Source: Mesorhizobium australicum WSM2073 | Lineage (GTDB): Bacteria > Pseudomonadota > Alphaproteobacteria > Rhizobiales > Rhizobiaceae | Assembly: GCF_000230995.2 (NCBI RefSeq) | Contig: NC_019973.1 | Location: 2,866,001 to 2,930,000 of the forward strand | DNA: 64,000 bases | Direction of reading: 5' to 3' | Translations under genes and position numbers: made by a program | Shown: one piece after another, positions 1 to 64,000 of the stretch | How positions within the stretch are numbered: the stretch's first letter is position 1 | Layout of the letters: the number at the start of each line of letters is the position of its first letter | The notes under the pieces: model-generated | Told to the model about the DNA's origin: nothing | The model's database searches: none | The model's input: the letters and a program-made list of their open reading frames with translations, nothing else

Positions 1-345
1 AGCGAGGCTCTCGTGCCTGAACCATCCCGGTCGGCGGCAACCTCGCGTTCGAGCGCGAGCAGCGCCCGACCTCATCGAGACGCGACGGCCGACTTTTCTC
101 AGGCATGCCCCCCATTGGTCGCCTAGTCGATCAGGTACTCCGTCAAGGCCCAGCTCATCAGGATCGAGCGCTTCGCCTCCAGCGGCAGCGTCTGATCGCG
201 GACCAGGTCGATAGGCGATGTCCAGCCATCCGATCCGGAGGGATCGTTGCGATTGGCCGCACTGCCGAGGGCGCGGCCCTAGCTTTCCTGAAGGACGGCA
301 AATCCGAGCCGATCAAGCACAGCATCGGAGGAAACGCGCGTAGAA
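1..345 (-). pseudogene. Decayed conserved hypothetical gene downstream of the complex I-like subunit
   Basis: Reading on the minus strand past the complex I-like gene, a second protein can be followed as disconnected pieces: SSDAVLDRLGFAVLQES, then a TAG at 279-281, then GRALGSAANRNDPSG and WTSPIDLVRDQTLPLEAKRS up to a TAG at 123-125, then ATNGG and, in shifted frames, MPEKSRPSRLDEV and LLALEREVAADRDG. The run of six C at 108-113 fits one frameshift and a second lies just beyond. From memory, the pieces resemble a rhizobial family of about 100 residues with conserved DRLG, SILMxWA and PSRLDE motifs; its function is unknown to me. At least two in-frame stops and two frameshifts make it a pseudogene. 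The left end is cut by the window. Confidence 0.55.
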
Positions 346-755
346 CTCCCGGCCTGTTCAGGCATGTCATGGAGTCGCAGGCAACGGCCGTAGCCGACCA
401 GCGCGGTCGGCGTCTGGACGACATAGGTAAGGCCCTGCCGCTCGGCGTAGCGGATGGCCGATTCCAATGTCGGAAAGCCAAGCTCGATCTGGGCCAGCGT
501 GTCATCGCCGCTCGTATACCCCATCAGCGGCTCGATGGACGGCGCCGTGCGGCGCTCGAAAACGAGGCGCCAGCCCTTCAAGCGTGCCTTGCCCGACGTG
601 GTCACCGCGCGCGGCGGCTTGTAGATGCGCGCGACCGCTTCGTCCGGGAAGAGTGAGCACCCCATCGAAAGGGGCTTGTGCAGGTCGTCGTTCGACGGCC
701 ACGCCTGCGGGTTTGGTATTCGGGTTGATCTATCGACCTTTCTTGTCGTCTCCAT
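279..755 (-). CDS. ETC complex I subunit family protein (NDUFS4/NDUFA4-like domain)
   Basis: Small soluble protein of the family that includes the NDUFS4-type accessory subunit of NADH:ubiquinone oxidoreductase. Residues about 40-110 carry the family pattern: ARIYKPPRAVTTSGKA, then WRLVFERR, EPLMGYTSGDDT and ESAIRYAERQGL. The ATG at 755 is preceded by GGAGGG at a suitable distance. The last 25 or so residues (from about SSTRV) look like the N-terminus of the neighbouring decayed gene in the same frame, so the natural C-terminus may have been lost and the ORF extended to the TAG at 279. It lies 75 bp downstream of an hsp20 gene on the same strand, which suggests heat-shock co-expression. A role as a stress-specific complex I accessory factor is inference. 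Confidence 0.7.
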   Translation of the reverse strand: METTRKVDRSTRIPNPQAWPSNDDLHKPLSMGCSLFPDEAVARIYKPPRAVTTSGKARLKGWRLVFERRTAPSIEPLMGYTSGDDTLAQIELGFPTLESAIRYAERQGLTYVVQTPTALVGYGRCLRLHDMPEQAGSSTRVSSDAVLDRLGFAVLQES

Positions 756-830
756 TGTTCATCCCTCCCTGTCTGGCGAAGGATGCTGCCGGCGGCGGCA
801 AGCTGGCCCGCCGCCGGCGCCTGCCATGTG

Positions 831-1340
831 TTAGCTCTTGATGGCGATGCGCTTGACCTGCGACTGCGCCCTCTCGCTCTTGGGCAAGGTCACGGTCAGC
901 ACACCATTGCTGAAGCGCGCGTCGACCTTGTCGTCCTTGACCTCGTAGCCGAGTGGGATGCGCCGCTCGAAGTGGCCATAGAAGCGCTCGGAGAACTGCC
1001 GGTCCTTGTCCTCCGTTTCGGAGTGTTTTTCGCCGTTTAACGTCAGCACACCGTTGTCGAGCAGGACTTCGATGTCCTTCTCTTCGAGGCCAGGTATCTC
1101 GGCTGTCACCTTGATCTCCTTCTCATTGTCGGAAATCTCGACGCTCGGCCAACCGCCGCTAAAGGCGGAAGGGGTGTTGAAAGAGGGAAGGTTGGAGCCG
1201 AACCCGCGAAAGACGTCGTCGAACAGCCGGTTCACCTCGCGATGCAGTGACAGGAATGGGTCGCGCTCGCTATCGCGGAACACAGTTGGAACCTGGTTGC
1301 CGTTGCCGCGGTTCCAGGGGATCAGATCACGGACATTCAT
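831..1340 (-). CDS. Hsp20/alpha-crystallin family small heat-shock protein
   Basis: ATP-independent chaperone that holds unfolding proteins during heat stress in the cytoplasm. The 169 residues split into an N-terminal arm (about 1-60, with FRDSERDPFLSLHREVNRLF), an alpha-crystallin domain (about 65-155, WPSVEISDNEKEIKVTAEIP, then GVLTLNGEK and the terminal-strand motif NGVLTVTLPK) and a short tail with the IAI sequence (I/V-x-I motif). The length is normal for rhizobial class A Hsp20. The ATG at 1340 follows AGAAGGAGAAGAAC. It lies 87 bp behind the second Hsp20 gene and probably shares its ROSE-controlled transcript, because no ROSE hairpin is visible directly in front of this gene. Confidence 0.93.
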   Translation of the reverse strand: MNVRDLIPWNRGNGNQVPTVFRDSERDPFLSLHREVNRLFDDVFRGFGSNLPSFNTPSAFSGGWPSVEISDNEKEIKVTAEIPGLEEKDIEVLLDNGVLTLNGEKHSETEDKDRQFSERFYGHFERRIPLGYEVKDDKVDARFSNGVLTVTLPKSERAQSQVKRIAIKS

Positions 1341-1427
1341 TGTTCTTCTCCTTCTGTTGGTTCGTTTGTTTCCCGCCAGCGCCGGGGACTGCCCGACGCC
1401 GTGCCCAATTTGCGCTGTGTGAGCGGT

Positions 1428-1904
1428 TCAGGCGGCCTGCTTATCGGCCTCGATCTGCTTCGTCTCGACCTTGGGCCGCGCCTCGCCGGCCGCAATCTCG
1501 ATCTTGCGGGGCTTCTTCTCCTCGGGAATCTTGCGCTTGAGGTCGATCGCCAGCAGGCCATTGACTAGGCTTGCGCCCATGACCTTCACATGGTCGGCCA
1601 ACTTAAAGCGGCGCTGGAAAGGACGCCCGGCCATACCGCGATGCAGATACTGGCCGGTGTCCTCGCCTGCCTTTTGACCGGACACCATGAGCATGTTCTG
1701 CTCCTGGGTGATGGTCAGATCGTCCTGCGAGAAACCGGCCACCGCCATGGTTATGCGGTAGTCGTCCTCGCCAGTCTTGACGATGTCATAGGGAGGCCAG
1801 TTGTCGATAGTTTCGACGCGGCTCGCAGCCTCCAGCGCGTTCAGCATTCGGTCGAAGCCGATGCTCGACCGGAATAGGGGAGAAAAGTCGAGAGTGGTTC
1901 TCAT
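1428..1904 (-). CDS. Hsp20 family small heat-shock protein (IbpA-like), ROSE-controlled
   Basis: Small heat-shock chaperone of the IbpA/HspA type. From the ATG at 1904 the protein has 158 residues. It begins with the conserved DFSPLFRSSIGFDRM, followed by the alpha-crystallin domain (NWPPYDIVKTGEDDYRITMA through NGLLAIDLKRKIPE) and a C-terminal extension with PRKIEIA. The start at 1904 is favoured over an upstream in-frame one because AAAGGAGGAT (1911-1920) sits at ideal distance and is itself part of the ROSE hairpin. It is the first gene of the probable operon with the second hsp20 and the complex I-like gene. It is class A-like; its exact partner specificity cannot be read. Confidence 0.93.
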   Translation of the reverse strand: MRTTLDFSPLFRSSIGFDRMLNALEAASRVETIDNWPPYDIVKTGEDDYRITMAVAGFSQDDLTITQEQNMLMVSGQKAGEDTGQYLHRGMAGRPFQRRFKLADHVKVMGASLVNGLLAIDLKRKIPEEKKPRKIEIAAGEARPKVETKQIEADKQAA

Positions 1905-1994
1905 AGCCACATCCTCCTTTGAGCAATATGGATACAAGGTCTTCTGCCACCAGATGCTCTCCGGCCGGCATACCGGCCCCGATGGCGCCGGCCG
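1905..1994 (-). ncRNA. ROSE-type RNA thermometer in the hsp20 5' leader
   Basis: The leader folds as expected for a ROSE element. The last hairpin pairs CCATATTGCTC (minus strand, 1931-1921) with GAGGATGTGG (1916-1907) across the loop AAAG. The Shine-Dalgarno is buried, and one G of the TTGCT motif is left unpaired, the hallmark of rhizobial ROSE elements. A strong upstream hairpin GGCCGG-TATG-CCGGCC lies at 1963-1978. Melting of the final hairpin at high temperature would free the ribosome site of the hsp20 gene. Pairing was done by eye. Confidence 0.85.
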
Positions 1995-1999
1995 TCATC

Positions 2000-2027
2000 A
2001 TCTAGTTCATTGGATTGGCTGTTCAAG
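2000..2027 (-). promoter_or_regulatory. Putative promoter of the heat-shock operon
   Basis: CTTGAA (2022-2027) and CTAGAT (2000-2005) on the minus strand are separated by 16 bp and lie just upstream of the ROSE leader. The spacing and CTTGAA box suit either RpoH or the housekeeping sigma factor of rhizobia. Seen by eye only. Confidence 0.45.
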
Positions 2028-2204
2028 AGGCCGGCGGCTTACTATGCCTTTAACCGGAACTCGACTGGGTGCTGATGTCTTGGCACGTCTTCACCAGCCA
2101 GACCTCAGCGACCGACATAAGATCGGACCCTGCCCCTTGGCGCAGCCCGACTGGGAAGAGATCAGCACTCTGCGATGAGCAGACCCTATTTGGAGAACGG
2201 TGAG

Positions 2205-3050
2205 ATGCGTTTTGAAGACAAGGTCGTAATCGTCACTGGGGGCAATTCCGGAATCGGACGTGGAATAGCGCGGTACTTCGCCGGGGAAGGGGCCAGACTT
2301 GCTCTTGTCGGTCGTGACGGCACCAAGGGCTCGGAAGTGGAATCGGAGATCGCGTCTGCCGGGGGCAGAGCTAAGTTCTTTCAATGTGATCTGGCAAGCG
2401 AAGCGGCAGCGGCGGAATTGGTGGACAAGGTTGCTCAATGGGGCAGCCTGGACGTCGTCGTGAACAATGCCGGGGTCGGCTCCCGCAGGTCAGGCATCGA
2501 GGGCAATGAATCGCCGGGCCAGCGTTGGTCGAAGTTGCGCGGCCCCAATCTCGATTCGACCTACTTCGTCTCCTCCTACGCGCTTCCGGTGATGCGCGAC
2601 TGCGGCGGTGGGTCGATTGTAAACATCTCGTCGACGGCCACACTGCACGGAAACTGGGGACTGTACGGTGTTGCGAAGGCGGGAGTGGAGGCGCTCACAC
2701 GCTCGCTGGCGGTGGAAGGTGCGCTATTCGGAATTCGGGCAAATTGTGTCAGCCCCGGCTGGATCGCAACAGAGCTCGATGAAAAAGAACCTGCGTCGAG
2801 CACGAATTCCTCGGGCGAATGGGAAGTCCCGCCGGGTGTCTTCAACCGCATGGGAACGCCTAGGGAGATTGCTGCAGCGGTGGCCTTCCTCGCAAGTCAT
2901 GAAGCATCCTTCATCACCGGTCAGACGCTTGTGGTCGATGGCGGATTGTCGATCCTCGATTACGCGTCCTTGTCGCTGCTCAAGACGCGCGGTCCTGCGC
3001 TGTTTTCGGGAAAATTGGCAGATACGTCCAACCAGCAGGAACCAAACTGA
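2205..3050 (+). CDS. SDR family NAD(P)-dependent oxidoreductase
   Basis: Classical short-chain dehydrogenase, 281 residues. The cofactor motif TGGNSGIG is at about 11-18, NNAG in the middle of the Rossmann fold, and the catalytic Ser and Tyr-x3-Lys appear as NISSTATLHG and YGVAKAG. The end has the usual VVDGGL. A TGGAGAACGGTGAG ribosome site favours the ATG at 2205 over the upstream in-frame ATG at 2175. A stretch near 205-220 (ASSTNSSGEWEVPPG) makes the substrate loop somewhat long. The gene stands alone, with a terminator-like hairpin after it and the heat-shock operon divergent in front. The substrate is unknown. Confidence 0.85.
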   Translation: MRFEDKVVIVTGGNSGIGRGIARYFAGEGARLALVGRDGTKGSEVESEIASAGGRAKFFQCDLASEAAAAELVDKVAQWGSLDVVVNNAGVGSRRSGIEGNESPGQRWSKLRGPNLDSTYFVSSYALPVMRDCGGGSIVNISSTATLHGNWGLYGVAKAGVEALTRSLAVEGALFGIRANCVSPGWIATELDEKEPASSTNSSGEWEVPPGVFNRMGTPREIAAAVAFLASHEASFITGQTLVVDGGLSILDYASLSLLKTRGPALFSGKLADTSNQQEPN

Positions 3051-3103
3051 GAGAATTAAAAGCGCCCATCACCGGTGCCGGTGCGAAAGATGGAATTGGC
3101 TTT

Positions 3104-3134
3104 GCCAGTGCCAGGCTACTGGCGGGCTTTTTTT
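3104..3134 (+). terminator. Probable Rho-independent terminator after the SDR gene
   Basis: TGCCAG-GCTA-CTGGCG stem-loop (3109-3124) followed by GGC and seven T (3128-3134). It lies about 55 bp after the SDR stop codon. Confidence 0.55.
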
Positions 3135-3296
3135 ACGATTGCGCTCTCCGCGACCACAGGCGCGTCTCCGCTGGCGTGAGTGCGAGCCTAATGAGTTGAT
3201 GGCGAGGACCCATGAATCCGGTGCTCCTGGCGCCGGCCGATTACATGCGCCAGCTTGGCCCAGACCGCCTGCGTGAAGCCATTCAGCTCTGAACTG

Positions 3297-3401
3297 ATGA
3301 AGATATCACCGGTCGACAGCAAGGTCGGATCGCCGCGTCACAACACGCCCGACATCATCGGCGAGATCGGCGTGGGGCTGAGCGACCTTTTCGATGTCTG
3401 A
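3297..3401 (+). other. Short orphan reading frame, possible gene-end remnant
   Basis: ATG at 3297 opens 34 codons (MKISPVDSKVGS, then TPDIIGEIGVGLSDLFDV) ending at a TGA that overlaps the stop of the minus-strand gene. A second in-frame piece upstream (NPVLLAPADYMRQLGPDRLR, stop at about 3290) also looks protein-like. Together they resemble the broken tail of a gene I do not recognise. No ribosome site is convincing. Confidence 0.2.
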
Positions 3402-3701
3402 TCAGGCGACCAATTCCAGTAAAAGATAGTTTCCTGGCACGGCATCGGCCGGCCAATCGGCGCAACACGCTTCAATCGCAGCCTTGTTTGCCTGCATCCA
3501 CACGCTCGCCGCTTCATCCTCGTCTTCATCCGGCTCCATGTCATCGTGAAAACTCGAATCGTCCCAGCCTTCCAGCGCGAACATTCCATCCGCTCCCTGT
3601 TCAGGCGATATTCCCGCCGCGGCAAAGACCGCGCTTGCTGCGTCGATGCCGCGCTGCTTCTCTTCCGGGGAAGCTCCTTTGATTTCCAGCCGAAGCCTCA
3701 T
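3402..3701 (-). CDS. Conserved acidic hypothetical protein
   Basis: 99 residues from the ATG at 3701, which has GGAGG eight bases upstream; the longer in-frame version from 3752 lacks this. The N-terminus is basic and beta-like (MRLRLEIKGASPEEKQRG). The middle is strongly acidic (DDMEPDEDEDEA), and the rest is probably helical (VWMQANKAAIEACCADWP). No signal peptide or membrane segment. I do not assign a function. It lies between the SDR gene and the histidine kinase gene, with no obvious link to either. Confidence 0.6.
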   Translation of the reverse strand: MRLRLEIKGASPEEKQRGIDAASAVFAAAGISPEQGADGMFALEGWDDSSFHDDMEPDEDEDEAASVWMQANKAAIEACCADWPADAVPGNYLLLELVA

Positions 3702-3846
3702 GGCGCGCCTCCTGTGGCTATGTTGCCGACAGTGAACAAAATGGGAACGCATGTGTCAAGAGAATCTTGACCAGAGAGGAATATGGTCCCTCTCCGAAAG
3801 CACTGTGCTCGGGCCTACCCCGCGGCGAGAGCTTCGCTGGAGATTT

Positions 3847-5934
3847 CTACGATTCCCCTCCGGGGGTGTCGTCATTGTCTACCGTGGGATTGACCTGAGA
3901 CGCGGAATTCACGCGCATGGTGCAGACCAGTCCCGATTTCTGGAACTTCAGAGTGACGCGCCCTGACGTGCCGGAGGCAAACACGCGCTCGAGGAGCTGC
4001 GTGCCGAAGCCCTTTCGCTCGACCGGTTCAACAGGTGGACCTCCTCGTTCGCGCCATTCCAAATTGAGCCAGCGATGCTGTTTTTGCCCGAGGAGCTTCC
4101 ACTGAATCGACACCGTGCCGGTCTCGTTCGACAGTGCTCCATACTTGAGCGCATTCGTCGTCAGCTCATGAAAAGCCAGAGCGGCCGAAAGAGCGACGTT
4201 CGGCGGTAGCCAGACCGACTCGCCGCTAATGTTGAAGCGGTCGATCGGTGCGTGTGAGCTGACCGATGTGGCAACCAGATCCTTGACGTCGGCGCCACTC
4301 CAGTTCTGCTGGATAAGCAGGTCGTTCGCGCGGGCCAGCGAGACGAGACGGCTGGAGAGCGTGCGTCCTGCTTCAGACAAACTTGTGGCGTTGCGCAGTG
4401 TCTGGGAGGCAATGGACTGAACCACGGCAAGGATATTCTTCACGCGATGGTTCAGCTCATTGGTCAACAATTTGAGCTGCTCCTCGCCGCGTTTGCGTTC
4501 TGTGATGTCGAGACTGATTTGTACGGCCCCTATGATGCGGCCACCGGGGCTGCGAATTGGACGTGCGCTGGAAAGTAGAAAGCGCTCGACACCTGACGGC
4601 AGCGTGTAGGCGAACTCTTCATGATCCGTCAGCTGCCCGCGCATGGCGCGGCTAAGAGGGCGGTCTTCGCGGCTCACTACGTGCCCGTCCTTGACGGCCA
4701 CGGTGTCGATGACGAGGTCGGGCCTGCCGAAGGATTTGTGCGCGTCGGTTGGCAAGCCCATGAGTTCGGCCGCGAACCGGTTGCGGATAACCTGAAGAGC
4801 CTTCGGATCGTAGGTAAACCAGACTGCCGCCGGCGCTGTCTCCAACACCGCCTCCAACTCGTAGCGCCGTTCGGCGATCGCCCGCTCTGCATCCACCATC
4901 GCCTGGGCGATGGCAGCGAACTCCGTAACCGAGGTCGACAGGGGTTCGACGCTTCGGCCATGACCCAGCGCTTCGGCCCGTGTCGCCAGTTCAGCGGTGG
5001 CCTGGGTAAATCTCTTGCCGACGAAATACCCCAGAGCAACCGAAACAAGAAGCGAAAGGAGACCTATCCCGCAAATCGCGGCAAGCGAGCGCCAGAGCGG
5101 CGCCTGCGCTGCTGAAAGCGGTACGTTTGCGGTGTAGAACCAATCAGAGTGCGGAGACCTGTAGTAGCCTGCCAGCAGCGTCGCCCCTTCGAAGTTGCGG
5201 GACGTGAATGAGCCCGAGCGCCCAACAATCTTTTCCACGTATCCGGGCAATCCGGGCTTTCCGGTCCATTCGTCGTGCAACTTGGAACGGGCAACGTAAT
5301 TTCCGTCGCGATCTCCCACGCCCACCGTCCATCCTTCCGGGACGGCCCGCATCAAAACATCGCGGATCCGGGCAGTCGGTACAGAAAGTGAAAGAAGCAG
5401 GTCCTCTCCCTTCGGAGCGGGCACCCGAATGGCAACAGCCACGCGGTATTCGCCTGAGCCTTTGTCGGTGAAGACATCGCTGACGAAAACTCCGGAACGG
5501 TTGAGTTTCTCGCGGTCGACAGCTTCTATCGGTGCGACCGACGGCAAGGCTGCACCGTATCCGATTTCGGTGTTCATCAGCTGATTGCGGCCAAGATCGC
5601 GCAGGACGATCGTCCGGTCCGTCCCGTGGACAAGATCGAGCGCCTCGCGGTGGAAGCCTTGCAGATCGCCACTGGCCAGCGCGGGGGATTTGGAAAGGCC
5701 GTCGAGGATGGTTTGGAGATTTGCCAGCTCGCCCTCTACAACCAGCGACACCTGGCGAGCCGTTTGCACGGCATCCTGCTCAAAACGATATCGTTCCTGC
5801 AGTGCATATTGGCCTAGCAAGTAGCCGGCAAACAGCCACACCGGGACAACTGCGGCGGCGATCAATCCAAGCAGATGCGATCGAACTGATCGACGAGGCA
5901 AGTCCATATCCCGTGCCGGCTCAGGAACGCTCAA
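3847..5934 (-). CDS. Membrane HWE-family sensor histidine kinase with extracytoplasmic sensor domain
   Basis: Sensor kinase of 695 residues. TM1 is at about 22-42, a periplasmic Cache-like domain at 43-280 (GVFVSDVFTDKGSGEYR; SDWFYTANVPLS) and TM2 at 283-306. A HAMP-like linker follows, then a PAS domain at 355-480 ending in DITERK, and a HWE kinase core. The phospho-acceptor is H496 in ELNHRVKN; the ATP-binding part has FHELTTNALKYGAL, WRERGG and GFGTQLLERVF. HWE kinases often feed single-domain or PhyR-type regulators of the rhizobial general stress response. The start is uncertain: 5934 is a TTG and an in-frame ATG lies at 5907. No response regulator is adjacent; the two in the window are both frameshifted. 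The ligand is unknown. Confidence 0.88.
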   Translation of the reverse strand: MSVPEPARDMDLPRRSVRSHLLGLIAAAVVPVWLFAGYLLGQYALQERYRFEQDAVQTARQVSLVVEGELANLQTILDGLSKSPALASGDLQGFHREALDLVHGTDRTIVLRDLGRNQLMNTEIGYGAALPSVAPIEAVDREKLNRSGVFVSDVFTDKGSGEYRVAVAIRVPAPKGEDLLLSLSVPTARIRDVLMRAVPEGWTVGVGDRDGNYVARSKLHDEWTGKPGLPGYVEKIVGRSGSFTSRNFEGATLLAGYYRSPHSDWFYTANVPLSAAQAPLWRSLAAICGIGLLSLLVSVALGYFVGKRFTQATAELATRAEALGHGRSVEPLSTSVTEFAAIAQAMVDAERAIAERRYELEAVLETAPAAVWFTYDPKALQVIRNRFAAELMGLPTDAHKSFGRPDLVIDTVAVKDGHVVSREDRPLSRAMRGQLTDHEEFAYTLPSGVERFLLSSARPIRSPGGRIIGAVQISLDITERKRGEEQLKLLTNELNHRVKNILAVVQSIASQTLRNATSLSEAGRTLSSRLVSLARANDLLIQQNWSGADVKDLVATSVSSHAPIDRFNISGESVWLPPNVALSAALAFHELTTNALKYGALSNETGTVSIQWKLLGQKQHRWLNLEWRERGGPPVEPVERKGFGTQLLERVFASGTSGRVTLKFQKSGLVCTMRVNSASQVNPTVDNDDTPGGES

Positions 5935-6148
5935 CCATAATCAGCGGACCAGGAACAGCAAGCGTTAGTTCAAGCGAATATAATGCTTCCCTCAGCTCGT
6001 CCCGGGAACCGCAAGGATGGAAGCATCACGTGGTGCGGCATAGCGCCAGCGCTCGTCGCTCCAGCCGTCCCTTCGCGACCGGTGTGACGTAAACTCGGTG
6101 CGCGGTGGCGCACGCCATAAGGTGCCACGCCGCCGGTACTGCCGTGGG

Positions 6149-7045
6149 CTACTCTTTGACCGCGCCGGTCATTGACGACACGTAGTGCTCGACGAAGAAG
6201 GAATAAAGGATGACCACCGGCAGCGAGCCGATCAGGGCGCCGGCCATGAGCGAACCCCATTCGTAAACGTCGGAGCGGACGAGCTCGGTCAGCACGCCGA
6301 CCGGCACGGTTTTGTTCTCGGACGACTGGATGAAGGTAAGGGCGTAGATGAACTCATTCCACGACAGCGTGAAGGCGAAGATACCCGCGCTGATCAGCCC
6401 TGGCACCGACAGCGGCAGCACGATCTTGGTCAGCACTTGCCAGCGGCTGGCGCCGTCGATGAGGGCGCACTCCTCCAGTTCGAAGGGAATGGAACGGAAA
6501 TAGCCCATCAACAACCAGGTGCAGAAGGGCACCAGGAAAGTCGGATAAGTCAGGATCAGGGCAAAGGGCGTGTCATAAAGCCCGAGATTGAACACCATCA
6601 CCGACAGCGGAATGAACAGGATGGATGGCGGGACGAGATAGGCGAGGAACACGGCCAGCCCGACCTGGCGCGAGCCGGAAAAGCGCAGTCGCTCGATCGC
6701 ATACGAAGCCAAGACTGCGGCGACAAGCGACAGCACGGTAGCGGCGACCGAAATAATCGTCGTGTTGAGTAGCCAGCCGGGATAGGAGGTCTCGAAAAGC
6801 AGGTAGCGGATGTTCTGCAAGGTCGGGTGGACTACCCAGAACGGGCTCGATGTGTCGTAACTCGTCATTTCCGCGTTGGGTTTGATCGCGGTGATCGTCA
6901 TCCAGTAGAAGGGAAAGAGCAGCACGACGACGAAAATGGCCAACGGGACATAGATCGTCACTACGCGACGCGGCATGCTTTGCAGATAGGTCATGCCACC
7001 TTCGTCGTCGCCGGCTGCATTTGCCTTGGGATCGATCAGAGCCAT
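6149..7045 (-). CDS. Carbohydrate ABC transporter permease (MalG/UgpE type)
   Basis: Inner-membrane permease of 298 residues. About six hydrophobic segments are visible, the first at about 28-50 (VVTIYVPLAIFVVVLLFPFY). The EAA loop that contacts the ATPase reads ECALIDGASRWQVLTKIVLP. The ATG at 7045 begins one base after the stop of the first permease gene, so the two are translationally coupled. It would pair with that permease, the binding protein and the UgpC/MalK-like ATPase to import a sugar, oligosaccharide or polyol. Last gene of the operon; no catabolic enzyme follows it. Confidence 0.92.
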   Translation of the reverse strand: MALIDPKANAAGDDEGGMTYLQSMPRRVVTIYVPLAIFVVVLLFPFYWMTITAIKPNAEMTSYDTSSPFWVVHPTLQNIRYLLFETSYPGWLLNTTIISVAATVLSLVAAVLASYAIERLRFSGSRQVGLAVFLAYLVPPSILFIPLSVMVFNLGLYDTPFALILTYPTFLVPFCTWLLMGYFRSIPFELEECALIDGASRWQVLTKIVLPLSVPGLISAGIFAFTLSWNEFIYALTFIQSSENKTVPVGVLTELVRSDVYEWGSLMAGALIGSLPVVILYSFFVEHYVSSMTGAVKE

Positions 7046-7046
7046 C

Positions 7047-7982
7047 TCAATCTCCGCCGCCTTGCTGCCACCTGCGTCGCTGCAGGCCGAAATAGCTGAA
7101 CAGGATCGCGCCCAGCAGGAACGGGATCATCGCAACGGCGATGGCTGCGCCTTCGCCGAGCTGCCCGCCCGAAATGCCACGTTGGAAAGAAAGCGTCGCC
7201 ATGAGATGTGTGGCGTTCACCGGGCCGCCGCGCGTCAGCACATAGATGAGCTGGAAATCGGTGAAGGTGAACAGCACCGAAAAGGTCATGGTGATGGCGA
7301 TGATCGGCGTCAGCAGCGGCAAGGTGACATAGCGAAACAGCTGCCATCGACCGGCGCCGTCCAGCGTGGCGGCTTCGTAGAGTGATTGCGGGATCGTCTG
7401 CAGGCCGGCAAGCAGCGTTATGGCGACGAAGGGAATGCCGCGCCAGACATTAGCCGCGATTACCGAAGCGCGCGCGTTTTGCGGATCGCCAAGGAAGTTG
7501 ATGTTGTGGTCGATGAGGCCCATCTGCTTGAGAGCCCAGGAGATGATCGAGAATTGCGAATCGTAGATCCACCAGAAGGCGATCGCCGACAGCACCGTCG
7601 GCACCACCCAGGGAAGGAGCACCACGGCGCGGAAAAACGATTTGAACGGCAGGTTCTCGTTGAGCAGCAACGCCAGCCAAAGGCCGAGGGCGAACTTCAG
7701 GATAGACGCGCTCACCGTGTAGAGAAGCGTGTTGAACACGGACAGCCAGAATACGCTGTCGTCCCAGAGGTATTCATAGTTCTCCAGGCCGATGAAGACG
7801 CCCGGCCTGCCGATGCGGGCGTCGGTAAAGCCGAGCCAGACGCCCAGCCCCAGCGGATAGGTCAGAAAGACCAGCAGCAGCGCCACTGTCGGCAGCATAA
7901 AGCCAAAGCTGAGCAGGCCACGGCTTTCGGCAATTCGCGACAAGAAGGAGGGGCGGGGCGGGGCGGCGGTTGTCGCGGCCAT
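7047..7982 (-). CDS. Carbohydrate ABC transporter permease (MalF/UgpA type)
   Basis: 311-residue inner-membrane permease, first of the pair. After a short cytoplasmic N-terminus, the first membrane span is at about 22-45 (FGFMLPTVALLLVFLTYP). The EAA motif is EAATLDGAGRWQLFRYVTLP near 225-245. It has six predicted spans and the normal length for the MalF/UgpA class without the large MalF periplasmic loop. It is separated from the binding-protein gene by 190 bp that include a stable hairpin, a common arrangement when the binding protein is made in excess. Confidence 0.92.
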   Translation of the reverse strand: MAATTAAPPRPSFLSRIAESRGLLSFGFMLPTVALLLVFLTYPLGLGVWLGFTDARIGRPGVFIGLENYEYLWDDSVFWLSVFNTLLYTVSASILKFALGLWLALLLNENLPFKSFFRAVVLLPWVVPTVLSAIAFWWIYDSQFSIISWALKQMGLIDHNINFLGDPQNARASVIAANVWRGIPFVAITLLAGLQTIPQSLYEAATLDGAGRWQLFRYVTLPLLTPIIAITMTFSVLFTFTDFQLIYVLTRGGPVNATHLMATLSFQRGISGGQLGEGAAIAVAMIPFLLGAILFSYFGLQRRRWQQGGGD

Positions 7983-8012
7983 GAAAGGGCTCCTGTGGCG
8001 GGTATCGAGTGG

Positions 8013-8042
8013 CAGCAGTCCTTCGACTTTCGTGGACTGCTG
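8013..8042. repeat. Intercistronic inverted repeat between binding-protein and permease genes
   Basis: CAGCAGTCC (8013-8021) and GGACTGCTG (8034-8042) form a perfect 9-bp stem with a 12-base loop, inside the 190-bp gap of the sugar ABC operon. A second short repeat, CGTCTTC/GAAGACG, lies at 8138-8166 next to the binding-protein stop. There is no T-run, so partial attenuation or mRNA 3'-end protection is more likely than full termination. Confidence 0.6.
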
Positions 8043-8172
8043 GCGCGCGGGCCCATTGGTCCGCGCTCTCTCCTTGTGGGCGCGTGCCTTTCGGCGGCAC
8101 GTCGCGACGCCTGCTGGGGCGACCGGAAAACAACAGGCGTCTTCCCCCCTCGAATGGAAGAAGACGTCCAGA

Positions 8173-9501
8173 CTACACCCGGTAATACCTGTTGGCGCGC
8201 TTTTCGGCCTCTTCCATTGCCTCCTGCGGTGTCGCCCGACCAGTCACCGCCTTGGCGAACATGTCGACCAGCACGTAGTCGGCCATGGTCGCGGCGGACG
8301 CGTAGCCGAGCGGCCCTGCGTAGCCGTTGTTGCGCAGCGTCGCTGACGCCTTGGCATAGGGCGCATAGTTTGGATCGGCCTTCCAGATCGGATTGTCGTC
8401 GTAGGCCTTCAAGGTCTGGCAGCAATAGCCGGAAGAGCCCTTGATCCATTCCGACATCTGCGGTTCCTCGAACATGAACTGCAGATAGGCCTTGGCCGCG
8501 TTGGGATAAGGCGTGTAGTTGAAGATTACCGCCGAGGTGACCTGGTAAAGCTCCACCGCCTTGCCGATCGGACCGATCGGCAAGCTGGCCGTGCGGATGT
8601 CCTTGGCCATTTCAGCCAGCTTGGGATCCTTGTCCTTGTTGATCCGGGCTGTTTCATAGGCCGAGATACCGTTGGCGATGACCGACAGCTCGCCGGCCAG
8701 GAAGGCACGATTGTTGTTGACGTCGAGCCAGCTTTCGGTGCCTGGGATGAAGGTCTTGTAGAGGGCCTGGGCATATTCGATCGCCTTCAGCGTCTCGGGA
8801 CTGTTGATCACCACCTTGCTGTTCTCGTCGACCATCTTACCGCCATGGCTCCATAAGAGCCAGTGGGCGTAGTTGTTGCCGTCACCGACGCCGTGGCCAT
8901 GGGTGAAGCCGGCTGGGTGGCCCTTGGCTTGCAGAGCCTTGCACAATTCGAGGAAGCTGTCGGTGTCCTTCGGGAACTCGGAGAAGCCGGCCTCCTTGAC
9001 CCAACTCTCGCGGTAGACGATCGCGTTGCCTATGGTAGCCAGCGGCAGCCCGATGAACTTGCCGTCCTTGGTGGCGTAGCTCTTTGGACCCTCGTGCCAG
9101 CCGCCATATTTCTTGCCCAGATAATCTCCGAGATCGGTCACATCGAGGAGCTTGTCGGGATATTGGAAAGGATCGTCGAACCAGACGAACATCAGGTCGG
9201 GACCCGAGCCGACATTGGCGGCGACTGCCGCCTTGGGACGAATGTCCTCCCAGCTCTCCTTGTCGACGCGCACCTCGACACCGATAGCCTCGGTGAATTT
9301 CTTCGTCTGCGCCAGCCAGGCGTTCTCATCGCCCTGGACGAATGGTGACCAGCGAAGGAGCCTGAGCTTGGCTCCCTTTTCGGGCGTGAATTTCGGCCCA
9401 TCCTGGGCAAGAGCTGGCGTGCCAAGCAGCCGGCTACCGATTGCCCCGGCCGCCGCAGCACCGGCACTGGTGCGGATCACGTCTCTTCTGGTGTATCTCA
9501 T
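8173..9501 (-). CDS. Carbohydrate ABC transporter substrate-binding protein, Tat-type signal
   Basis: Periplasmic binding protein of 442 residues, family 1 (MalE/UgpB-like) in length and style (LRLLRWSPFV, DLMFVWFDDP). The N-terminus carries a twin-arginine signal: TRRDVIRTSAGAAAAG with a cleavage-like ALAQD at about 30-34. GGAGG lies eight bases before the ATG at 9501 but only two before the ATG at 9507, so 9501 is the better start. It would deliver the ligand to the permease pair encoded just downstream. The ligand is probably a sugar or polyol and cannot be named from the sequence. Tat export suggests folding before export. Confidence 0.9.
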   Translation of the reverse strand: MRYTRRDVIRTSAGAAAAGAIGSRLLGTPALAQDGPKFTPEKGAKLRLLRWSPFVQGDENAWLAQTKKFTEAIGVEVRVDKESWEDIRPKAAVAANVGSGPDLMFVWFDDPFQYPDKLLDVTDLGDYLGKKYGGWHEGPKSYATKDGKFIGLPLATIGNAIVYRESWVKEAGFSEFPKDTDSFLELCKALQAKGHPAGFTHGHGVGDGNNYAHWLLWSHGGKMVDENSKVVINSPETLKAIEYAQALYKTFIPGTESWLDVNNNRAFLAGELSVIANGISAYETARINKDKDPKLAEMAKDIRTASLPIGPIGKAVELYQVTSAVIFNYTPYPNAAKAYLQFMFEEPQMSEWIKGSSGYCCQTLKAYDDNPIWKADPNYAPYAKASATLRNNGYAGPLGYASAATMADYVLVDMFAKAVTGRATPQEAMEEAEKRANRYYRV

Positions 9502-9540
9502 GGCCATTTCCTCCTGTTTGATTGGCTGACCTCGGCATGT

Positions 9541-10596
9541 TCAAAGCCGGCGACCCGTATCTGCGTCAAAGAGATGGACCAGGCCTGGCTCGGCGGCGAG
9601 CCTGACAGTTTGGCCCGGCTGGAACGGGTGGCGCTCCCGAAAAGTCGCGACGATCTCTTCGCCACCAGGCGCGCGGCCGATGATCTGCAACTCCGACCCG
9701 GTCGGTTCGATGACGGAGATGGTGACGGGAAAGCCTTGGTCGCAGAGGCGCAGATGCTCTGGCCGGATGCCAAGCACTACTGGACCTCCACTCAGGCCTT
9801 GCGGCGTCCGCGGCAAGTGTACGGCGACGCCGCCGCTGCCTTCAAAGCCACTGGCACCAATGCGCCCTGTCAGCATGTTCATGGCTGGAGAGCCGATGAA
9901 CATCGCGACGAAAAGATTGTCCGGGCGGTCATAAAGATCGAGCGGGCGCCCGATCTGCTCCACATTGCCGTCATGCATGACGACGATCTTGTCAGCCATC
10001 GTCATCGCCTCGATCTGGTCGTGAGTGACATAGACGGTCGTGGTCTTCAGGCGCTGGTGCAGTTCCTTGATCTCAGCGCGCATCTGTACGCGCAGCTTGG
10101 CATCGAGATTGGAGAGGGGCTCGTCAAACAAGAACACCTGCGGGTCGCGAACGATCGCCCGGCCCATCGCCACGCGCTGCCGCTGCCCGCCCGAAAGCTG
10201 CCGGGGATAGCGCGACAGAAGCGGCGTGAGGTTGAGAATTTCCGCGGCACGTGCAACCTTGGCATCGCTCTCCTGCTTCGAGGCACGCTTCAACATCAGG
10301 GAGAACGCCATATTCTCTCGCACCGTCATATGTGGATAGAGCGCGTAGTTCTGGAACACCATGGCAATGTCGCGCTCCTTGGGGGCGACCGCGTTGACAA
10401 CGCGCCCACCAATGGCGATCTCGCCGCGCGTGATGCCCTCTAGCCCCGCGATCATGCGCAACAGCGTCGACTTCCCACAGCCCGACGGGCCGACGAGCGT
10501 GACGAACTCGCCATCTTCTATGTCGATGCCGACGCCATGGAGAATCTCGGCGGCGCCGAAGGACTTATAGACATCGCGGATCGCAACGGACGCCAT
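9541..10596 (-). CDS. ugpC: Sugar ABC transporter ATP-binding protein (UgpC/MalK type)
   Basis: 351-residue ATPase that powers the adjacent importer. Walker A is GPSGCGKST at about 37-45, the signature is LSGGQRQR near 133, Walker B is [16 protein letters not shown], and the switch His lies in [13 protein letters not shown]-terminal TOBE/regulatory region (about 235-351, with GIRPEHLRL) is typical of MalK/UgpC. The ATG at 10596 follows GGGAGGTAATCG. It is the first gene of the operon, ahead of the binding protein and permeases; this ATPase-first order is less usual. The symbol reflects the family name, not proven glycerol-phosphate transport. Confidence 0.92.
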
Positions 10597-10685
10597 CGAT
10601 TACCTCCCGGGCGATGAGACGCCTGCAGGAAGACGTCCACTTTACATACGCAGCTTCCGGTCTTGCCGCGCCCCTCCATCTGAAG

Positions 10686-10699
10686 TGGTAGCGCTACCA
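10686..10699. promoter_or_regulatory. Perfect LacI-family operator palindrome
   Basis: TGGTAGCGCTACCA is a perfect 14-bp palindrome with the central CG typical of LacI/GalR-family operators. It lies 90 bp upstream of the ATPase start, where repressor binding would control the sugar importer. No LacI-type regulator gene is present in the window. Confidence 0.75.
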
Positions 10700-11236
10700 G
10701 CAGTGCGTGTAAAGCACGGCCGGATCTCCCCCGGACTGAGGGATCTAGATCGGGTTTCCAATATTTCGAGAGGCACTCGGCCGCTCCGGACAAGCGCAGC
10801 ATTCCATCGGACATCGCGGTCTCATCCTTGTGCACTCCGATTCTCCAAGTATCGCGGAACGAGGCGGCGGCTAGACCGGGAGTGAAACGGTTGCGCGATC
10901 TGAGGCGGCTCGTCGCTCTACGACCCGGAGCCGGGCGGCAGGCGGTTAGTCTATCTACGGACCCCGCTCAACGCGTCAGGCGCACAATGCTTCCGACTGG
11001 CAACCCTCGATCGGTCCCCTCCAAATAATCCCGCGTCCGATGGGTTTGGTGATCCCATTTTGAAGCCCTTTCCGATCAAGGGAAGAGAATCGGGTACCTG
11101 ACAATCGGTAAGACGAATACGGTTCCACCCGACAGGGCAACTAACCCATCCGTGACGGACATCCGAGGGCGCGATCAAACCCAAGGCGGCTCTGCGGCGG
11201 GGCAAAGGCCGATTCGGTACGATACTCCTGTCGACG
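10700..11236. other. Gene-free stretch between the sugar ABC operon and the polysaccharide cluster
   Basis: Apart from the operator just left of it, I see no credible gene, RNA or repeat here. The short open frames lack ribosome sites and protein-like composition. The stretch probably carries the sugar ABC operon promoter at its left end. Confidence 0.5.
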
Positions 11237-12658
11237 TTATGTCGGCCGACTTTCCCGGACCGGCGCAACTGTTTGTCCGCAAGCCAAGTATGTCCCTGAA
11301 ACTAGAAAGATCATTAGCGTCGAATCTAGAATATCGTGGCCGACAAGGATACCTGTCAGGCCACCGACAAGATAAACTATCACTGTGACTACGACCATGG
11401 TCGCCCCGAACCGCTCTAATGGATCGGCACTAAGGCGAAGAACCCTCGTTGCGTTCGAGATCGCGACGATGAAGATCGCCGCCAACGTCAGCGCGCCCAC
11501 AAGTCCGGCCTGTACCAACGCTGTCAGGAAGCCGTTGTGAAAATGGTTGAACCCCTGACTCGCCCCATATTCTTTTTCGAAACCCTGCTGCGAAATCGCC
11601 CGGCTGGCGGACATGCCGTGGCCGAATAGTGGCGATTCGCGAAACGCATCGATCCCAATTTCCCAGAGCCCAACACGAAGGCCGAGCGGAGTGGAATGAT
11701 CACCTTTGGTGGCTAAAGCTTTCCAGTCGTCGAACAGGAAATGAGTGCGCCGTACGATGATTGGAAACGTGATCACCGCAGTGAGCAAGCAGCAGGCGCT
11801 GGCAATCACCAGCGCCCGCTTCATGTTCGATCGCGTAAATCTCTTACGATTGATCGCAAGGACGGCGACAATGGCGATCAGCAAGGCCACCCAGATCATG
11901 CGCGAGCCAGAATAGGCGGTCGCTACAACGCCGGCGAGTATGGCGGCGGTGAGTGTCTTCCAGGCTTTCTCTATTCCCGACACGGCGCCCGTAAGGCACA
12001 TTATCACGGCAAGGCAGGTGACGGTCGCAAACACGATCGGATTTCCTGCTCCTCCTTCGGCCCTCAGCATCCCGATCCAGTAGTATTGGACGATGGTCAG
12101 CGCCAGCGCACCGACACATGCTGCCGCGCTGGCCAGCACGGCAATGCGTGCGAGCGTCGCCTTGTCGGTGATGCTCCAGGTCGAGTAAGAGATCGGGAAC
12201 AGCAATAAGGTGGTCAGTGGCAGGAAGTGGGTTGCATCGGCCCGCAGGGTGCCGTTCACGATTGAGGCCAGAACCATCGCCGCGCAATAGGTATAGATCG
12301 CAAGCGTCATGGCAAGCGTCGGCCGGTCGATGTTCAAGCGGCGTCGCTTGGCGGCCAGCAACACCACCGACCAGAGCGCTCCACCATGAAATACGAAGCT
12401 CACCACCGATCCGAGCACTGCCGGCGAAAAAAAGCAGATCATCGAGAAGTAGCGGTTGACCTGTTCTGCCGTCAGGTGGCGCCGCAGCGATCTAAACGCG
12501 TTCAATGCCTTGGCTTCGCGCTTTTGCGGGTCGCGTGCGAATCGTTCGGCTGATCCTTGCTCACCGTGTTTGGCCCCCGTGCTCGAATCCGTATAGCCGC
12601 TCGCTTGGGTATCTGGTAGTGTGGATCCGTTTCGCTCGCCATCCGGCTCTATGAGCAA
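11237..12658 (-). CDS. O-antigen ligase/polymerase-like membrane protein
   Basis: Polytopic membrane protein of the O-antigen ligase (WaaL/RfaL, Wzy) family. It joins or polymerises lipid-linked glycans on the periplasmic side. About ten hydrophobic segments run from MICFFSPAVLGSVVSFVF to the C-terminus. The family's periplasmic His motif is visible as NHFHNGFLTALVQAG near the second large loop. The start is unclear: the open frame reaches 12793, inside asnB. A TTG at 12658, 20 bp after the asnB stop, gives 473 residues with a 70-residue polar leader; the first ATG is at 12442. It follows asnB closely and probably shares its transcript. Confidence 0.75.
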   Translation of the reverse strand: MLIEPDGERNGSTLPDTQASGYTDSSTGAKHGEQGSAERFARDPQKREAKALNAFRSLRRHLTAEQVNRYFSMICFFSPAVLGSVVSFVFHGGALWSVVLLAAKRRRLNIDRPTLAMTLAIYTYCAAMVLASIVNGTLRADATHFLPLTTLLLFPISYSTWSITDKATLARIAVLASAAACVGALALTIVQYYWIGMLRAEGGAGNPIVFATVTCLAVIMCLTGAVSGIEKAWKTLTAAILAGVVATAYSGSRMIWVALLIAIVAVLAINRKRFTRSNMKRALVIASACCLLTAVITFPIIVRRTHFLFDDWKALATKGDHSTPLGLRVGLWEIGIDAFRESPLFGHGMSASRAISQQGFEKEYGASQGFNHFHNGFLTALVQAGLVGALTLAAIFIVAISNATRVLRLSADPLERFGATMVVVTVIVYLVGGLTGILVGHDILDSTLMIFLVSGTYLACGQTVAPVRESRPT

Positions 12659-12678
12659 AACCCGGTCTGGACGCGTGT

Positions 12679-14649
12679 TCAGGCTGCGGCAGCCGATGAA
12701 GCTCCTTGGGCTGCTTCCCGCCACGATTGAAACATCAAGACGTCCCAAAGCAGATACTGGTTGTTTCGGCGTCCGGAGAGGTGTTCCGACCAAGCGCGCC
12801 GGATCGCATCCGGCCTAAAGAACCCGTCTTCCCGCAATCGGCGCTCGTCGAGCAGCGCCTCTGCCCATTCGCGAAGCGCGCCACGCAACCAAGCGTCGAT
12901 GGGCACGCCGAAGCCCATTTTCGGACGTTCGACAAGCGCCTTCGGAACATGTCGGTAAAGCAGTTGCCTGAGCGGCCACTTTGTCTGGCCGCCGGCTCGC
13001 AGGATGGAAAGCGGCAGCGAAAATGCGAAGCTTATCAGACGGTGATCAAGCAGCGGCACGCGGGTCTCGAGGCCGACTGCCATCGCCGCGCGATCAACTT
13101 TGACCAGGATGTCGTCCGGCAAGTAACTCATCATATCGATATACATCATCCGCTCGACGTTGCCTGGCAACGATGGAAGCGCCTCCAATCCAGTCAGCAT
13201 GGTAGGCGGCTCTGCCGCATCCGGGATGATCTCGGTTGGTTCCCAATGCGAGCAGAGACGGCGGTAGACCTCGTCCATCGTTTGCAGTGAAAGAACCGAG
13301 GCCGCCTTGTGGATCTTGTCTCCGACGCGCTCACGGCGAAAGCGTTGCGGCAGAAGCGGCATGAGCCCGCCTGCGACACTGTTGTAGAGACCAGGTGGTG
13401 GCAGCGTTGCCAGGTTGGCCGATGCGCGCCGCAGGCTCATCGGGATCCGGGAAAGCTTGTTCCAAACAGTATCGGCAAGTGCATAGCGCGTGTAGCCGGA
13501 GAACAACTCGTCGCCACCATCTCCCGACAAAGCCACGGTGACACTGCCACGCGCCAATTTGGAGACAAGAAACGTCGGAATTTGCGAGGAGTCGGAGAAA
13601 GGCTCGCAATAAATGCCAGGCAGTTGGGGCACCACATCGAGCGCGTCCCGCTCGCTGAGATAAAGTTCTGTATGATCGGTGCCGAGGTGGTGCGCTACTT
13701 GCTGGGCATGGTTAGCCTCGTTGTAGCCCATTTGGTCAAATCCGATGGTGAAGGTCCGCACCGGTCGTGAACTGATCGACTGCATAACCGCTACGATGGA
13801 GGAAGAATCGATGCCGCCAGAGAGAAACGCGCCGAGCGGAACGTCCGCGATCATCTGCGCCTCGAGCGCGCGGCGAAGATGACGCTCGACTTCGTCTACC
13901 GCCTCGTCGGGGCTTCCCTGAAAAGTGTCGCGCTGGCCCTGTTCGGCGACTTCCTTGGCACTCCAATAACTCTCGACGTGCGGCTCACGCATCGGGTCCG
14001 AAAGAACAAGGACGTGGCCGGGTCTTAATTTCCGGATGCCTTGATAAATGCTGTAAGGGGCAGGGATGTAGTTGTGGCGCATCAGCAAAGCCAGCGCATT
14101 CCGGTCGATGTCCGGGCGCCAATCCGGGAGTGGTTGGAACGCCTTGAGTTCTGAAGCAAAGGCGAACGCCTTGCCGATCCGGCCGTAATATATCGGCTTC
14201 TCCCCCAGGCGATCACGTCCGAGAGTAAGCGTTCTACCCCTGCGGTCCCATAAGCCGAAAGCAAACATGCCAACGGCCAGTCCAAGGGCCTTTTTGGTTC
14301 CAAGCTCTTCAATCGCAGCCAGAAAGGTCTCGGTGTCGGAATGACCACGCCAAGTATGAGCACCGAATTCCCGGTCCAGATGCGCCCGAATCTCCCCGTG
14401 ATTGTAGATTTCGCCATTGAAAACGATGACATAGCGACCGCTGTGCGAAATCATCGGCTGCGCGCCGGCCGATGACAGGTCAATGATTGCCAGGCGGCGT
14501 TGACTGATCGCGACCCCGGCCTCCGCGTCAGTCCAGACGCCGTCGCCGTCCGGTCCGCGATGCCGGATCATGTCCGCCATACGGCGCACGCTTAAGGAGC
14601 CGCCGCTTGTCGCGGCCGCTCCACCCACAATACCGACGATACCGCACAT
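12679..14649 (-). CDS. asnB: Asparagine synthase-type glutamine amidotransferase
   Basis: 656-residue AsnB-type enzyme. The N-terminal class II glutaminase starts MCGIVGIVGG with Cys2 as nucleophile and contains RRLAIIDLS and NGEIYNH. The synthetase half carries the PP-loop SGGIDSSSIVAV and the downstream SGDGGDELFSGYTRY. In polysaccharide clusters such enzymes (for example WbpS of Pseudomonas O-antigen) amidate uronic-acid sugars rather than make asparagine. That role is plausible here because a TviB-like uronate-forming dehydrogenase is close by. The ATG at 14649 lacks a strong ribosome site. Transcribed with the O-antigen ligase-like gene. Confidence 0.9.
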   Translation of the reverse strand: MCGIVGIVGGAAATSGGSLSVRRMADMIRHRGPDGDGVWTDAEAGVAISQRRLAIIDLSSAGAQPMISHSGRYVIVFNGEIYNHGEIRAHLDREFGAHTWRGHSDTETFLAAIEELGTKKALGLAVGMFAFGLWDRRGRTLTLGRDRLGEKPIYYGRIGKAFAFASELKAFQPLPDWRPDIDRNALALLMRHNYIPAPYSIYQGIRKLRPGHVLVLSDPMREPHVESYWSAKEVAEQGQRDTFQGSPDEAVDEVERHLRRALEAQMIADVPLGAFLSGGIDSSSIVAVMQSISSRPVRTFTIGFDQMGYNEANHAQQVAHHLGTDHTELYLSERDALDVVPQLPGIYCEPFSDSSQIPTFLVSKLARGSVTVALSGDGGDELFSGYTRYALADTVWNKLSRIPMSLRRASANLATLPPPGLYNSVAGGLMPLLPQRFRRERVGDKIHKAASVLSLQTMDEVYRRLCSHWEPTEIIPDAAEPPTMLTGLEALPSLPGNVERMMYIDMMSYLPDDILVKVDRAAMAVGLETRVPLLDHRLISFAFSLPLSILRAGGQTKWPLRQLLYRHVPKALVERPKMGFGVPIDAWLRGALREWAEALLDERRLREDGFFRPDAIRRAWSEHLSGRRNNQYLLWDVLMFQSWREAAQGASSAAAA

Positions 14650-14719
14650 CCTGCGTTACAGCTCCACAATGACCTAGGCTCTCTTCTCTCTCTGCCGGGT
14701 CAGAGAGGCAAGCCAACTG

Positions 14720-15514
14720 CTATAGGGCCGTCCGTTTGAAACACCATTCGCCACAGCCGGTGCCAAAAAGGCCAAATCCAGGCACTACGTTGAAGCGCCG
14801 CTTGGTGCTAAACCCAAGTTTTTTCAGGGACGTCTCCAACTCTTCGGCTGAGGTGGATTGATAGGGGTAGCCACCTAGCCAGTCGTCCACATCAGCCAGG
14901 AACTCCATGCCACGGCGGGCGCGATAATTCTTTACAAATGCGATCGTGTCTCCATGGCGAAGCGTCCTAGCCAACAGGTGGGCCGTGACGAAGACCGCTT
15001 TGACCGGAGGCCGCAGCCACCGATGAGACGAGTAGAGCCTTTTTTCGACTGTCCAAAGTCCGCAAAGCGGTGTCTTCAGGTAAATCGCAATCGCAAATTT
15101 TCCGCCGTGACCTACGAGGCCGGCCGCGTTGCTGATCGCCCCCCACATGTCTCCCGTGTGATGCAGGACGCCCCACGAATAAACGACGTCGTAGGTTGCG
15201 GTCGGAAGCGACGCTTTGTCGAGGACGTCGGCTCGTTTCACACTCCATTGGGCTTCTGGTGCGAAGCGAGAAAGCACGGCTTTGGTCGTTTCCACACACT
15301 CGGTGTCATAGTCAATGGCGTCAACTTTCGCCGCCCCCAGCCGAAGAGCGGCCGCGGAATGCAGGCCCGATCCGCAGCCGATGTCGAGAAATGTCTTCCC
15401 CTCCAGGTCACCAAGCAGGCGGCGAAGATCCGCGCAAGCTCGGTCCAGATGCTCGTCCTCGAAGCGCGCGGCAAGCGCAGACCAGTTGCGGCCGAAATCG
15501 TATCGAGCGTTCAT
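14720..15514 (-). CDS. Class I SAM-dependent methyltransferase
   Basis: 264-residue methyltransferase from the ATG at 15514, with GGGAAG before it; an upstream TTG at 15583 is less likely. The SAM-binding motif I is FLDIGCGSGLHS, followed by the acidic VDAIDYD. Later conserved blocks are VYSWGVLHHTGDMW and DVDDWLGGYPYQ. It is clearly related to the plus-strand methyltransferase at 18348-19187: both start around RYxFGxNW and share the YSWGVLHHTG and DWLGG blocks. Probably methylates a sugar or lipid-linked glycan of the cluster. Confidence 0.85.
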   Translation of the reverse strand: MNARYDFGRNWSALAARFEDEHLDRACADLRRLLGDLEGKTFLDIGCGSGLHSAAALRLGAAKVDAIDYDTECVETTKAVLSRFAPEAQWSVKRADVLDKASLPTATYDVVYSWGVLHHTGDMWGAISNAAGLVGHGGKFAIAIYLKTPLCGLWTVEKRLYSSHRWLRPPVKAVFVTAHLLARTLRHGDTIAFVKNYRARRGMEFLADVDDWLGGYPYQSTSAEELETSLKKLGFSTKRRFNVVPGFGLFGTGCGEWCFKRTAL

Positions 15515-15707
15515 AAGCTTCCCACCATCGCCCCTTCCCAACACCGAAGCCGTGGCTGATTCTGATAGAGGTGCTGAAGCCAAAGCGTTCAGCCGGTCGA
15601 GCCGCGCCTGCCACTTGCCACATGGGACCTGAAGTCAGGTGCGTCGGCCATCAGAATGGACCTGCTTGATGTCGCTGTATATCCCATTGTTAAATGTAGG
15701 CTGAGCC

Positions 15708-16988
15708 TCACAGACTCCAATATTTTAAACTGTCAGGAATCTCGTTCGGCTTAAGAGCAGACTTGATGTCGAACAGTGTTCCGCCTTGCTTGATCATTTG
15801 AAAAAGACGCGTTCTCTCGCTGGTGAGATAAACCTTGTGAGGTACCGCCAAAACAAGCGCCTGCAAGTCGCCTATCTCATTAATCGGCAGGATTGTCTCG
15901 CCATGGTCGCGTAAAGCGGATTCAGTATCTGCAAGAGGATCGTGAACTTTGGGCACGATTCCGAACTGTCTTAGTTCCTTGACCATGTCGAAAACGCGGC
16001 TGTTACGCAAATCCGGGACGTCTTCCTTGAAGGTCAGTCCGAGAATGCCGACCGAAGCGCCTTTGACGGGTATGTCCGACCGGATCAGCTGTTTGACGAT
16101 CTGTTGGGCAACGAAGGCTCCCATGCCGTCATTGATGCGGCGGCCAGCGAGGATGATCTGTGGGTGGTAGCCTTCGGCCTCCGCCTTGGCGGTCAGGTAA
16201 TACGGATCGACGCTGATGCAGTGGCCGCCGACGAAGCCCGGCTTGAAGGGAAGGAAGTTCCATTTTGTCGAGGCGGCATCGAGGACATCTTGCGTGCGGA
16301 TATCAAGCCGTTCGAAGATCATTGCCAGTTCATTCATCAGCGCGATGTTGAGGTCGCGTTGCGTATTCTCGATAACCTTCGCTGCTTCGGCCACCTTGAT
16401 CGATCCCGCGCGGTAGACGCCGGCGTCGATGATTTGGCCATAGACTCTCGCTACGCGCTCCAGGGTCTCGGCATTCTCACCGGAGACGACTTTGATGACC
16501 CGTCGCAGCGAGTGTTCCTGATCGCCAGGGTTTGCCCTTTCAGGCGAGTAGCCCAGCGCGAAGTCATGAGGATGCCGCAGGCCGGACATATGTTCGATGA
16601 TCGGGCCGCAAAAATCCTCGGTCACGCCCGGATAGACCGTCGATTCGAAAACGACGACTGCGCCCTTGCTCACAGTTTCACCGACAAACTGCGATGCCAG
16701 TTTCAACGGCGCAAGATCGGGAGCACGGTTGATGTCGATAGGCGTGGGCACAGCAACAATGAAGAAAGTCGCGCCTTTTAACATCTCCCGGTCGGTCGTA
16801 AGCACGATCGAGGATTCCCTGAGCGCCGCAGTGTCGACCTCTCCCGTGCGATCAACGCCGCGAAGCAGTTCCTCGATCCGGCGTTCGCTGATATCGAAAG
16901 CTATCGTGCCCGGGAAAACCTTCCCAAACGCCACGGCTACCGGTAGGCCGACATATCCCAGGCCTATAACGGCGATGCGTTCGGACAT
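15708..16988 (-). CDS. tviB: TviB-like nucleotide sugar dehydrogenase (UDP-N-acetylhexosamine 6-dehydrogenase)
   Basis: 426 residues, the normal length of the UDP-GlcNAc/GalNAc 6-dehydrogenase family (TviB, WbpO). It oxidises C6 of a UDP-amino sugar to the uronic acid in two NAD-dependent steps. The NAD fold is at the start (AVIGLGYVGLPVAVAFG). Catalytic Cys257 lies in GFVGGHCISVDPYY, and the central domain has ESTVYPGVTEDFCGP and YSPERANPGD. The second nucleotide domain holds GILGLTFKEDVPDLRNSRV. Divergent from a GT4 gene across 232 bp. The product, perhaps UDP-GalNAcA, could be used by the AsnB-type amidotransferase; that link is inference. Confidence 0.88.
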   Translation of the reverse strand: MSERIAVIGLGYVGLPVAVAFGKVFPGTIAFDISERRIEELLRGVDRTGEVDTAALRESSIVLTTDREMLKGATFFIVAVPTPIDINRAPDLAPLKLASQFVGETVSKGAVVVFESTVYPGVTEDFCGPIIEHMSGLRHPHDFALGYSPERANPGDQEHSLRRVIKVVSGENAETLERVARVYGQIIDAGVYRAGSIKVAEAAKVIENTQRDLNIALMNELAMIFERLDIRTQDVLDAASTKWNFLPFKPGFVGGHCISVDPYYLTAKAEAEGYHPQIILAGRRINDGMGAFVAQQIVKQLIRSDIPVKGASVGILGLTFKEDVPDLRNSRVFDMVKELRQFGIVPKVHDPLADTESALRDHGETILPINEIGDLQALVLAVPHKVYLTSERTRLFQMIKQGGTLFDIKSALKPNEIPDSLKYWSL

Positions 16989-17220
16989 CCGCGGATTCCA
17001 GAGCCATTTATGCGTTGGGCGCTTCTATGACAGGCCGCTCGCAAATTCAACGATGTGTCATTGCAAGCGGGAAGTCTCCGCTCACAATGATCCCTGAGCA
17101 ATGCGAATGTCGCCACCTGAAGATCGATGTTGTGGATAAGATGCGGCAGGATTGGGTTTCGCGTGTTCCAGACCCTACAACAGCGCAATGGTCTGACAAA
17201 TTGGCCAAGAACCTGAACGC

Positions 17221-18351
17221 ATGGATCGTATCGTTGTTGTCGTGAGCGAGCCCAAATCCCTTGCAACCACGCGGGGACATCTTCTGCTCGCGCTGCGCGC
17301 TGCCGGATACGAAGTGCATGCTCTGGCGCCGCGCGATGCCACGACCGTTCGTTGGCTGTCCGAGAACGGCATCCTCTTTCACGCGTTGCCAATGGAACGG
17401 GCTTCTATTGCGCTATTCGGCGACACGTCGTTGGCTTTTCGTCTTTACAACAAGCTGCGAGAGCTCAAACCGCGTGCCGTCCTGACCTGCGCGATCAAGC
17501 CAATCGTGTATGGCATGCCCGCGGCGCTGATTGCGGGGGTGCCGCGCCGGCACGCGCTTATCACAGGCCTCGGCTATGCGTTCACGGACCGTCACAAATC
17601 TCTACGGTGGAGGATCGTCAATGCGGCGGCCCGGCTTCTTTATGGCGCGAGCCTGCGTGTTGCCACCACTGCCACCTTTCAGAATCTCGATGACCGGGAT
17701 GACTTTCGTCGCCTGGGACTACTCGGGCGCACACCGGCCAATGTCGCCAACGGTTCGGGTGTAGACCTTGAACGCTTCAAGGTCGTGCCATTGCCGGAGA
17801 AGCCGCGGTTTCTCATGATCGCACGCCTACTTCGCGATAAAGGTCTCGCGGAATATCTGGGTGCGGCGAGGCTGGTGAAGGCGGTTCGCCCAGAGGCTCG
17901 TTTCGACCTGGTCGGCGACCGGGATCCAAATCCAGCGGGATTTCCAGCGTCGGAGATTGAGGCAGCCGTCACAGACGGAACCATCCACTACCACGGGCCT
18001 GTCGATGATGTACGCCGACTGATCGGCGATTCTCGCATCTTCGTGCTTCCATCTTACCGGGAGGGTACGTCGCGATCGGTCCTGGAGGCGATGGCAATGG
18101 GGCGCCCGGTGATCACGACAGATGCGCCGGGTTGTCGTGCGCCGATCATCCCCGGCGTGAACGGCCTTTTGGTGCCGGTTGGCGCCACGCCTTCCTTGGC
18201 GCAAGCCATGATCCGCTTGATCGACAACCCAAACGAAGCCGAGTACATGGGCAAGAACAGTCGATCGATCGCAGAAGAGCGCTATGATGTTCACAAAGTT
18301 ACAGCTCACATGATGGAAATTATCGAAACCGGGCACCAAGCCGCAAAATGA
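17221..18351 (+). CDS. GT4 family glycosyltransferase
   Basis: 376-residue GT-B fold retaining glycosyltransferase. The N-terminal acceptor domain has TTRGHLLLALRAAGYEVHAL. The donor domain begins at PRFLMIARLLRDKG and carries the GT4 E-x7-E signature in YREGTSRSVLEAMAMGRPVI. It resembles the CapM/PglA branch that adds an amino sugar to undecaprenyl-linked sugars. Its stop overlaps the methyltransferase start by ATGA, so the two are coupled. The start at 17221 has only a weak ribosome site. Cytoplasmic face of the inner membrane is likely. Confidence 0.87.
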   Translation: MDRIVVVVSEPKSLATTRGHLLLALRAAGYEVHALAPRDATTVRWLSENGILFHALPMERASIALFGDTSLAFRLYNKLRELKPRAVLTCAIKPIVYGMPAALIAGVPRRHALITGLGYAFTDRHKSLRWRIVNAAARLLYGASLRVATTATFQNLDDRDDFRRLGLLGRTPANVANGSGVDLERFKVVPLPEKPRFLMIARLLRDKGLAEYLGAARLVKAVRPEARFDLVGDRDPNPAGFPASEIEAAVTDGTIHYHGPVDDVRRLIGDSRIFVLPSYREGTSRSVLEAMAMGRPVITTDAPGCRAPIIPGVNGLLVPVGATPSLAQAMIRLIDNPNEAEYMGKNSRSIAEERYDVHKVTAHMMEIIETGHQAAK

Positions 18352-19187
18352 CCTTTGCAGGGAATCCATCCTCAAATCGCTACGAATTCGGGGCTAATTG
18401 GGCGTCCTTCATCGATAGGCACTATTCGCCTGAACGCCGTCGGATGGCGGCACAGAAGCTCTTGTCATTCCTCGGCAGACAGAGCCTCGAAGGAATCCAC
18501 TTTCTCGATATCGGCAGCGGCAGCGGACTGCACTCGCTTGCTGCCTTGGACGCAAAAGCGGACAGGATACATTCATTCGATTTTGACCCGCTTTCGGTAA
18601 GCACAACCGGCAAGCTGCGCCATTTGGCCGGTGACCCGCCGAACTGGAATGTTGAACGCGGCGACGTGCTCGACATCGACTACCTGAACAAGCTGGGCAC
18701 CTGGAACCTGGTCTATTCCTGGGGCGTGCTCCACCACACCGGTGCCATGTGGCAGGCAATCGAAAATGCGGCGCGCACGGTTGCGCCCGGTGGTCTATTC
18801 TTCATCGCTCTTTACTCATCGAATGTCGTGAGGCCTTCGGCGCAATTCTGGCTCGACGTGAAACGGCGATACAATGCCGCCAACCCCCACCAAAGACGCT
18901 GGCTGGAATATTGGTACATCTGGCGCTTCGGGCTCGGTCGCAATCCATTGCGACTGCTCTCGCTTGTGAAGCAGATCTACGAGAAAAAAAAAGGTCGCGG
19001 CATGAGCTATATGACCGACATACGCGACTGGCTGGGCGGCTGGCCAATGGAGTTTGCCGACGACCAGGCGGTGATCGACTTCCTGAACAGACGGTTCGAT
19101 TTCGAGCTCGTCAGGATCTCCACAGGGGAAGCTTGCACTGAATTTCTTTTCCGGAACCCGATCAAATCGACCTCTAAACCGAACTGA
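18348..19187 (+). CDS. Class I SAM-dependent methyltransferase (paralogue of the 14720 gene)
   Basis: 279 residues with motif I FLDIGSGSGLHSLAALD, the acidic IHSFDFDP, the shared block LVYSWGVLHHTGAMW and DIRDWLGGWPMEF. The gene begins inside the stop of the GT4 gene (ATGA overlap), which implies it modifies the sugar that enzyme adds, or the product right after. Similarity to the minus-strand methyltransferase suggests an old duplication now lying in inverted orientation around tviB and the glycosyltransferase. Confidence 0.86.
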   Translation: MTFAGNPSSNRYEFGANWASFIDRHYSPERRRMAAQKLLSFLGRQSLEGIHFLDIGSGSGLHSLAALDAKADRIHSFDFDPLSVSTTGKLRHLAGDPPNWNVERGDVLDIDYLNKLGTWNLVYSWGVLHHTGAMWQAIENAARTVAPGGLFFIALYSSNVVRPSAQFWLDVKRRYNAANPHQRRWLEYWYIWRFGLGRNPLRLLSLVKQIYEKKKGRGMSYMTDIRDWLGGWPMEFADDQAVIDFLNRRFDFELVRISTGEACTEFLFRNPIKSTSKPN

Positions 19188-19247
19188 GGGAACGGCATGC
19201 AACAACAAAGTCAAGCGCGTCATTGGGTCGATGCGGCGAGACACATT

Positions 19248-21077
19248 TCAAGCGCTCTGGTCGCCGTTTTTCGTCCATATATGCGGCCGGCCGTCTTCGA
19301 GGGTCACGATTTCATCGCAATTTTCCACCGTCGTGAGGCGGTGCGCGATGATCAGCACCGTCAGGTCGGCGGGTAATTCCCGGATCGCCTCCATGACCGC
19401 GGCCTCGGTCTCCATGTCGAGCGCGCTCGTGGCTTCATCGAACACAAGCACGGAAGCCTGCTTATACAAGGCCCGAGCGATGCCGATGCGCTGGCGCTGG
19501 CCACCCGATAGACGAACCCCACGCTCGCCCACCCGCGTTTCATAGCCCTGGGGCAAGCCTTCTATGAAATCTGCCAAAGCGGCCTGCTGCGCGGCACTGC
19601 GCAAGCGCTCACGATCGATCATGGCAGGATCGATGCCGAAGGCGATATTGTCGGCGATGGAAGCGTCGGCGAGGAAGATGCTTTGCGGCACATGCGCGAT
19701 TTGTGTTTGCCACGCCCGCCGAGTAGCGCCATCCAGCTTCTGGCCGTCGATCTCGATCGCTCCGCCGGTCGGCTCGAGCAAGCCCATTATGAGATCGACT
19801 GCCGTGCTCTTGCCGCTGCCTGTCTTGCCTACGAACCCGATCTTGGTCCCTTTCGCGATCGTGAGATTGAACCGCTCAAGTATCGCCGGTTGGTCAGAAG
19901 CGTAACGAAACGACAGATCCTTGAGCATGATCGCGCGATCGAATGGGAGGCGCTTGGCCGGCGGCTGGTTCCACTCTGGGCCAACTGGTGCCTCGAGCGC
20001 CTGAAGCACGACTTCAGCGCCGGCAAGATTGCTCAGTATCAGCGCCCAATTGCCGTATACAAGCTGCATGGAGGGGAGCAGGCGCTGCGCTCCAAGAACA
20101 AATGTTCCCAGTATGGGAAGGACTTGGCCGGGATCGTTCGAGCGGGTGATGAGGAAATAGGCAAGCGCCGCTATGATCACCATCCCCGCGGCTTCGATCG
20201 CGAAACGCGGCGCGCCCGCCGCAAGCGCGTTGGTTGCGTTCGCGCGCTGCAGGCGTGAGTCGAGTTCGCTGTATCGCGAGAGAAAGTACGGTTGGGTGTC
20301 GTTGATGATGACATCGCGGATGCCACCTAGTCCCTCCTGGACAGATCGGATGCCTTCGGCCTGTGTGGTGGCGATAATTTGTGCATTCCTCTTGAGGTGC
20401 TTGCGGATGACAAGCGACATGGCGAGGTAGACCGCGCCAAAGCCCGCGAAGATAACGAAGGTGATGAACGAACTTAGAGCAAAAAGGGCGGCGACGATAA
20501 AGAGACCGATGATTATGCCGCTAATTGATTGCAACAGTGGCAGCATTACACCCGCGGTGATGGCTTGAACCTGCCGGAGCGCGGCCAACACAGAACTGGA
20601 GTTGCGCGAAACGTGATAGCTGTAGGGCTGGCGGAGTATTTGGTCATAGACCTTCACGCCGACCTCGTGTCCGAGCGAGAAGACATAAGAATTCGTGGCC
20701 CAGGCAAGGAATATGCGCACAGCGCCGGCCATGATCGCGACCACCGAAAAAACAACGGTTAGACCGAGGAGGCTGTCTGCAGAGCCGGTCAGCCGAAAGC
20801 CGACAAGCTGGCGTGCGAGGAACGAATCGCCGCCAACCGCCTCGGGATTGGCGATGCGCGCGAGAAACGGCAACAAGGCACCCAAAGTAGCAGCTTCCGC
20901 AAGTGCACCGAACATCATCAAGACAAGGAGGCCGAAAAACTGCCTCTGTCTAATTTTCGATACCTGCCGCCACAAGCGTCGCAGTGTGTCGAAAGTGCTG
21001 CCCGAGTTTCGGTTTCCGCTCAATGCCAAATCGATGTCCGCATCCAGCGCGCTCAATGCACACGTTCGTAGCTCCAC
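19248..21077 (-). CDS. ABC exporter, MsbA/PglK-like lipid-linked glycan flippase
   Basis: 609-residue half-transporter: six-span membrane domain (about 45-340) fused to an ATPase (about 370-600). Walker A is GFVGKTGSGKSTAV, the signature [11 protein letters not shown], Walker B VLVFDEATSALD, followed by the H-loop IIAHRLTTVENCD. The N-terminal layout (WRQVSKIRQRQFFGLLVLMM, then AEAATLGALLPFL) matches PglK-type flippases that turn undecaprenyl-PP oligosaccharides across the inner membrane. The start is a GTG at 21077 and somewhat uncertain. With no Wzx visible, this is the best candidate exporter for the glycan assembled by the neighbouring genes. Confidence 0.88.
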   Translation of the reverse strand: MELRTCALSALDADIDLALSGNRNSGSTFDTLRRLWRQVSKIRQRQFFGLLVLMMFGALAEAATLGALLPFLARIANPEAVGGDSFLARQLVGFRLTGSADSLLGLTVVFSVVAIMAGAVRIFLAWATNSYVFSLGHEVGVKVYDQILRQPYSYHVSRNSSSVLAALRQVQAITAGVMLPLLQSISGIIIGLFIVAALFALSSFITFVIFAGFGAVYLAMSLVIRKHLKRNAQIIATTQAEGIRSVQEGLGGIRDVIINDTQPYFLSRYSELDSRLQRANATNALAAGAPRFAIEAAGMVIIAALAYFLITRSNDPGQVLPILGTFVLGAQRLLPSMQLVYGNWALILSNLAGAEVVLQALEAPVGPEWNQPPAKRLPFDRAIMLKDLSFRYASDQPAILERFNLTIAKGTKIGFVGKTGSGKSTAVDLIMGLLEPTGGAIEIDGQKLDGATRRAWQTQIAHVPQSIFLADASIADNIAFGIDPAMIDRERLRSAAQQAALADFIEGLPQGYETRVGERGVRLSGGQRQRIGIARALYKQASVLVFDEATSALDMETEAAVMEAIRELPADLTVLIIAHRLTTVENCDEIVTLEDGRPHIWTKNGDQSA

Positions 21078-21196
21078 GACAAGTCACAACCGATGCCCAT
21101 TGACAATTTTGTCGCGGAAGCAGGAAGGTGAAGTGTCCACAACTCTGCGTAATGGCGAGAGAGACCGCGATTGCGGTGAAGTGATATGCTTCAACC

Positions 21197-22105
21197 ATGA
21201 GCGACGCTATAAAGATTCGGGATCGAAAGCAGCGGCTGACCTTGATTGCGGCATTGCTTCGCACACTCGGCGTGTTCTCCGCCGGGGTAGGGAGCGCGCT
21301 TCTGTTCTTCGTCTCGGCATACCCGCTTGGATTGGTCAGCGCCTACCCCGCTCCCCCCGCTGCCGCAATTGAGGGGCCGCTGGGGTTTGCGCAGAAAGTG
21401 GCAAACGTCGAGGATCTCTACCGGCGCCAGAGCGAGCCAATGCAGGCGTATCTCGAGCGTCTCACGACGGCCGTGGCGGGTGGAATGGTGCACTATTGGA
21501 CAGAAGGTGACCGCTGGGCGGTCGCTGATGTGCCCTACACGCGGATCGGGATTTTCGACAACTACCTGCTCTGGATCCTGAGCTTTCGCCCAGAATATCG
21601 GCAAACTCTTCAGAATTATGAATTCGTGACTCCCCGCAAAGCACTCGATCGGGGCTATGGGTTCTGCTCCCAAGTTTCGAAGATCGTCTACTCTGTCCTC
21701 GCCGATCAAGGCATCGAAGCCACGATCTATAGTGTCCCCGAGCACACTGTGGTTGAGTCCAACGGCAGCATTCTGGATTCCGACTACGGTGTCTTCGTTC
21801 CTCACTCGCTCGAGGACGTGCAACAAGACCCGTCGATCATCGACGACTATTACGCGCAATTCGGGCCGATGCTGCCTCTGTTAAGGAGGGCGTATGGTCA
21901 GGCCTGGCAGCCGCTTGGCACCGCCGAAGACTTCAACAGCGTACGTGCCTACGAGGCAAAGTTCGAGCGCTTGAAATGGGCTCCGCCGCTGGCGTTTCTA
22001 GGAAGCGGTGTCTTGCTCGCGGCCATTGGCATGCTGCTCCGGCACCGTGAAAGGCTTGCTCGGCTTGTGCCGGCGCGGGTTCGCAGAACTGCTCGGTCGA
22101 GTTAG
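21197..22105 (+). CDS. Membrane-anchored transglutaminase-like protein
   Basis: 302 residues with two membrane spans (about 23-45 and 264-284) bracketing a soluble part that should face the periplasm. The soluble part carries an apparent transglutaminase-like triad: Cys157 in GYGFCSQVSKIVYSVL, His183 in VPEHTVVES and an Asp at 194 or 196 in SILDSDYGVF. The spacing (26 and 11-13 residues) is that of bacterial transglutaminase-core proteins, which act as peptidases, amidases or acyl transferases. It sits between the flippase and a GT4 gene, so a role in glycan or surface-protein modification is possible but unproven. I know no named homologue. Confidence 0.7.
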   Translation: MSDAIKIRDRKQRLTLIAALLRTLGVFSAGVGSALLFFVSAYPLGLVSAYPAPPAAAIEGPLGFAQKVANVEDLYRRQSEPMQAYLERLTTAVAGGMVHYWTEGDRWAVADVPYTRIGIFDNYLLWILSFRPEYRQTLQNYEFVTPRKALDRGYGFCSQVSKIVYSVLADQGIEATIYSVPEHTVVESNGSILDSDYGVFVPHSLEDVQQDPSIIDDYYAQFGPMLPLLRRAYGQAWQPLGTAEDFNSVRAYEAKFERLKWAPPLAFLGSGVLLAAIGMLLRHRERLARLVPARVRRTARSS

Positions 22106-22134
22106 TTGCTTGCTCGAGACCCTTTGCAGAGCTC

Positions 22135-23499
22135 ATGGTCCGGCAGAGACTGCCGCTTACAGACCGCCGCCTCTTGTGGCTAGCTGGGAACACCAAAAAG
22201 GCGGCGGGGCGGATGATGCTGCGAGATAAATTATCGATGACGGATGCTGAAGCCCAAGAACGCGTTACCGTGCGTTCGGCACCAGTGGCGAAAAGGCCTC
22301 GCCGCAAGGTGCTCTTTGTTGTTGGGACGCTTGATCTCGGCGGCACGGAAAGCCAGCTCGTGCTGCTTGCCACGGAGTTGAAGAAGCGAGGCTGGAACGT
22401 CGAGGTCTTTGCGCTTTCACAGGGCGGCGTTCTGGCCGAAACACTGCATCGCGCAGGAGTGCGGATATCGTACGGGTTTCACCGAGCGACTCCGTCGCGA
22501 ACGTCGATATCGGCCACGGCGGAAGCCAAATCAAGCTTTGCCCCGAAGACGCGGCCGAGCCTGAAGGCGATGCTGGTTCTCGGCGCTGCGGTCACTTCGC
22601 TGGTCATTCGCACTGCTTTGACGCGGCCGCGCGTTGTCCACGCCTTCTTGCCTTTGACCAACTTCCTGGGCGCTCTCGCAGGACGATTTGCCTTGGCACC
22701 ACTCGTCATCACTTCGAGACGCGGTCTGGGCAATCACCAGGAGCGCTGGCCGCGGCTGAAGCGTATGGATCGCATCGCCAACCGGCTCTCACATGTGGTG
22801 GTTGCGAACTCGCATGCAGTCGCGGCCGATATGGCGGCTCGCGATGGCTACGATATCGACCGCGTCCGTGTGATTGCGAATGGTCTCGATCTGGGTCGCT
22901 TCGATCATATCGGCCGCCGACGAGGCGACATGCGGCGCCACCTCGGTCTCGAGGCCGACGACGTCGGCATCGTCATAGTCGCCAATCTGATCCCGTATAA
23001 AGGACATGGCGATCTCATCAACGCGTTTGCTCTCGCCAGCAAAAGTCGACCGAAGCTAAGATTGTTCGTGGCAGGACAGGATCGGGGCATCGGGCCGGGT
23101 CTGAACGACCAAGCCGAGCGCCTCGGGATTGGGTCGAAGGTACGACTGTTGGGACTGCAGAATGATGTCCCGAGCCTGCTCGCCGGCATGGATATCGGTG
23201 TGATCGCCTCCCACGAAGAAGGTTTTTGCAACGCTTTGATGGAAAAACTCGCGGCAGGTCTTCCCGTCGTCGCTACAAATGTCGGAGGAAATCCGGAAGC
23301 TGTCGCGGGTATGCCGGGTTGTGTCCTGGTGATGCCTCGCGACCCTACCGATCTGGCTCGCGGGCTCCTTGCCGTTATTGACCAGTTGCCGGAGCCGGCC
23401 GCCGATCGCGAGTTTCGGCAACGGATGATGAGAGAGCGCTACTCGGTCGGATCCATGGTCGATGCTTATGAACGCCTCTATATCGAGGACAATAAATGA
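22135..23499 (+). CDS. GT4 family glycosyltransferase
   Basis: GT-B glycosyltransferase. The first domain starts at KVLFVVGTLDLGGTESQLVL (residue 58 of the longest frame). The donor domain has RVIANGLDLGRF, IVANLIPYKGHGDL and SHEEGFCNALMEKLAAGLPV with the E-x7-E pair. The long N-terminus is probably not all translated; ATGs at 22213 and 22237 are alternatives, none with a clear ribosome site. A Ser/Lys-rich insert near 120-140 (SRTSISATAEAKSSFAPK) is unusual. It ends inside the start of the Wzy-like gene (ATGA overlap), which links transfer of its sugar to the polymerase or ligase step. Confidence 0.85.
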   Translation: MVRQRLPLTDRRLLWLAGNTKKAAGRMMLRDKLSMTDAEAQERVTVRSAPVAKRPRRKVLFVVGTLDLGGTESQLVLLATELKKRGWNVEVFALSQGGVLAETLHRAGVRISYGFHRATPSRTSISATAEAKSSFAPKTRPSLKAMLVLGAAVTSLVIRTALTRPRVVHAFLPLTNFLGALAGRFALAPLVITSRRGLGNHQERWPRLKRMDRIANRLSHVVVANSHAVAADMAARDGYDIDRVRVIANGLDLGRFDHIGRRRGDMRRHLGLEADDVGIVIVANLIPYKGHGDLINAFALASKSRPKLRLFVAGQDRGIGPGLNDQAERLGIGSKVRLLGLQNDVPSLLAGMDIGVIASHEEGFCNALMEKLAAGLPVVATNVGGNPEAVAGMPGCVLVMPRDPTDLARGLLAVIDQLPEPAADREFRQRMMRERYSVGSMVDAYERLYIEDNK

Positions 23500-25523
23500 G
23501 CGGGACTGCTCTCTCTGAACGCTCAAGGAATTCGGCGCGTCCGATGCGGGCGATCTTGCCCCGCCTCGCCGCCGGCCTGTGCGCATTTACCATAGTCATT
23601 TATCAGTCCTGGTTCATGCCATACTTCCTGCCCTTCTTCACGGGACGGGACGAGTTTGCGAGGCTGGTTTTCCATGCGATCTATGGTGGCGTGCTGATTG
23701 TTTCGATCGCCATTCTTGCGACGCGTCGGGACGTGCGTAGCGCAATTCTTCTGATTGTGATCGCCGCCGCCATGGCAATCGTCCCGGTTACGTTTCATCC
23801 AGTCGGGATCGTAGCCAAGTGTTACCTGATCACGCTTTTCCTCGGCGGCGCGGCGATTGTCCTCATGCTTGCCTCGGCGCCGGCAATCGTGTTGCGCCTC
23901 TCGGCATCAGTCACAGTGCTCAATGCGCTGGTTTGCTTCCTCGATCTCCTCTTTGGCAACGGCTTCACCAACACTCCCGGCCGGGCCGCCGGTTTGGCGA
24001 TCAATCCCAACGTCGCAGCGGCCGGACTTCTGCTTGGCGCTGCCGCGAGCTATCGCGCCGTCGCACAAAAGTGGCGCGCTAGCTTCCTTGTTCTTGTAGC
24101 CATAACGCTTTTTGCGACGCTTTCGCGCTCGACCCTTCTTGCCGCCTTTGCAACGGTGGCTGTGCCCATCATCGTTCGCATTTGGCAATGGTTGCGCAGC
24201 GGCCGTCACATTCAAATCGATCTTGGGGGCTGCGGCCGTGCGTCCATCGTTGCGTTTGCACTGCTGGGAGCTACCGGCATCGCATTGGCCACAAATGCGT
24301 CTTTCCGAATTGCGATGCGGGAATCCTTTGCCGGGATATTGTCTGTAAGCACAGCGCTCGACGAAGCATCGGAGGCTATAGATCGATCTCCGCCTGCCGC
24401 TATAGTGCCAATTGCGCCATCGCCGGAAGGGGGGTGGGTAGATCAACCGGCTGCGCCTGGGGCGAGTTCTGCCAGCATTGTCACGCCTCCCGCCGAACCC
24501 GCGACCAGTTCGGGCCATCCCAAAGCTGGTGCATCTGCGGATGCCGTAACTTCGTCTCCTCTGGCACCCGGTATCGCGCCACCGCCGGCGGTCACCCAAT
24601 CCACGAACGTCGCCAAGATGCAGGCGCTCGCCGATCGGCTGACGAATGAAGGCGAGAGGAACTCGATTTCGGCAAGGGCTCTCTTTCTCGAGCGGGGCTT
24701 GCTCGCCTATCGAGAAGGTGGTTTCTTCGGCAGGGGACTTGAAGACGCGCAAGCCCTCGCGCCCCACAACACCTTCGTCCTGTTTGCAATCGCATTTGGT
24801 CACCTTGGCTGGATGATTCCGATTGGCTTGGTCTGCTTTGCCTTCTGCTTTTCAAGGAACGCCGGCGATCTTGCCCTCGGTGTCGCAGTGGGAGGGGTGA
24901 TGCTGACCTCGCATGACCTCTTGTTGACACCGAGTCTTTTTCTTCCGATTGCGCTTGGGATTGGCGGCATGCTCGCGGCAACGAAAGTGGCTGCCGAAAA
25001 GCCAACACCAACAGGTAAAGGGGAGCGGTGGAGCTTTACTTGCGGAACCGTCGTCGGTGTCGCCGCGTTCGGTGCCGGCTGTGTCGCGATATTGGTCGTC
25101 ACACCACCGCTTATTATCGGACGGCTGCAGAACGAGACCGTGTTTGCCGCGCGGGGCGGATTCGAAACGCTGCTTCCGCGGCCGCAATTTCCCGGCCTTT
25201 TCCAATTAGACAACCTGTCTGGCATTCCGTCTTCGCCAGCATCCTATCTGCGCGAAAACGGGACATCGTTGCGTCGCATAGGCTGGTCTTCGCATTCATG
25301 GCCGGCCGTCGGGCACGGCGAGTATACTTTTCGCCGGCGCGATGCTGTGCTGTTTGCGCCCACGGATTCGAGCGACCCTCGCAGCAATGAGCGAACCTAC
25401 GAAGTCGCCGTCCCGCTTTCGATAGGGGCCCTCTGTTTCGCTCTTCTAGGCACGATCATTTTATGGTCTGTTGCGACGGTGGTTGCCGTGACATTAACAG
25501 ATCGGTCTGCAGCCTCCGGATAA
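23496..25523 (+). CDS. Wzy/O-antigen ligase-like membrane protein with Pro/Ala-rich periplasmic insert
   Basis: 675-residue polytopic protein, longer than the usual 400-450 of the family. Hydrophobic spans run through about 20-280, and the family His motif is ALAPHNTFVLFAIAFGHLGW near 420-440. Just before it, residues about 298-371 are a low-complexity Pro/Ala/Ser stretch (SPPAAIVPIAPSPEGGW and similar). After the last cluster of spans there is an extra soluble domain at about 540-640 and a final span (GALCFALLGTIILWSVATVV). It is coupled to the GT4 gene by ATGA. The C-terminal end overlaps the tail of the convergent acyltransferase gene by 68 bp. Likely polymerises or ligates the cluster's glycan. 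Confidence 0.75.
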   Translation: MSGTALSERSRNSARPMRAILPRLAAGLCAFTIVIYQSWFMPYFLPFFTGRDEFARLVFHAIYGGVLIVSIAILATRRDVRSAILLIVIAAAMAIVPVTFHPVGIVAKCYLITLFLGGAAIVLMLASAPAIVLRLSASVTVLNALVCFLDLLFGNGFTNTPGRAAGLAINPNVAAAGLLLGAAASYRAVAQKWRASFLVLVAITLFATLSRSTLLAAFATVAVPIIVRIWQWLRSGRHIQIDLGGCGRASIVAFALLGATGIALATNASFRIAMRESFAGILSVSTALDEASEAIDRSPPAAIVPIAPSPEGGWVDQPAAPGASSASIVTPPAEPATSSGHPKAGASADAVTSSPLAPGIAPPPAVTQSTNVAKMQALADRLTNEGERNSISARALFLERGLLAYREGGFFGRGLEDAQALAPHNTFVLFAIAFGHLGWMIPIGLVCFAFCFSRNAGDLALGVAVGGVMLTSHDLLLTPSLFLPIALGIGGMLAATKVAAEKPTPTGKGERWSFTCGTVVGVAAFGAGCVAILVVTPPLIIGRLQNETVFAARGGFETLLPRPQFPGLFQLDNLSGIPSSPASYLRENGTSLRRIGWSSHSWPAVGHGEYTFRRRDAVLFAPTDSSDPRSNERTYEVAVPLSIGALCFALLGTIILWSVATVVAVTLTDRSAASG

Positions 25524-27534
25524 TTTTCGGAACGACAAGCCTCGCGCCGAAGATCGACAGGTGGTGGTCGTCGACGTATAGACTGTGTCCAGCGTCGTCT
25601 GTCCCACGACATTCCGTCGCCGAGCATATGGTCTCGATTGGGTCTACGAGGTCGAAACCGGGATGCGCCCCCGCGAAAACTCGAAACGCCGCTTTGAAGG
25701 CGACATGCTCTACCCGCGAGGGCATTTGGCAGGGCAAGGGGATATAGGCCGGTCTCAGCCCGCAAATTAGATTGGTGTTCGGCGCGTGCCCGATCAAGAT
25801 GACCGGACCACGAAAACTAACGTAGAGTTTAGCGATATCGGCAAGCATTGCTGGGAACAGCTTCGCCAGATCAGGCATATCCACAGGGGCGCCGGTGCCC
25901 TTCTGTTCAAGGAGATTGCGATATCCAGGCCATCGCTGGCCTTGGATGATGGCCACGATTCCACCTGTCTTCATCCACCGCGCAGCTTGATCGTTTGCGG
26001 CCCGGCAGTGCCGCGTGACTGCGCCACTGGGTCGGGTCTGAAGATCGGCACCGAAGTAGCAGTTGCCCGCTTGCGCCAGCAGAAAGTGGAATTCCCGTCC
26101 CCCGAGCTCTTCCAGAGCGCGTGTGTAGTGGTCAACGTGCGAGTCTCCAACCACCAGGATTTTCTCTGAGCTTTGAAGGTTTCCGAACTCGCAGAAATCT
26201 ACGCATTCCAATGAGCCGGTGATCGCCTTCAAGGCTACACTGTCGGCGAGTTCTGCTCCCGCGGCGGTGGAGTGGAGACGCCAAGGCATACCGTCAGACA
26301 TCGCGTAGCTGGCGAATGAGAATGAAACCAGGCCAGCCAAAGCAAGTCCGAGGAGTCCGACGAAGCCACGGCCGGCATGATAAGGCTGCTCGACGGCGTG
26401 AAACATCAAGATGGCCAAAGCGAGGGACACGAGCCCGACAAAGATGGTCTCGGTCGGCAGCAGTGGTCGCAGGAGGCCATATTCCCAAAACACAATCAGG
26501 GGCCAATGGACCAAGTACAGTGAGTAGCTGATGCGTCCGACATACCCGAACGGTCGATTGCGCAACAAAAGTCCTGCCCATCGTGAGCGGTCCGCATGCA
26601 GGACCATCGCGGCTCCGATAGCAGGCGGAAGCTCATTCCACGCCGGAGCGCCCAAGTTGCTATCGCGAACGAATATTGTGCCCAAAATGAGAGCCAGCCC
26701 AAGCAACACGAGGAACTCGTGAACGATGACGGGCCGCGGCTTCGGAAGCCACACCAACCCCGCGCCGCAAGTGAACTCGAACACGCGAAAAGGCGTGTTG
26801 TAGAAGACGGTTGCACGGCCGTCCGCGATCCACTCAGCCGCGCGCGTGCGTGAAAGCAGCCAAAATGATCCATCCTGGAATACGAGGACTAGGCAGAAGC
26901 TTAAGGTGGCGATTGCCATAACTAGCCAAACCATCCGCCGTGGGAATAGTGCTAGCAAAACCGAAAGCAGGGGGGGCCAAGCGAGATAGAACTGCCACTC
27001 TACACTCAGTGACCAGGTATGCAGGAGAGGCTTCATGCGCGTTGCGAGGTCGAAATAGCCCGACTCGCGCCAAAAAAGGATATTCGACAAGCCGAAGTTC
27101 GCAGCCAGGACAGAGGTAGCGAAGCTTTCCAGATGCTGAGGTGCAAACAAAACAAATGCGGTGACGCAGGAAAACGCCTGTGTCGCGAAGAAGGCTGGCA
27201 GGAGGCGGCGAGCCCGGCGCGCATAGAACCGCGCGAGACTGAAGCGTCCTGATTCGATGTCGGCTGCAACAATACGTGTGATCAGAAAACCGCTGATCAC
27301 GAAAAATACATCGACGCCGACAAAGCCGCCGGAAAAACCCCAAACTCTTAAATGGAAAAAGAGAACCGCCACGATGGCGACTGCTCTAAGCCCGTCTATG
27401 TCCGTGCGATGATCATCTGGCCTGTCGGTTGCGGTGAACACGGTAGACGAGCGGGAGCCTTGCTCTTGGGGCAGGATGACCTTCTTATTCTGCAAGGTCC
27501 GCCAACTCGAAGATGCGGCTTTGCCACGCGGCAT
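25456..27534 (-). CDS. Acyltransferase 3 family protein with SGNH domain (OafA-like)
   Basis: Membrane O-acyltransferase of about 692 residues. The acyltransferase-3 part starts RTDIDGLRAVAIVAVLFFH and has GGFVGVDVFFVISGFLITR and ten or so spans. The C-terminal SGNH-type domain has block I ILVVGDSHVDH and the Asp/His pair in YVDDHHLS. Such two-domain proteins move acetyl groups to surface polysaccharide. The frame opens to 27747, but the ATG at 27534 sits right after the stop of the next upstream gene and is the more natural start. Paralogue and operon partner of the upstream acyltransferase. Confidence 0.88.
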   Translation of the reverse strand: MPRGKAASSSWRTLQNKKVILPQEQGSRSSTVFTATDRPDDHRTDIDGLRAVAIVAVLFFHLRVWGFSGGFVGVDVFFVISGFLITRIVAADIESGRFSLARFYARRARRLLPAFFATQAFSCVTAFVLFAPQHLESFATSVLAANFGLSNILFWRESGYFDLATRMKPLLHTWSLSVEWQFYLAWPPLLSVLLALFPRRMVWLVMAIATLSFCLVLVFQDGSFWLLSRTRAAEWIADGRATVFYNTPFRVFEFTCGAGLVWLPKPRPVIVHEFLVLLGLALILGTIFVRDSNLGAPAWNELPPAIGAAMVLHADRSRWAGLLLRNRPFGYVGRISYSLYLVHWPLIVFWEYGLLRPLLPTETIFVGLVSLALAILMFHAVEQPYHAGRGFVGLLGLALAGLVSFSFASYAMSDGMPWRLHSTAAGAELADSVALKAITGSLECVDFCEFGNLQSSEKILVVGDSHVDHYTRALEELGGREFHFLLAQAGNCYFGADLQTRPSGAVTRHCRAANDQAARWMKTGGIVAIIQGQRWPGYRNLLEQKGTGAPVDMPDLAKLFPAMLADIAKLYVSFRGPVILIGHAPNTNLICGLRPAYIPLPCQMPSRVEHVAFKAAFRVFAGAHPGFDLVDPIETICSATECRGTDDAGHSLYVDDHHLSIFGARLVVPKIIRRLQTDLLMSRQPPSQQTIK

Positions 27535-27539
27535 CGGGC

Positions 27540-29660
27540 TCAGTTGCTCTTGCTGGACGTGTGCGGCGACGCGGTATCCGCAGCCGATAGCTGGTTTTGC
27601 TCTAGGCCAGTGGCAAAAACAGAATAGAGGCCCATCCTGCGTGCAAGCACGTCGTCGGTCTCCGTCCTCAAGTTTCTGCGCAGATGAGATCCGTCGCGGT
27701 AGATGAACTCGCCGTTGACGTAGGAGGCGCACTGCCTGTTCGGACACATCCCTTTAAGCGGATCGACAAAGAACACCCCATTTTCATTCGCAAGCGATCC
27801 CAGCGCAGTCACCATTGGCGACCACACCCGCAGGATTTGCTCGCTGTCCATGGTGGTCGAGCAACGTCTCAATATCGTGCTTTCACGCATCGCGGCACAG
27901 GAAGTCAGATCCACGCCGGGTCCTGGCACCTGTCCGATGATTTCAACGCGCCGATCTGGGCTTTTGATTTCCTTGACGAGGCTGCGCAAGCCATCGCGCA
28001 ACAACAGGACTTTATCTGCCTGGCGCCCATCATCAGCGACGACGTCTGTGTAGCCAAGGCTTGTCCAGGCTGCGGACAGCACCACGAGATCCAAGTCTCT
28101 GCGCTGCCTCAGCATGCTGACCACCGCTTTACGAGACGATGCGCAGCTTTCCCGGTACAGGGGCAGTTCCGGGAACTGGCGATGGACACCTTCTCCGAAA
28201 GCGGCCGGGCAGTCATGAAAAAGGAAGAAAGCGGTATTCTCCCTTTGACCCACCATATCGAACAGTGGGGCAAGATGCTCTGCATGGCTGTCGCCCCACA
28301 GCATGGCGTGGCGTGAAGCTTTGTCCCACCGCGCTCCGAAGGTGCAGAAGGTGCTGCCCAGTTCAGGGATGCTGACCGTCTGCGGACACGGCCAGCCCCA
28401 CATCACATCGAGGCTGCGCATTGCCTCGGCTTCCTTCGAAATCCTGCTGGTGAAACCGCCGGCTTTGAAGATCGCGTTGCCGCTTAGGCAAACAATCATC
28501 GCGGCGGCACCACCGGCGGCGAATGCCCACGATGGAGGCGTCCGCAGACGGCGAAGGGGTTGCTCGACGAGGCGCCAGGATAGATATGCCGCCAGCCATG
28601 CTGCAGCGACAAGGATGGACGCCTCGGCCGCGCTCGGCATTGCGTTCCCTGCATAGTGACGAAAAAAGACAAGCATCGGCCAGTGCCAGAGATAAAGGCT
28701 ATAAGAAATTTTGCCCGTGGTCCGCAACGGAGCGCTCGCAAGCAGTGCCGAGATCATTGACTGCGAACGCGGCCAAATGAGCAGGACAGCGCCGATCACG
28801 GGCGCGAGAGCGTTCAGGCCGGGGAACGGTTGGCTCGGCGACAGCCAGATAGCACTCGCGGCGATCAGGCAAATCCCGGCCAGTGCGCAAAGTTCGGAAG
28901 CGCCTCGGCCGCGAATAGGCGCCGCAAAGACCAGCAGGCCACCGAGAGCCAGTTCCCAAGCTCGGCTGAATGGAACATAAAATGCCTGTTTCGGATCGAT
29001 TGCCACCAGATGCAGGCTGATCGACAAGCTGATCAGTGCGACGACACAAATCAGCGAGATGATCGGCAGAGGGGTGCCACGTGCTAACCGGTTCGCAACC
29101 AGGAGCAAAACGGGCCATACTAGGTAGAACTGCTCTTCGACTCCAAGTGACCAGAGATGGAGGAGGGGCAGAAGCGTCGACTCCCGGTCGAAATAGCCCG
29201 TGTTCCAGAGAAAGTAGTAATTGCCCAGCCCGACCGTAGAATATGCTGCACTGTGTCCTAAGCCGGCATAATCTCCAGGGAGCAACAAAAACCACCCCGC
29301 CACGAGCGAGAAGCAGATCGTTACCAGCATGGGCGGCAGAATGCGGCGCATGCGCCCGGCGTAGAATGCCCTCAGTGACAGCCCATGGCCTTGGCCCACC
29401 AAAAGGCGCGTGATCAAGTAGCCAGAAATAACAAAGAAGATATCGACGCCGACGAACCCTCCCGGCAAACCGGGCACACTGAAATGGAAAAGAATGACGG
29501 CGATCACTGCGATTGCGCGCAATCCATCGATGTCAGGCCGATAGTCGAGCTTCAAAGCTCCCCCCGAATATCCCGCGGCCTCATAGCCTATTCGCGCGAT
29601 ATGAGTCGATGACCGAACGTACACAGTGACGACACTCGCGGTTCGACTTACAAGTCGCAT
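27540..29660 (-). CDS. Acyltransferase 3 family protein with SGNH domain (OafA-like)
   Basis: Second two-domain O-acyltransferase, up to 706 residues. The acyltransferase-3 N-part begins at DYRPDIDGLRAIAVIAVILF with GGFVGVDIFFVISGYLITR. The SGNH part contains MLWGDSHAEHLAPLFD and the terminal YRDGSHLRR. The first 35 residues before LDYRPDID look unlike the family, and starts downstream of 29660 are possible. Five bases separate it from the second acyltransferase gene, so the two are co-transcribed. Different acyl groups or sugar positions are likely. Confidence 0.88.
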   Translation of the reverse strand: MRLVSRTASVVTVYVRSSTHIARIGYEAAGYSGGALKLDYRPDIDGLRAIAVIAVILFHFSVPGLPGGFVGVDIFFVISGYLITRLLVGQGHGLSLRAFYAGRMRRILPPMLVTICFSLVAGWFLLLPGDYAGLGHSAAYSTVGLGNYYFLWNTGYFDRESTLLPLLHLWSLGVEEQFYLVWPVLLLVANRLARGTPLPIISLICVVALISLSISLHLVAIDPKQAFYVPFSRAWELALGGLLVFAAPIRGRGASELCALAGICLIAASAIWLSPSQPFPGLNALAPVIGAVLLIWPRSQSMISALLASAPLRTTGKISYSLYLWHWPMLVFFRHYAGNAMPSAAEASILVAAAWLAAYLSWRLVEQPLRRLRTPPSWAFAAGGAAAMIVCLSGNAIFKAGGFTSRISKEAEAMRSLDVMWGWPCPQTVSIPELGSTFCTFGARWDKASRHAMLWGDSHAEHLAPLFDMVGQRENTAFFLFHDCPAAFGEGVHRQFPELPLYRESCASSRKAVVSMLRQRRDLDLVVLSAAWTSLGYTDVVADDGRQADKVLLLRDGLRSLVKEIKSPDRRVEIIGQVPGPGVDLTSCAAMRESTILRRCSTTMDSEQILRVWSPMVTALGSLANENGVFFVDPLKGMCPNRQCASYVNGEFIYRDGSHLRRNLRTETDDVLARRMGLYSVFATGLEQNQLSAADTASPHTSSKSN

Positions 29661-29929
29661 TTTGAGAAACGTGGGGATACTCCCACAATTTGTTTCGCGC
29701 TAGAACGACGAAAACCTAACATGGGAACGCATCTGCCGGAATCAGTTCGGCCTCCTTGACCACGGTCGTCGGACGCAGAATTTCGGATAGGTCCTCGTTC
29801 GTGGACAATATCGCGGGCGGCGAGAACTCCCTTGCTTGAGAGAAACGGGTTGTTCACCTTGTCCATGAATGTATAGAAAGACTGTCCCGTGCGTTGCGAG
29901 GCCGCGGGTTGTTCTGGAGGATGGCAACT

Positions 29930-30943
29930 GTGGACAACCATAGCGCGGACACGGTTGAATTCGGCCCGCAAACGCATCTGTTGGTTACTGGCGGCGCAGG
30001 CTTCGTAGGGTCGGCACTCGTCGATATGTTGCTGACGCGCAGTTGCAGCGTGACCGTTGTCGATGATCTCTCGAACGGCTTGCTTGGCAATCTCCCCGCT
30101 GGTCACCCTCGGCTGACGATCCGTACCTTCAGGGTTGGCGATCCGGCTTACCATGCGGCGATCCGGGATGAAGTTGGCTCGGCCGATGCCGTGTTCCATC
30201 TGGCCAGTCCGATTGGCGTTGAGCGCGCTCACAAGGAACGCTTCGCCGTCACCAGCGGCATTCTCGAATCGGGCTGTTCAATCGTTGAAGCATGCCGGCT
30301 GCACAGGCGTCCCCTTCTTTATACATCGAGTTCGGAAGTTTACGGCTCCGGCCGGGACCGGCCAATCACAGAGTCGGATCCAGTTATGACGGATCTTCGA
30401 CCGCGATGGGGCTACGCCGCCGCCAAGGCAGCTGTCGAGCATCTGGTTGCTGGACTGTTTTTTGAGTTGGGCATTCCTACTTGGATCGTTCGGCCGTTTA
30501 ACATGGCCGGACCGCGCCAGCGCTCTGCGACCGGCCTCGTATTGCCAATGTTTGTCAACGCAGCGTTGCAGGGCCGACCCCTCGTGGTTCACGACGACGG
30601 CGAGCAGAGGCGTGCGTTTCTTCACGTAGCCGATGCCGCGGAGGGGTTGCTTCTTGTGATGCAGTGTCGGTCGTTGCAAGGCCGCCCAGTCAACTTGGGC
30701 GGCAGCGAGGCGGTTCAGATTGGGAATCTTGCAAGGATGGTGGTTGACGCCACCAAGACGAATGCGCCCATTGTAATGAAACCTTCCAGTGCGGTCTTTG
30801 GTGAGCGGTTTGCCGTAACGCACGACCGAGTGCCTGACACAAGTCTATTGACCACCATGACCGGATGGCGAGCACTGCGAAGCACCAAACAGACGGTGGC
30901 CGATTGCATCGAGCACATGCGTGCCGAGCGAGCAATGGCTTGA
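29930..30943 (+). CDS. NAD-dependent sugar epimerase/dehydratase
   Basis: Extended SDR acting on nucleotide sugars, about 337 residues. Cofactor motif TGGAGFVGSALVD, then VVDDLSNG. The active site shows TSSSEVYG and the Tyr-x3-Lys in WGYAAAKAA. The substrate region has RPFNMAGPRQ. GGAGG at 29916-29920 is nine bases before a GTG at 29930 but abuts the ATG at 29921, so the GTG is the better start. The last codons overlap the start of the phosphosugar transferase gene. GalE/WbpP-like activity is likely; the exact sugar is not readable. Confidence 0.86.
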   Translation: MDNHSADTVEFGPQTHLLVTGGAGFVGSALVDMLLTRSCSVTVVDDLSNGLLGNLPAGHPRLTIRTFRVGDPAYHAAIRDEVGSADAVFHLASPIGVERAHKERFAVTSGILESGCSIVEACRLHRRPLLYTSSSEVYGSGRDRPITESDPVMTDLRPRWGYAAAKAAVEHLVAGLFFELGIPTWIVRPFNMAGPRQRSATGLVLPMFVNAALQGRPLVVHDDGEQRRAFLHVADAAEGLLLVMQCRSLQGRPVNLGGSEAVQIGNLARMVVDATKTNAPIVMKPSSAVFGERFAVTHDRVPDTSLLTTMTGWRALRSTKQTVADCIEHMRAERAMA

Positions 30944-31719
30944 CACCTGGTCCATTGCTCCCGTTCATTGGGGCCTTGCTCATATCGGCTGCTTGTGTCT
31001 GCCCGTTTGCGCGTCTGGCGAAACGCATCGGAGCGGTCGCGACGGTCAAGAGCGATCGGTGGCACACAGCAGGCGAGGTTCCCCGACTGGCAGGGCCTGC
31101 CATACTGATCGCGATGTCTCCGTGGCTTCCGTTCGAGCATATTCTTCTGCTGGCTGTTTTCTGCCTGATCGGCGCGCTGGATGACGTACGATCCCTTTCG
31201 GCCGGGGCAAAGGCGGCGGCGTTGGCTGGGGCCGCTATTTTGGCTGGCATTGTCACAGGTCTGTGGTGGGTGCCGATCGTCATTTGGATAGCTTGCAACG
31301 CCGTAAACATGCTCGACCATGCCGATGGGCTTGCAGCGAGTGCAACCACGGCCTCCTTCCTCGGCCTGGGCGGCGATATCGGCATGGCCGGCGCGGGGGC
31401 TTGCCTCGGGTTCCTTTGCTTCAACTATCCGCCCGCCCGCTTGTTCATGGGGGACAGCGGCAGTCTTCTCCTCGGGGCGGCAGTCGTGCTTCTTGCTTCG
31501 ACAAGAGGTTTTGACGCCTCGTTGGCGTGGATTGCCGTCCCGCTGATTGACGCGATATTCGTAACAACTCGACGCTTGCTACAGGGGCGGAGGCCCTGGA
31601 TCGGCGGCACCGATCACCTCGGTCACACGTTGATTCGGCTTGGTGTGAACCGTCAGGTTTTGCCTGCTATTTATGGGGCGGCGGCGTTGACGGCAGGGCT
31701 TATTTTCTGCTGCGGTTGA
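30940..31719 (+). CDS. WecA/MraY-like phosphosugar transferase
   Basis: Polytopic protein of the polyprenyl-phosphate N-acetylhexosamine-1-phosphate transferase family, which starts glycan assembly by loading the first sugar phosphate on undecaprenyl phosphate. Family motifs are GALDDVRSLS (Mg-binding DD), NAVNMLDHADGLAA (in place of the usual NxxDGxDGL) and LFMGDSGSLLLG. At about 259 residues it is shorter than WecA (about 360), mainly at the N-terminus. A TTG at 30940 overlapping the epimerase stop is my preferred start; the frame reaches back to 30865. It is likely the initiating enzyme for the cluster's glycan. Confidence 0.82.
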   Translation: MTPGPLLPFIGALLISAACVCPFARLAKRIGAVATVKSDRWHTAGEVPRLAGPAILIAMSPWLPFEHILLLAVFCLIGALDDVRSLSAGAKAAALAGAAILAGIVTGLWWVPIVIWIACNAVNMLDHADGLAASATTASFLGLGGDIGMAGAGACLGFLCFNYPPARLFMGDSGSLLLGAAVVLLASTRGFDASLAWIAVPLIDAIFVTTRRLLQGRRPWIGGTDHLGHTLIRLGVNRQVLPAIYGAAALTAGLIFCCG

Positions 31720-31816
31720 TCAGTAGGCCGCTTTTGTATTCGCGATGCTGGCAATGAGACAACTTGGCTGTGAACTCATAAACCCGGATTGCCCGAGAGA
31801 TGGGGTCGAAACGGAC

Positions 31817-32677
31817 TTAGCGCGATTTTGAAATAGGACTACCGCAAGGGTTGCCACCCGGCCCGACACTGCTCTTCGCTTTCTTCAGTTCGCATACTAC
31901 GGCGAAAAGAGCCGGGAACTCCTCGGACGGTCCGATAGCGTGGCGCACAAATGCGGTGATGGCTTTGCCTTCACGCTCAGCTTGCCGAGAACGCGTCTCA
32001 CCAGTGCTATCCCAAACCGTCAATACCGCGGCAAGATGCTGTTTGATTGGTATTGCTGCCGTGCAAAAATTGGTTTTAGAAGGCTTGAGGTTCCGATCAC
32101 AAACGACAGAAGCTTCGTTAACCCTCAGTTGCATCGAATGAAGTTGGTCGGAGACGCGTTCACCGCCAACGGTGAAATGGTTGTCGAACGCATCAAATTT
32201 CCTGTCGTCGACGACATAAAAGCGATTTTCCGGCATCGCCTGCTTAAGCGCCGCCCATGGGTCATCGCAAACGGACTTGGACCATTGCCGGCTAAGCCGA
32301 GCACAGATCCTTTTGAACGGCTGCGGGTCGAGGTCATTCCATCCATACGCATATACCTCAATCTCAAGCTGATCGATCTTCGCCGCGCCTTGGGGGTTGG
32401 TGGCAGCCTTGCGAAACGCCTCCAAGCGATCTGTCGCCGCGTGGCGATCTTGCTGTCTGTTTAGCGAGAATGACGGTTTCGCGGCGACATAACCGGTGAG
32501 CGAAATAAAGGGCAAGACGAGAGGCACGCCGCCGACAACGACATGAGCATCGGACGCGAGAAAATCGATGTCAGCATCCGAGACATGTTTTGGCGAGGGC
32601 GAGCACGATTCCAAGATGGCGCCAAGCATCACGAGGCAAGCGAGAAAAACGAACGAAGACAAGGAACGTCGCGTCAT
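31817..32677 (-). CDS. Exported hypothetical protein, possible lipoprotein
   Basis: 286 residues. The N-terminus is a clear export signal (RRSLSSFVFLACLVMLGAI) ending in LESC, an imperfect lipobox because Glu at -2 is unusual. The mature part is soluble with scattered Cys (about six), VVVGGVPLVLPFISLTG near the start and QLEIEVYAYGWNDLDPQPF in the middle. The function is unknown to me. It lies downstream of the polysaccharide cluster on the opposite strand with about 100 bp between gene ends, so it is probably a separate unit. Confidence 0.65.
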   Translation of the reverse strand: MTRRSLSSFVFLACLVMLGAILESCSPSPKHVSDADIDFLASDAHVVVGGVPLVLPFISLTGYVAAKPSFSLNRQQDRHAATDRLEAFRKAATNPQGAAKIDQLEIEVYAYGWNDLDPQPFKRICARLSRQWSKSVCDDPWAALKQAMPENRFYVVDDRKFDAFDNHFTVGGERVSDQLHSMQLRVNEASVVCDRNLKPSKTNFCTAAIPIKQHLAAVLTVWDSTGETRSRQAEREGKAITAFVRHAIGPSEEFPALFAVVCELKKAKSSVGPGGNPCGSPISKSR

Positions 32678-32811
32678 TCTTCGCCTCTACATGATGCCGA
32701 TTGCGGAAGAGTTAGCTGTCGTCACTGAATTGTCGCAACGACTGCAGTGGGTCGTTTCCGACTAGCGGCTTTCATATTGCCGCGAAATCCGATTCGCCTC
32801 AGCATGACCCG

Positions 32812-33310
32812 GATATGATCGGACCGATTTCGAATGGATCGTGATCGAGCCGAAGTTGCCCAACAACCTGCGACGAGTGCCGCGCGTCGATGACCGGCGG
32901 GAGCTCAGCGGCCTCTTCTGGATGCTGCGATCCGGTGCGCCATGGCGCGATCTGCCAGAGTGATACGGCGCGTGCACCACCTGCCACAACCACTTTGTCC
33001 GATCGCAAAAAGCAGATGTGTGGGACCGCCTCGTGGCCGCATTGCCAAAGCACATGACGCGGAGGTCCAGATGATCGACACCTCATTGTTCGCGTCCATC
33101 AGCAGGGCGCGACGGCAAATGGGGGTCGAGATTATTGTCTTGGTCGTTCTCGAGCCGGGCTGGCAACCAAAATCCATGATCTTGTCGACGCCCAAGCGGA
33201 TCAAGATGCGCTGACGGCAGGCCGGAAGTGCGACACTGCCTCCGCAGTCGACTTGATCAGGGATTTGCCCGAGCGTGCCATGCTGCTCGCCGTGCGAACG
33301 CCTTGCGAGG
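32812..33310 (+). pseudogene. Truncated IS5-family transposase remnant
   Basis: Pieces of an IS5-type (IS427-like) DDE transposase can be followed in two frames: DFEWIVIEPKLPNNLRRVPR, LSGLFWMLRSGAPWRDLPE, then a TGA at 32961-32963, then YGACTTCHNHF and VWDRLVAALPKH, then a shift to IVRVHQQGATANGG, GRSRAGLATKIHDLVDA and DLIRDLPERAMLLA. The start codon, the C-terminal third and the terminal repeats are not visible. At least one stop and one frameshift make it inactive. Confidence 0.8.
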
Positions 33311-33326
33311 GATGGCAGTGTGAATA

Positions 33327-33554
33327 CTAGTTGCCGGCCAGTTCTGTGCATTCTTCATGCAGTCCGCCGATTTCCTGACATAAGTCGACCCGCCCAAGGC
33401 GATCGTCGCCCTCTTCAATCCCCATACGCCTGTGGTAGGCAGCGACAATATTTTTCAACTGCGATATTCTGCCGGCCCGGTGCCCGCTGGAATATGCCAT
33501 ACCCGCGATGCCACCGCACAAAGCGATTGCGAGCACCGCAGTTTTGCCTTTCAT
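33327..33554 (-). CDS. Small exported hypothetical protein
   Basis: 75 residues starting at an ATG with GGCGGAG six bases upstream. The N-terminus reads as a signal peptide or anchor (MKGKTAVLAIALCGGIAGMA). The rest is polar with CQEIGGLHEECTE, giving two Cys that could pair. It is divergent from another micro-gene 75 bp away. I do not recognise the family. Confidence 0.45.
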   Translation of the reverse strand: MKGKTAVLAIALCGGIAGMAYSSGHRAGRISQLKNIVAAYHRRMGIEEGDDRLGRVDLCQEIGGLHEECTELAGN

Positions 33555-33628
33555 TTAGCTCCGCCCCTGCGAATCGTGTCACGAAGTACGAAGTCGATAT
33601 TACTCCGCCGACATTGGGAGGACTGCAA

Positions 33629-33781
33629 ATGGAAGATGCATTGGCCGCCCTGTTGACGAGTTTCCACAGGAAGTGGGACACGTGGGCGCCGGCAGCAGGC
33701 ATGTTTATAGCTATTGCGGCGTGCCTTGTCTGGACAGTCTACCTCCCGATCGTGGGTTTGCGCCACCTGATGGGCTGGTAA
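33629..33781 (+). CDS. Single-span membrane micro-protein
   Basis: 50 residues with an excellent ribosome site (GGGAGG eight bases before the ATG). A polar start (MEDALAALLTSFHRKWDTW) is followed by one membrane span (AGMFIAIAACLVWTVYLPIV). No homologue known to me. Confidence 0.5.
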   Translation: MEDALAALLTSFHRKWDTWAPAAGMFIAIAACLVWTVYLPIVGLRHLMGW

Positions 33782-34305
33782 CTCTGCGACTGAGCGTCGT
33801 CTCTCGGCCAGTCGCCGTCCCAAATTATTGGCGCAACAGCGGGCGTGTTGAACGTATCTGCGCCAAGCCAAGCTGGATGGGCTGGATGTCGATGGTCTTG
33901 GCCGAGATCGGTCGCCTCAAGCTGCACCACGGCTGCCTTTGGCCGGGTTCAGTCTGGTCGGCCCGACGCTCCCAATCAGGGCATTCGCGGCCGGCGGCTG
34001 GAGCCCGCTCGTCTTCATAGACGCCGCTCGTCGCCCCTCACGTGATCTCCTCGTGGCATTGGTCCGCATCGCTGCCGCTATCGGTGCATGCCTGTCAGAG
34101 CGCTGGCGCGGTAGAGCGACTTGGCCGCCCAGCTTGGATGATACATTGTCGAGCCTTTCTCCAGCCGAACCAGTGACAATGTGATTGTCTTCGAGCCCCC
34201 GAGCCTGGGAAATCGTTCCCTGCCGACGCGCGCGCCGTCGACGCCGGTGCGGGTGATCCATGCGCGACCTGGCCTCGCAGTGCCGCAGCAATACCGCTTG
34301 CACGT
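33782..34305. other. Gene-free stretch
   Basis: No convincing gene. On the minus strand a peptide-like run (WITRTGVDGARVG, then SLVRLEKGSTMYHPSWAAKS) at about 34100-34265 looks like the end of a lost gene, but I could not assign it. Confidence 0.35.
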
Positions 34306-35043
34306 CTAGAGCCGCGCCAACCGGCCGCCATCCACGTTGAGCGCCGCGCCGTTGACAAAGGCGGCGTCGTCTGAAGCGAGAAAAGCGGCGGCTGCGGCAA
34401 TCTGCTCCGGCTTGCCGACATCTTCCGGGCTGATGGATTCGACGCCTGACTTGATGTTTGGATTTTCCCAAAGCATCGGTGTGTCGATGGCCCCAGGCAG
34501 GATGGCATTGGCGCGTATGCCACGCGCCCGGCCTTCAATCGCCGTGGACCGGGTGAGCGACAGTAGCGCCGCTTTCGCCGCTGCGTAAGGGGCAACATGC
34601 GGCGTCGTTTCAAGCGCGTGCACGCTCGAGATGTTCACAATCGACCCGCCATGGGTCATGTGCGCGAATGCCTCACGCGTGAAATGGACTGCCCCCAGCA
34701 AGTCCACACTCAGCACCTTCAGCCAGTCGGCGCTGGTGAACGCCTCGATGGGCTTGAACATTATCAGGCCGGCGTTGTTGACGACGATGTCCAACCTGCC
34801 AAATCGCGCGAGGGCCAGTTGACAGCACTGCCCGACGGCAATCTCGTCTGAAACGTCGCAAACCGAGACGGCGGTGTCCGGCGCGCCGGCTTTTCGGACT
34901 GCCTGTGCGGCCGCCTGCGCACTGCCTCCATCCAGGTCGGCGATGATAACCCGGGCGCCTTCGGCGCCTAAGCGGGTCGCGATGGCCAGCCCAATGCCGC
35001 TTGCGGCGCCAGTCACAATCGCGCTCTTGTCAGCCAGGCGCAT
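34306..35043 (-). CDS. SDR family NAD(P)-dependent oxidoreductase
   Basis: 245-residue classical SDR of the glucose 1-dehydrogenase-like branch. Motifs: TGAASGIGLAIA at 11-22, NNAGLIMF, SSVHALETTPHVAPYAAAKAA with the Ser, Tyr and Lys triad, and the terminal NVDGG. The start overlaps the end of the GH1-like gene by 14 bp, so the hydrolase and dehydrogenase form an operon. Oxidation of the sugar or aglycone released by the hydrolase is a reasonable guess. No signal peptide; cytoplasmic. Confidence 0.88.
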   Translation of the reverse strand: MRLADKSAIVTGAASGIGLAIATRLGAEGARVIIADLDGGSAQAAAQAVRKAGAPDTAVSVCDVSDEIAVGQCCQLALARFGRLDIVVNNAGLIMFKPIEAFTSADWLKVLSVDLLGAVHFTREAFAHMTHGGSIVNISSVHALETTPHVAPYAAAKAALLSLTRSTAIEGRARGIRANAILPGAIDTPMLWENPNIKSGVESISPEDVGKPEQIAAAAAFLASDDAAFVNGAALNVDGGRLARL

Positions 35044-36376
35044 CGGGTTTCACCTTGTCCTTGGAGGGTTCCAGCGGTTCGGCCCCAGCTTCGGCGATCC
35101 GGTCCACATGCAAAAGGCCCCGCGCATAGTCCTGCTGCGCGCGAACACTTGGGTCGTCCTGCTCGGACGGCAAAAAGACGGGCAAAGCGAGGCAGACACT
35201 TTGGGTGGCGAGCAGCTTGTTCCAGTTGGCGATGAGCGCCTTGTATGCGGTTCCCACCGCCCTGGGGTTGCGGTCCAGATCATAGAGGCCGACCGCATTG
35301 ACCCTTCCGTTGTTCTCTCGCAGGGCGCTATCCCAGTCCACCTGATCGGTCAGCGAGTACCAAGTGAAGCCCACGATAGGTATACCATCGTTGCGGATCC
35401 TAAGGACGTTGGCCCACTCTTTCCACAACCAGTAAACGGCTTCGTCCCCGTTCGGCCCTTCGCGGATGTTTGTCTCTGTATGCATCACAGGCAGGCGGTA
35501 ACGGTTGAAATACTGGCGCGTAATTTCGTCATAGCCGAACACCTCGCCGGAAGCCGACGTGGTTCCGTCCGCCCAAACCCGGTGCTCGTTGGTCTGGTAA
35601 TAGTCAGTGCCCATCACGCAATGCCTGCGCAAATGGTTTTCCAGGAAAAAGCTGTACTCCTGCGCGGTCATCCCGTTTTCGAGCAGGTAGCGATAAGTGC
35701 GCGCGTCGACGTCATGCCCGTAATTGAGGTCGAGCGATAGGAAACGCTGGCTATTGAAGCGCTCCGCCTTGCCGATGGCCTCGGGGGAGTCGGCGTGGAA
35801 GTATTCCGAGGATTCACTTTGAATGAAGATAGCGTCGGGCCTCACTTGCAGGATTGCCCGCATCGCCACCACGTTGCCCTTCACGATATGCTTGAGGGCG
35901 GTGACGAAGGCCGTATCGGTGCTCAGTTGCTCGTTCCACCAACCCCAGCGCGCTGAAAAGGTGGCGCAGATGAACATCTCATTGACCGGCGTGTAGAGCT
36001 GGATCCAAGGAAAGCGGGTTGCGAAGTCGTGCGCGTAACGTTCAAACAGCCGCGGAAAATCCGGGTTCTGGAAATTGCCCACCCAGTCTGGAACGCCGAA
36101 ATGGCAGAGGTCGACGATCGGAAGAACATCCCTGGCCTTCAGGTCAGCGAAGGTCTCATCGGCGAAGGTCCAGTCATAGTGTCCGTCGCCCAACCAGGTC
36201 TTGTGAATTGGAGGCCCGTAGCGGAGAAAGCGAAGACCCAGTTCCTGGAGCAGCTCGAAGTCGGTGCGCCATTGCTGGTAGAAGCGACATTTCTCCATTT
36301 CGTCGACCCGCTCCCGTCCTCCATTGATCGTGGGAGCGCTGTTTTCAATGCCGGTGGCAAAGACGAAATTGAACAT
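35030..36376 (-). CDS. Glycoside hydrolase family 1-like protein
   Basis: 448-residue TIM-barrel protein resembling GH1 beta-glycosidases. The acid/base Glu133 is in YTPVNEMF (usual NEP becomes NEM), and a nucleophile-like Glu301 is in VMHTETNIREG (usual ENG becomes ETN). Other barrel features: VDLCHFGVPDWVG and GFTWYSLTDQVDW. The divergence from NEP and ENG places it in an atypical subgroup, so activity is likely but not assured. The start at 36376 has AGGA seven bases upstream and is preferred to a TTG at 36406. No signal peptide. First gene of an operon with an SDR. Confidence 0.8.
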   Translation of the reverse strand: MFNFVFATGIENSAPTINGGRERVDEMEKCRFYQQWRTDFELLQELGLRFLRYGPPIHKTWLGDGHYDWTFADETFADLKARDVLPIVDLCHFGVPDWVGNFQNPDFPRLFERYAHDFATRFPWIQLYTPVNEMFICATFSARWGWWNEQLSTDTAFVTALKHIVKGNVVAMRAILQVRPDAIFIQSESSEYFHADSPEAIGKAERFNSQRFLSLDLNYGHDVDARTYRYLLENGMTAQEYSFFLENHLRRHCVMGTDYYQTNEHRVWADGTTSASGEVFGYDEITRQYFNRYRLPVMHTETNIREGPNGDEAVYWLWKEWANVLRIRNDGIPIVGFTWYSLTDQVDWDSALRENNGRVNAVGLYDLDRNPRAVGTAYKALIANWNKLLATQSVCLALPVFLPSEQDDPSVRAQQDYARGLLHVDRIAEAGAEPLEPSKDKVKPDAPG

Positions 36377-36864
36377 CAAAGGTCCTGAGCAGCCAAGCTG
36401 CAGCAATTTCGTAACGTCCAGCTTGCAACGCAGTTCCGGGCCGGCAGGTCAGCACGACTTTCGGCGATACGCGACTACGGTACCGGACGGACGGCGGGTC
36501 TCGCCAGCTATATGCGACCTGCGTGTTCAGTTCCTGCCGTTCGAGCCCGGGTGAAGCGGATTGCCGCCGAAGGTGATTGCGTCACATATCCACGCGACGA
36601 GATCGCCAGGCGATGTGGGATTGCGATCGTTGATTTTTCCGCCTGGATGGACGGGCGCCAAGGGGAATGCAAAGCGAGGCAGGCATTTATAGGACCAATC
36701 TCCCGTTCGATCGAATGATGGCAACTGAGGAACCACCAGTTAGGTTCCAACTGATGCTTTGGCGCGCGCGGTGGTGTTTCGCTCGCTTCGCGCTTTTGCT
36801 CGGCACCGGAAATTTCGACAGGTGGAGATGCAATGCGGTGAGGCCGCAGTCTCGAGGTTCAGCG
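36377..36864. other. Intergenic stretch
   Basis: Between the divergent GH1-like gene and the coiled-coil gene. It should hold both promoters. A 68-codon frame at 36512-36718 is open, but its composition does not persuade me. Confidence 0.35.
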
Positions 36865-38022
36865 ATGGGTCATGTGCAGAGCACGAGGGCGAATTGTCTC
36901 CTCGATGCGTTCAGCTCGATTGGACGATGGACTTCTTTTTTGCCGCACGAGACGCGCGGAAGGCGGGCCGAGGCCATCGTCACCCTCTTTCCGTTATGCC
37001 TTGTTTTGCTGTTCGCATCTCCCGCACACAGTCAGCGGGCGCCTGACGCCTCAGCGCCTCTCCCAGCCAGCGACAGTTCGTCCGATGCATTTACGGAACA
37101 CGTCGATGTCGGCAAAGAGCCGGGCAAGGCACCGGCAAGGGCATTCGGATCCCACGCAGTTGGAGAGCTGGTGCCCAGCGAAGCACAGGCACCCGACGCA
37201 GAGGCACAAACGCCGCCAGGCGAAAATCAGGAGATGTTACGACGCGAATTGGCTGCCGCGCGAGCGGAGCTAGCCAAGCAAGCACAAGCTCTAAAAGAGC
37301 AGCAGCGAAAGGACGAAGCCCTTTCGCTCGATCTGCAGACGGCGCAACGGGCCATCGAAAGCTTCAGGGCCGAAGCCACTCTCTGGGGCGGTGACAAGCC
37401 CGCCGCCGGTGCAGCCCAGCCCTCCAAGGACGTCCCCGAGACTGCGGTGACGCAAGCTCTTGACGACGAACGGCACAAGGTTGAGCTCTTGGGACAAGAG
37501 CTCACAACGGCTCACCGAACCATCGAGGCCCTCAAGACAGCCGCAAATGCGGCCGCGGTCGAGCTGGCCAACGCCAATAACAACCGTGAGGCGGCCGAAG
37601 CAGGTCTACGGCAAACTGGAGAAGCGCTCGAGCTGGAACGCAACCGAGCCGATTCAGCTGCCCGTGACCTCGACGTCGTTCGCAAGGAGCGCGACGCTTC
37701 AAACCGGACCTCGGTAGGGTTAAGCGCGGCGCTGGAAGAAGAACGTGAACGGGCGACCGGTCTGGCTCTGAGCCTGAGTGCCGCGCGCGAGGCAATCGAC
37801 GACCTCGCGACCAGGAACCGGCCTGCGGCTGCAGCGCACTCGCGAATGATCCATAAGCCGGCAGGTGTGGTTGCACGTGCACCACCCAGATCAGGTGTTG
37901 AACCGAGGCGCAAACCGGGCTCGCGAGAAAAACAGAAACAGGCTGCTGTCTTGGCCCCGCTCTCTCTTCCCCTCGCATTGCTGCCGACCCGACCACCGAA
38001 AGGGCTCGACCCGCGCCAGTGA
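36865..38022 (+). CDS. Exported coiled-coil hypothetical protein
   Basis: About 385 residues from the ATG at 36865, which has GAGG seven bases upstream; the frame is open back to 36667. A hydrophobic export segment lies near residues 33-58 (AIVTLFPLCLVLLFASPAHS). Then come an Ala/Pro/Ser-rich linker and a long predicted coiled coil of Ala/Glu/Arg heptads (RRELAAARAELAKQAQALK, ALDDERHKVELLGQELTTAH, ARDLDVVRKERDAS). The tail is basic and Pro-rich. Its stop overlaps the longest frame of the next gene. Probably a periplasmic or envelope structural protein; no family recognised. Confidence 0.65.
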   Translation: MGHVQSTRANCLLDAFSSIGRWTSFLPHETRGRRAEAIVTLFPLCLVLLFASPAHSQRAPDASAPLPASDSSSDAFTEHVDVGKEPGKAPARAFGSHAVGELVPSEAQAPDAEAQTPPGENQEMLRRELAAARAELAKQAQALKEQQRKDEALSLDLQTAQRAIESFRAEATLWGGDKPAAGAAQPSKDVPETAVTQALDDERHKVELLGQELTTAHRTIEALKTAANAAAVELANANNNREAAEAGLRQTGEALELERNRADSAARDLDVVRKERDASNRTSVGLSAALEEERERATGLALSLSAAREAIDDLATRNRPAAAAHSRMIHKPAGVVARAPPRSGVEPRRKPGSREKQKQAAVLAPLSLPLALLPTRPPKGLDPRQ

Positions 38023-38063
38023 ACAGACCGTGGAGCCGAATATATGCCGAGGTCAACATAGCA

Positions 38064-38801
38064 ATGAAACAGTACGTCGCCGCCGCCCTGATGATCGGGA
38101 TTGAAATCGGACCTGCCTGCGCTCTCGACAAAGGGGTAGGCGCCAGCGTCGGCGGAATCGGAGTCGGCGCCGGAGTAAACGCCGGTTCGCAAGGCGCTTC
38201 GGTCGGGGTGGGAGCGAGGGTCGGCGATGCAGGGGGATCACATGTCGGAGCTTCGGTTAGCGCGGGCAAGGGAGCAGTCGGCGTTGGCGTTGGTGCCAGC
38301 GGCAATGTCGGCGACGCAGGCGCAAGCGTTTCGACCAGTATTGGTACGGGCGATGATCCGGCGGCCGACGACGGGTCGCCTACCGGCAGCGGCAGTCCAG
38401 CCACCACACCCGAAGGAACGGCTGGGCCCACCGCCGCTGCGGCCGCCAGGAGTGGTAAGCAATCGATTGTCTTGCCACCGATTCTTAAGCCATCCATATC
38501 TGCTGAAGGCCGCTTCACCGACGGCTATCCTGTCAAGCCTCAGAGACCCCTGAGATCGAAGCCCGGTATACCAGCTGCTGTTGTGCAAGCCTGCCGCTCC
38601 GCGATCACATCCGCCGCCACACCGCTTGGCGCCGTCCGCGTCAGGGCCTTAAGCGCAGGGTTGTTGCATCGACGTGGGGGTACGCTCACGGCACCAATCA
38701 AGGTGCAAATAGATTATGCAGGGCAAGGGGGCGTCGAGGTTCGGCAGGCCGAGGTCGATTGTCGACTGGACATGGCGGGCAGGGTCACGGCGATAAAATG
38801 A
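38064..38801 (+). CDS. Secreted glycine-rich hypothetical protein
   Basis: 245 residues from the ATG at 38064, preceded by GAGGT. Signal peptide MKQYVAAALMIGIEIGPACA. Residues about 22-95 are imperfect Gly/Val/Ala/Ser repeats (GVGASVGGIGVGAGV, ASVGVGARVGDAGG, GAVGVGVGASGNVGDAG), resembling structural or adhesin-like low-complexity proteins. The C-terminal part is a compact domain with two Cys (VVQACRSAI and VDCRLDMAG). Forms a pair with the coiled-coil gene just upstream; both are likely envelope proteins of unknown role. Confidence 0.65.
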   Translation: MKQYVAAALMIGIEIGPACALDKGVGASVGGIGVGAGVNAGSQGASVGVGARVGDAGGSHVGASVSAGKGAVGVGVGASGNVGDAGASVSTSIGTGDDPAADDGSPTGSGSPATTPEGTAGPTAAAAARSGKQSIVLPPILKPSISAEGRFTDGYPVKPQRPLRSKPGIPAAVVQACRSAITSAATPLGAVRVRALSAGLLHRRGGTLTAPIKVQIDYAGQGGVEVRQAEVDCRLDMAGRVTAIK

Positions 38802-38922
38802 GAACTGGTTGGCCACGTTCGAACGCCGCGCCGTTCGGCTGAATGGGAACTACCGCATTTTGCGATGCTTGTTGCAAAGCCAGTGAACATCGTGATTTCT
38901 AAGTGACCACCGGGGGCGGGCC

Positions 38923-39129
38923 ATGGGGCATGTCAGGTACTTCATTTCAAAGACCGGTGACCAATGGCTGGTCCGGTTTGACGGCAAGGACTATCCCTAT
39001 TCAGCGTATACGGAGGCCGTGCGTGCGGCTGTCAAGGCAGCCAGCAGTGTCTCGGCCACTGGCTACGGTGCCGAGGTATTGGTTCAAGGCGTCGACGGGA
39101 AGTGGCGAACGGAATGGCCCATTGATTGA
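38923..39129 (+). CDS. DUF2188-like small protein
   Basis: 68 residues of the DUF2188 type: HVRYFISKTGDQWLVRFDGK, then the helix AYTEAVRAAVKAAS and ending VQGVDGKWRTEWPID. These small soluble proteins are common in rhizobia and have no known function. A G-rich GGGGGCGGG lies before the ATG. Confidence 0.7.
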   Translation: MGHVRYFISKTGDQWLVRFDGKDYPYSAYTEAVRAAVKAASSVSATGYGAEVLVQGVDGKWRTEWPID

Positions 39130-39449
39130 GTCGGAGCGTCCTGCGCTGACGGCTGTGCTGCGCGTTGGCGCTCATCTGTTCGTGTTTGCGGCCGCGCCTT
39201 TGTGGCGACCTTTTGATCGGCTCACCTTCGATGGGAAGCTATAGGTCAAGCTGTCGACCAACATAGCTATCCTCCTGACACACGCCGGCGATGCTTGGTC
39301 TGCCCGGTAGGCTGCACAATTCAGCTGCGGCACAAGCGCCGTGTGCCTCGTCTCAACCAATATTTCGAAGAACCGATGCGCGGCTTTACTGCGGTGACCA
39401 GCCCGGTTCGAAAACATCACATTGGAAACCTTGTAGGAAGTCGGGCGTT
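39130..39449. other. Leader region of the LOV kinase gene
   Basis: No credible gene. In-frame codons extend the kinase frame back to 39291, but the composition changes before the ATG at 39450. I found no clear promoter motif. Confidence 0.3.
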
Positions 39450-40553
39450 ATGGCTGACCTCTATCAAGTGAGCCCTCTATCAAGTGAGCAAAGAGTGCCT
39501 GACCACGCCAAATCATCGTCAGCCCTCCATGGCGATCCCCCGGCGGCGGCAGCCACCACCGCATGGGCGGATCGCAAGGAGTTGGCGTCGGCGGCGTTCG
39601 AGCGCACGCGCATGCCCATCGTCATCACCGATGCTCGGCAGGCTGACAATCCCATCGTGCTGGCCAACAGGGCCTTCCTGGATCTGACCGGCTTTACATC
39701 CGATGAAGTCCTGGGTCGAAATTGCCGCTTCCTACAAGGGGAGGGAACATCGCCTACGGCCGTTGCGGAAATTCGAGCGGCGATAGAGCGTCAACGCGAG
39801 GCGAATGTAGAGATACTGAACTTCCGCAAGGACGGTTCGCCGTTCTGGAACCAGCTCCATCTGAGCCCCATCAAGGACGATGAAGGCGGCCTCCTCTACT
39901 ACTTCGCCTCGCAGATCGACGTAACCAAACATCGTATGATCCAGAGCCTGGAGGCGTCGGAGCACCGCCTCCTCATGGAGGTCGATCATCGCGCAAAGAA
40001 CGTTCTAGCGGTTGTCGATGGTATCGTTCGGCTGAGCAAGGCAGACAGTGCACCGCTCTATGCAGCGGCCGTTCAACGCCGGGTCCAGGCTTTGGCGGTC
40101 GCGCACGCCCTATTGGCCGAGCGCGGCTGGCGCGATGTGCCGCTGGACGAAATCGTCTCCAGGCAGGTCGCCCATTTCGCGTCTGGCAGGACAGCAATGA
40201 CTGGTCCTGAAGTTCTGATCCCAGCGGTGGTCGTTCAACCTCTGGCTCTCGTCGCCCATGAATTGATCGTCAACGCCGCCACCCATGGAGCTCTCGCCCA
40301 GGATACGGGGCGGCTGCAGGTCAGCTGGCAGGCGGCCGGCCATCATGGCGGCTTTTACCTGCGGTGGGAAGAAAGCGGCAGACGTAAAGCTGGATCTCCG
40401 CCAGGGGAGCCCGGCTTCGGAACGACCATGGTCAATGCAATTGTCCAGAAGCAGCTTCAGGGTGAGATCCTGCGGGATTGGACATCGGACGGTTTGAAAA
40501 TCAACATAAGCATCCCGGGCACGGCTGCCCTTTCGACAGCCAAGGGTGCCTGA
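39450..40553 (+). CDS. LOV-domain blue-light HWE histidine kinase
   Basis: 367-residue soluble photoreceptor kinase. The LOV domain (about 45-160) has the flavin-binding signature with photoactive Cys92 in GRNCRFLQGEGTSP, then NFRKDGSPFWNQLHLSPI. The HWE kinase core follows directly: phospho-acceptor His180 in EVDHRAKNVLAVVDG, the ATP-binding VAHELIVNAATHGAL, WEESGRR and PGFGTTMV. This layout matches the alphaproteobacterial LOV-HK group (Brucella, Rhizobium) that links blue light to stress, adhesion or exopolysaccharide responses. The ATG at 39450 has GGAAG upstream. No adjacent response regulator. All residues needed for photochemistry and phosphorylation are present. Confidence 0.92.
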   Translation: MADLYQVSPLSSEQRVPDHAKSSSALHGDPPAAAATTAWADRKELASAAFERTRMPIVITDARQADNPIVLANRAFLDLTGFTSDEVLGRNCRFLQGEGTSPTAVAEIRAAIERQREANVEILNFRKDGSPFWNQLHLSPIKDDEGGLLYYFASQIDVTKHRMIQSLEASEHRLLMEVDHRAKNVLAVVDGIVRLSKADSAPLYAAAVQRRVQALAVAHALLAERGWRDVPLDEIVSRQVAHFASGRTAMTGPEVLIPAVVVQPLALVAHELIVNAATHGALAQDTGRLQVSWQAAGHHGGFYLRWEESGRRKAGSPPGEPGFGTTMVNAIVQKQLQGEILRDWTSDGLKINISIPGTAALSTAKGA

Positions 40554-40643
40554 GACGCTCGTTGATCTCAGCCCATTTTCCCATAGCGACATGGCAGGCC
40601 GGGCCCCGCTAGACGAACGTTTATCAACAAGTCTGGCCGTGAA

Positions 40644-41765
40644 CTATTTCATCAAGCCGGCAGCGCGAAGGGCGCTTTCGATATGCTGACCAGGCAAAGC
40701 CGTTGGACCGCTGCGTGGTTCGAAGGGCGCGTGCGCGACCACCAAAGGGGAGTGTCCAACCGACGTTGCCGGTAAACGCGCATCTGGGGAGGGGCCCGCA
40801 GAGCCCGCATCTTCAAGTCCCCAGAATCGGGAGATGAGCGAGGTGGACGATATGCCAGTGTCGATCATAAAGGATCCAGCCTGACTCAATCCGTCCGCGG
40901 AGTCCACGGGTGTCCCGTGCGCCATGCCCGAGATCAGGTACGACTCGATGACTTCCTCATTTGCGGCGTTCTTCCAGACATCGCGGCGGTAGCCCTGATG
41001 CACCTGTGTCTCGCATTGCCCTCTACTTTGCCCGAACAATGTGAGCCACTGCCCGACGAGCTGATCGGAGTTGATCGGACTGACTGTTGTGTCGGCGCTT
41101 CCATGCCACACGGAGAGTTTCGGCCATGGTCCGCAGTGACCGGAAGCTTGCTGGACGGTCGTCGCCAATCGCCTTGCGGTGGGGGCGCCTTGACCTCGCA
41201 TGCGGTCGAAAGCCTCCGCCAGGTTGTTGGCGCTGCCATAGGGTAGACCGGCTACGATGGCCCCGGCCGCAAAGACTTCAGGGTAAGTCGCCAGCATAGC
41301 GGCGGCCATTGCCCCGCCGGCGGAGAGTCCGGTGATAAAAATCCTGGTGCGGTCGATGTCGTGAGCGGTGACCACGGCCTCTATCATTTGGCGGATCGAA
41401 AGCGCCTCACCGGAGCCCCGTCGGGTGTCGGCCGGGACAAACCAGTTGAAACAAAGATTGGCATTGTTGCTGCGCTGCTGTTCTGGAAAGAGGACGGCAA
41501 AGCCCATGCGATCTGCCGTCCTCGACCAGCCGGCGCCGCGGTCATAGGATGCAGCCGACTGTGTACAGCCATGCAGGACAATCACCAGAGGGGCCTTCGC
41601 CGCAAGGTCCTTGGGGCGGTATGTCCAGGCCCGCAACTTTCCGGGGTTTGACCCGAACACCTGGAGTTCGGAAATGCGCTCGTTTTCGTCAGGACCATTC
41701 AAGACGCCATCCATCTGTTTTCGCCGAGCTGCCAAGCGTGCAATGGTATCGGCGAGACTTCTCAT
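40644..41765 (-). CDS. PHB depolymerase-family esterase (esterase type 1)
   Basis: 373-residue alpha/beta hydrolase of the extracellular PHB depolymerase/feruloyl esterase group. The oxyanion region VIVLHGCTQSAASYDRGAGW is followed by the nucleophile Ser148 in TGLSAGGAMAAA, and a late His in ISGMAHGTPVD. There is no N-terminal signal peptide, so it probably acts in the cytoplasm, perhaps on storage-polymer oligomers or other short esters. The tail from about 320 is Pro/Ala-rich. AGGAT precedes the ATG at 41765, which overlaps the stop of a small upstream frame. Confidence 0.87.
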   Translation of the reverse strand: MRSLADTIARLAARRKQMDGVLNGPDENERISELQVFGSNPGKLRAWTYRPKDLAAKAPLVIVLHGCTQSAASYDRGAGWSRTADRMGFAVLFPEQQRSNNANLCFNWFVPADTRRGSGEALSIRQMIEAVVTAHDIDRTRIFITGLSAGGAMAAAMLATYPEVFAAGAIVAGLPYGSANNLAEAFDRMRGQGAPTARRLATTVQQASGHCGPWPKLSVWHGSADTTVSPINSDQLVGQWLTLFGQSRGQCETQVHQGYRRDVWKNAANEEVIESYLISGMAHGTPVDSADGLSQAGSFMIDTGISSTSLISRFWGLEDAGSAGPSPDARLPATSVGHSPLVVAHAPFEPRSGPTALPGQHIESALRAAGLMK

Positions 41766-41953
41766 GTCGGTATCCTTTGGCGGGCGGGTCCAACAAGCGG
41801 AACGCCGTGTTTCCAGGTTGGTTGCTGCAGTGCAGCATAATTGCTTGCAACCACGATCCGCATGGGGTGGTGGGGGGCCTCTGCCTCCGCGAGATAAAAG
41901 CCCCGCGCCTTTCTCAAACCGTGCTGCGTCAGGCCTTCCACAAGTCCGGACAA
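41762..41953 (-). CDS. Possible small protein coupled to the esterase gene
   Basis: 63 codons from a TTG with GAGG at good distance, ending in an ATGA overlap with the esterase start. The sequence (GLRKARGFYLAEAEAPHHPM, then IVVASNYAALQQPTWKHGVP) is protein-like, but I recognise no family. It could be the tail of a degraded larger gene. Confidence 0.35.
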   Translation of the reverse strand: MSGLVEGLTQHGLRKARGFYLAEAEAPHHPMRIVVASNYAALQQPTWKHGVPLVGPARQRIPT

Positions 41954-42133
41954 CTTTGCCTCAACGGGCCATCATCCGGGCTAGACATTGCGCCGAGGCC
42001 GCCGTCCGACGATCGCCAAAACGGCTTTGCCGCGCCGGCAATGATTCCGGCTTCGGTCGAAGCAAGTCGAAACGGGTTGACACGGGGCATGCCGTCTCGC
42101 CGTGGACGACGGCCAGAAGTGCCACGCGGGAGC

Positions 42134-42158
42134 GGAACATCAGAGCTTGCTAACGGTT
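42134..42158 (+). promoter_or_regulatory. EcfG-type (general stress) promoter
   Basis: GGAAC (42134-42138), 16 bp, GGTT (42155-42158). The -10 box is 34 bp upstream of the GTG start of the micro-gene at 42192. Confidence 0.5.
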
Positions 42159-42191
42159 CTACTTGGTGGATTTCCAATTGAGAGGACGATC

Positions 42192-42317
42192 GTGTCAGCC
42201 TTTGAATTCGTCTATTTTTCTGGTCTCACGGGGAATGATCTCCTGGGCGGTGTCGTCTCGTTGTTGGCGTGCTGTGTTCTCTACAACGTTATCGCGGAGG
42301 ATCGCCCGCACCGGTGA
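42192..42317 (+). CDS. Membrane micro-protein, likely EcfG-controlled
   Basis: 41 residues from a GTG start with AGAGGA five bases upstream. The sequence has a single hydrophobic segment (GNDLLGGVVSLLACCVLYNV) and a short polar tail (IAEDRPHR). Support comes from a well-placed ribosome site plus an EcfG-type promoter just upstream. No homologue known to me. Confidence 0.5.
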   Translation: MSAFEFVYFSGLTGNDLLGGVVSLLACCVLYNVIAEDRPHR

Positions 42318-43167
42318 GCCCGGACCGCAACAGGTGGATCCTAGATCGGCCGCTCTCCACATTCGAGGTCGCATGCGGATGATTTCTATTTCCCATCGTG
42401 GGACCCACTCCGTCAGCTCTCGTCGGCCGATGCCAGCACTTGCGGACTACCGCAGCCACCCGCCCGCAGTTTCTCTCCGCATTGAGGACCCCCCCCGCTG
42501 CAGCCCGTGAGGAAGACTTACGAGGGACGCGTTCTGAGCAAACCTGCACGCCTGTCTGCCTTGTGAGCACGACATCTCCGGCCATGATCGTGACCAACCG
42601 GCTGACACAAACAAGACCGTGGCATTCCGCCAATCAAGCCCGCTGGCGGCCTGCGGAACTTTCCTGCGCGGAGCGAATTGAGCCACGGCGGCCGATTCCC
42701 TATCAGAATCCGCCGCTGACCAAAGACCCAATCTTGGTCGGCCCGCGACTCCTCAGGAAGGCGCGGGCCAATACTTTGGCACTTTGGCAGGATTCGGGTG
42801 CGCGGCCTCGGGGTGATTTGAGTACCATGTGAGACAGCGGCTCGCGGAAATCAAAGCTGGTCTTGCCCTTCGCAGAGACCCGCGAGCGAAGGGTAGGACT
42901 TCGCCAGGGCAGGGCAGTTTGTGCGTTGCCTCAGGGCTGCCGAGCAGGCGCGGAGCCCGGAGATCTGCCGTGCTCTCGCGAAAACAGAACCGTCATGAGA
43001 TCAAGATTGTGTAGGACGAGGTGCGCTTGCAGGAACTTTTCGCACCCATTTCTGAACTACAAGACCGATATGCTCATTCTGGATGATGAACTAGCCGGCG
43101 GCGGCCGCAGGGCCGTCGGCGTCACAGGACAGGATGACGGTCACACGACCGAGCGCAGGCGCATGGA
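42318..43167. other. Gene-free stretch of 850 bp
   Basis: No credible coding region, RNA or repeat. Open frames are short, overlap on several strands and lack ribosome sites. It may be decayed sequence like the pseudogenes nearby. Confidence 0.4.
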
Positions 43168-43443
43168 TTAGGCGTGGCTGTCCGGGGAGGATCGCGACGA
43201 TGATGAGTCCCGCTCCTCCTCGACGTTGAAAACGATGCTTGCTCGAAAGGCAAGATCGCCGCCCTCGTCTCGTACGACGATCGCCAATTTGTGGTGATCA
43301 CCGTCTGGAAGGGCGTCTTTGGTCATCTCCGCCAAAGCTTTGATCGCCTCATATTTGACCGCGGCAAGGTCTTGGCATTCCGTTCCCTCATCGTCAGGGA
43401 ATATCGTTCCGTTGTCGTCGAAGTCGAAATAGTAGAGCGCCAT
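43168..43443 (-). CDS. DUF6894-type small protein
   Basis: 91 residues from the ATG at 43443. The typical opening is MALYYFDFDDNGTIFPDDEG, followed by CQDLAAVKYEAIKALAEM and the second half LAIVVRDEGGDLAFRASIVF. Soluble, function unknown, common in rhizobial stress regions. The tail is Ser/Asp/Arg-rich. A GGAAC-N16-AGTT promoter (43453-43477) would start transcription only a few bases before this ATG, implying a nearly leaderless message; the longer frame to 43575 is therefore less likely. Confidence 0.72.
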   Translation of the reverse strand: MALYYFDFDDNGTIFPDDEGTECQDLAAVKYEAIKALAEMTKDALPDGDHHKLAIVVRDEGGDLAFRASIVFNVEEERDSSSSRSSPDSHA

Positions 43444-43452
43444 CGCCGACCG

Positions 43453-43477
43453 AACTGGAGGGCTCGGCGTTTGTTCC
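43453..43477 (-). promoter_or_regulatory. Possible EcfG-type promoter of the DUF6894 gene
   Basis: On the minus strand, GGAAC (43473-43477), 16 bp, AGTT (43453-43456). The -10 box is only 10 bp from the ATG, so the transcript would have almost no leader. Confidence 0.35.
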
Positions 43478-44073
43478 TCGCTCTGGCCCTGATGATCCAT
43501 TACAGGAGACAGCGTCAACCACTCTCGCACGCGTGAAAAGCGCAACACCAGCCCTCGGCGAGGCTCCGCGCCCATTACGCTTCAGTGCCTTCATTTGTGC
43601 GACTATGAGAAGCGGGTGCGCGGCCAAGTTCAGCCCAGTGCAATGCCTGTGCGGACAATCCCGAGCTTCAGTGTCGCGAAAGATGGTATCGTGCCAAATT
43701 GCCTGTAGCGGCGTCGAACTTCTCCGGCCAATCAGCTGGACCCCGTGTCTGGTTCGGTTTGGCCGACCGTGCGGATGCTCCGACTAACCGATCGAACATT
43801 CGACGTCCGCTGAAATATCCCCGAGATGAGGCGATCGATGGCCGATTGACTGCGGGGCTGGCAAGCAGAGTTTCGTCGGCTCGGCGCCCGGAAGGAGAGT
43901 TGCCTGAAGACGCCGAGCCTAGCCAGCGAGATTAGCGGGGGGCCGCGTCCTCTCGCCGGCTAAGAGGTTATGCGCTCTCTTAGGCACTCGTGAAGCATTC
44001 GAATGCACTAAGAGGCCGGGACATTTCTGCCTGAAATCCGACTTGCTTAGCCATTTCATCTCGGGAGGAATAA
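43478..44073. other. Gene-free stretch of about 600 bp
   Basis: I see no convincing gene or RNA here on either strand. Confidence 0.4.
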
Positions 44074-44262
44074 ACTGGGCTGTTCAATCGTCTGCTCGAG
44101 AAGGACCTGACCCTATAGTCTCGGCACTGCATAGCCCAGCTGGCCCGGACGGGCTTGGATTAAGGCCGTTACGACGTTCACCTGCAGTCGCTTCACCAAA
44201 GGGTAGGCTTCTCTCACCAGCGAGAAGCCTGCGATGTTGCCAGGGGGGCAGCGATTTCTGAT
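44074..44262 (+). pseudogene. Decayed copy of the small zinc-ribbon gene
   Basis: DNA-level match to the intact gene at 51260-51463. The upstream block with TTCATCTCGGGAGGAATAAA corresponds to TTCATCTTGGGAGAAGATGAA, the coding LFNRLLEKDLT to LSNQLLEEDLT, and TTACGACGTTCACCTGCA to the intact GTAACGACGTTCACCTGCA. The start codon is lost (ATG to CTG) and TAG and TAA stops interrupt the frame. The first CxxC pair is destroyed. Confidence 0.75.
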
Positions 44263-44348
44263 CTCTCCTGGAACATTGTGGGGGTCGAAGCACTTCGGCA
44301 GTTGCACTGTTCTCCATTCTCAGTGCGTATTCCCATGGTGTTTGTCTC

Positions 44349-44380
44349 GCCCGCTGCTGAAAGGTGGCGGGCCTTTTTTA
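44349..44380 (+). terminator. Rho-independent terminator
   Basis: GCCCGC (44349-44354) and GCGGGC (44367-44372) form a 6-bp GC stem with a 12-base loop followed by C and six T. It lies about 90 bp after the zinc-ribbon pseudogene and may be its former terminator. Confidence 0.65.
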
Positions 44381-44786
44381 TTTTCGGCCGAGAAATGCTT
44401 GAGCGTCTTTCTGAGGACTCCTGGTCAACCCTCTGGCCACACCAGACCGTCATAGTAATGTTGCAGGGCGGATGATGCCGCCCGTCGCGCGACATGAGTT
44501 TCCATCCTGATCGCGTTGCGCTCGATGTCGATAACATCCCGCAGCCTGAGTGCGGCCGCTGGACCCGAGCTTCGACACGTGCGTAACTGCCAACCCTGCG
44601 GTGCATGAGATTGGTGCCGCAGGCGACCTCCTGAACATGCGCAGCCGCGGCCCAGTTCACGGCAATGCGGCCACCGAGCTCGTTTCTGGAACATGTGTCG
44701 GGACATCCCGGAGCCTGACGCTTATCCTGCTGCGGCGCCTTCCCCATCTGCCGCGGGCCAAGCCGCTGCCTTTTATGCAACATGTG

Positions 44787-44811
44787 GGAACCTGATATTC
44801 GTCGGCTGGTT
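44787..44811 (+). promoter_or_regulatory. Possible EcfG-type promoter upstream of the regulator pseudogene
   Basis: GGAAC (44787-44791), 16 bp, GGTT (44808-44811). It lies about 180 bp before the first ATG of the broken regulator, farther than the other sites. Confidence 0.35.
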
Positions 44812-44988
44812 CGAGAGGCGGCAGCTCCCGTGCTGCTGGTCAGGTCCCCAATACTTGGCCGGGCCCGCTTCCCTCGCCAGTGAGGCGGGCCCACTGCATC
44901 GGCAAAGGCGTCCGGCGCCATCGTTTGGAAGATGACCATAACTGGTTGGGCGCCCGTGGGCGCGGGTGACGATTTTTAAGGGACCGAT

Positions 44989-45475
44989 ATGCGTCGCAAG
45001 ATCGACAAGCTAAGGCACGAACGGACTGACCGGGAATCTCGCGTCGTCATCGAGGCGGAGCATAAAGCTAGCGAAGCGAAGACGACAAACGGGTCGGTTC
45101 TGACGTTGAAGAGGAGCCAATGGTACTGCTCGATCTAGAAGAAGGTCTCGAAGAAGCTGGCTTCCCGTCTGCTGGTATGAGTAGCGCCACGTAAGATCTG
45201 TCTTCGATACCGACCCGGACTTGATCAGCGCTCTTATCTCGGACATCCGGCTGGGTGATGGACAATCCGGTTGGGAAGTTGCCCGGCATGTGCAGCAATC
45301 CAATGCGATGATCCCGGTTGTCTATATAAGCGGGGACAGTGTTCCTGGCATTGGGGCGCCGAGGGTGTCCTAGAAAGTATCATCACGAAGCCGTTTTGCT
45401 TTGCCTCAGGCCATCACCGCCCTTTCCATGCTGCTCAACCAGCAACATCCGCACCAAACGAGCCAGGCGCGTAGG
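44989..45475 (+). pseudogene. Frameshifted CheY-like response regulator
   Basis: A single receiver domain can be pieced together from three frames: TTNGSVL, then VEEEPMVLLDLEEGLEEAGF, then FDTDPDLISALISDIRLGDG with the phospho-acceptor Asp in SDIRLG, GWEVARHVQQSN and PVVYISGDS, then WHWGAEGVLESIITKPF with the conserved Lys-Pro-Phe. At least three indels separate these pieces, so no full-length product is possible. It is close kin to the broken regulator at 51717-52090. Such stand-alone receivers usually work with HWE kinases, two of which are in the window. Confidence 0.8.
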
Positions 45476-45577
45476 CGCTCTCGATTGCCTCACGCGCGTA
45501 CGCGCCAAAAGGTCGAGGCGGTGCCTTCTGCTAATCTGGCAATGCCTTACCAGTTGTTTGGTGAGTAGCCCGGGGCC

Positions 45578-45658
45578 TCACCGCGCAATACGGCCCACAG
45601 CCCACCCGAGCGAGATAGCCACGACGAACCCCAGAAGTACGGCCGTAAAGAACCACAT
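45578..45658 (-). CDS. 26-residue membrane peptide
   Basis: ATG at 45658 with AAGGA eight bases upstream, encoding MWFFTAVLLGFVVAISLGWA plus a short basic tail (VGRIAR). An EcfG-like GCAAC-N16-CGTT lies 32 bp upstream. Tiny single-span peptides like this are often stress-induced, but a chance frame cannot be excluded. Confidence 0.4.
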   Translation of the reverse strand: MWFFTAVLLGFVVAISLGWAVGRIAR

Positions 45659-45689
45659 GAGGCGTTCCTTCGCTCGTTGTACGAGCATC

Positions 45690-45714
45690 AACGCGGCAAG
45701 CGATTTATAGTTGC
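45690..45714 (-). promoter_or_regulatory. EcfG-like promoter (GCAAC variant)
   Basis: On the minus strand GCAAC (45710-45714), 16 bp, CGTT (45690-45693), 32 bp before the 26-residue membrane peptide. One mismatch in the -35 box. Confidence 0.35.
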
Positions 45715-45785
45715 AGGTCCGCGGGGCAGCGGTCCGCTCGGGCGCCCGCCGACGCCGTGGAGCCGCATATCTGGTGGTCGGTCTC

Positions 45786-45974
45786 TCAGTGGGTCCTTGT
45801 TGGACGTAGTTGCCACCCCTCGATGGACCGTTCCAGGTCGGTGGATCTCGATTGCGTGGTGGTAGGCGTCGCCCAGGAAAGCAGGGCAAGGCTGACCGAG
45901 AAGGAGATCAGCAAGGCGAAGGCGGTCGCGAGCAAGACATGGTCCCTGTTGAAAGCGGGTACAACCACCGCCAA
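45786..45974 (-). CDS. Possible single-span membrane micro-protein
   Basis: 62 codons from a TTG. One hydrophobic segment (VLLATAFALLISFSVSLALL) and a polar tail (STDLERSIEGWQLRPTRTH). The start and ribosome site are weak, so this is only a possibility. Confidence 0.3.
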   Translation of the reverse strand: MAVVVPAFNRDHVLLATAFALLISFSVSLALLSWATPTTTQSRSTDLERSIEGWQLRPTRTH

Positions 45975-46172
45975 TCCGGTTCGTTCATTCGCAGTCTGCT
46001 TGCTCGTGAGTCATGGTTACCGCGCCGTTAAGAACGGCCGCGCGCCTTTGCAACTTGGAGGCAGCCTAGGGCTGGGCGGCGAGCCCCTTCAGCAGCTTTC
46101 TAAACGCCGCCGGATTGCCAATAACCGCTCTGCCTCACTTGGAACCTTTTTTCGCCGCGCGGATTGCTGTGC

Positions 46173-46379
46173 ATGACAAAAACCCCAGAAGTTGCTCCGC
46201 CCATCCTAGCCGAGACCAGCCCGGACCGTCCTGTCAATTGCGAGGTCGCTCTGGAATCCGCCTTCGCGGCCCTTGTCGCCACCTCCATCGGCCAGGGATG
46301 GACCCCGGAAGAGACGGCCGAAACGCTGCACAAGCTGGCCATGGAGCATCTCGAACAGCTCAAGGCCATAACGGCCTAA
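46173..46379 (+). CDS. Small hypothetical protein
   Basis: 68 residues from the ATG at 46173. A Pro-rich start (TKTPEVAPPILAETSPDRP) precedes a predicted helical part (ALESAFAALVATSIGQGWTP and EETAETLHKLAMEHLEQLKA) that resembles small regulatory helices. No membrane span. The ribosome site is weak. Composition is protein-like and it is followed closely by another small gene on the same strand. Confidence 0.5.
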   Translation: MTKTPEVAPPILAETSPDRPVNCEVALESAFAALVATSIGQGWTPEETAETLHKLAMEHLEQLKAITA

Positions 46380-46403
46380 TCGCTCCGGCGTGGCTCCGGA
46401 ATT

Positions 46404-46670
46404 TTGACACGCCACATGTCGAATTATTTGCATTCAAATGAATTTCACGACGCTATAGATGCTGCCTCAACGTTCTGGGAGGAGAGCATGGCTCCGCATG
46501 AGCAGCATGCCGTTGAAATTATCCGCGAGAAGAAATGGACCGTGCGTGTAACCGCCTATGGCAGCGCCATCACGTTCACTTTCGAATCTGAAGAGTACGC
46601 TCGCTCATACGCGGACGGGCAGGCGTTCCGCCTCGGAGTCGACGTTGTCGAATTCAAGAAATGCGCCTAG
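46404..46670 (+). CDS. Small hypothetical protein
   Basis: Up to 88 residues (an internal Met at position 5 is an alternative start). Helical first half (NEFHDAIDAASTFWEESMAP) and a beta-rich second half (WTVRVTAYGSAITFTFESEE, then YADGQAFRLGVDVVEF). Soluble. It follows the previous small gene by 24 bp and may share its transcript. No family recognised. Confidence 0.55.
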   Translation: MTRHMSNYLHSNEFHDAIDAASTFWEESMAPHEQHAVEIIREKKWTVRVTAYGSAITFTFESEEYARSYADGQAFRLGVDVVEFKKCA

Positions 46671-47146
46671 CTGCAGATCAGCGAACTTTTTCCCGCAGTT
46701 CCTGTTGGCCCTGAGGGGGAACTTCGGACGCAACGGCTTCAGATCGCCACCCTGCTCAGGCCCAGCCTGCGCAGGCAGTCGGCCGGCGCCAGGATGCGGG
46801 CAGGCGGTCGTAACGGTCGCCATCTGTCGTTGGGCTCACAGCTCGCGATCGCCAGCGCGCGCACGAGTTCGCCGGTTGCGTTATCGGAATACTTCCTCTC
46901 AAACTAGACTTCGGGAAACTGTCATGGACTTCATGGCCCTGGGAGGGTGTTTCCTTTTATACCGGCTCCAAAATTCTGCCGTTTGAAGTCGCCGTCGACG
47001 GTACCAGAGAACCCGGGCTTTATCGCGGGGAAGTATGCCATTGCTGCCGATGGGCTCACGGCGAGCATTGACGGCTAGTTGGCCAGCCCCTTCCCGAGTT
47101 CAGCCCCGCGCCGGACTCAGCCCGCCGAGGCGAAGCGGCATGCTGT
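46671..47146. other. Gene-free stretch
   Basis: About 480 bp with no credible gene. An EcfG-like promoter for the DUF3606 gene begins at its right edge. Confidence 0.35.
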
Positions 47147-47171
47147 GCAACAAAGCGAAGCGAACCACGTT
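47147..47171 (+). promoter_or_regulatory. EcfG-like promoter (GCAAC variant) of the DUF3606 gene
   Basis: GCAAC (47147-47151), 16 bp, CGTT (47168-47171), 26 bp before the ATG at 47198. One mismatch from GGAAC, but spacing and position match the other sites. Confidence 0.4.
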
Positions 47172-47197
47172 GCCCCCTCAGGAGTGGAGGAACGAAG

Positions 47198-47386
47198 ATG
47201 GCAGACGACAAGAGCAAGAGAGACTCTCGGGACCGGAACCGCGTCTCGGTCGAAGAAGACTACGAGGTGCGATATCTCGCTGAGAAAGCCGCGATTACGG
47301 CCCAGCAGGTCCGCGACCTCATTAAGCAAAACGGTAATAACCGCGGCACGCTGGAACGCGGAGCGAAGAACTCAAAGGCTCGCTGA
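47198..47386 (+). CDS. DUF3606 family small protein
   Basis: 62 residues typical of DUF3606: charged start MADDKSKRDSRDRNRVSVEE, then DYEVRYLAEKAAITAQQVRD and LIKQNGNNRGTLER. GGAGGAACGAAG precedes the ATG. These proteins are abundant in rhizobia, often in several copies and often stress-induced; their function is unknown. An EcfG-like promoter lies just upstream. The next gene starts eight bases after the stop and may be co-transcribed. Confidence 0.82.
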   Translation: MADDKSKRDSRDRNRVSVEEDYEVRYLAEKAAITAQQVRDLIKQNGNNRGTLERGAKNSKAR

Positions 47387-47393
47387 GGCCAAG

Positions 47394-47810
47394 ATGGCAA
47401 GGTACCAGGTGGAAGAGATCTACGGTGACACCGTCGTGTCGTCTGGCGTCGTCGTGGAGGACGATCCGATGAAAGCAGCCGAACAGGCTGCCGGGCAAAG
47501 AGTGTCCCTAAGCCCGCCGACCGGGGGCGTCGATGAGTTTCTTCGCGGCTTGGACGAGCCGGACGCAATAAGTTTGTACGGCAGAAAACCAGACCTTCAC
47601 ACAGGCGCTCAACGACGCACCGCGCGACGTTCTACACCGACTTTGCCCAAGATTGACCAGCGGCGACGGGCTGCGCTTGAAAGTTGTTCAAACAACTCTC
47701 CAGCGCCTCGATCCGGTAACGCATCAAAAGGGCGCAAGACTTGGGCCGGCGGCACAAAAAGCTTGACGCACCTTCGATGCGGGCGAGGTCTGCCGGCGCG
47801 CTCGACCTAG
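47394..47810 (+). CDS. Small hypothetical protein with altered C-terminus
   Basis: The ATG at 47394 opens MARYQVEEIYGDTVVSSGVV and EDDPMKAAEQAAGQRV, which looks like a small rhizobial family of 65-75 residues. After about residue 60 (DEPDAISLYGRKPD) the composition turns Arg/Ser/Thr-rich and unlike a folded domain. The frame runs to 139 codons, so the natural end was probably lost by a frameshift or small rearrangement. The N-terminal part is the credible piece. Confidence 0.4.
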   Translation: MARYQVEEIYGDTVVSSGVVVEDDPMKAAEQAAGQRVSLSPPTGGVDEFLRGLDEPDAISLYGRKPDLHTGAQRRTARRSTPTLPKIDQRRRAALESCSNNSPAPRSGNASKGRKTWAGGTKSLTHLRCGRGLPARST

Positions 47811-47984
47811 CCACCAGCGGGGCAGGATGCCGCCGCCGAGTTCCTGCTTGGTCGTGTACCCGGACTTAACTATGCGGGCCTCTTCCCAGATGCTCTTCGA
47901 CAACTGCATGACACGCCTGCTGAATGGGTAAGCGCAGTCAATCCGGCTCCCGCGTTAGACGCATGGAGCCGGACCAAAGAGCGA

Positions 47985-48281
47985 TCAGTCCTCCTGCTGG
48001 ATAACGACGGGCCGATTGTGGTGGTGACGGTGCATCGAGCGAGTGATGACGACGGTATCACGGCGGTGATGCCGATGGCGCCACGAGCGATGGCCGTTGT
48101 CATAGAATGCTTCCTGGCCGTGATGTCGGTGGTGAAGACGGCCACCTTCGTCATTGTATATGACGGTGGCACCATGGTGATGTCGGTGATGTGTTGAAAC
48201 CACCACGTCAGCCTCGGCAGCAGAAGCGACCACCGGAGCCGCAAGCGAAAGAGCCAAAGCGCTCAGAATCAAGACCTTCAT
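47985..48281 (-). CDS. Exported histidine-rich protein
   Basis: 98 residues from the ATG at 48281. Signal peptide MKVLILSALALSLAAPVVAS with a likely cut after ASA. The mature part has about 20 His, many in clusters (THHRHHHGA, RLHHRHHGQ, SWRHRHHRRD, MHRHHHNRP), suggesting metal binding in the periplasm or outside the cell. An EcfG promoter with perfect boxes lies 44 bp upstream. It may buffer metals during general stress; that is inference. Confidence 0.68.
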   Translation of the reverse strand: MKVLILSALALSLAAPVVASAAEADVVVSTHHRHHHGATVIYNDEGGRLHHRHHGQEAFYDNGHRSWRHRHHRRDTVVITRSMHRHHHNRPVVIQQED

Positions 48282-48324
48282 TTTGCTATTCCTGTATGCC
48301 TGAAACACGTCCCTTCACGAAGCC

Positions 48325-48349
48325 AACGAGGCAGGGGTGTCTTTGTTCC
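48325..48349 (-). promoter_or_regulatory. EcfG-type promoter of the histidine-rich gene
   Basis: On the minus strand GGAAC (48345-48349), exactly 16 bp, CGTT (48325-48328), 44 bp before the ATG. Both boxes match the consensus. Confidence 0.7.
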
Positions 48350-48528
48350 GGTCTGTCCCCCGGGTTCGTAGGGGCCATCCCTCCAAAGCTGACTCGCGTC
48401 GATGCGCACCGTTTGATCGGTTAGGCCACGTGTGGACGAAGCCGATGCGGGGGACTGGAACAGGTGTGAAGGTGATCCCGGTTTGCGGCTTGGGTTCACC
48501 GGTCTGGCGATGCGGCGGGCGTTTCTTG

Positions 48529-48744
48529 TCAGCCCGCGGCAGGCGAAGCGGGCCCGGGTGCGTTGCCGCCTTGGTTCTGCTCGGGGGCAACCTGCGGTGT
48601 CGGTTGCCGCGAAGCGTTTGACAAGGGTGCGAATATAAAGAAGGCGAGAAGGCCTAGAAAAACCAGGGCGATCACGACCACGGCCCAGCTCGCGATCCGA
48701 GCTGTACCTCGCCGTTCCTGATTGCGTGAGAGATCGTTGGTCAT
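48529..48744 (-). CDS. Single-span membrane protein
   Basis: 71 residues from the ATG at 48744, with AAAGGA at good distance; the frame is open to 48780 but without a ribosome site there. Polar N-terminus (MTNDLSRNQERRGTARIA), one span (SWAVVVIALVFLGLLAFFIF) and a Pro/Gln-rich tail (APLSNASRQPTPQVAPEQNQ). Small inner-membrane protein, probably stress-induced given the promoter upstream. Function unknown. Confidence 0.6.
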   Translation of the reverse strand: MTNDLSRNQERRGTARIASWAVVVIALVFLGLLAFFIFAPLSNASRQPTPQVAPEQNQGGNAPGPASPAAG

Positions 48745-48789
48745 TGAGTGTCCTTTCGGGATCGAATGGTCGGATCCCATCGGCGCCCG

Positions 48790-48814
48790 AACTTCAATTG
48801 AGCGCTGATGTTCC
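48790..48814 (-). promoter_or_regulatory. EcfG-type promoter of the single-span membrane protein gene
   Basis: On the minus strand GGAAC (48810-48814), 16 bp, AGTT (48790-48793), 46 bp before the ATG at 48744. Confidence 0.5.
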
Positions 48815-49065
48815 TTTCATTCGGAAAGACCAATGCTAATGTCAGGCTGATCCCGAAGGATCACTTGCCAAGGCAGAGAGCAGCGCGCCGCGCCGAGCAA
48901 GAGGTCGACGTGAAGGCTTCCCGCGGAAGCGGCTGCATGGAACAATCCATCATGCCCAGATTTCTCGGAGCCGCCGGCCACAGCGTGGAGAATGCTCCAA
49001 GCCATTGGATGGCCGCAAAAGTGACGGCGCTGCTGCGCCGCGAACTCCCGCCAGCCACATCCGCC
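48815..49065. other. Gene-free stretch
   Basis: No convincing gene between the EcfG promoter and the end of the binding-protein-like gene. Confidence 0.35.
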
Positions 49066-50163
49066 TCACCTGGCATCGTCAACACCCCTGATTTGCGCCG
49101 GGTTGCCCGGTGTTCTTTCGGCGATTTGAATCGGCACACCAGTCCACTGCCAAACGGTCGTAGCTGGTGTGCGAAAGAACTGGATGTGGCCACGGGTGCC
49201 GGCAACCTCTATCCGCGGCCATGACTCTGCGATGCTGTTCCGGTCAGTGCCGTAGGACCGTATTGCCTGAGCAAGGACGACGATCGTGTCGTATCCTTCC
49301 AGAGCAACGAAGGAGGGCGCCTCGCCCAACTTCTCCCGCAGGGCCCTTTCGACGCGTGAGCCTAGCGGGTCGAGGTGTCCGGGTCGATAGCGCAGGAAGG
49401 GGATCGCAGCGCTATCTTCGCCTAGCAATGTGGCCCATTCAGCGAATTCTGGTTGCCCAGCTGGAGCGCCGATCTTGATCGTGGACAGGCGACCGTCATT
49501 GCGAACTGACTTGACGATTGAGATTGCTGGCTCTGGCTGGCCTACAAGAAGAAGAAGCACTGTCGCGCGATGGTGGATGAGTTGGTCGCACAACATTGAC
49601 GGGTCCAGCGAGCTCATGCTGATGTCCGATAACGTCGCGCCGTTGGCTTCAAGGTGATCACGCAGAATGTGAACGCCAGATGCCCAGTAGACGCTCTGCT
49701 GCGATGCAACTGCGATCCGATCGTGACCAGCGCGCGACAGGAAGTCGGCATATGTTTGCCAGCCGCGAGACTGCGGCGGGGCAAGACGTGCGACCCACTT
49801 GGTTGCTTGATCCGTTAGCCTGTCGAGTACCGCCGACGAACAGAGAAAAGGGAGTCCGAGCTCGTCGGCCCTGACAGCCGCCGCGCGAGCAACGACACTG
49901 TGATACTCTCCCGCTATCGCTACCACGCCCAAACGGGCCAGTTCATCCACTGCCGCGACGGCCTTCTGTGGATCGGCTGCAGTGTCTCGCACGAGCAGCT
50001 CAAGCGCCTTGCCGCCGACGCCACCAGCGCTATTGATTTCGCTGACAGCTAGCTGAAGGCCCGCAAGCAAATGTCTGCCTGCCTCAACCCAGCCGGGGCG
50101 AGTCAAAGGGACGAGTGCTCCGATTGTGGTCGTTTCTTCGGAGCCCGGATCAGTCGATGCCAT
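49066..50163 (-). CDS. Branched-chain amino acid binding protein-like, no signal peptide (AmiC-like)
   Basis: 365 residues with the type I periplasmic-binding fold of Leu/Ile/Val-binding proteins: IGALVPLTRPGWVEAGRHLL, then QLAVSEINSAGGVGGKALEL, VRDTAADPQKAVAAVDELA, and YDTIVVLAQAI near the end. A good ribosome site (GGAG, seven bases) fixes the start at MASTDPGSEE. There is no signal peptide, so the protein should stay in the cytoplasm. Known cytoplasmic members such as AmiC act as ligand sensors controlling a regulator. No transporter or regulator gene is adjacent. It could also be an exported protein that lost its signal. Confidence 0.75.
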   Translation of the reverse strand: MASTDPGSEETTTIGALVPLTRPGWVEAGRHLLAGLQLAVSEINSAGGVGGKALELLVRDTAADPQKAVAAVDELARLGVVAIAGEYHSVVARAAAVRADELGLPFLCSSAVLDRLTDQATKWVARLAPPQSRGWQTYADFLSRAGHDRIAVASQQSVYWASGVHILRDHLEANGATLSDISMSSLDPSMLCDQLIHHRATVLLLLVGQPEPAISIVKSVRNDGRLSTIKIGAPAGQPEFAEWATLLGEDSAAIPFLRYRPGHLDPLGSRVERALREKLGEAPSFVALEGYDTIVVLAQAIRSYGTDRNSIAESWPRIEVAGTRGHIQFFRTPATTVWQWTGVPIQIAERTPGNPAQIRGVDDAR

Positions 50164-50631
50164 TCAGTATCTCCTGGTTACGCAATCCTCACCGCGTGCC
50201 CAGCTACAGCGCACATGCCTCGACCGATAGAGACAGTCGGACCTAACTCCAACGATCTGTACCATCGCCACTGCCGACACAGTTCCGATGCGGCAGGTCT
50301 TAGTGGACTGGCTACCGGCGTCGACAATCCCGCCGCCACCGACACGAGGCAAAGTTCGATGGCCACTGCTCGCAGATCCTAAACGCTTGTACTGAGTGAC
50401 GCTTAGCGGGTTGTGAGGCAGAGGGTGTGCCAAATTCACCGTCTGAGCAGTAAATGCCCGAAAAACACTTGGTCGTTGACGCCTGTTTGGGCATCTGGTC
50501 CGGGCTGATTTGCGGCCAATTCCAGGCAGCTAGTGGAGACTAGGTGTTGAGACCCCCGGAACGGTGAGTGTGTTGTGTTTGCTTGGGGCGCGGCGGTCGA
50601 TTGGCCTTCATCCTGCCAAAGGAGACGGTCC
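50164..50631. other. Gene-free stretch upstream of the CsbD promoter
   Basis: About 470 bp without a credible gene on either strand. It should contain the promoter of the binding-protein-like gene at its left end. Confidence 0.35.
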
Positions 50632-50656
50632 GGAACCTTGCTACCCCGATTACGTT
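50632..50656 (+). promoter_or_regulatory. EcfG-type promoter of the CsbD gene
   Basis: GGAAC (50632-50636), exactly 16 bp, CGTT (50653-50656), 32 bp before the ATG at 50688. Both boxes match the consensus. Confidence 0.72.
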
Positions 50657-50687
50657 TTGACTTCATATCAGACGAAGGAGGCCACAC

Positions 50688-50891
50688 ATGGACTGGAACC
50701 GCGTCGAAGGGAACTGGAAGCAGGTCAAAGGCAAGGTCAAGGAACAGTGGGGCAAACTCACCGACGACGATCTCGACCGCATCGCCGGCAAGCGCGATCA
50801 GCTCGAAGGCAAGATTCAGGAACGTTACGGCCTGGAGAAGGATCGCGTCCGCCGTGACGTAGACGATTGGTACGGCATGCAGGGCTGGTAA
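50688..50891 (+). CDS. CsbD family stress protein
   Basis: 67 residues, the normal CsbD length: MDWNRVEGNWKQVKGKVKEQ, WGKLTDDDLDRIAGKRDQLE and GKIQERYGLEKDRVRRDVDD. Small, helical, charged soluble protein, one of the standard general-stress products in alphaproteobacteria; the molecular role is unknown. AAGGAGG precedes the ATG, and a consensus EcfG promoter lies directly upstream. A weak hairpin (AGCCCGCG and CGCGGGCT, about 50925-50962) with a later T-run may end the transcript. Confidence 0.92.
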   Translation: MDWNRVEGNWKQVKGKVKEQWGKLTDDDLDRIAGKRDQLEGKIQERYGLEKDRVRRDVDDWYGMQGW

Positions 50892-51197
50892 CCATTCGCC
50901 AAAGAAGCCCCACAGCCCGCGGCTCTGGCGGACGATCTGCGCCGATGGGATAGCGCGGGCTCTTCGCCTTTAGCATTTTTTACTCGTCCACGAGGCCGGG
51001 CTTCAGCCATTCGGCCTTGTCACTCACCGGGTCACCAGCCTTGCCTTGCACGCAATTGTGGAAGCGATTGCGCTTGTCTGACGAACGCACCGCAGGCTGA
51101 GCGGCTGCTCAAGAGCTTATGCGAAATTCCGCGCAGGCCGCTTTCAGCGGCTCGATGACCATCAGTCATACTGCCGCTCGGCAGCGCCCCCTGTGTC

Positions 51198-51238
51198 CTT
51201 CCAGCACACGCACTCTGGCATTCGTCTTGCAAAGCCGC
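51198..51238 (+). repeat. Short dispersed repeat, copy 1
   Basis: About 40 bp beginning CTTCCAGCACACGCACTCTG, just upstream of the zinc-ribbon gene. It matches 52508-52546 at most positions with a few substitutions and single-base gaps. Confidence 0.6.
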
Positions 51239-51259
51239 TTCATCTTGGGAGAAGATGAA

Positions 51260-51463
51260 ATGGCTCTATCCAATCAGCTGCTTGAGGAAGACCTGACCTT
51301 TCAGTGTCCGAGCTGCAAAACCCCACTGGTCAGGAAAGGCTCCTGGGTCAAGTCCGTAACGACGTTCACCTGCAAGCGATGCGGCGAAAGGGTACGGCTC
51401 TCGTACAGCGAGAAGCTTGAAATTTTTCGGTTGGGTGCCGCTGCGCGCGACACTGGAAGCTAA
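51260..51463 (+). CDS. Small zinc-ribbon protein
   Basis: 67 residues from the ATG at 51260, with GGGAGAAG upstream. Two Cys pairs (FQCPSCKTPL and FTCKRCGERVRL) about 20 residues apart form a zinc ribbon; the rest is short and basic. Such small ribbons can bind nucleic acid or protein, but no role is known. A decayed copy lies at 44074-44262. No EcfG box is visible in front; a short dispersed repeat is there instead. Confidence 0.65.
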   Translation: MALSNQLLEEDLTFQCPSCKTPLVRKGSWVKSVTTFTCKRCGERVRLSYSEKLEIFRLGAAARDTGS

Positions 51464-51716
51464 CGTCGCGTTGTCTTCGTTGCGCATGTGTTTAAACGAC
51501 GCCGGCCGATGGCCACGATGCTAATTTCAATAAGCTGGCAAAGGTCAGTTAGGCTCGGCGGTTTGCCCCTGCGAGAGAAGCCACCGAGCTGCCTGTCAGA
51601 CAGGCCTCCCACGCGGGCTGCAACATCCGGCCCTGCGGAAGTTCCGGAAACGGCGGACCGGTTGTGTGCTCGCAGGTGCTCATCGCCCAGGTGCCGGGTG
51701 CGGTGGAATGAGCCGT

Positions 51717-52090
51717 TCAACGGGAGTTAATCAGCGTCGATAATGCCGTGACAATCTGTGCCATGAAAAACGGTTTCCAGATGATGATGCTATTCGACGC
51801 CCCTTCCGCGCCCCAGTGTGAGGCAGTGTCGCCGGTCGCGTAAACGACTGGCAAGTTTGGATTTGCCTGCCGAATATGTCGAGCGACGTCCCAACCTCGC
51901 TTTCCCGGCCCAGACGGATGTCCGCGACGAGAACCCGGATTCTTGAGGGGTCGACATCAAACGCCTCAATCGCGCTCGCGGCGTTGCAGGCAGCAACGAC
52001 GTTGAAGCCGGCCTTGGTCAGCGCGACATCGAGGCCAAGCAATATGACAGGCTCGTCTTCAACCACCAGGACTTTGCCGTCATGCATCAT
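51717..52090 (-). pseudogene. Frameshifted CheY-like response regulator (single-base deletion)
   Basis: The N-terminal half is intact: VLVVEDEPVILLGLDVALTK, AIEAFDVDPSRIRVLVADIR with the phospho-acceptor Asp in ADIRLG. One base is missing at about 51893-51898, after RLGRES. In the shifted frame the rest is perfect: GWDVARHIRQANPNLPVVYA, TGDTASHWGAEGASNS, IWKPFFMAQIVTALSTLINS and a TGA at 51717-51719. As written the product ends in an unrelated tail (stop at 51731). One recent lesion suggests fresh loss or a sequence error. Probably coupled to the small gene just upstream. Confidence 0.78.
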
Positions 52091-52101
52091 GGACCATCCC
52101 T

Positions 52102-52407
52102 TCATGTCGGCTTGTCCGCCAGCGGCGCCTTTCTGATCGGCGCCTTGTACGCGCTCACCAGCCTGACGACGGCGGCATCGATTGTGACTGGTACGCCCAG
52201 ATTCACCGTCACGCGGTTTTCGTCGATGTGGGTGACGTTGCCAATCAACTCGATATGCTGCCCCTTCTGTACCTTCGTTGTATGGTCGATCACCGAGTGG
52301 GGTTGCCCATAGGAAGGGATGGAAACGCTCACCCGGTCCTCAGTGACCCGCTTGCGCACGGTTGCCGTGATCACGACCTCGTCGCCGATATTGATGCCCT
52401 TTGCCAT
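52102..52407 (-). CDS. Small conserved beta-rich hypothetical protein
   Basis: 101 residues: MAKGINIGDEVVITATVRKR, VTEDRVSVSIPSYGQPHSVI and VQKGQHIELIGNVTHIDENR. Alternating beta pattern suggests an OB-like or SH3-like small barrel. No signal peptide. Its stop is close to the start of the broken response regulator on the same strand, suggesting one transcript. Function unknown; similar small proteins are common in rhizobia. Confidence 0.65.
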   Translation of the reverse strand: MAKGINIGDEVVITATVRKRVTEDRVSVSIPSYGQPHSVIDHTTKVQKGQHIELIGNVTHIDENRVTVNLGVPVTIDAAVVRLVSAYKAPIRKAPLADKPT

Positions 52408-52507
52408 AGCCGTGAGTCTGGGGCGAATAACGGCTTCGTCAAGCAGATGCTAATATGAATTGTCTGGCGAGGCCGAACCGCCCGCTTGCCGGCCGTCCAG
52501 TATGTCG

Positions 52508-52546
52508 CTCCAGCACACGCGCTCTGGCATCGTCTTGCACGGACGC
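52508..52546 (+). repeat. Short dispersed repeat, copy 2
   Basis: CTCCAGCACACGCGCTCTGG and following bases match 51198-51238. No gene like the zinc ribbon follows this copy. Confidence 0.55.
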
Positions 52547-52877
52547 ATTCGCCGGCTGCGCAACAACACCGCTCGCCAAACTGATGATCATCGGGCGCAA
52601 AACGCACCATTTGGGAGGCGGCGGCCGACGACTGGCATGAGTCAGGCTACCTAGCCAGCCAGAGGAACAACTGTGTCCAGCCCGCGAACGACCCGCGCGA
52701 GGCGCGCGTCTCTCAAGTCCTTCTCCAAGCAACAACAAGGCGGCTACCCTAGCTTGGAGGGCCGAGGGATTCGTAATGAAGCCGACGCTACCTGGCCGCG
52801 CCTGGAGGGGGGCTCAGCAACCGACCCAGTGGAGAAGGATCGACCCTGCCGACCAAGTGCACGAGACATTTGTCACA
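52547..52877. other. Gene-free stretch
   Basis: About 330 bp with no credible gene between repeat copy 2 and the end of the DUF6101 gene. Confidence 0.35.
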
Positions 52878-53459
52878 TCACTTCCTATCCAACAATCGAC
52901 CGATATGCTCTAGCGACGTCAGTTTGTTCATCAGGCCAGCCTTTGAAAGCCTAGGTGCATGGTCGAGACGCGGTCCGTGTTGGGGTCGCCTCGATGAGAG
53001 CGAGTTGATCTTGGCACCGAGCGTTTCCTCAAGCGTGCGGGCAACGCCGTCGGCCCCCAGCAGAAGCATAGGCAGACGGTAGGCCACGGCCCAGGCACGC
53101 CAGTCGGTGGCAACAAGCTCGAGCTCGTCGGACACCAGTAGCGGCACCGTCAGCATCGGATCATTGTGCAGAAGCTTGAGCTCCGCTGTGAATCTTCCAT
53201 TTGGATCCTCCATTGCGCAGGCGGCCACTCCGCGGAAAACCTTGGCGGGGAGGGCAATGATTGCCGGCATGCTGCTCACATTTTGCGTGCGGCGGACCAC
53301 CACACCACGCTGGTTGAGCGTAAAGGTCACGTCGCCATAGTTGTCACTTGTGGTGTAGCTCACCTGCTCCGGCAGGCGCGACGGGTCGAGACGCCTGTTG
53401 CGGCCGGTCCAAGAACTCTTCTCCGGTTCAGTATGAGTCCGCTCACCGTCGTCCATCAT
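52878..53459 (-). CDS. DUF6101 family protein
   Basis: About 193 residues from the ATG at 53459, with AGGTGAAA upstream; the frame is open to 53675 but that extension is Arg-rich and unlikely. Features of the rhizobial DUF6101 family: GRNRRLDPSRLPEQVSY near the start, the RGVVVRR strand, ALPAKVFRGVAACAMED and LKLLHNDPMLTVPLLVSDE. Soluble, function unknown. It stands alone, separated by some 450 bp from the catabolic cluster. Confidence 0.68.
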   Translation of the reverse strand: MMDDGERTHTEPEKSSWTGRNRRLDPSRLPEQVSYTTSDNYGDVTFTLNQRGVVVRRTQNVSSMPAIIALPAKVFRGVAACAMEDPNGRFTAELKLLHNDPMLTVPLLVSDELELVATDWRAWAVAYRLPMLLLGADGVARTLEETLGAKINSLSSRRPQHGPRLDHAPRLSKAGLMNKLTSLEHIGRLLDRK

Positions 53460-53954
53460 TTTCACCTGGAGAGAGAAGGCGCCGGAAGCACAGCAGCCAA
53501 CCAATGCCCAGAGTGAGCCCCCCTGCGGCGCCGCCGTCTTCGGCTTGCATCCAGCAACGGCAGCGTGCCTTGGCCATCTGTGCCTCCTATTGAGGCGGAA
53601 CCGGACGTACCCGGCTCGAACGCTCAGCACATGTCCTAGTGCCAGATAAATAGGAGCGGATTCTGTATTAGCCACTACTAATTCATGTCAATTTTTTGGT
53701 AACTCTCGGCGTCGGCCCAGTGACGGCGCTCTCCTTCCAGACGCGATCGACCATCGGTCGCGCTTCCGCCTTCGCGTGATATCGCGGCCTCACGTTGAAG
53801 GTCAGCTGTCGTGCTTCCCTGGTCACAAGCGAACCGACCGCTTCGGCCCCCAAGCTGTCGGTCGGCAACGCGGCGATGTCGGCCGTTGAGGCCCGCTGCG
53901 CCGATTCTCAAAAGCGGACATCATCAACGACAGCGCAAGGATGCAGCGCAAGGA
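53460..53954. other. Gene-free stretch
   Basis: About 495 bp. A 61-codon minus-strand frame at 53683-53868 (ending SAVTGPTPRVTKKLT) is open, but I do not trust it. No RNA or repeat seen. Confidence 0.35.
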
Positions 53955-54536
53955 TCACATCGCTGCTTCCTGCTCCATTTCTTTCACGTCCTGAAAGCGG
54001 TCTGCAATCCGTGGGTGAACCCGTCCGCCGTCCGCCGCGCCGATGGCCACGACGATCTCGTCGGCTGCCGGGCCGTCGGCGATCTGGAAGTTGGCGGTGA
54101 TGAAATGCGAGCGGCGGCCGTTCTCGCTCTTGTGCATCATCGGCAAGGACAGCAGCGCGCCTGGCGCGTTGCGCGTGTTGCAGAATTCGAGATAGGTCGT
54201 GCCGCCGACCGCGTCGCGAAACACATTGCCGAACCGCAGCGTATGGATCATGGCGGAGGCGTGTTCGATCTCGCCTGCGACGCCCACGGCGGCGGCCTTG
54301 CCGTAGCTCTCGATGCGCTCGGCAGGCATGAGCTCGAGCAGGCGCCGCGTGAGCTCATGCCCCAGGCGCGGTGCGATGGCGACAATGTCCGGCCGCAGGT
54401 TCTCGACGAAGCCGCGCCCCGCCCATGGATTGCGTAGCACGGCCGCGACGACGATCGACTTTACAGGCTTAGCGCCCGCCTTGCCGCCTTCAATGTGCAC
54501 TTCCTCGATGAAGGTGCAGACTTTTCGCAATTCCAT
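53955..54536 (-). CDS. Amino acid synthesis family protein (DUF1185)
   Basis: 193 residues of the DUF1185 or 'amino acid synthesis' family: RKVCTFIEEVHIEGGKAGAK, VVAAVLRNPWAGRGFVENLR, then ESYGKAAAVGVAGEIEHASA and the conserved TTYLEFCNTRNAPGALLSLP. Soluble enzyme-like protein whose reaction is not established; it often sits with importer and flavin-oxygenase genes, as here. Divergent from the PucR-type regulator, 132 bp apart, so that regulator probably controls it. Confidence 0.82.
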   Translation of the reverse strand: MELRKVCTFIEEVHIEGGKAGAKPVKSIVVAAVLRNPWAGRGFVENLRPDIVAIAPRLGHELTRRLLELMPAERIESYGKAAAVGVAGEIEHASAMIHTLRFGNVFRDAVGGTTYLEFCNTRNAPGALLSLPMMHKSENGRRSHFITANFQIADGPAADEIVVAIGAADGGRVHPRIADRFQDVKEMEQEAAM

Positions 54537-54668
54537 GATCTCAGGCCCTGTTGGTGGAAGCCCAGCCTAATCAGGCCCGGTGAGCTGGTATTCCTCCGGT
54601 TCGTAGGAAGAATCGGCGTGCACCCCGCTTGGAAGCGGTGTAGCATTCGTATATCCGCGACGGCTTAA

Positions 54669-56492
54669 ATGGCCCCTTCGCGAGGCGGAAGACCGGGCGT
54701 GGACCACGAGTCGCAAATTCTCTCTTTGCGGGACGCCGCCAGCCTCATCAATTCGGGTGGCGATCTCCAGTCCGTGCTGCGCGACCTCGTGCTGGCAGCC
54801 TGCCGCCATGCCAAATGGACGCTGGGCTCGATCATGAGCATCGATGCGCCGCATGGCCACGCCTATGTCATCGTGCGCCATGATCCGACGCTCATCCAAC
54901 GCGCGCTGCCGGACCGCTGGGAACTGGCGACCAGTCCTTCGATCGTCGCGCTCAACCGCAATGAGCCGGTCTATATCAGGGATGCGCGGGTGTCGGAGGA
55001 GTTTCCGGGTTATCGCCGCGAGGCGTTCGAACGCGACTATCGCAGCGTGCTCGTCATGCCGATGAGCTGTGTCGATGAAGACGGCCGGCCGATGGTGCTG
55101 ACCGTGGTCTCGCGCGAGATCACCGAAGTGAGTGCCGAGGATATCGCCTTCATCGGCATGATCGTGCATTTGGGCGAGATCGCGGTGGAGAAACAGCATC
55201 GGCTGCGCCAGGAAAAACAGGCGGGCGAGCGTCTGCAGCGCGCCTTGCAGGCGCATACCTCGCTTCTGCAGCAGGCGCTGTCGGAAGGATCGGTGGTCTC
55301 GCTCGCCGACAAGGTCGGCGAGCTGTTGCCCAACCCCGTGGTGGTCATCGATTTCCACGCCAATCTGGTCGTGGCCGGTCGCTCGCCGAGCCAAGCGCAT
55401 TTCGATGCCGCGACCTGGCGCCAGGCAGTTGGCGGAGTGCTCAACCGGCAGATCGTCAAGGTCGCGCGCGGCGCGTCGGAAGCGCGCCAGGACGAGACTT
55501 TGTTCGTCGACGACGGCAAGCATCGCCTCAAGCTTTCGGTGCGCGTAGAGCCGTTGACAATCGACGACGAAGTGGTTGGCGCGCTGATGATTTTTCCGAC
55601 GCCGCAGCAATCCGGACAGCTCGACCAGATGCTGATCGACAGCGCCAAATTTGCGCTCAGCGTGCAAATGATGCGCAGCTTCGTCCGCTTCCGTTTCGAG
55701 ACCAGATCGCTGACCGAGCTTTTCCTGGAAGTCGTGGAACGCCGCTGGCGCGATGAGGCCGACATAGTCAACCGGGCACGGCGGCTGGGGCTCGACCTGA
55801 CCGTGCCGCAAAGACTTATTGTCGTCGACTACGCCGATACGGCAAAGGACGGCGGCGGGCTTGCCGATCCCCATCATGCCCTTGTCCGCCTTCTGGAACA
55901 GGCAGGCGTGGCGGGCACGGTTGTCGCCGTGGAGGGCGGTCTTGTCTGTCTCGTCGCGGGCGATGCCAGGGAGAGCATGCGCCTGGCGAAATTGCCGAAC
56001 ACAATCGCCACGGAGTTTGGTCGCCATCTCGGCCGTGAGCCGGCGGTGCTGGTTTCCGAGGTCTGTGCCTTGCTGGCCGATTATCCCACCGCCTGGGAGC
56101 GTTCCCGACGCATGATCCGCATCGGCCGGTCTTTTGGGCGCACCGGCGTTTTCGCCGGCCAGGATTTCGGTCCGCTGCCGATGCTGGTCGCGGCCGCCGA
56201 TGTGCCCGATGTGCGCAACTTCGTCGACAAGAGCGTCGGCGCCTTGATCGCGCATGATCGCGAGCACGGCACGCCTTATCTGGACACGTTGTTTGCCTTT
56301 CTGCGTGAAGGTTGCCGCAGCCAGGCTTGCGCCGACGTGATGGGGCTGCATGTCACCACCTTGCGCTATCGCCTGTCGCGCATGGAAGAGCTGTTCGGGA
56401 TCATGCTCGACACGCCAGAACAACGTTTCGCGGCCGAGCTGGCGATCCGCCTCAGCGGCATCATCGACAGCCGCGTGCCTGAAACCCGCTAG
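54669..56492 (+). CDS. PucR/CdaR-type transcriptional regulator with GAF domain
   Basis: 607 residues. N-terminal GAF-like sensor (about 15-180, HAKWTLGSIMSIDAPHGHAY), a second sensory region with PNPVVVIDFHANLVVAGRS, a GGDEF-like CdaR middle part (about 350-480) and a C-terminal HTH_30 domain: ACADVMGLHVTTLRYRLSRM. These regulators switch on purine, amino-acid or small-nitrogen-compound catabolism when they bind a metabolite. It stands between the divergent DUF1185 gene and the flavin reductase gene and is the likely activator of the whole 54-64 kb cluster. The ribosome site at 54669 is weak. A long frame on the other strand is an artefact of GC-rich codon use. Confidence 0.88.
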   Translation: MAPSRGGRPGVDHESQILSLRDAASLINSGGDLQSVLRDLVLAACRHAKWTLGSIMSIDAPHGHAYVIVRHDPTLIQRALPDRWELATSPSIVALNRNEPVYIRDARVSEEFPGYRREAFERDYRSVLVMPMSCVDEDGRPMVLTVVSREITEVSAEDIAFIGMIVHLGEIAVEKQHRLRQEKQAGERLQRALQAHTSLLQQALSEGSVVSLADKVGELLPNPVVVIDFHANLVVAGRSPSQAHFDAATWRQAVGGVLNRQIVKVARGASEARQDETLFVDDGKHRLKLSVRVEPLTIDDEVVGALMIFPTPQQSGQLDQMLIDSAKFALSVQMMRSFVRFRFETRSLTELFLEVVERRWRDEADIVNRARRLGLDLTVPQRLIVVDYADTAKDGGGLADPHHALVRLLEQAGVAGTVVAVEGGLVCLVAGDARESMRLAKLPNTIATEFGRHLGREPAVLVSEVCALLADYPTAWERSRRMIRIGRSFGRTGVFAGQDFGPLPMLVAAADVPDVRNFVDKSVGALIAHDREHGTPYLDTLFAFLREGCRSQACADVMGLHVTTLRYRLSRMEELFGIMLDTPEQRFAAELAIRLSGIIDSRVPETR

Positions 56493-56661
56493 TACCACTC
56501 CATCCCGACATTGCCGTCGCTATCCGCCGCCAGGCGCGGGCTTATCGCGCTCCTGCTTGCTCGGGATGGCAGCAGCCAGTCGCGAACTCTTTCCTACAGA
56601 TCCGAGGAAGAACCGGTGCCGCCTCCTGCCTAGCCTTCGTCCGACGATGTGGAGGAAGATA

Positions 56662-57639
56662 ATGGCGGACGCGGTGGCACAAAGGATGATCGACCCGATC
56701 GCTTTGCGTCGCGCCTTCGGCACCTTCGTGACCGGGGTTACGGTGATCACCACGCGTGACAGCGACGGCAATCCACGCGGCATGACGGCCAATTCCTTCA
56801 CCTCCGTCTCGCTCAATCCGCCGCTACTACTGGTCTGTGTTGGCAAATCGGCGGCGAGCTTTGCGGCCTTCAGTGAAAGCCGGTCCTTTGCTGTCAATTT
56901 CCTACATGAGGGGCAGGCCGATGTCTCATCGGTGTTCGCATCGAAGGCTGCGGACAAGTTCCAGTCAGTGAACCATGATCGCGCCCACACCGGCGCGCCG
57001 ATCCTCACCGACAGCCTGACTTGGTTCGATTGCACCGTTCACAATCGCGTCGAGGCCGGCGACCACGTCATCCTGATCGGTCAGGTGCAGGCGTTCGGAA
57101 CCAGCCCGTCAGCGCCGCTCGGGTTTTGCCGCGGCCGCTACGCCAGCGTGAAGGATCCCCTGCCGGCCGGTTGGCTGGCCTCGCAAGACATGATCATCGG
57201 CTATCTGGTTGAGGCTGGCGATCGCATCCTCTTGCGCAACGACGGTAGAGGCGGCTGGATGTTGCCGACGGCATGGCGCCGCAAAGCGGATAGCAACCTG
57301 ATCCTAGATGGCGGCGAGGCGCTGAGCCTCGTTCCCGAAAACACCTTCCTCTATTCGGTTTTCGACGTCGCCGACAGCGATCCCGGCTATCTGATCTACC
57401 GTGCCGAGCTGAGCCCCGAGAGTGCTGAAGCCGCCCTGCCGGATGGTCACGCCTTCTTTCCAGTCGACATGCTGCCGTACGAGCAGATCGCTACGCATGA
57501 AGTGCGCGTTATGCTGCGCCGCTATGCGCGCGAGCGGCAGGACAAGCGCTTCGGCATCTACATGGATACCGGCGACGGCGGCCGTGTCGCAATGATCGAC
57601 GGAAAGTCGCAATTGTGGACGCAGGCCGCGTCCAAATGA
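56662..57639 (+). CDS. Flavin reductase with extra C-terminal domain
   Basis: 325 residues from the ATG at 56662 (GGAGGAAGATA upstream). Residues about 1-165 are a flavin reductase of the HpaC type: ALRRAFGTFVTGVTVITTRD, NPRGMTANSFTSVSLNPPLL, then GDHVILIGQVQAF. It should supply reduced FMN to the luciferase-like monooxygenase two genes downstream. Residues about 170-325 form an extra domain (DRILLRNDGRGGWMLPTAWR, later ELSPESAEAALPDGHAFFPV) faintly like a Nudix hydrolase, but without the canonical Nudix-box glutamates. Typical flavin reductases end near 170, so this fusion is unusual. Confidence 0.85.
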   Translation: MADAVAQRMIDPIALRRAFGTFVTGVTVITTRDSDGNPRGMTANSFTSVSLNPPLLLVCVGKSAASFAAFSESRSFAVNFLHEGQADVSSVFASKAADKFQSVNHDRAHTGAPILTDSLTWFDCTVHNRVEAGDHVILIGQVQAFGTSPSAPLGFCRGRYASVKDPLPAGWLASQDMIIGYLVEAGDRILLRNDGRGGWMLPTAWRRKADSNLILDGGEALSLVPENTFLYSVFDVADSDPGYLIYRAELSPESAEAALPDGHAFFPVDMLPYEQIATHEVRVMLRRYARERQDKRFGIYMDTGDGGRVAMIDGKSQLWTQAASK

Positions 57640-57658
57640 CGAGACACGCGGGACAGAC

Positions 57659-59170
57659 ATGAAAACGACGGTCGCATCGCTCGAAGGCTCGCGCCAGAAC
57701 CTGTTCATCAACGGCGCGTTCACGGCGCCGAGGAGCGGACAGTATATCGACAGTTTCGACCCGACCACCGGCAGGCCCTGGTACCAGTTTGCCGAGGCTG
57801 GGGCCGAGGATGTCGGCGCGGCTGTGGACGCGGCGCGCTCTGCTTTCGCAAATCCGGCCTGGCGGCGCATGACCCAGACTGATCGCGGCAGGCTGGTGCG
57901 CCGCCTGGCGGAACTGGTCCTCGACAACGCCGACGCGCTGGCGCTGATCGAGACGCGCGACAATGGCAAGCTGCTCAAGGAGATGAGGGCGCAGATGCGC
58001 GCCATGCCCGACAGCTACACCTACTTCGCCGGCATGGCCGACAAGCTGCTCGGTGACACGATTCCCGTTAACAAGCTCGACATGCTCAACTTCAATGTGC
58101 GCGAGCCGATCGGTGTCGTAGGCATGATCACGCCGTGGAACTCGCCGCTGATGCTGCTCACCGGCACGCTGGCGCCGTGCCTGGCGCTCGGCAATACAGT
58201 GGTCGTCAAGCCATCGGAGCATGCCACGGCCTCGACGCTGGCGCTGGCTGAACTGATCATGGAGGCCGGCTTCCCCGCCGGGGTCGTCAACGTGGTAACC
58301 GGCACCGGCGCTGTCGCCGGCGACGCGCTGACCAGGCATCCAGGCATCGCCAAATTTGTCTTTACCGGCTCGACCGGAACCGGGCGGTGCATTGCAGCCA
58401 ATGCGGCGCAGAACCTCATCCCCTGCTCGATGGAGCTTGGCGGCAAGTCCCCTCACGTCGTCTTCGGCGACGTAGACATCGAGCATGCCGTGAACGGCGT
58501 TGTGTCCGGTGTCTTCGCGGCCGCGGGCCAGACCTGCGTCGCGGGCTCGCGCTGTTTCGTTGAGGCGAGCGTCTATGAGCTTTTCATCGAGGCTCTGGTC
58601 GAACGCACAAGGCGGGTGCGGGTCGGGCTGCCGATGCTGGAGGACACCGACATCGGCCCCCTCGCGCTCTCGGCACAGCTCACCAAAGTGGAAGGCTATG
58701 TCGCTTCCGGTGTGCGCCAAGGCGCGCGGATCGCGGCCGGCGGCAAGCGTCCGCAGGCGGACGAGCTTGCCGGCGGCTGGTATTTCGAGCCGACGGTGAT
58801 GACCCGCGCTGAGAATGGCATGGAGTTCATGCAGGAGGAATTGTTCGGTCCCATCGTCGGCGTCATCCCGTTCTCGTCGGAAGACGAGATGATCCGGCTC
58901 GCCAACGACACGCGCTACGGGCTCGCCTCCGGCATCTGGACACGCGACATCAACCGCGCACTGCGCTTCGCCCGCGATGTCGAGGCGGGCACCGTCTGGA
59001 TCAACACCTATCGCGCCTCCTCCTTCATGTCCGCCAACGGCGGCTTCAAGGAGAGCGGCTATGGGCGGCGCGGCGGCTTCGACGCCATGGAGGAGTTCTC
59101 GCGCCTGAAGAACGTCGTCATCGACTATTCGGGTGCCATGCAGGACCCGTTCGTCATCCGCCTTCGCTGA
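57659..59170 (+). CDS. Aldehyde dehydrogenase (NAD(P)-dependent)
   Basis: 503 residues, normal length. Catalytic Cys293 is in AAGQTCVAGSR and general-base Glu259 in MELGGKSPH. The cofactor site shows ITPWNSPLML and FTGSTGTG, and the C-terminal motif is EELFGPIVGVIPF. It would oxidise an aldehyde, perhaps the product of the neighbouring monooxygenase or hydrolase. Starts 20 bp after the flavin reductase gene, so the genes are in one operon. Confidence 0.92.
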   Translation: MKTTVASLEGSRQNLFINGAFTAPRSGQYIDSFDPTTGRPWYQFAEAGAEDVGAAVDAARSAFANPAWRRMTQTDRGRLVRRLAELVLDNADALALIETRDNGKLLKEMRAQMRAMPDSYTYFAGMADKLLGDTIPVNKLDMLNFNVREPIGVVGMITPWNSPLMLLTGTLAPCLALGNTVVVKPSEHATASTLALAELIMEAGFPAGVVNVVTGTGAVAGDALTRHPGIAKFVFTGSTGTGRCIAANAAQNLIPCSMELGGKSPHVVFGDVDIEHAVNGVVSGVFAAAGQTCVAGSRCFVEASVYELFIEALVERTRRVRVGLPMLEDTDIGPLALSAQLTKVEGYVASGVRQGARIAAGGKRPQADELAGGWYFEPTVMTRAENGMEFMQEELFGPIVGVIPFSSEDEMIRLANDTRYGLASGIWTRDINRALRFARDVEAGTVWINTYRASSFMSANGGFKESGYGRRGGFDAMEEFSRLKNVVIDYSGAMQDPFVIRLR

Positions 59171-59203
59171 CCAAGACCCCGACCCAACGACCGGGAGACC
59201 GAC

Positions 59204-60280
59204 ATGAAATTCGCCGTATCGCTCACCATGGAGCGCTTCTCGCCCGATATCCCGATGGAGCGGGTGAAGACCAATCTCCTGGACCTCGCGCGGATGGCTG
59301 ACGAGGGCGGTTTCGAAACGCTATGGACTGCGGAGCATCACACGATCGAATGCACGATCTCGCCCAACCCGCTGATGACGCTGACCTGGCTTGCCCAGCA
59401 CACCGAACGGATCCGGCTCGGCACCTCGACGCTGGTCGCGCCCTACTGGAGCCCGATCCGGCTGGCCGGCGAGGCCGCGCTTTGCGACCACCTGACCGGC
59501 GGACGGCTGGAATTCGGCATCGCGCGCGGCTCCTATCAGTACGAATTCGACCGCATGGCCGGCGGCATGCCGCAGCAGGAAGGGGTCGCTTATCTCAAAG
59601 AGCTGGTGCCGGCGGTGACGAGGCTGTGGGCCGATGACTATGCCCATGACGGTCACTACTGGAAGTTCCCTGCGGCCGCCGGCGTACCGAAGCCGCTGCA
59701 GAAGCCGCACCCGCCGATCTGGGTGGCCGCTCGAGACCCGGGCACATTCGACTGGGCGGTCGGCATCGGCGCCTCGATCCTGTCGACGCCGCTCTCGGCA
59801 CCGGCGGCGGAGATCGCCGTGCTGGGCGAGAAGTTCCGCAAGGCCGTCGCCGATCATCCGGAGGTGCCGCGGCCGCGCCTGATGATGCAGCGTCGCACCT
59901 GCGTCTACGAACGGGCGCAGGACTGGGAGGTCGCGGTCGGGCATGCCATCGACTATGGCCGCGCCTTCGAGAACCTGTTCCAGAACATCGGCACGGTGCG
60001 CAGCGGCTTTCCCGAAGCCGTGCCCTACGACAGCGTCAAGGGCAAGGACAACTACAATCCCGAAAACATCCGCCGCAACCTCATGTTCGGCACGCCGGAC
60101 GAGGTGATCGAGAAGCTGCTCGACTATGAGGCGGCGGGCGTCGACCAATATTGCCTCGGCCTGACGTTCAACCTGCCATTCGAGCTGCAGAAGAAGACGA
60201 TCAAGCTTTGGGTGGACGAGGTGATGCCGGTCTTTGCCGCGCGCGAGCGCGACAAAAAGCGCCATATGGCGAGGGCGTGA
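59204..60280 (+). CDS. LLM-class flavin-dependent monooxygenase
   Basis: 358-residue bacterial-luciferase-like TIM barrel. The start MKFAVSLTMERFSP is followed by GGFETLWTAEHHTIE with the conserved His pair, RIRLGTSTLVAPYW, and GGRLEFGIARGSYQYEFDR. It uses FMNH2 from the linked flavin reductase and O2 to hydroxylate or cleave a substrate, giving a two-component monooxygenase. It starts 33 bp after the aldehyde dehydrogenase gene with GGGAG upstream. The substrate cannot be read, but the cluster's amino-acid-type importer suggests a small, charged, possibly nitrogenous compound. Confidence 0.92.
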   Translation: MKFAVSLTMERFSPDIPMERVKTNLLDLARMADEGGFETLWTAEHHTIECTISPNPLMTLTWLAQHTERIRLGTSTLVAPYWSPIRLAGEAALCDHLTGGRLEFGIARGSYQYEFDRMAGGMPQQEGVAYLKELVPAVTRLWADDYAHDGHYWKFPAAAGVPKPLQKPHPPIWVAARDPGTFDWAVGIGASILSTPLSAPAAEIAVLGEKFRKAVADHPEVPRPRLMMQRRTCVYERAQDWEVAVGHAIDYGRAFENLFQNIGTVRSGFPEAVPYDSVKGKDNYNPENIRRNLMFGTPDEVIEKLLDYEAAGVDQYCLGLTFNLPFELQKKTIKLWVDEVMPVFAARERDKKRHMARA

Positions 60281-60282
60281 GG

Positions 60283-61110
60283 ATGGCACGTTCCGGCCAG
60301 CTCGATGTCGAAGGCGTGCTGCTCAACTGGCGCCTCGAGGGCGAGGGCGGCGCGCCGTTGGTCTGCATCCATGGCGTCGGCTCGTATCTCGAAGCTTGGA
60401 ATGGCGTGGCCGAGCGGCTGAGAGACCGTTTCGCGGTTCTTACCTTCGATTTGCGCGGCCACGGCCGCTCAAGCCGGGTCAAGGGCCGCTACGAGATCGA
60501 TGCTTTCGTCGCCGAGACGCTCGCGCTGGCCGATCATGTCGGGTTTGCCACTTTCAATCTGGCTGGGTTTTCCTTGGGCGGTTTGATCGCGCAGCGCCTC
60601 GCGTTGACGCATGCCGAACGCCTGCAAAAACTGGTGCTGCTGTCGACGGTCGCAGGCCGGACGCCAGAGGAGCGACACGCCGTGCGCGGCCGGCTGGCGG
60701 AGCTGATGGCGAGCGATGCCTCGGCGCATCACGCCGCCTCGCTGTCGCGTTGGCTGACGGAAGATTTTCAGAACAGGAACCCTGAGATCATCGCAGAACT
60801 GCGCCGGCGCGACGCCGAAACCGACCGTGACTGCTATGTCGCTGCGTATCGCGTTCTCGCCGAAACCGATTTCGGCGGCATCCTCGACCGCATTACCTGC
60901 CAAACCCTGATCGTGACGGGCGCGGACGACCAAGGGGCCAGTCCGCGCATGGCGCGGCTGATGCACGAACAGGTGCAAGGTTCACAAATCGCCATCCTGC
61001 CCAGGCTTCGCCACTCGATCCTGATCGAGGCGCCGGCTCTCGTCGCCGACACGATGGCCGATTTCCTGCTGGGCGTCGATCGCGCGAGAGCGGCCGTCGC
61101 CCATGCGTAG
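60283..61110 (+). CDS. Alpha/beta hydrolase
   Basis: 275 residues from an ATG two bases after the monooxygenase stop; frames reading further upstream overlap that gene and are not used. Oxyanion HGVGSYLEAW, nucleophile Ser97 in AGFSLGGLIAQ, an acid in TGADDQGASPR and a terminal His in RLRHSILIEAP. Related to 3-oxoadipate enol-lactonase-like hydrolases; probably opens an ester, lactone or amide made by the monooxygenase. Last enzyme gene before a 263-bp gap and the importer genes. Confidence 0.9.
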   Translation: MARSGQLDVEGVLLNWRLEGEGGAPLVCIHGVGSYLEAWNGVAERLRDRFAVLTFDLRGHGRSSRVKGRYEIDAFVAETLALADHVGFATFNLAGFSLGGLIAQRLALTHAERLQKLVLLSTVAGRTPEERHAVRGRLAELMASDASAHHAASLSRWLTEDFQNRNPEIIAELRRRDAETDRDCYVAAYRVLAETDFGGILDRITCQTLIVTGADDQGASPRMARLMHEQVQGSQIAILPRLRHSILIEAPALVADTMADFLLGVDRARAAVAHA

Positions 61111-61373
61111 CGATCTTCGCGGGGCAGGAGAGGGCGTTTTGGCCAAGGCGCCGGGCGACACGCGTCGGCAACAGGCCAAGGCTTTCCCCGTGAGCGAGGG
61201 AATGACGGCCGCAGACATCCTCCGCGGCAGCGGAAGACCGGCTAGGCCCGGGCGTCGCTAAATCCGCGAGCCATCGGGAGGATGCCGATCTCGTCGGCGA
61301 GGGATTGGGAAGTCATGACCGCCTGAACGGCCATGAGCGCATGGGACTGAACAAACAACAGGGGAATACGCAC

Positions 61374-62207
61374 ATGACATTCTGGAACAGACGACAAGTG
61401 GCGATGGCCGCGCTGGCGCTTGCGCTTGGCGCATATCCTGCCCACGCCGGCGCGGTGCTCGACCGCGTGACCGCGGCCGGCACGCTCAAGGTGGCGACCG
61501 ATGCCAACTGGGCCCCGCAGTCCTTCGTGAACGCCAACAATGAACTCGACGGTTTCGACGTCGATGTGGCCAAGGCGATAGGCAAGCATCTCGGCGTCAA
61601 GGTCGACTTCGTAACGCCTGGCTGGGACATCATCACCGCCGGCAACTGGGCGGGCCGCTGGGACATGCATGTCGGCTCGATGACGCCGACCAAGAAGCGC
61701 GCCGAGATCTTCGATTTTCCGGCTGTGTACTACTACACGCCCGCGGCGGTCGCCGTGCACAAGGACAGCAAGGCCAAGACCCTGGCCGATCTCAATGGCA
61801 AGGTGGTTGGCGCCACCAGCACCTCCACCTTCGAAGCCTATGCCAAGAAAGATCTGGCGCTCGACGCCGCCGGCGCACCGGCCTTCGAGTACAAGCTCAA
61901 CCCGAAGGAGGTCCACTCCTACGAGAATTCGACGACCGCCTTCGACGACCTTCGCCTCGGTGACGGCGTGCGCCTGGACGCCGTGGTGTCGTCGCTGCCG
62001 TCGATCCTCGATGCCGTGAAGGCCGGCTATCCGATCAAGCAGGTCGGCGATCCGGTGTTCTACGAGCCCCTGGCGATCGCCATCGAGCACGGCGATCCGG
62101 AATTGTCGGCCAAGATCGCCGACGCCGTCAGATCGATGAAGGCGGACGGCACTCTGAGCAAGCTCTCGGAAAAATGGTACGGCCAGGATTATTCGAAGAC
62201 GAACTAA
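61374..62207 (+). CDS. Amino-acid-type ABC transporter substrate-binding protein (family 3)
   Basis: 277 residues from the ATG at 61374 (AGGGGA eight bases upstream). Signal peptide with WNRRQVAMAALALALGA and likely cleavage AHAG. Family 3 markers: GTLKVATDANWAPQSFVNAN, LDGFDVDVAKAIGKHLG, then STSTFEAY and the closing LSKLSEKWYG. Binds a small charged ligand in the periplasm; the ligand could be the substrate of the upstream oxygenase cluster. Followed by a strong intercistronic hairpin and the permease gene. Confidence 0.92.
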   Translation: MTFWNRRQVAMAALALALGAYPAHAGAVLDRVTAAGTLKVATDANWAPQSFVNANNELDGFDVDVAKAIGKHLGVKVDFVTPGWDIITAGNWAGRWDMHVGSMTPTKKRAEIFDFPAVYYYTPAAVAVHKDSKAKTLADLNGKVVGATSTSTFEAYAKKDLALDAAGAPAFEYKLNPKEVHSYENSTTAFDDLRLGDGVRLDAVVSSLPSILDAVKAGYPIKQVGDPVFYEPLAIAIEHGDPELSAKIADAVRSMKADGTLSKLSEKWYGQDYSKTN

Positions 62208-62217
62208 TCTCTCAAAA

Positions 62218-62241
62218 GGCGGCCTGCCACTGCAGGCCGCC
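62218..62241 (+). repeat. Intercistronic hairpin after the binding-protein gene
   Basis: GGCGGCCTGC (62218-62227), loop CACT, GCAGGCCGCC (62232-62241): a perfect 10-bp GC-rich stem without a T-run. It lies between binding-protein and permease genes and probably protects or attenuates the mRNA so that more binding protein is made. Confidence 0.75.
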
Positions 62242-62260
62242 GAACCGCCGGTGCTCAAAT

Positions 62261-63235
62261 ATGCTCTACCCGGATACCGTCGAGGCCGAACGCCTCGTTC
62301 ACAAGCCCTGGTTCGTGGCGACGATGTTCGGCATCGTCCTGCTGGTCTTCATGGCGTTCAACATGTCTGGCACCGGCTTTGCCGAACTCATGCGTCCGGT
62401 AATCGGTGAGCCGTCGATCAGCGGCCTCTACGGCCGCTTCGCCATCGGCTTCGCCATAGCGGTGATCTTCACGCTGAACGTCGTCCTGATCGGCTTCGCA
62501 CCGCTCAAGCTGCAGATCGGCATCGTCTGGCTGGAACTGCTGCTCCTGTTCATCGCGTTCTTCGAAACGTTCCACCTAAGCCTGCCATTCATCCGCGAGA
62601 AGCTGCCGTTCCTGATCAGCCAGGGCGTCGTCACGACGCTCTACGTCTCGGCGATCTCCATCGTCATCGCTTCGCTCATCGCGGTGGCGGGCGCTGTCGC
62701 CAAGCTCTCCAACAATGGCTTCGCCTACGCGATCGCCAGCTTCTACACGTCCTTCTTCCGTGGCCTGCCGCTGCTGATGCAGGTCTACCTGATCTATCTA
62801 GGGCTGCCGCAGCTCGGCTTCGTGATCAATGCCGTTCCCGCCGGCATCCTTGCGCTGTCGCTGTGCTACGGCGCCTACATGACCGAGATCTTCCGCTCCG
62901 GAATCCAGAGCATCGATCGCGGTCAGTGGGAAGCATCGCGCTCCATGGGTTTCGGCTTCGCGCTGACCATGCGCCGCATCATCCTGCCGCAGGCGTTGCC
63001 GGTCATCATTCCGCCGACGGGCAACCAGTTCATCTCGATGCTGAAGGATTCCTCGCTGGTCTCCGTCATCGGCGTCTGGGAATTGATGTTCCTGGCCCGC
63101 ACGCTCGGCCAGAAGACCTTCCAGCACATGGAGACACTGATTTCGGCCGCCATGATCTACTGGGTGCTGTCGATCTGCCTTGAGCTGATCCAGTCGCGCA
63201 TCGAGCACCACTTCCGCAGGAGCAAGGTGCGATGA
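62261..63235 (+). CDS. Amino-acid-type ABC transporter permease with N-terminal extension
   Basis: 324 residues from the ATG at 62261. The usual HisM/GlnP-like permease is about 220 residues and here corresponds to about 115-324 ([20 protein letters not shown], with the EAA loop [20 protein letters not shown]). The first 110 residues add about three more membrane spans ([49 protein letters not shown]). Only one permease gene is present, so a homodimer is likely. Its stop overlaps the ATPase start by ATGA. Confidence 0.9.
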
Positions 63236-63975
63236 GCGCTCAGGCCATAATCGAAGCCAGGACCGCATCCAAATGGTACGGCCAGTTCCAAGCGCTGAAG
63301 GACATCAACCTGACGGTCCACAAGGGCGAACGCATCGTCATCTGCGGGCCGTCCGGCTCGGGCAAATCGACATTGATCCGTTGCTTCAACCGCCTTGAGG
63401 CGCATCAAGCCGGCGACATCGTCGTCAACGGCGTTGCCCTGCATGGCAGGATGAGCAACGTCGCGGCCGTCCGCTCCAACGTCGGCATGGTCTTCCAGCA
63501 CTTCAACCTGTTTCCGCATATGACGGTGCTGATGAACTGCATGGCCGGGCCGATGTGGGTCAAGGGCGTTTCGGTGGCCGAGGCGCGCAAGACCGCTCTC
63601 CAGTTCCTCGAACGGGTCCGCATTCCCGAGCAGGCGAACAAGTTCCCGGTCCAGCTTTCCGGCGGCCAGCAGCAGCGCGTGGCGATCGCCCGCAGCCTGT
63701 GCATGAAGCCCGATGTCATGCTGTTCGACGAGCCCACATCCGCGCTCGATCCTGAAATGGTCTCCGAGGTGCTGGAGACGATGACCGGACTGGCGCGCGA
63801 CGGGATGACCATGGTGTGCGTGACGCATGAGATGGGCTTTGCGCGGGCAGTCGCCGACCGCGTCATCTTCATGGACGCCGGACAGATCGTCGAGGAGGGC
63901 ACGCCCGACGCGTTCTTCGGCAACCCGCGCCACGACCGAACCAAGCTGTTCCTTAGCCAGATTTTGAAGCATTAG
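63232..63975 (+). CDS. Amino-acid-type ABC transporter ATP-binding protein (GlnQ-like)
   Basis: 247 residues, the normal size of polar amino acid importer ATPases. Walker [19 protein letters not shown], signature [16 protein letters not shown], Walker [16 protein letters not shown]-loop [14 protein letters not shown]. It powers the preceding permease, whose stop overlaps its start. Last gene in the window; no further gene is visible in the remaining 25 bases. Confidence 0.94.
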
Positions 63976-64000
63976 CCATCTTGGAACTGGCTGCGTTTCG

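Follow-up and report, generated by a model that had tools for sequence, protein, structure and literature searches.

A probable accessory part of the EcfG stress regulon in Mesorhizobium: micro-protein genes and structured RNAs behind EcfG-type boxes

What is a run of very small genes, several of them resembling no named family, doing behind what look like EcfG-type promoters? EcfG regulons are rich in genes without assigned function, and we take up this question in a 64,000-nucleotide stretch of Mesorhizobium australicum WSM2073 (NC_019973.1, positions 2,866,001 to 2,930,000; here called the window). An initial annotation, made from the letters alone, described an island of micro-genes behind GGAAC-N16-NGTT boxes and suggested that they may form an undescribed set of stress micro-proteins. 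The exact boxes that it named are all present, at 42134(+), 43453(-), 48325(-), 48790(-) and 50632(+), as are the GCAAC-N16-cGTT variants at 45690(-) and 47147(+); they are of the EcfG type and stand in the correct orientation before genes. The window also holds three exact N16 boxes absent from that description, at 41799(+), 44787(+) and 36413(-), and the island as a whole carries seven exact GGAAC-N16-NGTT boxes within about 8.9 kb (Table 1).

Table 1. Features of the island, with positions in the window.
Feature	Position	Strand	Basis
Esterase, PHB depolymerase type, 373 aa	40644..41765	-	Pfam PF10503, E 2e-35
Esterase box GCAAC-N16-cGTT	41801-41825	-	35 nt upstream of ATG
Box GGAAC-N16-GGTT of 41-aa gene	42134..42158	+	Motif scan; 33 bases from -10 to start codon
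41-aa membrane micro-protein, GTG start	42192..42317	+	Relatives, codon-position differences
Variant box GGAAC-N16-AATT of type III RNA	42655..42679	+	Motif scan
Structured RNA, type III, three hairpins, sister of type I	42679..42780	+	Type I model 31.8 bits; fold z -4.64; relatives
DUF6894 protein, 91 aa	43168..43443	-	Pfam PF21834, 1e-20, 74.1 bits (cut-off 24.1)
DUF6894 box	43453-43477	-	9 bases from -10 to ATG, no Shine-Dalgarno in gap
RNA-like element, type IIa	44265..44380	+	GGAACAT near start, intrinsic terminator at end
Box GGAAC-N16-GGTT of type I RNA	44787..44811	+	Motif scan
Structured non-coding RNA, type I	44812..44902	+	Model 89 bits; covariation; fold
26-aa membrane peptide	45578..45658	-	Relatives in 2 further genomes
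26-aa peptide box GCAAC-N16-cGTT	45690-45714	-	Motif scan
68-aa protein, family not matched	46173..46379	+	GGAAC-N16-GATT at 46141, 7 nt upstream of ATG
84-aa protein, family not matched	46416..46670	+	Codon-position differences
DUF3606 box GCAAC-N16-cGTT	47147	+	Motif scan
DUF3606 protein, 62 aa	47198..47386	+	Pfam PF12244, 6.4e-12, 45.6 bits (cut-off 24.3)
His-rich exported protein, 98 aa	47985..48281	-	Box 48325-48349(-), 43 bases from -10 to start codon
71-aa membrane protein	48529..48744	-	Box 48790-48814(-), 45 bases from -10 to start codon
csbD box, EcfG type	50632..50656	+	Motif scan; 31 bases from -10 to start codon
CsbD-like protein, 67 aa	50688..50891	+	Pfam PF05532, 1.6e-23, 82.7 bits (cut-off 40)

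Allowing spacers of 15 to 17 nucleotides, the window contains 14 matches against 4.5 +/- 2.3 in shuffled sequence, and none of 100 shuffles reached 14, so the density that had been called striking is indeed so. The excess is specific to the N16 spacing: genome-wide, N16 sites number 296, compared with 390 for N13, N14 and N15 together (130 each), and in an 800-kb stretch including the window, picked owing to the box clustering seen there in the genome-wide count, N16 occurs 93 times against a mean of 20.2 over the remaining eight spacings between N12 and N20. Because of this difference, we take most GGAAC-N16-NGTT boxes in the 800 kb to be real promoters of the EcfG type. The NATT and NCTT versions of the -10 show no clear excess over the same 800 kb. 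Dense clusters are found elsewhere too: seven sites within 9 kb at 2.946 Mb, six at 2.622 Mb, and, at 1.509 Mb, the ecfG locus with seven boxes over 7.3 kb. The comparison with unrelated regions that the annotation had proposed as a test thus has a divided outcome: no excess is seen at spacings different from N16, yet some further regions of this genome reach an equal density, so the island is not unique.

The boxes are conserved together with the genes behind them. The 41-aa micro-protein matches nothing above cut-off in Pfam or NCBIfam; a DNA search places its gene in 33 of 146 Mesorhizobium genomes (most relatives are 43 aa long and begin with ATG), and its family counts 41 proteins which, wherever the name shows the organism, always come from Mesorhizobium. 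An exact N16 box precedes this gene in 28 of the 30 loci read, its own included, and the remaining two have N17. For CsbD, 26 of 28 non-own loci have the exact box, one has GCAAC and one has no box (24 of 26 exact after merging identical sequences). Among eight DUF3606 relatives aligned over at least 80 percent, five have GGAAC-N16, two GCAAC-N16 and one no box; among five partial relatives the GCAAC-N16 form appears twice and three have none. The gene of the His-rich protein, for which no Pfam or NCBIfam family scores above cut-off, has the exact box at 40-47 nt in four of five relatives, the fifth having N15 or N17 spacing. The 26-aa gene was found by DNA search in 3 of 146 genomes, own included; all three keep GCAAC, followed at N16 by NGTT in two and CATT in one. 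For the 71-aa gene, whose product scores 21.1 bits against PLDc_N (PF13396), below the cut-off of 23.3, a box stands before one relative out of three; in that relative alone does the alignment cover most of the length.

At the left edge, the box at 41799(+) is probably incidental, because the opposite strand there holds the GCAAC-N16-cGTT box of the esterase; a stretch carrying an esterase relative, the start of which is tentative, shows no box over its first 700 bases. Island genes otherwise have the promoter expected of EcfG regulon members, apart from the 84-aa gene, with no N16 box here or in nine relatives, and the 68-aa gene, whose -10 is degenerate (relatives: GGAAC-N16-[A/C]TT in four of five, NGTT in none of five).

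Are these small frames genes at all? Differences from relatives at codon positions 1, 2 and 3 number 244/134/557 for the 41-aa gene (28 relatives), 12/1/20 for the 26-aa gene (2 relatives), 92/62/153 for the 68-aa gene and 56/34/152 for the 84-aa gene (5 relatives). A third-position excess is seen in all eight genes tested plus the 41-aa gene, with relatives found through protein similarity, and by this measure the pattern of change in the small ORFs is that of coding sequence. The claims that the micro-genes are real and conserved, and that several score above cut-off in neither Pfam nor NCBIfam, hold up.

A random or compositional origin of the boxes, with spurious small ORFs behind them, has, in our judgement, practically no probability left, and in our view the spacing test had already refuted it. 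The backwards-read pattern occurs 279 times at N16 in the genome, close to the 296 real sites, which seems to speak for chance; we rejected it as a control, since the reversed string is simply commoner and about as frequent at N13-15 (801 over the three spacings). Chance might also be read into the 27 named loci of 41-aa gene relatives, where the gene's own box stands alone in nine and two have no box. Across these loci (302 kb) there are 71 N16 boxes, 25 of them that gene's own, and 3-18 at each of ten non-N16 spacings. It is the low counts at every other spacing that led us to reject a chance origin, and the retention of the box before the 41-aa and CsbD genes, together with the third-position excess, points the same way, though the relatives for the latter were chosen by protein similarity.

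Because the DUF6894 box lies 9 nt from the ATG with no Shine-Dalgarno between, the mRNA is probably leaderless. A box 4-10 nt before the ATG also occurs in two paralogs of the same genome and in relatives: in 30 loci read of 60 matches, an NGTT box lies 4-10 nt before the ATG in five, farther away in two and nowhere in 23, and in 13 of the last group the domain start is preceded at 33-85 nt by GGAAC-N16-NATT, a -10 version without clear excess in the 800 kb. We considered whether EcfG boxes favour leaderless genes in general. In the genome itself an ATG follows 4-10 nt after 22 of 112 N16 sites, compared with 31 of 272 sites of different spacing (p 0.05); in other Mesorhizobium loci the figures are 39 of 296 and 44 of 246. 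The excess being absent there, we rejected the general rule and propose leaderless starts for the DUF6894, MTKLSDLGPP and AAMAQPGYW families only.

Not every box serves a protein. The description of the island as micro-genes behind boxes stands for most of the protein genes and fails for the box at 44787, which serves a structured RNA that it did not mention; as a small-ORF promoter this box was rejected, since a scan for frames gave nothing but a 26-codon TTG frame. This type I RNA has a predicted length of about 80 nt, three hairpins, a C-rich first loop and a predicted start near 44820, and its fold (44818-44897) has a z of -3.65. Its box is exact in 37 of 45 copies and not in the other eight, and the N16 spacing between -35 and -10 is kept in copies merely 70-80 percent identical to that of the window. 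Changes on both sides occur in 16 of 22 pairs, in all three helices, with loops that vary freely, and the covariation score is 0.252, compared with at most 0.079 in slid and 0.142 in shuffled controls. The RNA occurs in 43 of 146 Mesorhizobium genomes, in up to nine copies each, on plasmids and chromosome, and in 0 of about 196 genomes from other genera of the family. Three matches lie in M. japonicum MAFF 303099, at 206837-206926 on plasmid pMLb and at 6665731-6665820 and 7017562-7017651 on the chromosome. An Rfam covariance-model search of window positions 36000-53000 gave no match at E<=1. Just 5 of 45 copies have an intrinsic terminator within 160 nt downstream. For all 14 matching plasmid records, the gene table, which carries no RNA genes, shows none under the RNA. 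The sequences upstream of the copies are not explained by tRNAs, a candidate we rejected on finding one tRNA in 45 stretches.

Three further RNA types (IIa, IIc and III) adjoin many type I copies, two of them in the island, and most have a box or box variant at N16 spacing. In 11 type III copies the -10 is NGTT in six and NATT in four, with one lacking a box. In 16 type IIa copies of at least 50 nt we find GGAAC-N16-NCTT in eight, NGTT in two, NATT in one, GCAAC in one and none in four; the island's own copy has no -10 at N16. Neither for the 68-aa gene nor for the majority of type IIa RNAs does the -10 string (GATT, GCTT, NCTT) show a clear excess at the genome level. Beyond what the initial annotation foresaw, variant boxes belong to the esterase and to another RNA similar in kind to type I.

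Which sigma factor would read these boxes? Two PhyR_sigma2 (PF22029) matches, 1509350(-) and 1509994(+), fall within a group of seven boxes, some of which precede what we take to be NepR- and PhyR-like ORFs; this is the phyR-nepR-ecfG locus, at 1.51 Mb. Additional EcfG-like sigma factors are encoded elsewhere in the genome, among them a 224-aa ORF with a PhyR_sigma2 match at 2.6265 Mb.

Three other readings of these data deserve weight. That the boxes are read mainly by the paralogous factor at 2.6265 Mb, in response to another signal, is rather unlikely, and it would be compatible with the rest of our explanation: this ORF sits within a dense box region, and both canonical and non-canonical EcfG factors are reported from R. 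etli (PMC3892343), but the same boxes are present at the core phyR-ecfG locus. The type I-III elements might instead be mobile REP-like palindromic repeats, with a promoter-like string kept by descent and no regulatory role. Their copy number, patchy distribution and presence on both plasmids and chromosome would suit such repeats, yet we think this improbable, for the elements are not simple palindromes, all three helices show two-sided changes while the loops are free, and N16 persists in diverged copies. Least probable of the three, and very much so, is that type I RNA is a riboswitch-like 5' leader of downstream genes. On plasmid pMLb of MAFF 303099 the RNA is indeed followed, at a distance of about 200 nt, by a small CDS of like orientation. 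The window's copy is followed by a decayed response-regulator stretch, and for the two copies in the part of the Mesorhizobium sp. B2-1-8 plasmid that was covered (262535-262653 and 265209-265320) the next gene listed in an incomplete gene table is on the opposite strand. Because of these B2-1-8 copies, type I RNA does not appear to be a leader.

Our preferred reading, an EcfG-driven island of micro-proteins and stand-alone RNAs, can be set beside known systems. In the S. meliloti study, as excerpted (PMC3616915), overexpression of RpoE2 raised 202 genes, 150 of them without predicted function, and sigma-E2 motifs precede 23 sRNAs. The island resembles the regulon described there in its many genes that are small or of unassigned function and its sRNAs behind sigma motifs, and differs in having several RNA types in short arrays among micro-protein genes. 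Three of its proteins belong to the DUF6894, CsbD and DUF3606 families, with the DUF6894 gene set apart by a box 9 nt ahead of its start codon. The available text on Caulobacter GsrN and on GsrN-like RNAs (PMC5869019) gives an EcfG-type promoter, a length of about 100 nt and a C-rich loop in the 5' part; BLASTn matches of GsrN are reported in Caulobacteraceae only, and GsrN-like genes typically lie near the ecfG locus, with C. crescentus GsrN as an exception. Type I RNA shares the promoter type, size and C-rich 5' loop (the loop could be extracted from 39 of 44 copies, and 27 of these contain CCC), but is multi-copy and lies away from the ecfG locus; its model has no match in the 1.50-1.52 Mb stretch that contains that locus. 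SmelB126/smB9 of S. meliloti is an RpoE2-linked sRNA in the part of PMC7143759 available, where a table prints 4, which we take as its copy number. Its pSymB stretch has an exact N16 box, as type I RNA does, and a U-run terminator, but the type I model gives no match there at E<=1.

Taken together, the island is very probably an accessory part of the EcfG stress regulon, made of putative GsrN-like sRNAs and stress micro-proteins in dispensable DNA. We infer the following chain. Activated PhyR would take the anti-sigma factor NepR off EcfG, and EcfG-RNA polymerase would then start transcription at GGAAC-N16-NGTT, with GCAAC-N16-CGTT as a weaker variant. The dispersed micro-protein genes would be switched on, each from its own promoter with a leader of roughly 20-35 nt, the DUF6894 gene with almost none, and so would the stand-alone structured RNAs of about 80-100 nt. 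Type I RNA may act as a GsrN-like regulator whose C-rich loop pairs with G-rich mRNA leaders.

The kind of system is known, from the EcfG regulon and its sRNAs, while the families look new and were not found in the open-access literature. A set of genes of unassigned function is now defined by promoters conserved across many species, and a structured RNA family that Rfam lacks is added. We further suggest, tentatively and with somewhat more doubt than confidence, that Mesorhizobium has a genus-specific second layer of the stress response, in which sRNA families I, IIa, IIc and III, with their own EcfG-type promoters, are multiplied in arrays among micro-genes on plasmids and dispensable chromosomal DNA; RNA dose and repertoire would then differ by strain, and the arrays would move with accessory DNA. 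Because type I copies occur in the well-studied M. japonicum MAFF 303099, the effect of a strain-variable dose of stress RNA in soil and nodule would be directly testable.

The deciding control for the promoter boxes is their count at other spacings. In an 800-kb stretch that includes the window, chosen because genome-wide sites cluster there, the EcfG-type pattern GGAAC-N16-NGTT occurs 93 times, against 13-26 for each of the spacings N12-15 and N17-20 (mean 20.2). Over the whole genome, a single contig of 6.2 Mb in which the window spans 2866001-2930000, the N16 count is 296 against 390 for N13-15 summed, and about 73 of some 166 excess N16 sites fall in the 800-kb stretch, which makes up 13 percent of the genome. 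When single-letter variants are put through the same comparison in that stretch, some that alter one of the two opening letters of GGAAC still show an N16 excess, namely GCAAC (36 vs 21.0), AGAAC, CGAAC and TGAAC, with the three-base periodicity of coding sequence contributing to some of these excesses; most other single-letter changes abolish the excess, and the -10 variant NATT shows no clear excess in the 800 kb. Within the window, a pattern search finds the exact box at all five places where the initial annotation had put GGAAC boxes, and further copies at 41799(+), 44787(+) and 36413(-). Box-dense stretches between 2.56 and 2.96 Mb mostly have lower G+C (~0.60 vs ~0.64 in the remaining sequence examined); at 3.04-3.12 Mb a box-dense stretch has no lowered G+C. 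In Mesorhizobium sp. B2-1-8 (G029), three 20-kb stretches (L182, L183, L186) carry 12, 9 and 11 N16 boxes, with 0-3 at each other spacing; these are EcfG islands on another species' chromosome and plasmid.

The genome of WSM2073 possesses an EcfG sigma system, with PhyR_sigma2-family matches at 1509350(-) and 1509994(+) and seven boxes within 1508558-1515815, a region that also holds ORFs we take to be PhyR-like and NepR-like. An ORF resembling an EcfG sigma factor (224-aa open frame; 2626515-2626664 (-), locus L096) lies within a box-dense region and is adjoined by a DUF6894 gene at 2627189.

We find that the box accompanies several of the small genes across relatives. The 41-aa protein has 34 matches in all; of the 30 loci that were read, the own one among them, 28 carry the exact N16 box and two an N17 form. 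The reading frame is broken at one locus, and at one the distance from box to aligned start is only 14 nt. Among the 27 named loci, a set overlapping the 30 and entirely from Mesorhizobium, 25 have the N16 box. CsbD has the exact box in 26 of 28 non-own loci (25 from Mesorhizobium, three from other genera) and GCAAC in one more. The 98-aa His-rich protein has it in four of five relatives, the fifth having N15 or N17. DUF3606 has GGAAC in five and GCAAC in two of the eight relatives that align along most of their length, and GCAAC in two of five aligned partially. The 26-aa peptide retains GCAAC in three of three loci (own included), two with NGTT, and the 68-aa protein has GGAAC-N16 with a degenerate -10 in four of five relatives; the box is present in one of three relatives of the 71-aa protein, and no upstream N16 box was found in the relatives checked for the 84-aa protein. 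In all small ORFs tested, differences from relatives fall mostly at third codon positions. None of the 41-, 26-, 68-, 84- and 98-aa proteins reaches the cut-off of a Pfam or NCBIfam family; the initial annotation, too, could not match several of the small proteins to a family. The protein collection contains 41 proteins of the 41-aa family; the organism, where the visible name shows one, is always Mesorhizobium, and all visible names are hypothetical, conserved hypothetical or uncharacterized protein.

The DUF6894 gene has its ATG 9 nt after the box end with no intervening Shine-Dalgarno sequence, and distances of 4-10 nt recur at its own-genome paralogs (2655547, 2951366) and in relatives. 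The transcription start of SmelB126, as printed in a table of PMC7143759, lies ~8 nt after the GTT of its box; if transcription of DUF6894 starts at a similar distance, its mRNA would begin at or near the ATG. Such leaderless starts would be a trait of particular families; as a general trait of EcfG boxes we reject them. In two other small-gene families, MTKLSDLGPP... (own genome, 2799195) and ...AAMAQPGYW... (2945852), the ATG follows the box at a distance of 7-9 nt, also in relatives. Other DUF6894 genes of relatives have GGAAC-N16-NATT 33-39 nt (L155, L163, L168, L169, L176, L177, L179, L180) or 53-58 nt (L164, L172, L174, L175) before the domain start, and this may be a real promoter variant for the family.

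The sequence after the 44787 box, which would specify the structured type I RNA, recurs in other species with the box included, and 37 of 45 distinct copies have the exact box. We built a model from a 44-copy alignment (one short copy excluded) and fitted 66 matches (58 distinct rows) to it. Standard pairs account for 95.3 percent of the pair cells, both sides change in 16 of 22 pairs, and the covariation score is 0.252 against 0.142 shuffled and at most 0.079 with partners slid 1-3 columns, numbers that lean somewhat because the alignment is fitted to the structure and holds a few weak or antisense matches. On the unfitted alignment, RNAalifold alone gives the first two helices, with both-side changes in 4 of 14 pairs; the window copy folds into three hairpins (z -3.65). 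Of 146 Mesorhizobium genomes, 43 have a match to the model, some of them as many as nine, and all 14 plasmid records with a match are Mesorhizobium. Among 199 genomes of the family the own genome is the sole match, a negative that covers, under stricter filters, about 196 genomes of other genera, as the sample includes two other Mesorhizobium without a match. Own-genome matches lie at 2910812 and 5663316, with weak ones at 2798354 (exact box) and 2908679. An Rfam search at E up to 1 returned no family for this RNA.

Iterated searches of the collected loci yield putative sister RNA types (copies of at least 50 nt counted).

Putative sister RNA types, their island copies and the boxes found before their copies
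RNA type	Island copy	Copies	Box
Type III	42656-42772	11	NGTT 6, NATT 4, none 1
Type IIa	44265-44380	16	NCTT 8, NGTT 2, NATT 1, GCAAC 1, none 4
Type IIc		17	GCAAC-N16-NGTT 9, none 8

The type IIa copy of the island ends in an intrinsic terminator. Another type, or a second type I copy, lies nearby on the same strand for 25 of 45 type I copies, and an intrinsic terminator lies at most 70 nt upstream, also for 25 of 45, whereas random stretches of 160 nt have one in 60 of 900 cases. Because of these neighbours and upstream terminators, we read the RNA types as probably forming short arrays of independent RNA units.

Matches to the 9.7-kb island occur in 42 of 61 genomes (own included), the longest outside the own genome being under 1 kb, and its small genes have separate, scattered relatives; the island is not conserved as a block. 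It also contains a broken, decayed-looking response-regulator stretch (45097-45426, resembling 2625128-2625462 of the own genome), a decayed-looking copy at 44036-44231 resembling the zinc-ribbon gene region 51220-51419, and, at 46753-47145, possibly another repeated element (68-75 percent identity to own-genome 2800968-2801381 and 2844370-2844514).

The type I transcript would start with the first hairpin and its C-rich loop. For GsrN, an EcfG-dependent RNA of Caulobacter, PMC5869019 describes a length of ~100 nt, a C-rich loop on the 5' side, co-purification with katG mRNA and a positive effect on KatG expression. Our best guess is that type I RNA works like GsrN; the likeness would be one of mode of action, and we do not claim membership of the GsrN family. 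The EcfG/RpoE2 regulons of S. meliloti are described as including many unknown genes and also sRNAs (PMC3616915). We found no report in the open-access papers searched of these Mesorhizobium RNA families, their multiplicity or the interspersed micro-protein families, and all three appear to be new.
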